Shown here: one piece after another, positions 1-28,581 of the stretch
How the letters are laid out: every line of letters starts with the position of its first letter
How positions within the stretch are numbered: the first letter of the stretch is position 1
From: a virus
Strand: one strand, 5' to 3'
DNA: 28,581 bases
IMG/VR virus record: IMGVR_UViG_3300008111_000216
Span: 1-28,581 of that record
The notes under the pieces: model-generated
Database searches by the model: none
What the model saw: only the letters and a program-made list of their open reading frames with translations
What the model was told of the DNA's origin: nothing
Position numbers and translations under genes: made by a program

Positions 1-2
1 CC

Positions 3-95
3 GTTCGATTCTGCTACAATCTCGGAAAAGACTTTACAGTCAGAACACTCGCACAATGGGAAGAAAAGGAACTAGCATATGAAGCCAGCAGATAA
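3..95 (+). CDS. C-terminal end of a hypothetical protein (5' end outside window)
   Basis: An open frame enters from the left edge and stops at TAA 93-95, giving a 30-residue tail rich in Glu, Lys and Arg. It overlaps the next start codon (ATG 79) by 17 nt, the same tight packing seen in the following genes, which supports it as a real gene end. Too little is visible to assign a family. The gene before it in the rightward block is therefore at least partly coding up to the window edge. Confidence 0.5.
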   Translation, partial: VRFCYNLGKDFTVRTLAQWEEKELAYEASR

Positions 96-390
96 AGATA
101 AACTAAACGAATGTATTTCTATTCTAGAAAGCACCGACCTTGGGCTGTCCCTGGTATGGCTGTGGACGTGGGACGTAATTAAATACCGAATGAACGACTC
201 AGACTACATCTTTAAATCGACTGAGGATGAAGTATGGGAGGACCTATGCAAGTCAGTGGACGAAGGCTTTGGCTTCTCATTAGAGTATGGTGCCGAACAA
301 CTAAGCGACGATGTAATGGACTGGCTAATTGAACGGGGCCACATGGTTGACCCTGAAAGCGAAGAGGAGGAAGAAGATGAAGATGAGTGA
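79..390 (+). CDS. Hypothetical small acidic protein
   Basis: A 103-residue protein preceded by a purine-rich AAGAAAAGGA ribosome binding site. The last 12 residues are almost all Glu and Asp, and the body is also acidic with several Trp. No family is recognised. The end overlaps the next gene in an ATGAGTGA arrangement, so the two are probably translationally coupled. The extreme acidic tail could mimic DNA or bind a basic partner, but nothing in the sequence shows this directly. Confidence 0.7.
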   Translation: MKPADKDKLNECISILESTDLGLSLVWLWTWDVIKYRMNDSDYIFKSTEDEVWEDLCKSVDEGFGFSLEYGAEQLSDDVMDWLIERGHMVDPESEEEEEDEDE

Positions 391-520
391 TCAGTACGTG
401 GACACCGTCCTCGCAGAGGCCCAAAGGCTTCTGTGGGGCGGATCAGAGACAGAGAACATTCAAGCTCATAACATCATTGCTAAACTAATTAAAGATAGGT
501 TAGGCGATGAGCAAGTATAA
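377..520 (+). CDS. Hypothetical protein, 47 residues
   Basis: The start is placed at ATG 377 (ATG 383 is also possible) because GAGGAGGAAG at 364-373 is a strong Shine-Dalgarno; the longer frame from 329 would bury the start in the upstream gene. The product is a short, mostly helical protein with an amphipathic pattern. It overlaps its upstream neighbour by a few bases and its downstream neighbour by 14 nt (ATG 507), so it belongs to one tightly packed rightward operon. Function unknown. Confidence 0.65.
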   Translation: MKMSDQYVDTVLAEAQRLLWGGSETENIQAHNIIAKLIKDRLGDEQV

Positions 521-665
521 AGTTAAAATAGAGATAGTTGGGGGAGTCCCAAAGATCCTTGAGTGCCCACCAGAAGTAGATGTCGAGATCAAACAAGTTA
601 ATCATTGGCAGCGCTGGCGGGAAGAACAAAAACTAATTAAAGATAAGCTGACTAAAAAAATTTAA
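507..665 (+). CDS. Hypothetical basic protein, 52 residues
   Basis: ATG 507 lies inside the end of the previous gene and the frame runs to TAA 663-665. The N-terminal half alternates hydrophobic and charged residues like beta strands (KYKVKIEIVGGVPKI). The C-terminal half is Lys/Arg-rich and helical. No family recognised. It is the last gene of the first rightward cluster; a repeat copy and a promoter follow it directly. Confidence 0.6.
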   Translation: MSKYKVKIEIVGGVPKILECPPEVDVEIKQVNHWQRWREEQKLIKDKLTKKI

Positions 666-670
666 AGCAG

Positions 671-720
671 GGGCAAAAAATTTGCTTTACGACAGGTATT
701 TACAATCCCGTGGAAATCTG
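671..720 (+). repeat. Composite repeat copy R0, overlapping the promoter of the 762 gene
   Basis: Part A (671-695) fits GGGCAA-N9-TTTACGA, 25 nt, as in the three copies between 1534 and 1800. Part B (704-720) is a diverged form of the AATCCCTGAAATTTG box, with two extra bases. Here part B sits inside the -35/-10 spacer of the promoter at 699-727. That makes this copy look like an operator and links the repeat family to transcription of the gene at 762. Confidence 0.7.
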
Positions 721-727
721 TTATAAT
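699..727 (+). promoter_or_regulatory. Sigma70-type promoter for the 762-914 gene
   Basis: TTTACA (699-704), a 17-bp spacer, and a perfect TATAAT (722-727). A leader of about 28 nt follows, with AAAGGATC as ribosome binding site before ATG 762. Confidence 0.8.
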
Positions 728-761
728 TAAAACAAAACCGATCTAGAAAGGATCAAACCAA

Positions 762-914
762 ATGACAACAAAGCGTGAATATCTAAAGCAGCAGGGAATT
801 ACAGTAGGTGTACGTGGACGTTTCTCAGGAGCTGCCAAGGTAGCTATCCAGGAAGCTATGAACAAGGGTGTTACCTTCACGGACCCACAGCCAGCTACAA
901 AAAAGGCTAAGTAA
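762..914 (+). CDS. Small basic protein resembling the Lsr2 C-terminal DNA-binding domain
   Basis: A 50-residue protein, too short for the usual ORF cut-off, with its own consensus promoter, an AAAGGATC ribosome binding site and a terminator just downstream. The pattern REYLKQQGI-VGVRGRFSGAAKVAIQEA resembles the C-terminal domain of actinobacterial Lsr2, where helix 1 precedes an RGR motif that enters the minor groove of AT-rich DNA. RGR is at residues 19-21 here, and the tail ends in KKAK. The Lsr2 dimerisation domain is absent. A role as a DNA-binding or xenogeneic-silencer-like mini-protein is inference. The repeat overlapping its promoter would fit autoregulation. Confidence 0.6.
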   Translation: MTTKREYLKQQGITVGVRGRFSGAAKVAIQEAMNKGVTFTDPQPATKKAK

Positions 915-921
915 ATAGAAC

Positions 922-960
922 GAGGGGTGGTGGACGAGAGTTGCCACCCCTCCCTAATTT
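922..960 (+). terminator. Rho-independent terminator after the 762-914 gene
   Basis: A perfect 9-bp stem, GAGGGGTGG (922-930) with CCACCCCTC (944-952), has a 13-nt loop and is followed by a modest TAATTTT tract. The 3' arm also supplies the -35 box of the next promoter. Confidence 0.75.
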
Positions 961-969
961 TGATATAAT
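941..969 (+). promoter_or_regulatory. Promoter for the 999-1424 gene, embedded in the terminator
   Basis: TTGCCA (941-946) lies in the terminator loop and 3' arm, with a 17-bp spacer and TATAAT (964-969). The leader carries GGCGGAAG before ATG 999. Confidence 0.75.
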
Positions 970-998
970 GAGCAGTTACCAAGGCGGAAGGCGGAAGA

Positions 999-1424
999 AT
1001 GAGTAAGACAAGAGAAATCAAAGTAGCAGAAGACTTAGTTAATCTAACAGAAGACCATTGGTTTAATCCTGCCATATTGGCAAGATATCTAACAGACCAA
1101 CCATTTTACACAGTTGACCGCATTATGGAATTAGTTGCTCAAATTATTCGCTGGGAAGCAAATAGACATAATGATGAATTAACTACAGAGTCAGGTATTT
1201 ATAACTCAGGCCAATCCTGTGAAGGATTGTTCTTAGCACACGAACTAAATCAAACTCTTAATAAACTAATTAAGCAATACAAATGGGAGAACATCAAACT
1301 TCCAGTGGACCCAGACAAGGTAATCAAAAAGCTACCAAAGGCGGAGGAACAAAGTTACAGATACTCCTGGTTACATGATAAAGATAATAGACAACATGTA
1401 ACTATAGATCATCCATTTATCTAG
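999..1424 (+). CDS. Hypothetical protein, 141 residues
   Basis: Has its own promoter (941-969) and the GGCGGAAG ribosome binding site. The protein is soluble and mixed alpha/beta-looking, with several Trp and His residues, no signal peptide and no zinc motif. No family recognised. It is the last rightward gene before the convergent non-coding region, and a hairpin with a T-run at 1498-1519 probably ends its transcript. Confidence 0.75.
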   Translation: MSKTREIKVAEDLVNLTEDHWFNPAILARYLTDQPFYTVDRIMELVAQIIRWEANRHNDELTTESGIYNSGQSCEGLFLAHELNQTLNKLIKQYKWENIKLPVDPDKVIKKLPKAEEQSYRYSWLHDKDNRQHVTIDHPFI

Positions 1425-1483
1425 ATAGTAAGCAAGCTTATCTAATGGCAACATATACTTAGTTGGTTAGTATATAGCCCAAA

Positions 1484-1516
1484 TTATCCACAGGTTTATC
1501 CACAGCCTGTGGATTT
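1484..1516. promoter_or_regulatory. Cluster of DnaA boxes
   Basis: Two exact TTATCCACA boxes 12 bp apart in direct orientation (1484-1492, 1496-1504). They are followed by TGTGGATTT (1508-1516), an inverted box one base from consensus. The last two form a near-perfect inverted repeat. Confidence 0.65.
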
Positions 1517-1519
1517 TTT
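1498..1519 (+). terminator. Probable Rho-independent terminator of the rightward block
   Basis: ATCCACAG (1498-1505) pairs with CTGTGGAT (1507-1514); the real loop would take up the innermost pairs. Six T follow (1514-1519). It coincides with the inverted DnaA boxes, so the same bases may serve both roles. Confidence 0.5.
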
Positions 1520-1533
1520 GTGTGTGGGCATGT

Positions 1534-1582
1534 GGGCAAATTTTCCCCTTTACGACAGATCAAAAAAAATCCCTGAAATTTG
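1534..1582 (+). repeat. Composite repeat copy R1
   Basis: Part A: GGGCAA-N9-TTTACGACAG (1534-1558). Part B: AAAATCCCTGAAATTTG (1566-1582). The starts of A and B are 32 bp apart, exactly as in R2 and R3. R2 begins 50 bp after R1. Confidence 0.85.
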
Positions 1583-1583
1583 T

Positions 1584-1633
1584 GGGCAATTTTTCTCGTT
1601 TACGAGGGCATATTAAAAATCCCTCAAAATTTG
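1584..1633 (+). repeat. Composite repeat copy R2
   Basis: Part A: GGGCAA-N9-TTTACGAGGG (1584-1608). Part B: AAAATCCCTCAAAATTTG (1616-1633). It is tandem to R1 with a period of 50 bp. Confidence 0.85.
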
Positions 1634-1751
1634 TAGAAATGTCGACAAATAGATATAGAATCATTTAAAACATATAATGAATTAAGCATAATATACCCAG
1701 AATCTGTCAAAATTTCCTCTATATTTTCTACATAAAATCTATTGACAATGT

Positions 1752-1800
1752 GGGCAAAATATGCCATTTACGAGGCTATTGACAAAATCCCTGAAATATG
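1752..1800 (+). repeat. Composite repeat copy R3
   Basis: Part A: GGGCAA-N9-TTTACGAGGC (1752-1776). Part B: AAAATCCCTGAAATATG (1784-1800). It has the same 32-bp internal register as R1 and R2. A TTGACA lies between the parts (1779-1784), but no good -10 box follows. Confidence 0.85.
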
Positions 1801-2003
1801 CCAGCATGTCTATATCCAAAATGGACAAATTTGACATTACGGGCAATCATTTGATAAGGTTCAATTACACATATGTATATTTGTCGATAAATCAATAACT
1901 AATTAAACAGTATCTATAGTATAAATTCTCCACAATGCTCCACTTTACTCCATTTATAAGGCCTCTAGAAGGCCATATGAGCCATGTTTATGGGCGGGGG
2001 GAT

Positions 2004-2021
2004 ATAGGAGTTAGCTCCTAT
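2004..2021 (-). terminator. Hairpin just past the end of the leftward block
   Basis: A perfect 7-bp stem ATAGGAG/CTCCTAT with a TTAG loop lies 7 nt beyond the last leftward stop codon (2028). There is no U-tract on the leftward transcript, so it may be a 3'-end stabiliser or a weak terminator. Confidence 0.4.
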
Positions 2022-2027
2022 TGTGCT

Positions 2028-2210
2028 CTATTTACAGGAGATGCAGTAGTATGGAGCACGTAGGTTATCTTGACTGATATATCCTGATCGAGCACATTTG
2101 GAGCATGTAGCTTTAATTAGATCAGATTGTTCTATATCCAGAGTAAATGATCGAGTGTAATAGTACTTGGTTATATACCATGTAATGAGTATGGCTAGTA
2201 TAGTTATCAT
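2028..2210 (-). CDS. Small membrane-anchored zinc-ribbon protein
   Basis: Sixty residues. An N-terminal hydrophobic segment (about 2-17) could span the membrane. It is followed by two Cys pairs, CSKC (36-39) and CISC (56-59), that would form a compact zinc ribbon. It overlaps the upstream gene by 4 nt (ATGA-type), so the two are probably coupled. It is the last gene of the leftward block. Function unknown. Confidence 0.65.
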   Translation of the reverse strand: MITILAILITWYITKYYYTRSFTLDIEQSDLIKATCSKCARSGYISQDNLRAPYYCISCK

Positions 2211-2461
2211 TGTTCTAGGATACCATATCTCTCTGGATCCCGCAAAATTTCATCCAGTAGCCCCTCTGGCATAGAATGACCAGCCTTGGCATGTTGATCT
2301 AAATGAGCGATTAGTTGATCATCTGTATATATCTCTACACCTTTAGGAAAGATTGACATTCCAGACTTATCTTTATTTAACCAGCATCCAGCACATTCGA
2401 TATACCCTGCTACATGGGGATATATGTATATATGACTATTGTAGAATCTGCTATATGCCAT
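2207..2461 (-). CDS. Hypothetical zinc-binding protein
   Basis: Eighty-four residues with CAGC (23-26) and a later H-x3-H-x4-H cluster (H53, H57, H62), a plausible C2H2-type zinc site. The segment FPKGVEIYTDDQLIAHLDQH is typical of small proteins I have seen in actinobacterial phages, but I know no function. Ribosome binding site AAGGGGGAA. It sits between the PD-(D/E)XK-like gene and the membrane zinc ribbon. Confidence 0.7.
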   Translation of the reverse strand: MAYSRFYNSHIYIYPHVAGYIECAGCWLNKDKSGMSIFPKGVEIYTDDQLIAHLDQHAKAGHSMPEGLLDEILRDPERYGILEQ

Positions 2462-2471
2462 TGGTTCCCCC

Positions 2472-2984
2472 TTATTTGGGCATTGGCCTTAATTGATCAT
2501 AAGGTACTACCCATGTAGTATTATTATATTTAGATAGATATACCTCTTGCATGCACTCATGTCCATACATCCAGCCTATAGCTTTATAGGGAGTACTTCT
2601 TCTATCTTCATTCCGCCCCGTCCTATTCTTGATGGCCATGCCATCTATCATTAGGACATATCTTAGATCAGGGTTATCCCTCTTGGTGAAGCGTAGCCCA
2701 CCAGTTGGATTAAATGAGTATCTAATTTCCCCAACCCCTGGAACATCTAATTCAGTCTTCCATTTGTTAAAGTGTGGTACAAACTCTTTCTTGCCAAGCA
2801 TTCTGGCAAATGCCAATTCTGATCCTGCACATACGACATGCTGCCACATCTCCCAGAGATCACCTTCAGCATAGTTGATATTCTTACTTGGATCACCAAA
2901 ATATGGCTTTTGTCTTTGATATCCTACCTCTACACATATGGCTTCCTCTTTGGCAGATAGGCTATATTCCCAGATTCTAGCCAA
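2472..2984 (-). CDS. PD-(D/E)XK nuclease-like fold protein (putative)
   Basis: 170 residues. The first in-frame codon after the preceding TAA is TTG (2984), which I take as start; GGGCGGG lies upstream. The core GSELAFARML, then a DVPGVGEIRYS strand, a polar loop, a DLRYVLMIDG strand and a late GWMYGHE segment match a phage family with a PD-(D/E)XK-like arrangement (E in the first helix, D and E-I-R in the strands). Catalysis is not proven: the usual Lys is an Arg in EIR. The ending WVVPYDQLRP is also typical of that family. A role in DNA processing or modification is possible. Confidence 0.55.
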   Translation of the reverse strand: MARIWEYSLSAKEEAICVEVGYQRQKPYFGDPSKNINYAEGDLWEMWQHVVCAGSELAFARMLGKKEFVPHFNKWKTELDVPGVGEIRYSFNPTGGLRFTKRDNPDLRYVLMIDGMAIKNRTGRNEDRRSTPYKAIGWMYGHECMQEVYLSKYNNTTWVVPYDQLRPMPK

Positions 2985-3194
2985 TTAGTACCCGCCCATA
3001 CATTCATTTCTGGTGTGATAAAGTCTGATCTTAGTCATAGTTTTTCTATTTGGAGCATAAAGGTCTTCCCCACAGCAAGCAGCTTTTAGGTGCCATTCTT
3101 TGGCAAAGAAGTCATATTGCATGCCCTTAAATTTGGCATATTTGTTTGCTACAAATGTAGCAAATGGATCAGGTATCTCTAGGCTCTGTAACAT
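2985..3194 (-). CDS. Hypothetical Cys-containing protein, 69 residues
   Basis: It begins at ATG 3194 directly behind a promoter whose -10 box ends at 3201, so the mRNA should be leaderless. The product has adjacent Cys40-Cys41, Cys65 and several aromatic residues. The TAA stop abuts the TTG start of the next gene, suggesting termination-reinitiation. No family recognised. Confidence 0.65.
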   Translation of the reverse strand: MLQSLEIPDPFATFVANKYAKFKGMQYDFFAKEWHLKAACCGEDLYAPNRKTMTKIRLYHTRNECMGGY

Positions 3195-3200
3195 ATGCCT

Positions 3201-3229
3201 ATTATAGTATATTTGTCAGGTACTGACAA
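3201..3229 (-). promoter_or_regulatory. Leaderless promoter with operator-like palindrome
   Basis: On the minus strand: TTGTCA (3229-3224), a 17-bp spacer and TATAAT (3206-3201), then 6 nt to ATG 3194. A perfect inverted repeat TTGTCAG-N3-CTGACAA (3213-3229) covers the -35 box, as expected for a repressor site. Confidence 0.75.
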
Positions 3230-3274
3230 GGGGGTCTCTACCGCCGAAATTTTCGCACTAATTGCGGTCTATAT

Positions 3275-3472
3275 TTAACTTAATCTAATATTAGAGTTAT
3301 AATATTTTCCAGTAGGATTCGACTCAAAATCAGATAATTGATCTTCATCCATTATGTATTCTGCTGACCCACCTAGATTAAATGATATGTCTACGGTATA
3401 GTTTTGATTATCTTCGTCCCACTGGGCTTCTACTGCTCCAATGCTTATTTTAAACTCTTTGTCTTTTGGCAT
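3275..3472 (-). CDS. Hypothetical acidic protein, 65 residues
   Basis: An acidic protein rich in short beta-like segments (FKISIGAVEAQW, YTVDISFNLGG). ATG 3472 has no clear Shine-Dalgarno. A CATAAT hexamer at 3485-3480 lies 7 nt upstream, so this too may be read from a leaderless transcript. No family recognised. Confidence 0.6.
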   Translation of the reverse strand: MPKDKEFKISIGAVEAQWDEDNQNYTVDISFNLGGSAEYIMDEDQLSDFESNPTGKYYNSNIRLS

Positions 3473-3480
3473 ATTACCGA

Positions 3481-3648
3481 TTATGAAACTAATCCTTTAT
3501 ATGCATGACATCCACATACGCCTACTATTTGATAGTTTCTATCTACTTCAGCTATATCGTTGTATGTAGCAATGGCTTGACAGTAATAACACTTATCTGT
3601 CTCTTCCGCCGCCTCTAAGTATGCCTCTAGATTATCTAGGATACCCAT
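3481..3648 (-). CDS. Small zinc-ribbon protein, 55 residues
   Basis: Starts at ATG 3648, one base from the stop of the upstream 254-residue gene. CYYC (20-23) and CGC (45-47) form a likely treble-clef or zinc-ribbon site after an acidic helix. The tight junction with the upstream gene supports it despite its size. Function unknown. Confidence 0.65.
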   Translation of the reverse strand: MGILDNLEAYLEAAEETDKCYYCQAIATYNDIAEVDRNYQIVGVCGCHAYKGLVS

Positions 3649-3649
3649 A

Positions 3650-4414
3650 CTATCTGTTCCTAGGGATTAGTGTTTGAGGTCCTTCTGTGCCGAATAGAGA
3701 CTTCTTTACGGGTACGCAATTAGGTACCATGCGACCATCTTTTTCCTTCATACCTCTTTGGGTATATCCAGACCAGCAAGCCTTCTGCATATTGTCCCAC
3801 TTGTCCTCTTCTTCATTATCGGACTCGTATGACTTTGAAATCTCTTCATCTGAAAGCTCTTCAGACTTGTACATATTATCATGGCCTTTGCATGACTTCT
3901 CGGTGCATCCGCCTTTTGCCTTACAATCCATACACCCATTACACTTGCAATCTTCGGTATCTTCCATATCGTCTTCTTCGTCTTCTTCTTCAATTTCAAT
4001 CTCAATTGCCTTCGTGATTGGGTTTACCACATCATCAAGGATATCTTTAATCTCTTCTACGATCTCATTTAATTCTAGTGACTTTTTCATATTCTTCTCT
4101 CTTTCAACAATTTTTCTAGACCAAGAAAATCCTGCATCCCCGCCCCAAGCAAGCCACATGATCTTTCCGTTTGAAGGATTCTCTGCGTTATCCCAATCTT
4201 TTCCTTGCTTATCTACCTCATGGCGAGAAAAAAAGGAATACATGCGCTTAACTGTAGATAAGCTTAATGTTTCGCCTCTTGCCAGTTGTCCAGCTCTTGT
4301 CCAACCTACCGCTGTTCCTGCACCCTTTGCCTTGCCCTGCTCTTTTAGTTTAATGGCACGACGTGCTGCTGACTGCATACCAGAAGTTGGCTTATATCCT
4401 GTTTTTTCACTCAT
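3650..4414 (-). CDS. Modular phage protein with WGGDAG and MVPNCVP motifs
   Basis: 254 residues in three parts. Residues 1-110 are basic and carry SLSTVKRMYSFFSRHE and the conserved WGGDAGFSWSRKI (about 90-102). Residues 115-210 are very acidic and contain a Cys-rich island (156-176; six Cys in CxC/CxxC spacing). The C-terminal part has CWSGYTQRGMKEKDGRMVPNCVP (213-235). The first and last modules occur in uncharacterised phage proteins, sometimes next to structural or maturation-protease modules; I recall no function. The -10 hexamer TACAAT (4426-4421) is 6 nt from ATG, so the mRNA is probably leaderless. Confidence 0.7.
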   Translation of the reverse strand: MSEKTGYKPTSGMQSAARRAIKLKEQGKAKGAGTAVGWTRAGQLARGETLSLSTVKRMYSFFSRHEVDKQGKDWDNAENPSNGKIMWLAWGGDAGFSWSRKIVEREKNMKKSLELNEIVEEIKDILDDVVNPITKAIEIEIEEEDEEDDMEDTEDCKCNGCMDCKAKGGCTEKSCKGHDNMYKSEELSDEEISKSYESDNEEEDKWDNMQKACWSGYTQRGMKEKDGRMVPNCVPVKKSLFGTEGPQTLIPRNR

Positions 4415-4420
4415 AAGTAT

Positions 4421-4426
4421 ATTGTA
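4421..4426 (-). promoter_or_regulatory. Candidate -10 box of a leaderless promoter
   Basis: TACAAT on the minus strand lies exactly 6 nt before ATG 4414. The -35 region is poor. Supported mainly by the identical geometry at other genes in the window. Confidence 0.45.
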
Positions 4427-4434
4427 CCATTTCT

Positions 4435-4614
4435 TTATTCATGTAGGTCAGGGCTCATCCACAACTCACCATGTATTACTGTGTATCTTAATATTAGTTG
4501 ACTAGAATTACATTTAAGACATTTAGGTTTATAGTCTAATTCTTTAGACAACTCCATGTAAGTCTCAGACCCACATTTACAAAAATAAGAATAAGTATAG
4601 TCTCCTGCTACCAT
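4435..4614 (-). CDS. Small zinc-ribbon protein, 59 residues
   Basis: ATG 4614 overlaps the end of the upstream gene by 7 nt. FCKCG (11-15) and CLKC (32-35) give a classic zinc ribbon, followed by a short hydrophobic strand (QLILRYTVI). Below the usual ORF length cut-off, but supported by the overlap and the Cys pairs. Function unknown. Confidence 0.65.
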   Translation of the reverse strand: MVAGDYTYSYFCKCGSETYMELSKELDYKPKCLKCNSSQLILRYTVIHGELWMSPDLHE

Positions 4615-4811
4615 ATCTCATCTTGATAAAACTCAGATTTATCTTTTATCCGTTTCCATTTGCCATAAAGATTAGGCTCTTCTGATCCGATATATTCTTG
4701 TCCAGTCTCCATGTCGATTAGAAGCCATTTAGCTGGAGCCTTAGTATGTATTGTTAGATCTACTGCTTTATCAGTTTCTGGAACTTCCGACCCATTTAAA
4801 AGTCTTCTCAT
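4608..4811 (-). CDS. Hypothetical protein, 67 residues
   Basis: A small protein with a strand-rich core (AKWLLIDMETGQEYIGSEEPNLYGKWKRI). I have seen this TGQEYxGxxxxNxYGxWKRI type of sequence in other phage hypothetical proteins but know no role. It overlaps the upstream gene by 4 nt (ATGA) and the downstream gene by 7 nt, so it is in the middle of a translationally coupled set. Confidence 0.65.
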   Translation of the reverse strand: MRRLLNGSEVPETDKAVDLTIHTKAPAKWLLIDMETGQEYIGSEEPNLYGKWKRIKDKSEFYQDEIW

Positions 4812-5041
4812 TCAAAGTCTACCTGATTTTCAAATAAAGATGATTTGACAACTTCTTTTTCCCTAGCCCATTGATCTTCCCATAGCCCCATCAATGATTC
4901 ATTGCCAATGTCGTCAAAGTAATAACGCTTGGCGTTACTATTGTATGTCCATCCATACCATCTATCGTGAACAACCGCTTGTATTGCCTCTCTGAGGCGT
5001 TTAGGACGCATAAGGTATCTTTCAACTAAATTAGTTAACAT
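4808..5041 (-). CDS. Hypothetical protein, 77 residues
   Basis: Rich in Trp, Arg and Glu, with no recognised motif; predicted mostly helical. ATG 5041 follows immediately after the stop of the DUF1660-like gene. The 3' end overlaps the next gene in ATGA fashion. It belongs to the run of small genes between 5.4 and 3.5 kb. Confidence 0.65.
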   Translation of the reverse strand: MLTNLVERYLMRPKRLREAIQAVVHDRWYGWTYNSNAKRYYFDDIGNESLMGLWEDQWAREKEVVKSSLFENQVDFE

Positions 5042-5042
5042 T

Positions 5043-5180
5043 TTAAACCGCTTTCTGAATAGGAATCATTGCCGTGCATCTTTCACAGTATTCATAAGTT
5101 GATCCTGTAAACGGGCATGAGCCCGCCATTACCAACACATGTCCTTTAATTTTGCACAAAATGCTTTTAATTCTCAACAT
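5043..5180 (-). CDS. DUF1660-like small zinc protein
   Basis: I choose ATG 5180 rather than the upstream ATG 5288. The longer version would overlap the membrane-protein gene, and the 45-residue form matches the DUF1660 pattern: a basic N-terminus, CKIKGH (9-14), Cys22 and a final CERC (32-35). An AAAAGAGAGAG sequence serves as ribosome binding site. The family occurs in phages and prophages; its role is unknown. Confidence 0.6.
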   Translation of the reverse strand: MLRIKSILCKIKGHVLVMAGSCPFTGSTYEYCERCTAMIPIQKAV

Positions 5181-5211
5181 GCTCTCTCTTTTCGCCGCAC
5201 TTTTTGCATCA

Positions 5212-5424
5212 CTATTCTTCTCTTTTCCAGTGTATATAAGATCTAATATATACAATACCATAAGCAATTGCTGACAATATAAATCCATATTGATTAGTTA
5301 TTAAAGCATAGGTTATCCACAAGGCTTCATTAAATAGCAGAATTAGCCATCCCCATATTGTTTTCCTACCGACAAAAAATATTCCTGCTACGCCAATTGC
5401 AGCTAATACATACGACCAATACAT
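5212..5424 (-). CDS. Small polytopic membrane protein
   Basis: Seventy residues with three hydrophobic stretches (about 3-18, 22-41, 45-62) and a charged end (HWKREE). The segment WGWLILLFNEALWITYALITNQYGF resembles part of PnuC-like nicotinamide riboside transporters, but the protein is far too short to be one. It is not near the lysis genes, so a holin role is less likely. Driven by the strong promoter at 5450-5478 with a short leader (AGAAAG ribosome binding site). Confidence 0.65.
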   Translation of the reverse strand: MYWSYVLAAIGVAGIFFVGRKTIWGWLILLFNEALWITYALITNQYGFILSAIAYGIVYIRSYIHWKREE

Positions 5425-5449
5425 TTAAAATTCTTTCTGTTAGATATCC

Positions 5450-5478
5450 ATTATATAATATTTATATTGGAGAGTCAA
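5450..5478 (-). promoter_or_regulatory. Sigma70-type promoter for the 5424 gene
   Basis: Minus strand: TTGACT (5478-5473), a 17-bp spacer, TATAAT (5455-5450), then a leader of about 20 nt. The -35 lies inside the end of the preceding mini-gene. Confidence 0.8.
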
Positions 5479-5551
5479 GGATTTCGTCTATAGCATCATC
5501 TATAGTTCTGCCGTTATGTTCTGCTGAACAGTTACCACATTTTTTGCACAT
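5462..5551 (-). CDS. Mini-protein with CxxCxxC zinc knuckle, 29 residues
   Basis: ATG 5551 has an AAGGAT ribosome binding site 7 nt upstream. The peptide starts MCKKCGNCSAEH, with three Cys and a His close together, and ends in an acidic helix. The size makes it uncertain, but ribosome binding site and Cys pattern together are hard to get by chance. Confidence 0.5.
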   Translation of the reverse strand: MCKKCGNCSAEHNGRTIDDAIDEILDSPI

Positions 5552-5604
5552 TGTTATCCTTAAATAAATATAGCCCCAGTTATGGGGCCATATCTAATAT
5601 GTAA

Positions 5605-5817
5605 TTAGACCTTCTTTGGTCTTGTCTTCTTAGGCTTTGGATCTAGTGATGTTTCTCTACGTATACCGTGGCTGTTAACATCTATCTTTATTCTTGGCTT
5701 AACGCCTTGCTTTGGATATTTTCTTGTTGCCTCACGACTTGTTACTGCACCAGATGCTGATCCTGCGCCTCCTGGTGGTGTCATTCCAGTTCCATCGTCT
5801 TTTGTAAAATTACTCAT
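5605..5817 (-). CDS. Hypothetical disordered basic protein, 70 residues
   Basis: Gly/Ser/Pro-rich N-terminal half and a strongly basic C-terminus (PKPKKTRPKKV). No hydrophobic core, so it is probably disordered and may bind nucleic acid or a partner protein. It starts inside the upstream gene (ATGAGTAA overlap). No family recognised. Confidence 0.6.
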   Translation of the reverse strand: MSNFTKDDGTGMTPPGGAGSASGAVTSREATRKYPKQGVKPRIKIDVNSHGIRRETSLDPKPKKTRPKKV

Positions 5818-5959
5818 TGATGAATTGTCTTGTCTGCTCTGGTGTTGAAGTCATGTCTAGGGTTAGACCTGATTCGCCATCTCTTGAAACATCAGTAATA
5901 GTTACTGGAACAATACCAGTTTCGCTACCAAATGCTTCACATCCGCATTCAATACACAT
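5810..5959 (-). CDS. Hypothetical small Cys-containing protein, 49 residues
   Basis: The peptide begins MCIECGCEAFGS (Cys2, Cys5, Cys7) and continues with a strand-rich, acidic region. It overlaps the next gene by 8 nt and lies just past the stop of the upstream one. Length and context fit the run of mini-genes here. Function unknown. Confidence 0.55.
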   Translation of the reverse strand: MCIECGCEAFGSETGIVPVTITDVSRDGESGLTLDMTSTPEQTRQFINE

Positions 5960-5961
5960 AA

Positions 5962-6120
5962 TTACTTACCGCCGTTGCCTAGGCCAGAACCGTCTTGTGT
6001 TGACTTATCTGCTGATGAGAAAGCTGATGCAGGATCTGCTGCATATTGCTCACCATTCCAAGCTGTTGCTGTTGCTGGCTTTACTTCATTAAAACCTGTC
6101 AAGTTGTTTCCGTCTGTCAT
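5962..6120 (-). CDS. Hypothetical small Ala/Gly-rich protein, 52 residues
   Basis: ATG 6120 follows an excellent ATAGGAGT ribosome binding site. The protein is polar, with many Ala, Ser, Asn and Gly and two aromatic residues, and is likely extended or disordered. It is the first gene of a small transcription unit led by the promoter at 6176-6204 and a hairpin leader. Function unknown; a minor virion component is one possibility. Confidence 0.6.
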   Translation of the reverse strand: MTDGNNLTGFNEVKPATATAWNGEQYAADPASAFSSADKSTQDGSGLGNGGK

Positions 6121-6145
6121 TTTATTACTCCTATAGGTTGTATTT

Positions 6146-6167
6146 AGATGGGTCTAGAAATCCATCT
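6146..6167 (-). promoter_or_regulatory. Hairpin in the 5' leader of the 6120 gene
   Basis: AGATGG/CCATCT stem of 6 bp with a 10-nt loop. It starts about 2 nt after the predicted transcription start, ahead of the AGGAGT ribosome binding site. Confidence 0.5.
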
Positions 6168-6175
6168 ATCAGTCT

Positions 6176-6204
6176 ATTATAGCATTTCTTTTTTAATAGA
6201 CTAA
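6176..6204 (-). promoter_or_regulatory. Extended -10 promoter for the 6120 gene
   Basis: Minus strand: TTAGTC (6204-6199), a 17-bp spacer ending in the TGC extension, and TATAAT (6181-6176). The leader is about 50 nt. Confidence 0.7.
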
Positions 6205-6212
6205 AACGTTGG

Positions 6213-6431
6213 CTATTTGATCTTATTGCCGTATTTATTCCATGCTCTTTCGTGTAGAAAGAACCCTAAGGCTTCACATAGGGTATAAATTATTGCAAAT
6301 GAACCAGCATACTCCCAGTGTGCTTCTCCAGTAATTAGTAGCTCAAAAAAATATACCAGTGTGCCTACAAAAAGGATATGTACTGCAGGCCATGATAATG
6401 ACTTGTATAAACTTCTCTTGGACGATTCCAT
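6213..6431 (-). CDS. DUF2061 family membrane protein
   Basis: Seventy-two residues. Pattern KRSLYKSLSWPAVH, then two hydrophobic segments (about 17-34 and 39-58), and an ending LGFFLHERAWNKYG matching the DUF2061 consensus (Lys-Ser-x-x-W near the start, HERxW at the end). DUF2061 proteins are small predicted inner-membrane proteins of unknown function. AAGAGG serves as ribosome binding site. Confidence 0.75.
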   Translation of the reverse strand: MESSKRSLYKSLSWPAVHILFVGTLVYFFELLITGEAHWEYAGSFAIIYTLCEALGFFLHERAWNKYGNKIK

Positions 6432-6442
6432 TTTAATACCTC

Positions 6443-6565
6443 TTATGATTTATATTCGTTGTGCCAACACTTGTCACAAATATCTATAATTCCGCCTTCT
6501 GGTTTAGCAGCAATCCTACTAGATTTATTACTACATCCAGGCCATTCACATAACTCACCGAACAC
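6443..6565 (-). CDS. Small zinc-ribbon protein, GTG start
   Basis: Forty residues. GTG 6565 overlaps the upstream TAG (TAGTG), with AGGG about ten bases upstream. Cys6, Cys11, Cys30 and Cys33 would make a zinc ribbon (CEWPGC and CDKC). The short length makes it provisional, but the coupled start and four Cys support it. Function unknown. Confidence 0.55.
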   Translation of the reverse strand: MFGELCEWPGCSNKSSRIAAKPEGGIIDICDKCWHNEYKS

Positions 6566-6708
6566 TATTTGGACCCTTTGGCTGTTTGGCCACGATAACC
6601 TGTCTTCTTTTTATTCATAGAACCTGGTTTCTTAAATCCTGCACCGTTAGGTGTTGCTGCAATTCTTTGCTCTAAAGCCTTTTTAATTTTGTCGTGGTGC
6701 TTACCCAT
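6565..6708 (-). CDS. Small basic protein, 47 residues
   Basis: Very basic (about one third Lys or Arg), starting MGKHHDKIKKALEQRI and ending with a Gly/Lys-rich tail; probably a nucleic-acid or ribosome binder with a disordered C-terminus. It starts inside the end of the upstream gene (ATGGGTAA, 8-nt overlap) and its stop overlaps the GTG of the next gene. No family recognised. Confidence 0.6.
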   Translation of the reverse strand: MGKHHDKIKKALEQRIAATPNGAGFKKPGSMNKKKTGYRGQTAKGSK

Positions 6709-6844
6709 TTTGTTTTTCTATTATCCTAACTATATATCGTATAACCTCATACGGTCTCCACTCTGGAGGCAATTCTAAATATCTTATCTCATCCGCAATT
6801 TTTTTCCTATGACTTTCATCTAGGTATTCTATGAGTTTATCCAT
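6701..6844 (-). CDS. Hypothetical charged helical protein, 47 residues
   Basis: Short and strongly charged, probably a two-helix protein (MDKLIEYLDE, then a YEVIRYIVRIIE helix). ATG 6844 is 6 nt from TAGAAT, with TTGCCC 17 bp further up, so a leaderless transcript is likely. First of three coupled mini-genes. Function unknown. Confidence 0.6.
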   Translation of the reverse strand: MDKLIEYLDESHRKKIADEIRYLELPPEWRPYEVIRYIVRIIEKQNG

Positions 6845-6850
6845 ACATCT

Positions 6851-6879
6851 ATTCTATCATTTATATACTAAAGGGGCAA
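6851..6879 (-). promoter_or_regulatory. Leaderless promoter overlapping a terminator-like hairpin
   Basis: Minus strand: TTGCCC (6879-6874), a 17-bp spacer, TAGAAT (6856-6851), then 6 nt to ATG 6844. The -35 box is the 3' arm of the hairpin at 6869-6900. Confidence 0.65.
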
Positions 6880-6900
6880 GACCTGAGTCCTGCCCCTTTA
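6869..6900 (-). terminator. Terminator hairpin after the 340-residue secreted protein gene
   Basis: A perfect 10-bp stem TAAAGGGGCA/TGCCCCTTTA is extended inward by GAC/GTC after one mismatch. Only a few T follow on the minus strand. It lies just beyond the stop of the 6911-7933 gene. Confidence 0.6.
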
Positions 6901-6910
6901 ATTTAAAGAA

Positions 6911-7933
6911 TTACTTCTTTAGCTTGACCTTAGCCTTTGGATTCTTTGCGTTCCACTTTGTAGCAAGGGCATTGTATTCCTTGATATAAATAGCCTTAGC
7001 AAGATCCGCTGCTGCCTTGTCTGTAGCAAGCTTTGCTGCTGCATCTGTAATAGCCTTATCTGCTGCTACCTTATCTGCTGCACGTCCAGCCTTCTCTGCT
7101 GCTAGCGCTGCGTTAGCAACTGCTAGTTCTGCAGTTCTTGCTGCAAGCTCACCTGCAAGATCACGAACTGCAACTGTTGCTGTTACTGCACCTACTGGTG
7201 TTGAAAGACCAGTTACTGCTGCTGCAACTGTTGCATATGCTGTAACAACGACTGAACCTGAAGCAGGAAGTGTGACTGACTGCTCCTTTGTTCCAAGTGT
7301 TGCTGTTGCTGTATCTGTTGTAAGCGCTGTTGCTGTTGCAACACCATTTGAAGATACTAGAGTATTAATTGTTGCTCCACCCTTAGCGTTACCGAATACA
7401 TCGTATCCAGTTACCTTTAGTGTTGCTACTGTGCCTGCTGCTCCTGATACTGGTGCAGACAAAGCGATTGAGTTTAGGGCACCTGCTGTACCCTGTACAT
7501 AGTAAACAGTTGTAGTTCCAGCACGAGTAATCGATACTGTTCCTACTGATGTAGACTTAGTATATACAAAAAAGTCTGCTGAATTTCCAGTTCCTGTTGA
7601 AACTGAAAGTGTTGAAGATCCGCTTGATGCGGTTACTGGTGCTGCTGATGTTGCTAGAGCAGAAACAATTGTTGCATTAGTTGCAACTGCTGTTACTACT
7701 GTGCCAGTGTCTACTGACGTTACAGCAATCTTCAATGCATCTGCTGCATCGATACTGTTGTCTGCTGGCACTGGAAGTGATACAGGAGTTCCTACTACTG
7801 TTCCACCTGTTGCTGCAGATCCCGCCACCGTTAGGGTAACAGTTCCAGCATTAGCCTGAGCTGCTGGCGATACAAGCATTGTGCTAGTCAGGGCTGCAGC
7901 GATGATTAGCGATACTTTCTTAAATGAGTTCAT
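6911..7933 (-). CDS. Secreted Ala/Thr/Val-rich protein with C-terminal coiled coil
   Basis: 340 residues. A clear Sec signal peptide (basic N-terminus, hydrophobic stretch 8-22, AQANA cleavage around 25-30) precedes a long Thr/Ala/Val/Gly-rich region (30-255) with the repetitive beta character of Ig-like or S-layer-type surface proteins. A helical Ala-rich coiled coil (about 258-315) and a basic end (WNAKNPKAKVKLKK) follow. AAGGAG serves as ribosome binding site. Phage structural proteins do not normally carry signal peptides, so this is probably exported by the infected host; it looks like an actinobacterial cell-surface protein acquired by the phage (inference). A terminator follows. Confidence 0.75.
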   Translation of the reverse strand: MNSFKKVSLIIAAALTSTMLVSPAAQANAGTVTLTVAGSAATGGTVVGTPVSLPVPADNSIDAADALKIAVTSVDTGTVVTAVATNATIVSALATSAAPVTASSGSSTLSVSTGTGNSADFFVYTKSTSVGTVSITRAGTTTVYYVQGTAGALNSIALSAPVSGAAGTVATLKVTGYDVFGNAKGGATINTLVSSNGVATATALTTDTATATLGTKEQSVTLPASGSVVVTAYATVAAAVTGLSTPVGAVTATVAVRDLAGELAARTAELAVANAALAAEKAGRAADKVAADKAITDAAAKLATDKAAADLAKAIYIKEYNALATKWNAKNPKAKVKLKK

Positions 7934-7981
7934 TTAATTTATTCTCCTTATTTCTTCTGCCTCTAATTTGAGCACAGAAAC

Positions 7982-8182
7982 TTAATGTAATTCATGTATT
8001 TTTACATGAAATGAACAGGGATCTCCACCTTCATCCCATTCTTGCATTTCTTCATCTGACATTGGTGGGCCATCATGTGTATCACAAAATACATCTGATA
8101 CCCAGCCACGATCATAACCATTCTTAAGCCATATTTCAAACTCTAAATGATTAGTATCTTCTGAATCAAATTCTAGATCCAT
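7982..8182 (-). CDS. Hypothetical zinc-binding small protein
   Basis: Sixty-six residues with the pattern WxxNGxxxGWVSDVFCDTHDG-P-xSxEExxxWDEGGDPC-FHVKIHE. I recognise this arrangement from small conserved actinophage proteins of unknown function. Cys33, His36, Cys56 and His59 could bind a metal. It overlaps the thioredoxin gene by 10 nt and is presumably co-translated with it. Confidence 0.7.
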   Translation of the reverse strand: MDLEFDSEDTNHLEFEIWLKNGYDRGWVSDVFCDTHDGPPMSDEEMQEWDEGGDPCSFHVKIHELH

Positions 8183-8475
8183 TCTGAAATCTCCTTTAGC
8201 ATGATGTGCTTAGGCTTTGCACCAGTAATTGTTTTCACTGGCTTTCCAGACTTAAATAATACCATATAAGGTATTGATGTTACAGAGTATTCTGATGATT
8301 TTATAGGATTCTCATCAACATTTAACTTTCCGACCCATAAACCACGCTCTTCTGATATCTCATCTAGGATTGGAGATACCTTTTTGCATGGTCCACACCA
8401 TGGAGCCCAAAAGTCGATAAGCACTAAATCGTGAGATTTAAGTACGCTATCAAAACTTTCATCTGTAACTATCAA
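8173..8475 (-). CDS. Thioredoxin
   Basis: 100 residues, the normal size of a thioredoxin fold. Active site WCGPC (26-30), DFW strand before it, cis-Pro loop TSIPY (Pro69) and a Gly-Lys-Pro strand near the end. It would reduce protein disulfides in the cytoplasm; phage thioredoxins may serve ribonucleotide reduction or virion-protein folding. The start is TTG 8475 with AAAGGGAGAG upstream, and the gene lies directly behind the 8477-8686 gene. No reductase gene is in the window, so it would depend on host thioredoxin reductase. Confidence 0.93.
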   Translation of the reverse strand: MIVTDESFDSVLKSHDLVLIDFWAPWCGPCKKVSPILDEISEERGLWVGKLNVDENPIKSSEYSVTSIPYMVLFKSGKPVKTITGAKPKHIMLKEISEWI

Positions 8476-8476
8476 C

Positions 8477-8686
8477 TTACTCTCCCTTTAATTCATCCGC
8501 TGCACTATTGAACTTATTCATAAATGTTTGGATAACCCAGACTGCGGTTTCTCCTGCATTTACAGACATAGCCTTTGAAGCTTCTTCAGTTCTATCTTCT
8601 AGGGCAAGGCCGTTGTACCATTTCTGGTACAACTCCTCACCAATTTCTTTAATGATCTCTTCAAGTATGGTTAATTGTTCACCCAT
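8477..8686 (-). CDS. Hypothetical helical protein, 69 residues
   Basis: An acidic all-helical protein without known motif. It overlaps the end of the subtilase gene by 8 nt and lies one base before the thioredoxin start, so the three genes form a coupled unit. Function unknown. Confidence 0.65.
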   Translation of the reverse strand: MGEQLTILEEIIKEIGEELYQKWYNGLALEDRTEEASKAMSVNAGETAVWVIQTFMNKFNSAADELKGE

Positions 8687-9620
8687 TTAGAGCGCCATTT
8701 AAATTAATTAACTTACCAGAAGTTACCCTAGAACTAGATGTATTGATAGATGTCTTAGCAATCAAATCATAAATCTGATTGTAATTAAGTTGTGGCTTAT
8801 GCGCTTTAATTGTTGCCCATGATGTGGCTGCAATTACAGTTGCACTAGAGGTTCCAGCGACATTGATAGTCTTTCCGCCAACGGTGACCGCTTGTGTTGT
8901 TCCCTGTGCAAAGAAATCTGTTAGCTTAGGGTCATAATTGCTATAAATCGCAACAGTTTGTGTAGGCATTGTAGCACCAATTGCTATTGCAGATGGGATA
9001 CATGCTGGCCAATCGATTCTTGAATAGTCTCTAGTATTTCCAGTTGGGAAGAATACTCCGACATCCATTGATTTCAATGTTTCAATCTTTGATTCGGTTA
9101 CTGGTGTTTTAGGACAATAGTCTGATCCAGTTACCAAGTTGTGGTGTCCTTGAGACATAGAAACAGCCTGAATGTTAAACTTATTCTTATTTTGGATTAC
9201 CCATTCTAATGCGTTATACACAGTAGGTTCTCCTGCAGCCTGCCTCAATCCATTGATGTTTGTACCGATAATCTTAACAAAAACAATGTTAATGTTTGGA
9301 TTTGTTGCCACTGCAAGAGATGACATTTGTGTGCCATGATCAAATCCATTTTTTGAAAGCCACTCTGTCTTCAATGTGGCAGAGCCAGGACCTTCCATGA
9401 CCGACAAGCCATTTGGGCATGAGCTCCACTGAACAACACATGCTTCGTAAATAATCTTGTCTTTAAAAATAGGTAGAGATGTGTCAATCGCTGTGTCCAG
9501 GATTGCTATTGTTGGAATTTGTGCAGACTTGTTGCTAATATTGTTTTTAGAAGCAGCAGTTGCAGTTGTAGGTAAAGCGATTACTAGGGCTACTAGAGCC
9601 GTGATTATTTTTTTATTCAT
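8679..9620 (-). CDS. Secreted subtilisin-like (S8) serine protease
   Basis: 313 residues with a signal peptide (cleavage near ATAAS, about 23). The S8 catalytic set is complete: Asp42 in ILDTAID, His95 in DHGTQM, oxyanion Asn195 in PTGNT and Ser258 in GTSSAT (usual GTSMA). There is no pro-peptide of normal length and no C-terminal domain, so it is a compact subtilase. It would act outside the cytoplasm, for example on host surface proteins at lysis or on competing proteins; the substrate is unknown. The leaderless-type promoter at 9628-9655 carries a palindrome over the -35 box. Overlaps the next gene by 8 nt. Confidence 0.9.
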   Translation of the reverse strand: MNKKIITALVALVIALPTTATAASKNNISNKSAQIPTIAILDTAIDTSLPIFKDKIIYEACVVQWSSCPNGLSVMEGPGSATLKTEWLSKNGFDHGTQMSSLAVATNPNINIVFVKIIGTNINGLRQAAGEPTVYNALEWVIQNKNKFNIQAVSMSQGHHNLVTGSDYCPKTPVTESKIETLKSMDVGVFFPTGNTRDYSRIDWPACIPSAIAIGATMPTQTVAIYSNYDPKLTDFFAQGTTQAVTVGGKTINVAGTSSATVIAATSWATIKAHKPQLNYNQIYDLIAKTSINTSSSRVTSGKLINLNGALNG

Positions 9621-9627
9621 AGTACCT

Positions 9628-9656
9628 ATTCTACTAAATATTGACAGGTTGTCAAT
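9628..9656 (-). promoter_or_regulatory. Promoter of the subtilase gene with palindromic -35 region
   Basis: Minus strand: TTGACA (9655-9650), a 16-bp spacer, TAGAAT (9633-9628), then 7 nt to ATG 9620, so the mRNA is probably leaderless. The inverted repeat ATTGACA-GGT-TGTCAAT (9640-9656) covers the -35 box. Confidence 0.7.
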
Positions 9657-9659
9657 AGG

Positions 9660-9839
9660 CTATTCGTTATCTAGTTTATCTAACTTAGCCTTATACCATT
9701 TTCCAGCATCGAGCTGTGTTGGAGTCTGTAGGCCTTGAGACTGTAATAGATTAGTTAAGCTTTGTGTATACAACTCAACCATCATTTCAAGTCTTACGAC
9801 TTGCATTTCTAGTAGTCTTAGTCTTTCTGACTTTCTCAC
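9660..9839 (-). CDS. Small coiled-coil protein, GTG start
   Basis: Fifty-nine residues beginning at GTG 9839, which overlaps the upstream TGA (GTGA). The first 30 residues form a heptad-like helix (SERLRLLEMQVVRLEMMVELY), probably a coiled coil for oligomerisation, followed by a short polar tail. Function unknown. Confidence 0.6.
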   Translation of the reverse strand: MRKSERLRLLEMQVVRLEMMVELYTQSLTNLLQSQGLQTPTQLDAGKWYKAKLDKLDNE

Positions 9840-10195
9840 TCTGTTTCCTCTCTGTCTACAGGGGTAGGTGCTGTAGCAACACTACCGCAGCTAACACATT
9901 CCATATCTAGGAAATAGGTAGCAATTTCAAAGTCTTCAAAAATAACTTTAAGGTTCCAAATTTGTGATCCACATGGACATACGTGTGTTGGGGTGCCTCT
10001 TAAATCAATAGAGTTCTCATAACTTTCTGGTCTTAATTGTAAAATGTCATCAGAGTGTCTGCCTTCTCTTTCAACATCTTCCTTGTCTACCAGCAAAATT
10101 TCATAGTTATCAAGGAATAGCTTGACATTTGCTTTAATTTTTGATGCCCAGATGTATACTGCAAGTGTAACTGCAATTACTATGAGCCATTTCAT
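9836..10195 (-). CDS. Membrane-anchored zinc-ribbon protein
   Basis: 119 residues. One N-terminal membrane segment (about 3-17), a charged linker, then a zinc ribbon: CPCG (73-76) and CVSCG (100-104), joined by an aromatic strand pair (WNLKVIFEDFEIATYFLDMEC). The signature is familiar from conserved actinophage hypothetical proteins; no function known. ATG 10195 lies 6 nt behind TATAAT, giving a leaderless mRNA. Confidence 0.75.
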   Translation of the reverse strand: MKWLIVIAVTLAVYIWASKIKANVKLFLDNYEILLVDKEDVEREGRHSDDILQLRPESYENSIDLRGTPTHVCPCGSQIWNLKVIFEDFEIATYFLDMECVSCGSVATAPTPVDREETE

Positions 10196-10201
10196 AGTTC
10201 T

Positions 10202-10230
10202 ATTATACCTTAAACTTGGATGTATGTATA
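10202..10230 (-). promoter_or_regulatory. Leaderless promoter of the 10195 gene
   Basis: Minus strand: TATACA (10230-10225), a 17-bp spacer, TATAAT (10207-10202), then 6 nt to ATG 10195. The -35 box lies within the end of the Ntn hydrolase gene. Confidence 0.65.
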
Positions 10231-10767
10231 GGGGGCAGATACGCTCATATTAAACTCTGAAGCAGCTTCTAGCGCCGCCTTTAAGCGTAAGCGTGGATTC
10301 TTTTGATTCTTTGTAGCATATAAAGCACCAAGCGCTATCTGTCCACCGCTTCCTTCTGCCATATAGTTAACAACATTCTCACCTACGTGGAAGTCTTCGT
10401 CTACAGTAAAAACTCTTCCACAGATTCCAACTATAAATATTCCACCAGTGTCTTCTTCTGAAGAAGATCCGATGCTTCCGTAACCATTGTCTTTGAATGC
10501 CTGTTTAACTGAATCAATAAACTTGGTCCGCATAAACTTATCTAAACCTGAATTAGTTTTTGTTGGAGTATACTTTGGTGGCGTCCATGAGTATTGCAAA
10601 ATTTGTCCCATGCGAAATGAATCTGTAAACGCAACTCCGTACTGTCCCACTTTAAACACTTTAGGTTCTTTTCTTGCAAGAATCCAGCCAGTCTTATCAT
10701 CGGATGCGGCGTGATCGGATGCCATATAAACAACACCATTTTGGGCAATAGCTACTATACAGGTCAT
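10210..10767 (-). CDS. Proteasome beta/HslV-like Ntn hydrolase
   Basis: 185 residues. The start MTCIVAI places Thr at position 2, which becomes the N-terminal nucleophile after Met removal. Asp18 in ASDHA and Lys35 in EPKVF fit the Asp and Lys of the T1 family active site, and the late motif GSGGQIALGALYA matches the Gly-rich helix of proteasome beta subunits. There is no propeptide, as in HslV. No HslU- or Mpa-like ATPase is in the window, so it may act alone, assemble into its own ring or engage a host ATPase. Related single Ntn proteins occur in other phages; their substrates are unknown. TATACT lies 6 nt before ATG. Confidence 0.85.
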   Translation of the reverse strand: MTCIVAIAQNGVVYMASDHAASDDKTGWILARKEPKVFKVGQYGVAFTDSFRMGQILQYSWTPPKYTPTKTNSGLDKFMRTKFIDSVKQAFKDNGYGSIGSSSEEDTGGIFIVGICGRVFTVDEDFHVGENVVNYMAEGSGGQIALGALYATKNQKNPRLRLKAALEAASEFNMSVSAPYTYIQV

Positions 10768-10773
10768 ATCCCT

Positions 10774-10779
10774 AGTATA
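10774..10779 (-). promoter_or_regulatory. Candidate -10 box of a leaderless promoter for the Ntn hydrolase
   Basis: TATACT on the minus strand, 6 nt before ATG 10767. No convincing -35 box is visible; supported by the same geometry at neighbouring genes. Confidence 0.5.
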
Positions 10780-10804
10780 CTAAATATAAATTCGAAGGTA
10801 TAGG

Positions 10805-11086
10805 CTATTTTGAGGTATTTTTTTCGATGCGATCAATTGCATCACGCAATGAGGAGCCGCCATTATTAAATAGCTCGGCTTTAATGGTTGCCAGCTCAGC
10901 ATCTATTTTATTAAAATGCTGTTGTCCGTCATCTAGCCTGGCGGTTATTCCTGGGGTTTCTTCTGTTCCATACCACTCATCAATAAAGTCAAACCACGTT
11001 TTGAATAGCTTAATGAATTTGCCTACAAAGTATCCTAGGCCAGCGCTTGCAGCAGCCGATAACACAATCCATTCTAATACGCTCAC
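10805..11086 (-). CDS. Membrane protein with C-terminal coiled coil (DUF2746-like)
   Basis: Ninety-three residues: one N-terminal membrane segment (about 5-27) followed by an aromatic stretch and a helical tail (NKIDAELATIKAEL, DAIDRIEKN). This resembles the DUF2746 proteins of actinobacterial phages, which have no established function but are sometimes considered holin-like. A GTG start at 11086 lies 6 nt behind TATAAT. It is distant from the endolysin, so a lysis role is only a possibility. Confidence 0.65.
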   Translation of the reverse strand: MSVLEWIVLSAAASAGLGYFVGKFIKLFKTWFDFIDEWYGTEETPGITARLDDGQQHFNKIDAELATIKAELFNNGGSSLRDAIDRIEKNTSK

Positions 11087-11092
11087 ATGTAA

Positions 11093-11121
11093 ATTATACT
11101 CGACTAATAGTTATAACTCAA
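11093..11121 (-). promoter_or_regulatory. Leaderless promoter with GTG start
   Basis: Minus strand: TTGAGT (11121-11116), a 17-bp spacer, TATAAT (11098-11093), then 6 nt to GTG 11086. No Shine-Dalgarno can fit. Confidence 0.75.
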
Positions 11122-11157
11122 AACTAATTTAATTTAATTAGATTATTCCTAGTTGAC

Positions 11158-11394
11158 TTAAACTAAAAGTTCAGAGGCCGCAATGTCGTTTCCGCAGTAT
11201 CTCTTCTTAATAATAAGCTCTTTAACACTATCTGGTCCTAGTTGTCTGCCAGCAAGGATAATAACCCACCTAGGCTCAAATTTAGAAGATATGCATGTCT
11301 CACACATTAACAAGTTAATTGGAATTAAGATTGATTTTCTTACACTTAACTTGTTTTTGGTCTTGTTACAGGAGTAACATAGTATTTTTTCCAT
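11158..11394 (-). CDS. Conserved small zinc-ribbon protein
   Basis: Seventy-eight residues. CYSC (6-9) and CETC (31-34) with a KTKNKLSVRKS linker, then EPRWVIILAGRQLG and a YCGNDIAASEL end. I know this arrangement from many actinophage genomes as a conserved hypothetical. The late cysteine in RYCGNDI is not part of a pair. Overlaps the upstream gene by 1 nt (TAATGG). Function unknown. Confidence 0.75.
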   Translation of the reverse strand: MEKILCYSCNKTKNKLSVRKSILIPINLLMCETCISSKFEPRWVIILAGRQLGPDSVKELIIKKRYCGNDIAASELLV

Positions 11395-11591
11395 TAATTA
11401 GATTCCTCTACGTGTTCAAAAACGATCTCATCCATTATGGTAAATTCATCATTTTCTAGCACTTCTTCTATTTCAATACCATCCTTTTGGTATTTAACTT
11501 TTGATGCATATAGGCCCAAGCTTTCTACTGAGCCGTATACTCTTTCAGCATGAATAAATACAATCTTAATTACTTCGTAATATTCTCGCAC
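11394..11591 (-). CDS. Hypothetical acidic protein, 65 residues
   Basis: Strand-rich N-terminus (YYEVIKIVFIHAERVYG) and a very acidic C-terminal half. It starts 26 nt inside the upstream gene. No family recognised. The overlaps on both sides place it in one unit with the gene at 11566. Confidence 0.6.
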   Translation of the reverse strand: MREYYEVIKIVFIHAERVYGSVESLGLYASKVKYQKDGIEIEEVLENDEFTIMDEIVFEHVEESN

Positions 11592-11895
11592 TTGGGACCC
11601 CTTCCAGTTCGCATCTTACTCCATAAGATTCGATTAGTTTTTTAACTTTTCCAACGTAATCAATTACCATTTCTTTTTTAATACCTTCGTATTGCAAAAA
11701 ATTGTCTTCATATAGTCTTATTGCTAAAAACTCTGGATACTTTGCTATGTCCATTTGCAAGCCCATGTCAGGCTTCTTAATTTCTCTAATTCTTTTTGCC
11801 ATTTCTGGGGTGTAAAAAACTGGCTTGTTTGGATCGCCCGTCCATTCATTGACACCATATCTAAAGTGGTCTTTGTCTTTGTTTATAAATTCCAT
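11566..11895 (-). CDS. Hypothetical protein, 109 residues
   Basis: A soluble, charged protein with a proline-containing N-terminal half and a helical middle (KEMVIDYVGKVKKLIESYG). No known motif. It starts 4 nt after the WhiB stop, so it is probably co-expressed with WhiB. The 3' end overlaps the following gene by 26 nt. Function unknown. Confidence 0.65.
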   Translation of the reverse strand: MEFINKDKDHFRYGVNEWTGDPNKPVFYTPEMAKRIREIKKPDMGLQMDIAKYPEFLAIRLYEDNFLQYEGIKKEMVIDYVGKVKKLIESYGVRCELEGVPSARILRSN

Positions 11896-11898
11896 TTT

Positions 11899-12210
11899 TT
11901 AAATACCATTTTTTGTTTTTATTTTTTGCCAAAACTCTTTTGTTTTGTGAATATTCTTTACCTTGTCTATCTCGCCAGAGTTTAGATATATGCCGCCCCA
12001 TACACCGTGATCATTGTTTATGGTTCCAGACTCGAAACAATCTTTAGAAACTGGACAACTCAAACAAGCTTCATCAATACTTGAGGCTATGATTGGATCT
12101 GATTCATACTTGTCGTAAAATAAATTTGTGTCCATACCACGACAAATAGCAATATCAAACCACTTAAAATCACTTTCCTCTAGACCTAGATCATTTAAAA
12201 TATTTGACAT
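11899..12210 (-). CDS. whiB: WhiB-like iron-sulfur transcription factor
   Basis: 103 residues with the four Wbl cysteines in the family spacing (Cys23, Cys49, Cys52, Cys58) for a 4Fe-4S cluster, then the GVWGG turn (69-73) and a basic C-terminal helix for DNA contact. Wbl proteins bind the primary sigma factor and are restricted to Actinobacteria and their phages, which is the best host indication in this window. In phages they can alter host transcription or redox response. It overlaps the upstream gene by 20 nt and is read from the promoter at 12459-12488. Confidence 0.93.
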   Translation of the reverse strand: MSNILNDLGLEESDFKWFDIAICRGMDTNLFYDKYESDPIIASSIDEACLSCPVSKDCFESGTINNDHGVWGGIYLNSGEIDKVKNIHKTKEFWQKIKTKNGI

Positions 12211-12424
12211 ATTTGTCCGACATCTTCCATGTTCCGTCTGTACTTATAGATAAATTCTCTGCAATTCCCCAAGAATTGTTTTTAAATAATCCCTTTTTAT
12301 TAGAAAACCCCGTTGGATTTTTTTTCCATATAATTAAATTATAGTTATCCCAATAGGATTCTCTATCTTTAGAGCTGAATCTTTCAATAAAGACATCAAC
12401 TCCTTTAGGCGTCAAAACTAGCAC
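12191..12424 (-). CDS. Hypothetical protein upstream of whiB, GTG start
   Basis: Seventy-seven residues, Trp- and Lys-rich, with a strand-helix-strand appearance and no known motif. The start is GTG 12424 with AGATAGGG about 6 nt upstream. It leads the whiB unit and has a consensus promoter. Sequences of this type (short protein ending in a WKMSDKYVKYF helix) are not familiar to me. Confidence 0.65.
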   Translation of the reverse strand: MLVLTPKGVDVFIERFSSKDRESYWDNYNLIIWKKNPTGFSNKKGLFKNNSWGIAENLSISTDGTWKMSDKYVKYFK

Positions 12425-12458
12425 TTATTTCCCTATCTGTTAGTTCCGCCTATATCCT

Positions 12459-12488
12459 ATTATATAATATTTAAACCCATGCTGTCAA
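12459..12488 (-). promoter_or_regulatory. Consensus promoter of the whiB unit
   Basis: Minus strand: perfect TTGACA (12488-12483), an 18-bp spacer and perfect TATAAT (12464-12459). The leader is about 28 nt with an AGGGA ribosome binding site. Confidence 0.85.
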
Positions 12489-12492
12489 TAGA

Positions 12493-12639
12493 TTATTTAA
12501 TCTTTTTTATTTTTAAAATATCTATATGCTTAATTTCATTGTCTATATTTAATACATCAAGAGCATATTCTTTTGCATCAGATTCATTAAAGGCTTCAAC
12601 CTCTATATCAATATTTAGCTTAATTAGATATTTTTCCAT
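12493..12639 (-). CDS. Hypothetical small alpha/beta protein, 48 residues
   Basis: Strand-helix-strand pattern (MEKYLIKLNIDIEVEAF, then SDAKEYALDVL, then IKHIDILKIKKIK), like small phage proteins with a dodecin-type or half-ferredoxin-type fold. ATG 12639 lies exactly 6 nt behind the extended -10 TGATATAAT, which favours this leftward gene over the overlapping rightward frame of 66 codons. Function unknown. Confidence 0.6.
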   Translation of the reverse strand: MEKYLIKLNIDIEVEAFNESDAKEYALDVLNIDNEIKHIDILKIKKIK

Positions 12640-12645
12640 CTATCA

Positions 12646-12654
12646 ATTATATCA
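12646..12654 (-). promoter_or_regulatory. Extended -10 leaderless promoter (leftward)
   Basis: TGATATAAT on the minus strand, 6 nt before ATG 12639. No -35 match, as is usual for extended -10 promoters. Confidence 0.65.
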
Positions 12655-12660
12655 CAAATA

Positions 12661-12669
12661 TGGTATAGT
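12661..12669 (+). promoter_or_regulatory. Extended -10 leaderless promoter (rightward)
   Basis: TGGTATAGT, 6 nt before ATG 12676. It is divergent to, and 6 bp away from, the leftward extended -10; the whole divergent control region is 36 bp. Confidence 0.65.
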
Positions 12670-12675
12670 ATATAT

Positions 12676-13395
12676 ATGAAAAACATAAAAAGCATAGACG
12701 GAAAAATTCATATTATTGAAGATTTTATTTCTCCAGATACAGCCATGTTTATATACAAGGCTATTAATCCGCATGTTGATATGAGTCACCAAAAAGCTGG
12801 GCCTTCAGTATTTTCTGGCCCTAGTGCTGGTGATAATGCAGAAGAGGTTGGAATAAAAAGACCTATCGCACACTACAACAATGACCCAATGTACAATGTT
12901 GGAATTGATTTACTATCATTAATATGCCCAATGATGTCTAGGGTAATATCTGATTTCTATAAAGAAGACTACGATCTAAAGACAGCATTTTATAGCAAAA
13001 TGGTAACTGGCGGACGAAATGTTTTGCACATGGACAATAGATTTGTTTCAACAAAAGATGAGCTATTGGAAAGACCTGGAGCTGATTCAGACAGATCTGG
13101 GTTGCTATACTTTTATTCTGACTGTGAAGGTGGAGAGTTAAACTTCCCATTCCAAAACTTTAAAATTAAACCAAAGCCAGGTACGTTTATATTCTTTACT
13201 GGTGACGAAGAAGTGCCACATGAGGTAACACCAGTTCTATCTGGAGAAAGAAATAATCTAATTTCATTCTTCTGGCCAGCCGTTAGAAATTCAGATGAGT
13301 TTTATAAAACACAAAGGTATACCAATGCAAGAAATGGAATACACCAGGAAGTTCAGACAACTCTTGAGTTTTTAGAAAAGCACAAAAACAAATAA
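12676..13395 (+). CDS. 2OG-Fe(II) oxygenase (prolyl-4-hydroxylase-like)
   Basis: 239 residues. Iron ligands are in place: His118 and Asp120 in LHMDN, His182 in VPHEV, and Arg192 in GERNN to bind 2-oxoglutarate; FYSDCEGGELNFP is the typical jelly-roll segment between them. Such enzymes hydroxylate proteins, nucleic acids or small molecules; the substrate is not evident. It is the only rightward gene within the leftward block and has its own leaderless promoter, so it may be regulated separately or be a late arrival. It converges with the thermonuclease gene, and both stop codons fall inside the palindrome AAATAAATTTATTT. Confidence 0.85.
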   Translation: MKNIKSIDGKIHIIEDFISPDTAMFIYKAINPHVDMSHQKAGPSVFSGPSAGDNAEEVGIKRPIAHYNNDPMYNVGIDLLSLICPMMSRVISDFYKEDYDLKTAFYSKMVTGGRNVLHMDNRFVSTKDELLERPGADSDRSGLLYFYSDCEGGELNFPFQNFKIKPKPGTFIFFTGDEEVPHEVTPVLSGERNNLISFFWPAVRNSDEFYKTQRYTNARNGIHQEVQTTLEFLEKHKNK

Positions 13396-13397
13396 AT

Positions 13398-13802
13398 TTA
13401 TTTCTTTTTAGATCTTATCTTTGCAAGCTCTTCAAAGTCTTTAACCTTAGTTTCTCCAAGGTATCCCCAGGCGTAACCATCAGCAATCATTTGCTCATTT
13501 ACAGAAACTGTTGATCCGTCTAGATACAACCATCCTAAGATTCTTCCGTACTTTTCTGAAGAATCCATTTTTTCTGTTTTAATAACAACTTCTTTAGCGT
13601 CTTTAATCTTAGACTTAACATACTCTTTTGCTTCAAGACCTAAAGCTTTTTCAATCTTATCTTTTGTTCTACTTTCTGGGGTATCGATGCCCGCAAGCCT
13701 GACTCTTGAACTAAATGATATATCAAAACCAAGATCAATCTCTACGTCTATTGTATCTCCGTCTACTACATTAGTTACTTTTTTTACGTGATATTCATAC
13801 AT
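13398..13802 (-). CDS. Thermonuclease (SNase family)
   Basis: 134 residues from ATG 13802 (GGAAGG upstream); a longer frame from 13850 would overlap the upstream gene more and lacks a good ribosome binding site. Catalytic residues Arg35, Asp40 and Glu43 lie in RVRLAGIDTPE and Arg87 in KYGR, the same numbers as in mature staphylococcal nuclease. Asp14, Gly15, Asp16 and Thr17 match the first metal-site loop. No signal peptide, so it acts in the cytoplasm, perhaps in degrading host DNA or recycling nucleotides. Overlaps the second oxygenase by 8 nt. Confidence 0.9.
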   Translation of the reverse strand: MYEYHVKKVTNVVDGDTIDVEIDLGFDISFSSRVRLAGIDTPESRTKDKIEKALGLEAKEYVKSKIKDAKEVVIKTEKMDSSEKYGRILGWLYLDGSTVSVNEQMIADGYAWGYLGETKVKDFEELAKIRSKKK

Positions 13803-14559
13803 TGTTCGGGTGCCTTCCTGGGAAAATTTTTGAATTTCCTGGTATATCATACCAAGATCTCTTAGTCCAAAAAAGAGAAAGGGTATGTCTTACTCCCTCT
13901 GTTATCTCACGAACACCATGAAGATGTTTTGAGTCTCCTTTAAATGAAATAAGCATTCCTGGCTCTGGTTGAATTTCAAAATCATATTGTGGCATGTAAA
14001 GAGAGCCTCCTACATAATCACTATTAAAATAAAGTAAGCTTGAGTAATGTTTATCAAAAAATGTTTTTCCAAACTTTTCTGCGCTCTCAGGCCATATTCT
14101 GTAGTTAGCTAGCTCTTCCCAATCGTAATCCTCTTCAGGATCAAAGTAATCTATGTGTGGCTCTTGAAGTCTACCGACTCTCCATCTGTGAAGTCCAGAT
14201 AGCTGTACCAAAAGTTTTTGATTAAATTGCTCTTCAGCCGTAGCTTGCATTCTTTTTTCTATATCAAATACAAGGTCTAAAGGAAAATTTGGGTACATGG
14301 CACGAGATTTAGGAATATCTGTTGTTCCTATTGTCATGCCATCCCAAACATCTTTTCTGCCTGTAGGATTACTACCCGTAATTTCTTTTTGATCTCTTTT
14401 TAAATTTTTATATCTTTGAATTCTTCTTTCTGCATCAAAGATATTCCAATCTGATTCATTAAGAGAGCATAGTGCAGAGTTAATTACATTAACCTCTTCT
14501 TGGCTAATGTAATTCCTTATAATGTGTACGTCAGGTATTTTAGTTTCTAAAATTTCCAT
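13795..14559 (-). CDS. 2OG-Fe(II) oxygenase, second copy
   Basis: 254 residues. His135 and Asp137 (PHIDY), His214 (HLHGV) and Arg224 (EGVRHT) give the 2OG-oxygenase active site, with LLYFNSDYVGGSLYMP between. It shares this organisation with the 12676 gene but is only distantly similar overall. The N-terminal 100 residues are different and basic. It starts 3 nt after the endolysin stop and overlaps the thermonuclease, so it belongs to the lysis-nuclease transcript. Substrate unknown; virion protein or DNA are possibilities. Confidence 0.85.
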   Translation of the reverse strand: MEILETKIPDVHIIRNYISQEEVNVINSALCSLNESDWNIFDAERRIQRYKNLKRDQKEITGSNPTGRKDVWDGMTIGTTDIPKSRAMYPNFPLDLVFDIEKRMQATAEEQFNQKLLVQLSGLHRWRVGRLQEPHIDYFDPEEDYDWEELANYRIWPESAEKFGKTFFDKHYSSLLYFNSDYVGGSLYMPQYDFEIQPEPGMLISFKGDSKHLHGVREITEGVRHTLSLFWTKRSWYDIPGNSKIFPGRHPNNV

Positions 14560-14561
14560 GA

Positions 14562-15128
14562 CTACTTTTTCTTGACTGCCGCCTTCTTTACAGGAGCCGC
14601 TTTCTTTGCGGGAGCCTTTGCTGCTGGAACTGGTGCATCCCAGTCTGGTCTAGCTACTGACATGACCAAGCTGTATGCTCTCTTCTTAAGGAATACGCCA
14701 TCTCCATTAGCCTGTGATCCCTTTGCGTTTCCACTAGTATTTCCTTCGTAGCAGTGCAAATTCTTTCCATCATTCTTAACAACAATTCCAACATGCTCTG
14801 TATCTGTTGGTGTCTTATCAAAGTTAAAGAATACTACGTCTCCTGCTTGTGCTTGTCCGATAGGAACAATTCTCTTGTTCTTAGCAAACCACTGTGCTCC
14901 TGCATCGCATGACGCAAAGCCTTTCTTTGTTGAAGCTGCAACTAGATGAACTAGTCCTGCGTCATCAAAGCATCCTGAAACAAACATTGCACACCAAGGC
15001 TGGTGATTCATTCCGTATCGCTTTCCAAAAATTGTATCGTTATTTGGTCCTTCTGAGTAGCCTTCATCAGCATACTTCTTTGCTGCAGCTACAACTTTGG
15101 CTGCATTTGGGTGTATATTGTTTGACAT
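14562..15128 (-). CDS. Endolysin with CHAP domain
   Basis: 188 residues. CHAP amidase/endopeptidase catalytic residues: Cys46 in PWCAMFV, His112 in EHVGIV and Glu128/Asn130 in CYEGNTS. A short N-terminal segment precedes the domain. The C-terminus is a Lys/Ala/Pro-rich tail of about 25 residues that may bind the anionic cell wall. It would cleave peptidoglycan cross-links or the amide bond at lysis. The promoter at 15155-15163 and an AAAGGAGG ribosome binding site suggest strong late expression. Lies downstream of the holin-like genes. Confidence 0.9.
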   Translation of the reverse strand: MSNNIHPNAAKVVAAAKKYADEGYSEGPNNDTIFGKRYGMNHQPWCAMFVSGCFDDAGLVHLVAASTKKGFASCDAGAQWFAKNKRIVPIGQAQAGDVVFFNFDKTPTDTEHVGIVVKNDGKNLHCYEGNTSGNAKGSQANGDGVFLKKRAYSLVMSVARPDWDAPVPAAKAPAKKAAPVKKAAVKKK

Positions 15129-15154
15129 TTAAGTCCTCCTTTAAGGTTATATGT

Positions 15155-15163
15155 AGTATAGCA
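15155..15163 (-). promoter_or_regulatory. Extended -10 promoter of the endolysin gene
   Basis: TGCTATACT on the minus strand; the leader is about 20 nt and contains AAAGGAGG. No clear -35 box. Confidence 0.6.
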
Positions 15164-15164
15164 T

Positions 15165-15452
15165 TTATTTTGCTTTTTTGTCTACCGCTGAAAATGCTGC
15201 ATTAATTTCTGCCACAGTCAGCTTGCCGTCATCCAGGAAGCCTCTTGCTAGTCTTTCAACTACAGTTGCTACTCCTAAAGTTCCTGCCAATATTACTGCC
15301 TTATAGGTTTCAATTCCTACCACTGCACCTGCTCCAATTACGGACAATCCTGATGCTGCAAATACTGCAATTATTCTCATAAGAATATTATTTATGCTTG
15401 CAATTGCTCCTGATCCTACTTGTGTTGGCTCTTCAATATATGCCTTTGCCAT
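15165..15452 (-). CDS. Holin-like membrane protein
   Basis: Ninety-five residues with two hydrophobic segments (about 25-48 and 51-66), a short turn between them and a charged C-terminus. It sits directly before the endolysin gene with an AAGGAGG ribosome binding site, the usual position for a class II holin. The C-terminal part (LDDGKLTVAEINAAFSAVD) resembles an EF-hand-like helix also found in some actinophage holins. It would time lysis by permeabilising the membrane. Confidence 0.75.
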   Translation of the reverse strand: MAKAYIEEPTQVGSGAIASINNILMRIIAVFAASGLSVIGAGAVVGIETYKAVILAGTLGVATVVERLARGFLDDGKLTVAEINAAFSAVDKKAK

Positions 15453-15454
15453 TT

Positions 15455-15634
15455 TTATTCCTCCTTATTTCTTATTGGACTTGTAATTATCCAAAGAGCA
15501 GTCGTTGCCATAATGCCATAACCGACAATAGTCTTTGCACTTCCGTCCAGAACTACCCAAGCAATAAACATTCCAAGAAGGGTCCATGCTTGGTCAACCA
15601 TATCCTTTAGGATATTCTTTATTATTCTTACCAT
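15455..15634 (-). CDS. Second small holin-like membrane protein
   Basis: Fifty-nine residues: amphipathic N-terminus (MVRIIKNILKDMVDQ), then two membrane segments (about 16-32 and 36-52) and a charged end. ATG 15634 overlaps the end of the PA14 gene, behind AAGGAGGAAG. Two adjacent small membrane proteins before an endolysin suggest a holin/antiholin or pinholin pair; which is which cannot be told from the sequence. Confidence 0.65.
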   Translation of the reverse strand: MVRIIKNILKDMVDQAWTLLGMFIAWVVLDGSAKTIVGYGIMATTALWIITSPIRNKEE

Positions 15635-18075
15635 TTTCTTCTTCCTCCTTGACCTGGTGAATTGGCCCCTGAGCCTCCACCAGAACTTCCTCCGCCTGTG
15701 CCACCTCCAGTGGCTCCTCCTGTTGCTGCTCCCACTGCATTAATAGCAGCACCTGCTGCAACAACTGTAGCGACAACCATATCTGTTGCTTCTTCTCTTT
15801 CTTCTTCAGTCATATCTGCACCAATGCTTCCAAGAGCTGCAATTGCCGCTGCTGGATTAGTAAATAATTCTTCTACCAAAGCTGCTGGATTTTGCACAAG
15901 CTCAACTTGTGCAGCGACAGCTGCAGTAATTATAAGAGCGTTTCCATTTTCATCTGTACGAACTTCAACTGGTGTTGATGGTGGCAGATCTGAATAAGAA
16001 ACTCCTGCTGCTTTAATTTCTTCTGCTGAAATAGATTCTCCTGGAGCAAGATTTTCTATAAGTTTTTCTACTACAACTTCTTTTTGCTCTTCAGTTAGTT
16101 TGCCTTCTTCTGCTGCTTTCTTTAATGCTTCTTCTTCCGCCTTTGCCGCTTCTAATTCTGCAGCTTTTGCTTCAGCTTCCGCTTTTGCATCTGCCGCTTC
16201 TTGTGCTTTAGCTTCTGCTTCTGCTTTAGCATCTGCTTCTTCTTGAGCCTTTGCTTCTGCTTCAGCCTTAGCATCTGCCTCTGCTTGTGCTGCCGCTTCA
16301 GCCTCTGCTTCTAATCTATCTGCTTCCGCTTTTGCATCTGCTTCAGCTTGTTCTTTAGCTTCTTGTTCTGCTTGCGCTGCTGCTTCTTCTGCTGCTATAC
16401 GATCAGCCTCTGCTTTAGCAGCGGCTTCTTCTGCGGCTACACGGTCTGCTTCAGCCTTAGCTGCCGCTTCTTCTGCGGCTTTAGCTTCTGCTTCTGCTTT
16501 TGCTGCAGCTTCCGCTGCTGCCTTGGCTTCTGCTTCTGCTTTTGCTGCAGCTTCCGCTGCTGCTTTTGCATCTGCTTCTGCTTTAACTCTTGCTGCTTCT
16601 GCAGCTGCCGCTTGTGCAGCGGCTCTTTGTGCAGCGGCTTCCGCTGCTGCTGCTTCTTGTGCTGCTTGGGCTGCTGCAGCCTCTGCTGCAGCATTTGCAG
16701 CGGCTTGTGCTGCTGCTTGTTGCTCTGCATAATAATTAACTGTAACCTGTGCTGCATTTGTCATTGCAGTTACTGCTTCATTTACTTTTGTTGTTGCTGT
16801 ATTAGCAAGGGTGTCTGCTGTTTGAACTGCTACTGTAGCAGTTTCTGTAAGCTGATTTAATGTTGCAACTTCAGCTGCTTTGACTTCTGTTTTATCCACA
16901 ACTACTGCTTCTGCTGCAGTCTTTTGTGTAGTAAGAGTATTAAGAACTGCAGTATCATTATTAAGTGTTGTCTGTGCAGTAGCAACTGCAGCAACTAATA
17001 CTGGATCTTTTGTCACTGTTGTAGTTGCAAATGCTTCATTGACTGGGGTAGTAAAGTAGCCAGTTCCGTTTTCTCTTGTTATCGCCCAGCCAAGTATGAC
17101 GGCTGATCCTCCACCATTTTCATAGTACCAAATAGTAAAGTCCTGTTGTTTATCTGTAGTTGTGTTATAGGTTGGGGAATATTGACTCCACCCCCCGCCC
17201 TTATCAATCCATTCATTAATTGCAAGTTGTCCATCAACATACATCTTTGCGCCATCATCTGAATGAATTGCATACCTTACTGATACTGCTTCTTCTGGAA
17301 CGGTAATCTTTCCTTCAAACTTAACAATTACATTGTCTACTCTGCCAGAGTTAAATACCTGTCCGCTTCCAAATTGGTGAGCAATATAAGGAACTGTTGT
17401 AGTTGAAAGTGGTGTTGCATTTTCTGCTGGCATTGGTGGCTGCTGCCCACCAGGAGATGCGTAAGTTGTTACCTGAATTCCATTAGTTGTAGTTGTAACG
17501 GCTGAAGCATCCGCAGCAGCCTGTGCTGTAGCAAGGTTTGTAGTGTCTGTTGCAACTACAGCAGTCTGAGACTCAACCTGTTGAGTTACTGTATTTAAAT
17601 TTGTTTGAGCATTATTTAGATTTGTTGTCGCTGTAGCAACTACTGCAGTTTGTGATTCAACTGCTGCTTGGGCTGTTTCTGCTACTGCTACTGCAGTCTC
17701 AGCAGACTGTATTGCATTGTTAGCATCCTGAACTTTGACTGTAGCCTCTGCAACCGCAGTTGCAATTGGCTCTTGAGTTGTAGCAATTTGAGTAGCAGTT
17801 TGAGTGTCTGTGTTTGGGACATTTGCTTGAATTGTAGATATGATCGTATTTGCCTGTGTTTGAGCTGCCGCCTGTAGCGTTGTTTCTGCCGCCTCTATTT
17901 TATTTGCAACTATCTCAACTGTAACAGGAGTGGTTGCTGTGGCGGTATCTGAAGATGGGTTTGCTGGTGTTACCTGAACAGTAACTTCTTCAGCATGTGC
18001 ATTGCTTGGTCCAAAAAGAAAGAGCCAGCCGATTATAAAAAGGCTGGTTAAAAAATACTGTAACTTTCTAGTCAA
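15628..18075 (-). CDS. Large secreted PA14-domain coiled-coil protein
   Basis: 815 residues. Signal peptide (1-28, GPSNAHA cleavage); Thr/Ala/Gln-rich helical region (30-195); PA14 domain (about 205-335: IHSDDGAKMYVDGQLAINEW, then WYYENGGGSAVILGW), a beta-barrel that often binds glycans; a long Ala/Glu/Lys coiled coil (about 350-665); a small alpha/beta segment; and a Gly/Ser-rich end. The TTG start at 18075 has a TTAGGAG ribosome binding site. It could be an exported adhesin, or a tail fibre in which the hydrophobic start is not a signal. It resembles host surface proteins more than known fibres. Next to the lysis genes and downstream of tail-type proteins. Confidence 0.75.
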   Translation of the reverse strand: MTRKLQYFLTSLFIIGWLFLFGPSNAHAEEVTVQVTPANPSSDTATATTPVTVEIVANKIEAAETTLQAAAQTQANTIISTIQANVPNTDTQTATQIATTQEPIATAVAEATVKVQDANNAIQSAETAVAVAETAQAAVESQTAVVATATTNLNNAQTNLNTVTQQVESQTAVVATDTTNLATAQAAADASAVTTTTNGIQVTTYASPGGQQPPMPAENATPLSTTTVPYIAHQFGSGQVFNSGRVDNVIVKFEGKITVPEEAVSVRYAIHSDDGAKMYVDGQLAINEWIDKGGGWSQYSPTYNTTTDKQQDFTIWYYENGGGSAVILGWAITRENGTGYFTTPVNEAFATTTVTKDPVLVAAVATAQTTLNNDTAVLNTLTTQKTAAEAVVVDKTEVKAAEVATLNQLTETATVAVQTADTLANTATTKVNEAVTAMTNAAQVTVNYYAEQQAAAQAAANAAAEAAAAQAAQEAAAAEAAAQRAAAQAAAAEAARVKAEADAKAAAEAAAKAEAEAKAAAEAAAKAEAEAKAAEEAAAKAEADRVAAEEAAAKAEADRIAAEEAAAQAEQEAKEQAEADAKAEADRLEAEAEAAAQAEADAKAEAEAKAQEEADAKAEAEAKAQEAADAKAEAEAKAAELEAAKAEEEALKKAAEEGKLTEEQKEVVVEKLIENLAPGESISAEEIKAAGVSYSDLPPSTPVEVRTDENGNALIITAAVAAQVELVQNPAALVEELFTNPAAAIAALGSIGADMTEEEREEATDMVVATVVAAGAAINAVGAATGGATGGGTGGGSSGGGSGANSPGQGGRRKW

Positions 18076-18086
18076 CTAGGTATCTC

Positions 18087-18116
18087 CTAAGTAATGCAAT
18101 ATCTTTGCTTACTTAG
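18087..18116 (-). promoter_or_regulatory. Hairpin in the 5' leader of the PA14 gene
   Basis: Twelve base pairs (CTAAG-type arms TTACTTAG/CTAAGTAA plus GCAA/TTGC) with one bulged base and a 5-nt loop. The 3' arm on the transcript runs straight into the AGGAG ribosome binding site, so the fold could affect initiation. Confidence 0.65.
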
Positions 18117-18118
18117 TA

Positions 18119-18127
18119 ATTATACCA
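18119..18127 (-). promoter_or_regulatory. Extended -10 promoter of the PA14 gene
   Basis: TGGTATAAT on the minus strand, with a weak TTTAAT at -35. The leader is about 37 nt. Confidence 0.65.
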
Positions 18128-18155
18128 GATGTGTTAGTTTAATTAAACCTTATTA

Positions 18156-18626
18156 TTAAGCAGTTATGTAAGTACCATTAACATAAATTTTGCTAATAGT
18201 AGTTAGTGTTACTGGAGTTCCTTGCAAAAACAATCCTTCTCTAATCGGAGAATTAGCACCGCCTGCTGACTTAAGATAATGAAGATCTAATACATCAGTA
18301 ACTCCTGACGTATCAGCATTAACAATTGTATGACCAGTTCCAGTGTCTGGATCAACATTAGGATCGGCCCATGCCCAGCCAGAAAAATGATTAAAACCAA
18401 CAGCAGGAGTAAATGGTAGTTGTAACTTATATTGTCCAGTTCCAAAATTAGTAACTGTGGTGAAATCAACTTGAATTGCAAAACTAACTAATTTTCCTGC
18501 TTTAACGTAATAAGAATTATATGTTGGATATGTAGCGCCTGTTCCAGTAAACGCTAGGCCAGTTGCTGTAAAGTTTGGTGACCATCTTACTGCCTGCCCA
18601 CCTACTGCATCGCTTACATGTATCAT
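18156..18626 (-). CDS. Tail-type beta-structured protein (putative receptor-binding or minor tail)
   Basis: 156 residues, almost all beta, with the pattern RWSPNFTATGLAFTGTGATYPTYNSYYVKAGKLVSFAIQVDF and GTGQYKLQLPFTP. This is a common phage domain in which a two-layer beta sandwich is found at the ends of tail fibres or on capsid fibres. It overlaps the upstream gene by 4 nt (ATGA). The role in host recognition is inferred from the domain type and from the adjacent small structural-type protein. Confidence 0.65.
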   Translation of the reverse strand: MIHVSDAVGGQAVRWSPNFTATGLAFTGTGATYPTYNSYYVKAGKLVSFAIQVDFTTVTNFGTGQYKLQLPFTPAVGFNHFSGWAWADPNVDPDTGTGHTIVNADTSGVTDVLDLHYLKSAGGANSPIREGLFLQGTPVTLTTISKIYVNGTYITA

Positions 18627-18892
18627 GCTTTCTCCAAAATAAATACTGCTACGGTTACTCCTGAATCGCCCACTGCAAAAACTTGATCATCTGAGCCCAA
18701 ATCTATAGAAAAGCTTTGACCTGGGAAAAGCTTATGCCCATATCCTGATGTCGTAACTGATTGATTGCCAATGTATGCGTATCCGCTATCTGATGTATTT
18801 TGAACCGATAATGAATTTGGCGTATCTATCATATCATCAATAGTAAGCTCTTGTGCTGTACCGTTTAAAGTTAAATTACGTGTTCTTAGCAT
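18623..18892 (-). CDS. Small structural-type protein (fibre/decoration)
   Basis: Eighty-nine residues, beta-rich and polar: LTLNGTAQELTIDD, SLSVQNTSDSGYAYIGNQSVTTSGYGHKLFPGQSFSIDL. This is the pattern of small phage head-fibre or tail accessory proteins that display beta strands around a Gly-rich loop. Read from the promoter at 18927-18955 through a hairpin leader with TTAGGAG. Coupled to the 18156 gene. Confidence 0.6.
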   Translation of the reverse strand: MLRTRNLTLNGTAQELTIDDMIDTPNSLSVQNTSDSGYAYIGNQSVTTSGYGHKLFPGQSFSIDLGSDDQVFAVGDSGVTVAVFILEKA

Positions 18893-18904
18893 ATTTACTC
18901 CTAA

Positions 18905-18919
18905 TAGGGGTTTACCCTA
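18905..18919 (-). promoter_or_regulatory. Hairpin in the 5' leader of the 18892 gene
   Basis: TAGGG/CCCTA, 5 bp with a 4-5-nt loop. It begins at the expected mRNA 5' end and is followed by TTAGGAG. Confidence 0.45.
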
Positions 18920-18926
18920 GATATAC

Positions 18927-18955
18927 ATTATACCTTACTTAGGATTATCTGTCTT
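18927..18955 (-). promoter_or_regulatory. Promoter of the structural-type gene pair
   Basis: Minus strand: AAGACA (18955-18950), a 17-bp spacer and TATAAT (18932-18927), partly inside the end of the FmdB-like gene. Confidence 0.6.
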
Positions 18956-19123
18956 ATAAAAGCCATTACCTTTAAACTGGATTCCAAAGGGGGTGAAGTG
19001 TCTTATCATATCCGCTTCACATTCTTCACACAGGTAACCTGGATCATCTTCTGAGATTGATCTGGTCACTGCAAGTGTTGCATGTGCATCATCTTGACTA
19101 CACTTGTATTCATATACTGGCAT
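18935..19123 (-). CDS. FmdB-like zinc-ribbon protein
   Basis: Sixty-two residues from ATG 19123, which overlaps the upstream stop (TAATG); a longer in-frame start lies inside the monooxygenase gene and is rejected. MPVYEYKC at the start, CEEC (32-35) in the middle and FKGNGFYKTD at the end match the FmdB family of small putative regulators. The first Cys pair is broken: Cys8 is followed by SQD instead of xxC, so zinc binding may use a nearby His or be lost. Its place behind the monooxygenase gene may be incidental. Confidence 0.75.
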   Translation of the reverse strand: MPVYEYKCSQDDAHATLAVTRSISEDDPGYLCEECEADMIRHFTPFGIQFKGNGFYKTDNPK

Positions 19124-19905
19124 TATAAAACTCCCTGTACTCTTTTTACCATCTTGTGTAGTCTGTATAGCTGATTGTCCCACACGCTATCTGAAATAAG
19201 TATATCTGTTATTCCTAAAAGACTAAGCTTTTTTAATTTTTCTAAAACAGCATCTTCAGTGCCGTATACCATAGAGTTACGCATCATGTAATTCTTTTCT
19301 TGGTTGGCTACCGCCCTTGCTTCTTCGTTGGTATCACGTATTATGACTATGGTTGAGGCCATTTTTCTTTTTGTATTTACCTTAAACCCCTCTTTATATG
19401 TTGATAGCATAGCCAGGTGAATGTCTGCATACTTTTCTGAGTTTTCAATTGTTTTTTCAGAAGTTCCGCTTATCACAATGCCTGGCTTTTTTACTAACAT
19501 GGGGTGATTGATAAATTTTTCTATCCACTCTGTTGTATATAAAACTCTTTGATCTTTAGTTCTCATTTGATCTGATATGAATACCATGTTGTTTATACTA
19601 TCTTCATCTTCTTTCATATCTCCCGCCGCAATATTTAGCATCACTCTGTCTTTATCTATTTCATGAAAAGAATGCATCATCATTGCACAGAGCTCTGGGC
19701 TGACTGCATATGTTCTAATTGCAAACATATATTTAAATGAATGAGTCTTGTCTATAATATTTGCTACCTTGATCATATGATCTGGCAAAAGAGAATGGTA
19801 CACAAGCAAAATTGATTTGTACCCTGCATCGTTTACTGTGTTGGATAACCTTTTGAGTGAAACTAAATCACTGTCATCCCTAACTGACATCCAATGCAGG
19901 TCCAT
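19123..19905 (-). CDS. Luciferase-like (SsuD-type) flavin monooxygenase
   Basis: 260 residues from ATG 19905, chosen because it has TTAGGGAAG upstream and MDLHWMS aligns with the first strand of SsuD-like proteins; an in-frame ATG at 19956 would add 17 residues from the structured leader. The segments KYMFAIRTYAVSPELCAMMMHSF, DRVMLNIAAGD and PGIVISGTSEKTIENSEKYADIHL follow bacterial luciferase-family alkanesulfonate monooxygenases, which use reduced flavin and oxygen. It is shorter than SsuD (about 380), so the substrate may differ. A possible metabolic gene for sulfur scavenging (inference). Ends on the FmdB-like start (TAATG). Confidence 0.75.
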   Translation of the reverse strand: MDLHWMSVRDDSDLVSLKRLSNTVNDAGYKSILLVYHSLLPDHMIKVANIIDKTHSFKYMFAIRTYAVSPELCAMMMHSFHEIDKDRVMLNIAAGDMKEDEDSINNMVFISDQMRTKDQRVLYTTEWIEKFINHPMLVKKPGIVISGTSEKTIENSEKYADIHLAMLSTYKEGFKVNTKRKMASTIVIIRDTNEEARAVANQEKNYMMRNSMVYGTEDAVLEKLKKLSLLGITDILISDSVWDNQLYRLHKMVKRVQGVL

Positions 19906-20005
19906 AACTTCCCTAACTAATAATAGAGAGCAGTTTGAGGACTTACTCAGGTCCATCCTGCGGGTAACGGCCCGCTATCTGCGACTCCTCAGTGACGAGG
20001 TGCAG
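19906..20005 (-). ncRNA. Structured GC-rich 5' leader of the monooxygenase gene (riboswitch-like candidate)
   Basis: About 100 nt from the predicted start (near 20005) to ATG 19905. Three stems on the minus strand: P1 CTGC/GCAG with inner CCTC/GAGG (20005-19979), P2 GCGGG/CCCGC with a 6-nt loop (19975-19960), P3 GGAC/GTCC with an 8-nt loop (19954-19939). The 19939-20005 part is far more GC-rich than its surroundings. The ribosome binding site lies 3' of the stems. It matches no riboswitch consensus I remember. Confidence 0.5.
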
Positions 20006-20011
20006 ACTATT

Positions 20012-20017
20012 ATTATA
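20012..20017 (-). promoter_or_regulatory. -10 box for the structured leader
   Basis: TATAAT on the minus strand, directly after the hsp20 stop codon. The predicted start about 7 nt on coincides with the first base of stem P1. The -35 region (AGACAA-like) is weak. Confidence 0.5.
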
Positions 20018-20515
20018 CTATTTCTTAGTTCTTTTTGTCTTTGTTGCAGCTTCTTCTTCGGCAAGATCTCTTAAATCTCCAAAGCTATCCTCTGCATCAA
20101 AATCATGAATATCGAACTTGACTGGTCTTTCACTTTCTGGAATATACTTAGTCAGTCCTACCATAAGGATTCCGTCTAAAATAAATACAGAATTTACCTT
20201 TACATATTCTGCAAGAGAAAATGTTTTAACAAATGAACGTGCACCGATTCCCTTATAAAGATATTCTTTATTTGGATCCTCGTGTGAAGAGCCCTTAATT
20301 GTTAGAACATTCTTGTCTTGTTCTACCTCAATATCTTCTTTCTTGAAGCCAGCCAGGGCTAGCTCAATCACATACATTTCATCTGGGCCTTTAACCTTAG
20401 ATATGTTATGTGGTGGATAGTTTGAAGTATTTCTGTGTATATTTTGTAGATCTTTAATTTGGCGATCAAAACCAATAAAAAATGGATCATTAAAAAAATC
20501 CAGTGTTGTTACCAT
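20018..20515 (-). CDS. Small heat-shock protein (Hsp20/alpha-crystallin)
   Basis: 165 residues. N-terminal arm (1-50), alpha-crystallin domain (about 50-135) with YVIELALAGFKKEDIEVEQDKNVLTIKG, SFVKTFSLAEYV and VFILDGILMVGL (the usual A-x-x-x-n-G-v-L strand in modified form), then a charged tail ending KTKRTKK. It would hold unfolded proteins in the cytoplasm without ATP, perhaps assisting virion assembly; Hsp20 genes are known from cyanophages and some other large phages. AAAGGGGA ribosome binding site. Confidence 0.9.
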   Translation of the reverse strand: MVTTLDFFNDPFFIGFDRQIKDLQNIHRNTSNYPPHNISKVKGPDEMYVIELALAGFKKEDIEVEQDKNVLTIKGSSHEDPNKEYLYKGIGARSFVKTFSLAEYVKVNSVFILDGILMVGLTKYIPESERPVKFDIHDFDAEDSFGDLRDLAEEEAATKTKRTKK

Positions 20516-20544
20516 TTTATTCCCCTTTCAAGCGAATAATTTAA

Positions 20545-20571
20545 TATAGACCCTCTATTGAGCGATCTATA
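20545..20571 (-). promoter_or_regulatory. Leader hairpin of the hsp20 gene
   Basis: TATAGA/TCTATA, 6 bp with a 15-nt loop, right at the predicted 5' end. It does not pair with the ribosome binding site, so a thermometer role is not supported. Confidence 0.4.
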
Positions 20572-20575
20572 TATA

Positions 20576-20604
20576 ATTATAGCAAAATATTTTTAGCTTG
20601 TCTA
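20576..20604 (-). promoter_or_regulatory. Promoter of hsp20
   Basis: Minus strand: TAGACA (20604-20599), a 17-bp spacer ending in TGC, and TATAAT (20581-20576). It lies just past the tRNA-Arg 3' end. Confidence 0.75.
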
Positions 20605-20605
20605 C

Positions 20606-20680
20606 TGGTACCCCTGGCAGGAATCGAACCTGCGGCCAACAGATTAGAAGTCTGTTGCTCTTCCGCTGAGCTACAAGGGT
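20606..20680 (-). tRNA. tRNA-Arg (anticodon UCU), CCA encoded
   Basis: A full cloverleaf on the minus strand: acceptor ACCCTTG/CAGGGGT (one T-G pair), D-stem GCTC/GAGC, anticodon stem ACAGA/TCTGT with loop CTTCTAA (anticodon TCT), T-arm GCAGG-TTCGATT-CCTGC, discriminator A and CCA in the DNA (20608-20606). It reads AGA, a codon frequent in this AT-rich sequence and often rare in actinobacterial hosts. Confidence 0.93.
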
Positions 20681-20681
20681 A

Positions 20682-20725
20682 TGGCTGGGGATGCAGGCAT
20701 CGATCCTGCGATGAGCTAATCCCCA
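20682..20725 (-). other. tRNA-like minihelix (acceptor plus T-arm) with encoded CCA
   Basis: Minus strand: a perfect 7-bp acceptor TGGGGAT/ATCCCCA, a 9-nt connector TAGCTCATC, T-arm GCAGG-ATCGATG-CCTGC, then G and CCA. D and anticodon arms are missing. U1-A72, G73 and CCA recall tRNA-Gln. The stop codon TAG of the upstream gene lies in the connector, and the CCA ends 1 nt before the tRNA-Arg gene begins. Either a decayed tRNA or a working processing signal. Confidence 0.7.
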
Positions 20726-21003
20726 TCGTTGTGACTTAGTCCTATGTCTTTTAGCAGATTTTCTGCTTCTGGAGTGTAAGAAATAATAGCCTCTAGGTTT
20801 TCATTATATTCAACACTTATTAAGTTTTTATTATATAAATCAACCAATGCCTGGTCTATAAATTTTACATGGGCTTCCCACAAATCAGGTGCCAGATCCT
20901 TTGCTTTTTCGGTAACAGAAAATAATATTTCTCCGTCTTTATCGACTCCGCTAATATCTATAGCACCGATCTCAATATAGTAATCCATATCGTTAGGTTC
21001 CAT
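20716..21003 (-). CDS. Hypothetical acidic protein between tRNA genes
   Basis: Ninety-five residues, acidic. The start MDYYIEIGAIDISGVDKDGEILFSVTEKAKDLAPDLWEAHVKF has the pattern of small phage proteins with a strand pair followed by winged-helix-like helices, but I know no function. It follows the CAU tRNA with AGGAGG as ribosome binding site a few bases after the tRNA end, and its last codons (GAT GGG GAT TAG) form the 5' strand of the tRNA-like element. tRNA processing on both sides would free this mRNA. Confidence 0.75.
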   Translation of the reverse strand: MEPNDMDYYIEIGAIDISGVDKDGEILFSVTEKAKDLAPDLWEAHVKFIDQALVDLYNKNLISVEYNENLEAIISYTPEAENLLKDIGLSHNDGD

Positions 21004-21014
21004 TTTTCCTCCTG

Positions 21015-21088
21015 TGCAACAAGTAGGACTTGAACCTACGATTACCGAATTATGAGTTCGGGGCTTTAACCAACTAAGCTATTGTTGC
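21015..21088 (-). tRNA. tRNA with anticodon CAU (Met or lysidine-type Ile)
   Basis: Minus strand: acceptor GCAACAA/TTGTTGC, D-arm GCTTAGTTGGTTAAAGC, anticodon stem CCGAA/TTCGG with loop CTCATAA, T-arm GTAGG-TTCAAGT-CCTAC, discriminator A. CCA is not encoded. The anticodon CAU could be elongator Met or Ile2; the sequence does not decide. Read from the promoter at 21099-21127 and overlapping the carbamoyltransferase stop codon by 23 nt. Confidence 0.9.
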
Positions 21089-22559
21089 CTGTTAGTATAT
21101 TATATCCATAATGTGCCTGCCAGTCAATAGCATCTTGATGATCATTTAGTAAGGGTTGGCCCTTTATGTTTAAACTAGTATTTAATAAAATTGGAACACC
21201 AGTTTGTAAATAAAACTTATTTAATACTCTCCATAAACCTCTATGCTGATCCCTATTGACTGTTTGAACTCTTGATGTTCCGTCTTCGTGAACAACGGAA
21301 GGGATTAAGTCTGGCTTTAAGCACTTAACCGTGTACTGCATATATGGAGAAGCGAAGTCCATGTCAAACCATTTAGATGCACACTCTTCCATAACTACTG
21401 GGGCAAACGGACGGAACAACTCTCTTTGTTTAATTAGATTTACTTTATCTTTAATATTAGGATCTCTTGGGTCTGCAAGGATACTTCTGTTTCCCAAAGC
21501 TCTTGGGCCGTACTCCGCTCTTCCTGAAGCAACCGCAACAATTCCATCTTTTAATATGCTATCAACTATTTGTTGTACTGGGTAATCTCCTCCCATATCG
21601 TATCCTAAATATGGAGTCTTCCACTCTAAATGCTTTCCATATAATGCTGCAGCTGCACCCAGCGAGCTACCAGCATCTCCTGGATTTGGCATAATCCAGA
21701 CGTCCTTAAATATATCCCACAATGATGTGTTAGCCTTACTATTTAAAGCACATCCTCCCATAAAAACTAAATTACTTTTTCTTGTAATTACTTTAGCGTA
21801 ACGCATATACTCAATAAGTCTTTTTTCATATACCTTTTGAACTGCTGCAGCTAAATCAAATTTTCTTTGCTCAAACCACTGGCCTATATATCCAGTGCCT
21901 TCTTGTCCTGCAAAGCATGGCACATAACCCCAGTCAAAATCTGTTATCCCAGTATGAAAATTATATTTTTGCTTATTGTATTTAGGGAAATATTCATTTA
22001 CCTGATCAAAATATCTATCTGGATTTCCATATGCAGCCATCCCCATCATTATGTACTCTTCTTGGTTTGGCATTAATCCTAAAAATTTTGTAAATGCTGA
22101 ATAAAATAACCCAAAGCTAAACGGATAGTTGTCCTGATGAACCATTTTAATCTTTTCGCCTTCTCCGACCCAGATTGTTGATGTGTTATATTCACCAATA
22201 GCATCCAATACTACAATTACTGCATCTGTAAACTTGCTAGTATAATAGCCAGCACAGGCATGTGAGTAATGGTGGCTAAAAGATTTTCTTGGAACACCTG
22301 GCAGGTTGAATCTTGGTCTCCAGTCTCCAGCACCGCCCTTTAGAAATAGCCTGGAGGCCTTTAGAAGGGGTTTCTCATAGTAGGCTATAGCATCAGGTGA
22401 GCCATACGACAGTGCGTCTTTAACAAGGCTGTCATTAACGTACCAATCATTTTTTTCTTTACTGTATCTTTCTGCATGGCCCGCAAAGAGTATCTCTCCA
22501 TCTTTAATTAAAGATACAGAAGCATCGTGAGAAGTTTCATTAACTCCTAAAATAATCAT
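21066..22559 (-). CDS. NodU/TobZ-family O-carbamoyltransferase
   Basis: 497 residues from ATG 22559 (ATGA overlap with the upstream gene); a start six codons earlier is less likely. N-terminal YrdC/Kae1-like part: MIILGVNETSHDAS, HHYSHA (96-101, metal-binding His) and the DAIGEYNTS loop. C-terminal part with GPRALGNRS (351-359) and RELFRPFAPV, the family signature. These enzymes transfer a carbamoyl group from carbamoyl phosphate through carbamoyl-adenylate to a hydroxyl group of an antibiotic, Nod factor or, in some phages, a modified nucleobase. Its co-cistronic partners are the two SGNH-like genes. The last codons and the TAA lie inside the tRNA(CAU) gene. Confidence 0.9.
   Translation of the reverse strand: MIILGVNETSHDASVSLIKDGEILFAGHAERYSKEKNDWYVNDSLVKDALSYGSPDAIAYYEKPLLKASRLFLKGGAGDWRPRFNLPGVPRKSFSHHYSHACAGYYTSKFTDAVIVVLDAIGEYNTSTIWVGEGEKIKMVHQDNYPFSFGLFYSAFTKFLGLMPNQEEYIMMGMAAYGNPDRYFDQVNEYFPKYNKQKYNFHTGITDFDWGYVPCFAGQEGTGYIGQWFEQRKFDLAAAVQKVYEKRLIEYMRYAKVITRKSNLVFMGGCALNSKANTSLWDIFKDVWIMPNPGDAGSSLGAAAALYGKHLEWKTPYLGYDMGGDYPVQQIVDSILKDGIVAVASGRAEYGPRALGNRSILADPRDPNIKDKVNLIKQRELFRPFAPVVMEECASKWFDMDFASPYMQYTVKCLKPDLIPSVVHEDGTSRVQTVNRDQHRGLWRVLNKFYLQTGVPILLNTSLNIKGQPLLNDHQDAIDWQAHYGYNILTGNNSLVG
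21099..21127 (-). promoter_or_regulatory. Promoter for the tRNA cluster, inside the carbamoyltransferase gene
   Basis: Minus strand: TTGACT (21127-21122), a 17-bp spacer and TATAAT (21104-21099). The expected start is 3-5 nt before the tRNA 5' end. Confidence 0.8.
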
Positions 22560-23554
22560 TTTACTACCCCACCCCATCTATTTTTCATTTCAGATAAAAC
22601 TTTTTCCGCTACGTGTATGTTCCTGTGTGAACCCCAGTGTGGTGTGCTGGTTGCAACCTTTCCAATATCTTTGGCATGATTAAAAAACACCACGTCCTCA
22701 GACTCTAAATCCTTATGGCAACCCGAAGCATCTAAAATATCCTTTTTATTTTTATCCAAATACCAACTCCAAACTGGTATATGAAAATAGCTTTGGTGAT
22801 CCTTATTATTTTTTTGTAAATCTGCTATAAAATCCATTACGCTATATGAGTTACTCCAACAGGACCACATAAATTTAATACCTGCATTCTCGCAATATTG
22901 CTCAAGCATTAAAAGCATTTGCATATTTATAAAATATGCTGATTGCGGATTCATTACATCTTCTATTGCGTATGGTGCTTTTGCGTATATAGGTGTAAAT
23001 ACATCAACAGTAGCAATCTGCAATGGAGAAAAATCAACATCTTCTGTTTCTGTTTTCTTAAACTTTTTATAATATTCTGCCCAGTCCCATTTAGTTATTG
23101 TGTTTGGGTCTGGAATAAACTCAATTCTTTCAAATGGTGGCAGCATACAATAAATATATTTTGGGTTTCCAAACTCCTTTATATATGCAAATGTTGAACG
23201 AACAACAGATCCTACTGAGTTGCCCTCATAAGCAATATTATGAACTGTTCCCAAAAAATTATCTTCTACAATATCTGAAAATCTATATTCTTTTGGCAAG
23301 GATGTGCCCCATGTTTGAGAGCATCCGTTTATCAGTAAGTCTGCTGCTTCAAAAAAATCCTTGTCTCTGAATCCATAGTTATTTAAAGAGTAGTTAATAC
23401 CCTCTTTATTCCATTCTTTAAACAACTTGCTAACTGTTGGAGCTCTATTAACAAATATTTGATTCTCTAATTTGTTTGAAGAAATAGCTTCGGCTGTTCT
23501 TTTGCCATCCTTGATATCCCAATCAATATACTTTTTACCGCCTTGATTATCCAT
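22556..23554 (-). CDS. SGNH-hydrolase-like protein A
   Basis: 332 residues. Block I is INGCSQTWGTS, with candidate nucleophile Ser79; LLINGCSQTWG is preceded by a strand as in SGNH/GDSL enzymes. A C-terminal HWGSHRNIHVAEKV holds the candidate catalytic His. The middle has IYCMLPPFERIEF, a typical strand end. Such proteins act as esterases or O-acetyl transfer/removal enzymes on glycans and other molecules. It starts 8 nt inside its paralogue at 23547 and overlaps the carbamoyltransferase start, so the three are co-translated. Confidence 0.75.
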   Translation of the reverse strand: MDNQGGKKYIDWDIKDGKRTAEAISSNKLENQIFVNRAPTVSKLFKEWNKEGINYSLNNYGFRDKDFFEAADLLINGCSQTWGTSLPKEYRFSDIVEDNFLGTVHNIAYEGNSVGSVVRSTFAYIKEFGNPKYIYCMLPPFERIEFIPDPNTITKWDWAEYYKKFKKTETEDVDFSPLQIATVDVFTPIYAKAPYAIEDVMNPQSAYFINMQMLLMLEQYCENAGIKFMWSCWSNSYSVMDFIADLQKNNKDHQSYFHIPVWSWYLDKNKKDILDASGCHKDLESEDVVFFNHAKDIGKVATSTPHWGSHRNIHVAEKVLSEMKNRWGGVVK

Positions 23555-24551
23555 TTAAAGTCTCCTCATAAAATTTTTCTGCGATATGAATGCTTGCGTG
23601 TGCACCTATGTGAGGGTTTTTGTGTTGATCGTAATCGTTTGCTATTTCCCAAAACATCCTATAGCCTGTGTTATTTGCGAGATCTTGATGACAATCAGGG
23701 TGGTCACCGCTAAAAGTTTTTTCGCTAAACCACCTAGAATCTATAGAAGTATAGCCTTTATAGTATTCATTTTGATTAGCAATCTCTTTGAAGAATAAAC
23801 TTTCATCTGGGTCCCAAAATCCATATCTTAAAAATATATTAGACTGATTGCAATATTGCTCAAGTAGTCTTAGTGACATTAAAGATTGATCATAAGCAAT
23901 TTCTTCTGTGATAATTTCTTGTAAGATTAAAGGCAATTTATAAAATTTAGCATGCAGTTCGGGATTAACGCTGCCGTCAATTAATATGTCATTGTTATGT
24001 GTTTCTTTAGATACCATAACTTCTGGAGTTCTTGGCAGCCTAAATCTCCAGAGTGGTGGCAAAAGAATAAATAATTTTTCTGGGTGACCAATTTCTTTAA
24101 AGTAAGCAAAAACTATTTCAACAATTCCTCTTACCGACTTACCTGGCTGCCCTAAATTATCTACATCTTTTGCGTTCAACTTTTCTTTTAAAATGTTTGG
24201 CCAGATTAGGGAGTCTGGAAGCCCAGTCCCCCATGTTTGTGAGCATCCTGCAACTAAAATCTCGGCAGGACTACCCTGAATAAAATTTTTACCTCTGTAT
24301 AATTTTCTATTTATAGAATAGTTTTCTTGGCTAAAAAGGCTGTAGTCTGGATGGTTCTTATAGAAAATTTTATTTTTTAATTTATCTAGATAGTATTCTT
24401 CTTTAGCTTGGCCCCATAGGTTAGGCTTATATGCATGCTTCTGAGAAAGATTTTGAAGACTAGGATATAGAAAATTATTTCTTTGACTGCTGCTATAAAA
24501 GGTATCGGCTTTTCCTAATAGGGCGTCTCTAAATCTATTTTTTAGATTCAT
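23547..24551 (-). CDS. SGNH-hydrolase-like protein B
   Basis: 334 residues, paralogous to protein A: AGCSQTWGTG (candidate Ser104), FILLPPLWRFRLP and the C-terminal HIGAHASIHIAEKF. About 60 residues precede the shared core and are not similar. Gene duplication followed by divergence is the simplest explanation; the two may form a heterodimer or act on two positions of one substrate. The start ATG overlaps the stop of the preceding mini-gene (TAATG). Confidence 0.75.
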   Translation of the reverse strand: MNLKNRFRDALLGKADTFYSSSQRNNFLYPSLQNLSQKHAYKPNLWGQAKEEYYLDKLKNKIFYKNHPDYSLFSQENYSINRKLYRGKNFIQGSPAEILVAGCSQTWGTGLPDSLIWPNILKEKLNAKDVDNLGQPGKSVRGIVEIVFAYFKEIGHPEKLFILLPPLWRFRLPRTPEVMVSKETHNNDILIDGSVNPELHAKFYKLPLILQEIITEEIAYDQSLMSLRLLEQYCNQSNIFLRYGFWDPDESLFFKEIANQNEYYKGYTSIDSRWFSEKTFSGDHPDCHQDLANNTGYRMFWEIANDYDQHKNPHIGAHASIHIAEKFYEETLNG

Positions 24552-24643
24552 TAGTAAATATAATCTCCATTTTTTCTAATTCTTTTTTTACTCTTTTTTC
24601 TGTATAAGTATACGTATAAGCTGTAAAAAATATTCTTAATCAT
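24551..24643 (-). CDS. Basic mini-protein, 30 residues (tentative)
   Basis: ATG 24643 lies inside the end of the zinc protein gene (ATGATTAA), and the TAA overlaps the ATG of SGNH protein B. The peptide is Tyr- and Lys/Arg-rich (YSLYVYLYRKKSKKRIRK). Perfect coupling on both sides supports translation, perhaps only to carry ribosomes across the gap. Confidence 0.4.
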   Translation of the reverse strand: MIKNIFYSLYVYLYRKKSKKRIRKNGDYIY

Positions 24644-24866
24644 TAACTGAACCTTCAACTATTTGCTGTACATATTCTGAAAAATGCTTTCTAATATTAC
24701 CCATAGGTCTATGTCCAGCAGCCTTCCAGATTCTTTTATATTCAATTACATTGCTGAAAGTTGTTGGGCACAAAACTAATCCGTTGTATTCCTTTAATAC
24801 CGTTGGAAGAGGAACATGCTTTCCACAACACTTACATTCTTTAGCTTTCTCTTGATAAGTACTCAT
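24636..24866 (-). CDS. Conserved zinc-finger-like protein next to the terminase
   Basis: Seventy-six residues. CKCCGKHVPLP at the start (Cys11, Cys13, Cys14, His17) and Cys33 in LVLCPTTF suggest a metal site; the rest is helical and basic. Small Cys-rich proteins of this type commonly sit beside actinophage terminase genes; some resemble the start of HNH proteins, but no HNH motif is present. It overlaps the terminase end by 4 nt. Confidence 0.65.
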   Translation of the reverse strand: MSTYQEKAKECKCCGKHVPLPTVLKEYNGLVLCPTTFSNVIEYKRIWKAAGHRPMGNIRKHFSEYVQQIVEGSVND

Positions 24867-26665
24867 ATTATCATCATCCTGTCCATTGCGTCTCTTAAGT
24901 TTTCTGGCATTCTTGGAGCCCTAATCATATTATATGAGCTAGTTTCTCCGTCATCTTTTGTTCCAAAATCGTTGTCATAGCTCATAGATTCATATGTATG
25001 CACATTGATCTCTTCGCTTGTATCAAATTTACTTCTACTAATAGCATTGTAAATAGCTCCACAAACTGCATCCGCCAAGTCTTTAGAGCCTTTTCGTGGG
25101 TGGTCAACTCTATCTCTCATTATTTTAAGCTGAAGTAATTCATCTATAAGCAACTGTATGTGGGGCCCAGATAGTCTTTCTTCAGCCACAATCATTGCCA
25201 TATCGTCATAATGTTTTTTAGCGACAGATAGAATCTCTGTATTGATGCCGTATTGTTTTAGTTGTTGCATCATATCATGAGAGTTCCATCTGTCAAAAGT
25301 ACAAACCTTTATCTTAAACCCACGTGTTCTTAATGATAATATATAATCTTTTACTTCTGTAAAGTCTACGGACTTATCTGCTGTAGGGGTCCAGAATCTA
25401 ACAGCATCAATTTCAACCAAGGGTGCTGGTTGAGAATAGCTATCTGTAACTTTAATATTAACCCATTTGTTTACGTGCCCCATTGCAACTGCACAATGGT
25501 CATGCTTTTGTGCTAGGTCTACGTGTAAGAAATATTCCTTGTCTGGATCTGGAATAAACCAATCTTCAAGTCTGCCAAATTTATCTACCGCAAGATGTCC
25601 TTTATTAAAAGCCTTCTCCACCTTTTCTCTTGATTTAAAGAATGCATCGACAGCATCTGGTGGCATGCAAGCAAATCTAGATAATGCATCTAGTGGGTTT
25701 GTAAAAAAAGCTACCTTAAAATCATCAATCGTTCTAACTGGGTTTATCTCCCAAGTGGGACGCTTAAGAGCGTATACTTTTGGAATCTTATATGAAACAA
25801 TATGATCTTCTTCCCACTCTACGCTAAACTCATTTCCCTCTGTTCCATCTGGAAGATCTTCATCCATTTTAAACTTATGATCACGAATAACAGTTTCTTT
25901 TTCTGCCACAACCGCATTGTATCTTTGTTGAATATAATCATTCTTATATCTAGGAAATGACAGCAATATAACCTTGCCGAAGTCTGGAAAGCGAGAGTCT
26001 ACTGATGCACGGTACATGTCATATATAGCTGCACCTGTCTTTGCTTGCTCGTGGCCAGTTGTATTGTCTATTGCAAAGCCAGAAATCTCATCGAGGATAA
26101 CAACAATTACGTTGTATCCTTCCCAAGCCTCACGCTCTGAGTGACCTGAGTGTACTGTAATGGCTTTATCAAATTTAACTTCTGAAGCCTTATCGTTATA
26201 CTTACCTGCGAACCAAGGTGACTTATCGATACGTGTTTTAAATCCCTTAAAGAATACGTTGCTTGCCTGCTGAGAGTTAATAGCAATGTTAATAATGTCA
26301 ATGCTATCTCCTGGAGGTTTTCCATAATATGTTGCTGGATCTTTGAGGCATAGTAAAAGATATACAATGTATGCTACTGCAATTGTCGAACAATAATCTT
26401 TTCCAGAACCTTTTCCAAGCTGAGCAACAACTTCGTTAGCGGTCTGCTTAAATCTTATTTTTCCTTCTTGTTCTCCAAATAACTTGACGAGGGTTGACTC
26501 TTTGTAGATCTGCGAACTTTTTTCAATAAGCGTGTACTGGTAGTCGGAAAGTTCTGGAAGCCCAAGGTATTCTGGACTTCTAACAAACGTTCTAAGATCG
26601 ACTGGTTTTTCATCAAACTCCTCACCATCGAGCATGTCGATAAGGTCATTAAAATCAAACGACAT
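24863..26665 (-). CDS. terL: Terminase large subunit
   Basis: 600 residues. ATPase part with Walker A-like QLGKGSGKD (82-90) and Walker B VIVVILDEI (Asp192, Glu193); the coupling segment follows around 215-240. Nuclease part (RNase H-like) with first Asp383 in FLHVDLAQKHDH, second acid about 457 in CTFDRW and third in KDLADAV near 555. It packages DNA into the prohead and cuts concatemers, with the small subunit encoded just upstream (11-nt overlap). Length is usual for the family. The mechanism of end formation cannot be told. Confidence 0.95.
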   Translation of the reverse strand: MSFDFNDLIDMLDGEEFDEKPVDLRTFVRSPEYLGLPELSDYQYTLIEKSSQIYKESTLVKLFGEQEGKIRFKQTANEVVAQLGKGSGKDYCSTIAVAYIVYLLLCLKDPATYYGKPPGDSIDIINIAINSQQASNVFFKGFKTRIDKSPWFAGKYNDKASEVKFDKAITVHSGHSEREAWEGYNVIVVILDEISGFAIDNTTGHEQAKTGAAIYDMYRASVDSRFPDFGKVILLSFPRYKNDYIQQRYNAVVAEKETVIRDHKFKMDEDLPDGTEGNEFSVEWEEDHIVSYKIPKVYALKRPTWEINPVRTIDDFKVAFFTNPLDALSRFACMPPDAVDAFFKSREKVEKAFNKGHLAVDKFGRLEDWFIPDPDKEYFLHVDLAQKHDHCAVAMGHVNKWVNIKVTDSYSQPAPLVEIDAVRFWTPTADKSVDFTEVKDYILSLRTRGFKIKVCTFDRWNSHDMMQQLKQYGINTEILSVAKKHYDDMAMIVAEERLSGPHIQLLIDELLQLKIMRDRVDHPRKGSKDLADAVCGAIYNAISRSKFDTSEEINVHTYESMSYDNDFGTKDDGETSSYNMIRAPRMPENLRDAMDRMMII

Positions 26666-27191
26666 CGGATGCCTCTACTGGCACTGATTCGATTACTCCA
26701 GTTATCTGAGACAATCTTTTTGCAACATCCATCTTGCACTTAGGACATGTTGAGGTTACTTCCTTTAAAATTTTAACAAGGACCTCTTGCTTGCGCTCTG
26801 TTTCTGCAATTTGAGATGCTATTTCATTATTTTCAAGAACACCTATAGACTGCAACATTGCAATCCTTTTAGTTTCAATATCTGCAATAAGCTTTAGTGC
26901 GCCAGACTTAATTCCTAGCTGACCAGACGTATCTGCATCTTCAACTGTCTTCCACGCTTCTTTGATAAGCATTGCATAATGTTGGTCAGCACCAGATATA
27001 GCTTCTCTAGCACGATCTCTTATGTTGTTGTCATTATGAACGACATCTTTCCAGTCGTCAATTAACTCTAATACTTCTTTGCGCTGGATACCAGTAATTG
27101 TGGCGATTTGGGTAGGAGTACTTCCTTTAAGAAGTTCTTCAACAACCCTATTCATTCTATCAAAATGCTGTGATAATTCTATTTCGCTCAT
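26655..27191 (-). CDS. terS: Terminase small subunit (putative)
   Basis: 178 residues. An N-terminal helix-turn-helix (about 26-50: TPTQIATITGIQRKEVLELIDDW) is followed by a long helical part (60-145) and a CPKC pair near the C-terminus. HTH plus oligomerisation helices, with an overlap to the large subunit, fits a terminase small subunit that recognises the packaging site. The CPKC element is an unusual addition. Read from a leaderless promoter with a palindromic spacer. Confidence 0.8.
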   Translation of the reverse strand: MSEIELSQHFDRMNRVVEELLKGSTPTQIATITGIQRKEVLELIDDWKDVVHNDNNIRDRAREAISGADQHYAMLIKEAWKTVEDADTSGQLGIKSGALKLIADIETKRIAMLQSIGVLENNEIASQIAETERKQEVLVKILKEVTSTCPKCKMDVAKRLSQITGVIESVPVEASDVV

Positions 27192-27197
27192 TAATCT

Positions 27198-27226
27198 ATT
27201 GTACTTTTAGTCGACTAAAATGTCAA
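27198..27226 (-). promoter_or_regulatory. Leaderless promoter of the terminase genes with a perfect palindromic spacer
   Basis: Minus strand: TTGACA (27226-27221), a 17-bp spacer and TACAAT (27203-27198), then 6 nt to ATG 27191. The spacer holds TTTTAGTCGACTAAAA (27205-27220), a perfect 16-bp palindrome and an obvious operator candidate. Confidence 0.8.
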
Positions 27227-27555
27227 TTAGAATTAGCCTTAGCAATCTTAAGAAGAATTAAATAGCCTATCATGTCATCAATATCATTATCTCCAGCAAA
27301 GCCAGACCCATTCTTAATTCTATTTATCTTGTCATCAATACGAATCTTAATCTGCTCTTGATTATCCGCCTGCGAAAATATTCTAATTGGAGATAAGGCT
27401 GAGTCTCCGTAAGATATATTCTTTTCAATTAGCATCTGTGCCACCTCAAGACACTGGGTAATAATCTTATTTCCAGATGGTGCGTCTGTTGCCATTAGCT
27501 GTAAATCAGTTACCCATAACTGAAAACCATTTTGTTTATTTGGATATCCAAACAT
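27223..27555 (-). CDS. DUF1599 / nucleotide-modification-associated domain 1 protein
   Basis: 110 residues. NISYGDSALSP (47-57), RIDDKINRIKNG (72-83) and DNDIDDMIGYLILLKIA (89-105) are the family marks. The fold is related to MazG-type all-helical nucleotide pyrophosphatases, and the family (Nmad1) was named for its frequent linkage to nucleotide-modification genes in phages. Its biochemical role is not established. It overlaps the methyltransferase gene by 1 nt. Confidence 0.75.
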   Translation of the reverse strand: MFGYPNKQNGFQLWVTDLQLMATDAPSGNKIITQCLEVAQMLIEKNISYGDSALSPIRIFSQADNQEQIKIRIDDKINRIKNGSGFAGDNDIDDMIGYLILLKIAKANSN

Positions 27556-28106
27556 TATTCCGCCTTTTTGTTTAGTGTTGCAATAAAATGATCATCAATA
27601 GGGTTATTGGGATCTTTTGAATACTCTATGGTGTCTATTGTAAAATATTTTTCAACAATTGGCAACACCTGTGATGCAGAATGATCAATCCATGTTCGGC
27701 TATGAAGTACAAGCCTGTCCACTATTTGAGACAAATCTTTTAGATATGAGTTTAACTCCGCATCATCTATATGCTGAAATACAAGACTAGCTAATGCTAA
27801 ATTAAACTTAAACCCTTTTACGTAGTCCCAGTCGGTGGTATAGGATATATTATTTAATTTGTTTTCTTGTGGCACTAAACCTATCATGCTTGGGAGATCA
27901 AATGCAATAACCTTGTCATATGTTTCTGCAAGAGCTACGGAGTTTCTTCCGACCCCACATCCAAAATCTAATGCGGTCTCTCCATTTCCAAACAAAGATT
28001 TAATCTCATCATATACTGGCATATCTTTAAGTGGTCCACTGTATCCAGTAAGAATTAGATCTCCAGCTGTTTCTTTATTGGCGCCTAGCCATACGTCTTT
28101 GCTCAT
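27555..28106 (-). CDS. Class I SAM-dependent methyltransferase
   Basis: 183 residues. Motif I ALDFGCGVGRNSVAL (45-59), acidic end of strand 2 IAFDLP (72-77), and motif IV region LALASLVFQHI. No DNA-methylase (D/N)PPY motif, so small-molecule, protein or tailoring methylation is more likely than classical base methylation. It starts ATGA-coupled to the HTH protein and overlaps the Nmad1 gene. Confidence 0.8.
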   Translation of the reverse strand: MSKDVWLGANKETAGDLILTGYSGPLKDMPVYDEIKSLFGNGETALDFGCGVGRNSVALAETYDKVIAFDLPSMIGLVPQENKLNNISYTTDWDYVKGFKFNLALASLVFQHIDDAELNSYLKDLSQIVDRLVLHSRTWIDHSASQVLPIVEKYFTIDTIEYSKDPNNPIDDHFIATLNKKAE

Positions 28107-28249
28107 CTTTTTTTAATTAATCCAAACTGGTCTAAGTACCTTTGTATAGTCATTGCGGAAACTCCGCATTCTTTTCCGATCTCTGTAACGGTTTTCTTTT
28201 GAATCACATATCTTCTATAAAGCCACTCTTTGCTTTGATAATATTTCAT
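28103..28249 (-). CDS. Small helix-turn-helix protein, 48 residues
   Basis: Residues 17-43 (KKTVTEIGKECGVSAMTIQRYLDQFGL) form a canonical HTH of the resolvase or sigma-like type, preceded by EWLYRRYVI. Such single-HTH proteins occur next to HNH or RuvC genes in phages. Coupled on both sides by 3-4-nt overlaps (ATGA). It may be a small repressor or a DNA-targeting helper for the neighbouring resolvase. Confidence 0.7.
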   Translation of the reverse strand: MKYYQSKEWLYRRYVIQKKTVTEIGKECGVSAMTIQRYLDQFGLIKKR

Positions 28250-28581
28250 CTTTCAGTCAATACCTTGTTAGCATAATGTGCAATACCAAAGCTATCTGCA
28301 ACGTCAAAATCCACCACATTTAAATTATACTTTCTATTAAAGTAGTCAGCAGTTCTCTGCTTTCTCATATTGCGTAACTGATTCTTATACCAGGATTCTG
28401 CGTATCCTGGATTGGCTAATCTTATTGCAGACTTTTCATCTTTCGTTGGATTTTTGTTGCCAATGTGCGCCTGCCACGAGGATGGGCTAATAGTAATAAC
28501 CTTAGACCCAGTAGACATAAGCTCAGCAATAACAACTCCATAGACATAAGACAATTTTATCACAGCATCGGGTGATCTGAC
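28246..28581 (-). CDS. RuvC-like Holliday-junction resolvase (N-terminus outside window)
   Basis: The frame is open to the right edge; the visible 112 residues run to the stop at 28246. An internal GTG at 28563 is not needed as start. The C-terminal DFDVADSFGIAHYANKVL matches the last acidic motif (D-x-x-D) and helix of RuvC-family resolvases, and PSSWQAHIGNKNPTKDEKSAI fits the central region. The first catalytic Asp would lie off the window. It would resolve DNA branches before packaging, fitting its place ahead of the terminase genes. Confidence 0.75.
   Translation of the reverse strand, partial: VRSPDAVIKLSYVYGVVIAELMSTGSKVITISPSSWQAHIGNKNPTKDEKSAIRLANPGYAESWYKNQLRNMRKQRTADYFNRKYNLNVVDFDVADSFGIAHYANKVLTER

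Follow-up and report, generated by a model that had tools for sequence, protein, structure and literature searches.

A phage tRNA-Asn(GUU) gene probably reduced to its acceptor and T arms by a single 32-nucleotide deletion

The DNA examined in this study, which we call the window, is a viral stretch of 28,581 nucleotides (IMG/VR record IMGVR_UViG_3300008111_000216). On its minus strand, an intact tRNA-Met(CAU) gene (21014..21088; identified by ARAGORN, and by Rfam RF00005 at 21015-21088 with 72.7 bits) lies upstream of an open reading frame (ORF) for 95 amino acids (20716..21003, from the ORF list), which runs into a 44-nt tRNA-like element (20682..20725). Downstream of this element is an intact tRNA-Arg(UCU) gene (20606..20680; identified by ARAGORN, and by RF00005 at 20609-20680 with 73.6 bits). 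A gene for a Nol-like carbamoyltransferase (21066-22577) and an Hsp20 gene (20018-20515) flank the tRNA genes. No Pfam or PHROGs family was found for the product of the 95-aa ORF at an E value of 0.001.

Read on the minus strand from 20725 to 20682, the element is composed of the acceptor 5' strand UGGGGAU, a 9-nt linker (UAGCUCAUC), the T arm (GCAGG AUCGAUG CCUGC), the acceptor 3' strand AUCCCCA, the discriminator G, and an encoded CCA. All seven pairs of the acceptor stem and all five pairs of the T-stem are formed, the T-loop has seven nucleotides, and neither a D arm nor an anticodon arm is present; this architecture, described in an earlier sequence-only reading, was thus confirmed. The linker corresponds to U8, A9, GCUC and A, together with UC from a variable loop. 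Also as had been described, the 95-aa ORF has its final codons and its TAG stop in the 5' strand of the element. The 3' end was said to touch tRNA-Arg(UCU); the two are indeed adjacent, but a single base (20681) intervenes, so that they nearly touch. Neither ARAGORN nor Rfam at its gathering cut-off called the element, and the only calls in the window were tRNA-Arg(UCU) and tRNA-Met(CAU). The element thus falls outside functional tRNAs in the sense of RF00005, namely those with D, anticodon and T arms and with a covariance-model score above the gathering cut-off.

When IMG/VR was searched with the 95-aa protein, the best 80 of 137 confirmed loci were inspected; in all 80, up to 150 bases past the protein match were read and submitted to ARAGORN, the stretches being shorter in L002, L006, L013 and L073 because the contigs end there. 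All of the 15 loci with a protein identity of 81-100% (L001-L015) were found to have an intact 76-nt tRNA-Asn(GUU) gene at the same place and with the same flanking bases. In these loci, the 95-aa ORF runs into tRNA-Asn, which is followed by one base and then by tRNA-Arg, the last being truncated in L002, L006 and L013, where the contig stops, and interrupted in L003. Bases 8-10 of tRNA-Asn serve as the TAG stop for the ORF, and the resulting 10-base overlap between protein gene and tRNA gene is common to all 15. The remaining 65 of the 80 loci have a protein identity of at most 67%; tRNA-Arg(UCU) was present in six of them (L016, L053, L054, L057, L071, and L072), and no tRNA was called in the stretch read in the other 59. 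In L016, a tRNA-Asn gene is located farther downstream, beyond tRNA-Arg, tRNA-Leu and tRNA-Lys.

Compared with the intact gene of L001-L015, the element lacks 32 consecutive nucleotides (bases 15-46 in linear count), and the other 44 of 44 are unchanged. With the arms assigned by eye and the anticodon placed at base 34 according to ARAGORN, the missing bases comprise seven of the eight in the D loop, the 3' strand of the D-stem, base 26, the whole anticodon arm, and three nucleotides of the variable loop. The reading frame of the 95-aa ORF is left intact. When the element is set against the intact gene and against G001, the closest record, the deletion junction falls at 20711..20712 on the minus strand. 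The break can be placed only after base 14 of tRNA-Asn, and the deletion ends therefore share no base; slippage between direct repeats, considered as the cause, does not, in its simple form, account for the loss. We also considered a split gene with the arms encoded elsewhere, but the exact anticodon-arm and D-arm strings were absent from both strands of the window, which is itself only a fragment.

The intact gene was also retrieved from IMG/VR by scanning for the flanks of the element with a gap of 32-36 nucleotides between them, which returned 24 full-length stretches, each called tRNA-Asn(GUU) by ARAGORN. Nineteen of them are identical over 76 nt and five (L093-L096 and L104) over the first 74, CCA not being encoded in the latter. 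While 15 of the 24 are on the contigs of L001-L015, the nine further contigs (L088, L091, L093-L096, L099, L100, and L104) carry other flanks, and tRNA-Asn is thus found there apart from the overlap with the ORF. The full-length gene is identical among contigs whose adjacent sequences diverge by as much as about 21%, and this points to an intact tRNA that is useful or of recent spread; nothing comparable was seen for the 44-base form. The same scan with a gap of 1-31 nucleotides returned nothing, although it missed the window's own record as well, so that near-identical records may also be missing. As to a cellular source of tRNA-Asn, an exact-pattern scan of genome_contigs with the first 42 or so bases gave no match. 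A DNA similarity search of the phage collection gave 80 records, and the 20 matches listed, which span 3-4% of the query, fall on annotated tRNA genes (14), Hsp20 genes (two) and unannotated DNA (four).

The closest record, the IMG/VR contig G001, is 55,908 bases long and matches window positions 4963-20711 and 20712-28581 without a difference, a total of 23,619 bases; it departs from window 4963-28581 solely by 32 extra nucleotides between 20711 and 20712. Window 20712-28581 is also matched perfectly by two more records, G002 and G003, both with the intact tRNA-Asn gene. Over window 3107-28581, the comparison with G001 reveals no substitution and two deletions, the 32 nt and another of 78 nt following 4962; G001 lacks an equivalent of window 1-3106. 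The 78 nt missing at 4962-4963 are in frame, so that a minus-strand ORF stays open, and the ends of this deletion share one base; an exact IMG/VR scan for the window-type junction at this site returned nothing, and L099 aligns at 84% over the left edge of the longer form seen in G001.

Another gap was noticed close to tRNA-Asn in L003, where 118 nt corresponding to window 20539-20656 are missing at 4379-4380 of that contig (window 20538-20657). The junction of this gap was found in one contig only by an exact scan. The missing stretch takes in 51 of the 75 tRNA-Arg bases as well as some of the leader belonging to the Hsp20-like gene. Ahead of the break, L003 and the window agree throughout save for the tRNA-Asn gap; after it, the identity is 99.5% over 3.9 kb, the sequences are divergent near 16.3-16.6 kb, and the identity is 100% for window 9373-16583. 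Contig L002 stops at exactly the base of this break, and the ends of contigs L002, L006 and L013, all inside tRNA-Arg, are at most one base apart.

A structural scan for a 7-bp acceptor stem, a linker of 1-15 nucleotides, a T arm with G53, T55, C56, R57, A58 and C61, and CCA was run on the window and 120 loci, covering 824,182 bases with overlapping stretches counted repeatedly. Its three matches are all the same element, L081 and L082 being the window's own DNA, and those of the 120 loci that come from other records gave none. Among 200 first-order Markov copies of the window, furthermore, no match was found with CCA required, and three were found when this requirement was dropped. Given no match in the Markov copies with CCA and none in loci of other records, chance is not the explanation of the element. 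A recurrent class of mini-tRNAs was rejected, because the scan of the window and 120 loci met this element alone. Secondary-structure predictions speak against a strongly folded element. Its tRNA-like fold has an energy of -16.7 kcal/mol, compared with -17.2 kcal/mol for the optimum, which is a different fold. For the 45-nt stretch, 10 of 200 shuffled sequences reach or surpass the stability of its optimum (z of -1.87), and the optimum is thus predicted to be only modestly better than that of shuffled sequences.

We consider, with a probability of about 0.93, that the element is a pseudogene of a phage tRNA-Asn(GUU) gene produced by a single internal deletion of 32 nt, be it a real but rare allele or an error of the library or assembly. 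The part responsible for decoding is lost with the anticodon arm, and an intact homologous gene with the same flanks occupies the same locus in L001-L015. It had been supposed that the element might be what was left of a tRNA-Gln gene after a deletion, and the U1-A72 pair and the discriminator G do resemble those of bacterial tRNA-Gln. The idea of a deletion remnant stands, but the anticodon is GUU in 15 of 15 intact genes at the locus and in 24 of 24 full-length matches; a tRNA-Gln parent is refuted by this identity of the intact homologues, and we regard it as almost certainly wrong. Comparison with relatives, as the sequence-only reading had proposed, revealed an intact tRNA at the site, albeit tRNA-Asn instead of tRNA-Gln, and a progressive loss of pairing is not what these relatives show.

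The more serious alternative is that the 32 nt went missing through an error of sequencing, library preparation or assembly and that the phage carries an intact tRNA-Asn gene; here, as in the pseudogene reading, the element derives from tRNA-Asn by shortening. The form was met in one contig, with no others returned, and G001 is otherwise identical over window 4963-28581. Two deletions with no substitution against G001 are also an odd ratio, which may hint at an assembly error. The region could well be prone to such errors, given a tRNA-Asn gene that is the same in contigs whose neighbouring sequences differ by as much as about 21%, three contigs that end inside tRNA-Arg, and the gap of L003 at the end base of L002. 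An overlap misjoin would, nonetheless, normally leave overlapping bases, which the junction at 20711..20712 lacks, and the flanks are identical on both sides of the junction. Also, the 78-nt deletion is in frame and keeps its ORF open, as a real allele would, while chance alone gives this in one of three cases. We thus find an artefact quite conceivable but lean somewhat toward a rare allele of the phage population.

A selected function appears far less probable. According to the sequence-only reading, the element could be a mini-tRNA or a punctuation mark, that is, a minihelix retained to let RNase P part the mRNA from tRNA-Arg and to protect the 3' end of the mRNA. Hairpins of the acceptor and T arms are indeed described as RNase P substrates (PMC11143913), and both stems of the element are complete. 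No other record with the element was found, though, either in the IMG/VR scan with gaps of 1-31 or in the structural scan of the window and 120 loci; the kept bases all equal those of the intact gene, and hence no selection after the deletion is visible. In relatives, moreover, such cuts would already be given by the intact tRNA-Asn, and another fold is predicted to be more stable than the tRNA-like one, which has a 9-nt bulge. A selected punctuation mark is therefore very unlikely in our view, and neither this nor a mini-tRNA finds support at a place where L001-L015 have an intact tRNA-Asn(GUU). The full pairing had been taken as conservation arguing against decay, but it is found in one contig in which all 44 bases equal the intact gene, as would be expected from a recent deletion; complete pairing seen in just one sequence cannot be taken to show conservation. 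Similarly, that the element overlaps the stop codon and lies so near tRNA-Arg is not the design of a mini-element; these features belong to the intact gene, and since they are common to the intact loci, both are most simply older than the deletion.

In the pseudogene reading, the internal deletion of 32 nt, observed as a difference between genes and presumably a single event, would have joined the 5' side of the acceptor to the side of the T arm. From general tRNA biology, a remnant without the anticodon and D arms would be unable to decode, and the function of the gene would be gone. If the remaining hairpin is cotranscribed with the neighbouring genes, RNase P could still cleave it, and such a cut would separate tRNA-Arg from the upstream mRNA much as in the phages with the intact gene. 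By sequence, the element has what a minihelix substrate of RNase P has, namely a 7-bp acceptor stem next to a T arm and a CCA end, with a fold near but not at the predicted optimum. Since RNase P cuts model hairpins of this kind (PMC11143913), residual 5' processing is plausible, but the 9-base bulge and the competing fold make it a tentative prediction. Such processing would be an inherited by-product and not a new function. It is very improbable that the allele is real and is tolerated or favoured because the leftover hairpin keeps the cutting between mRNA and tRNA-Arg while a no-longer-useful tRNA-Asn is dropped; if so, this would be a natural minihelix in the act of turning into a processing signal. 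By itself, the element is of little weight, as it looks like an ordinary tRNA gene recently broken by one deletion, or like an assembly slip, and not like a new kind of RNA. If confirmed by reads, it would be a clean natural deletion, telling us that the phage can occur with the tRNA-Asn at this place broken.

Among known systems, the closest is the tRNA-Asn(GUU) gene of uncultivated phages in IMG/VR (for example IMGVR_UViG_3300042691_008053), which shares the position, the flanking bases and 44 of 44 kept bases with the element; the window differs in that 32 internal nucleotides are missing, and with them the D arm and the anticodon arm. The tRNA cluster of phage CBA120 is described as including a degenerate tRNA of undetermined specificity (PMC3184105), and further precedents may exist in print. 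As in the window, a broken tRNA gene is found there beside working phage tRNA genes, whereas for the window one can name both the gene of origin and the precise bases deleted, in contrast to that degenerate tRNA as it is described. In model hairpins reported to be cut by RNase P (PMC11143913), the acceptor stem, T-stem and T-loop are combined in a single hairpin as in the element, which differs from the substrates described there in the 9-nt linker bulge between its 5' strands and in that its cutting by RNase P is a prediction.
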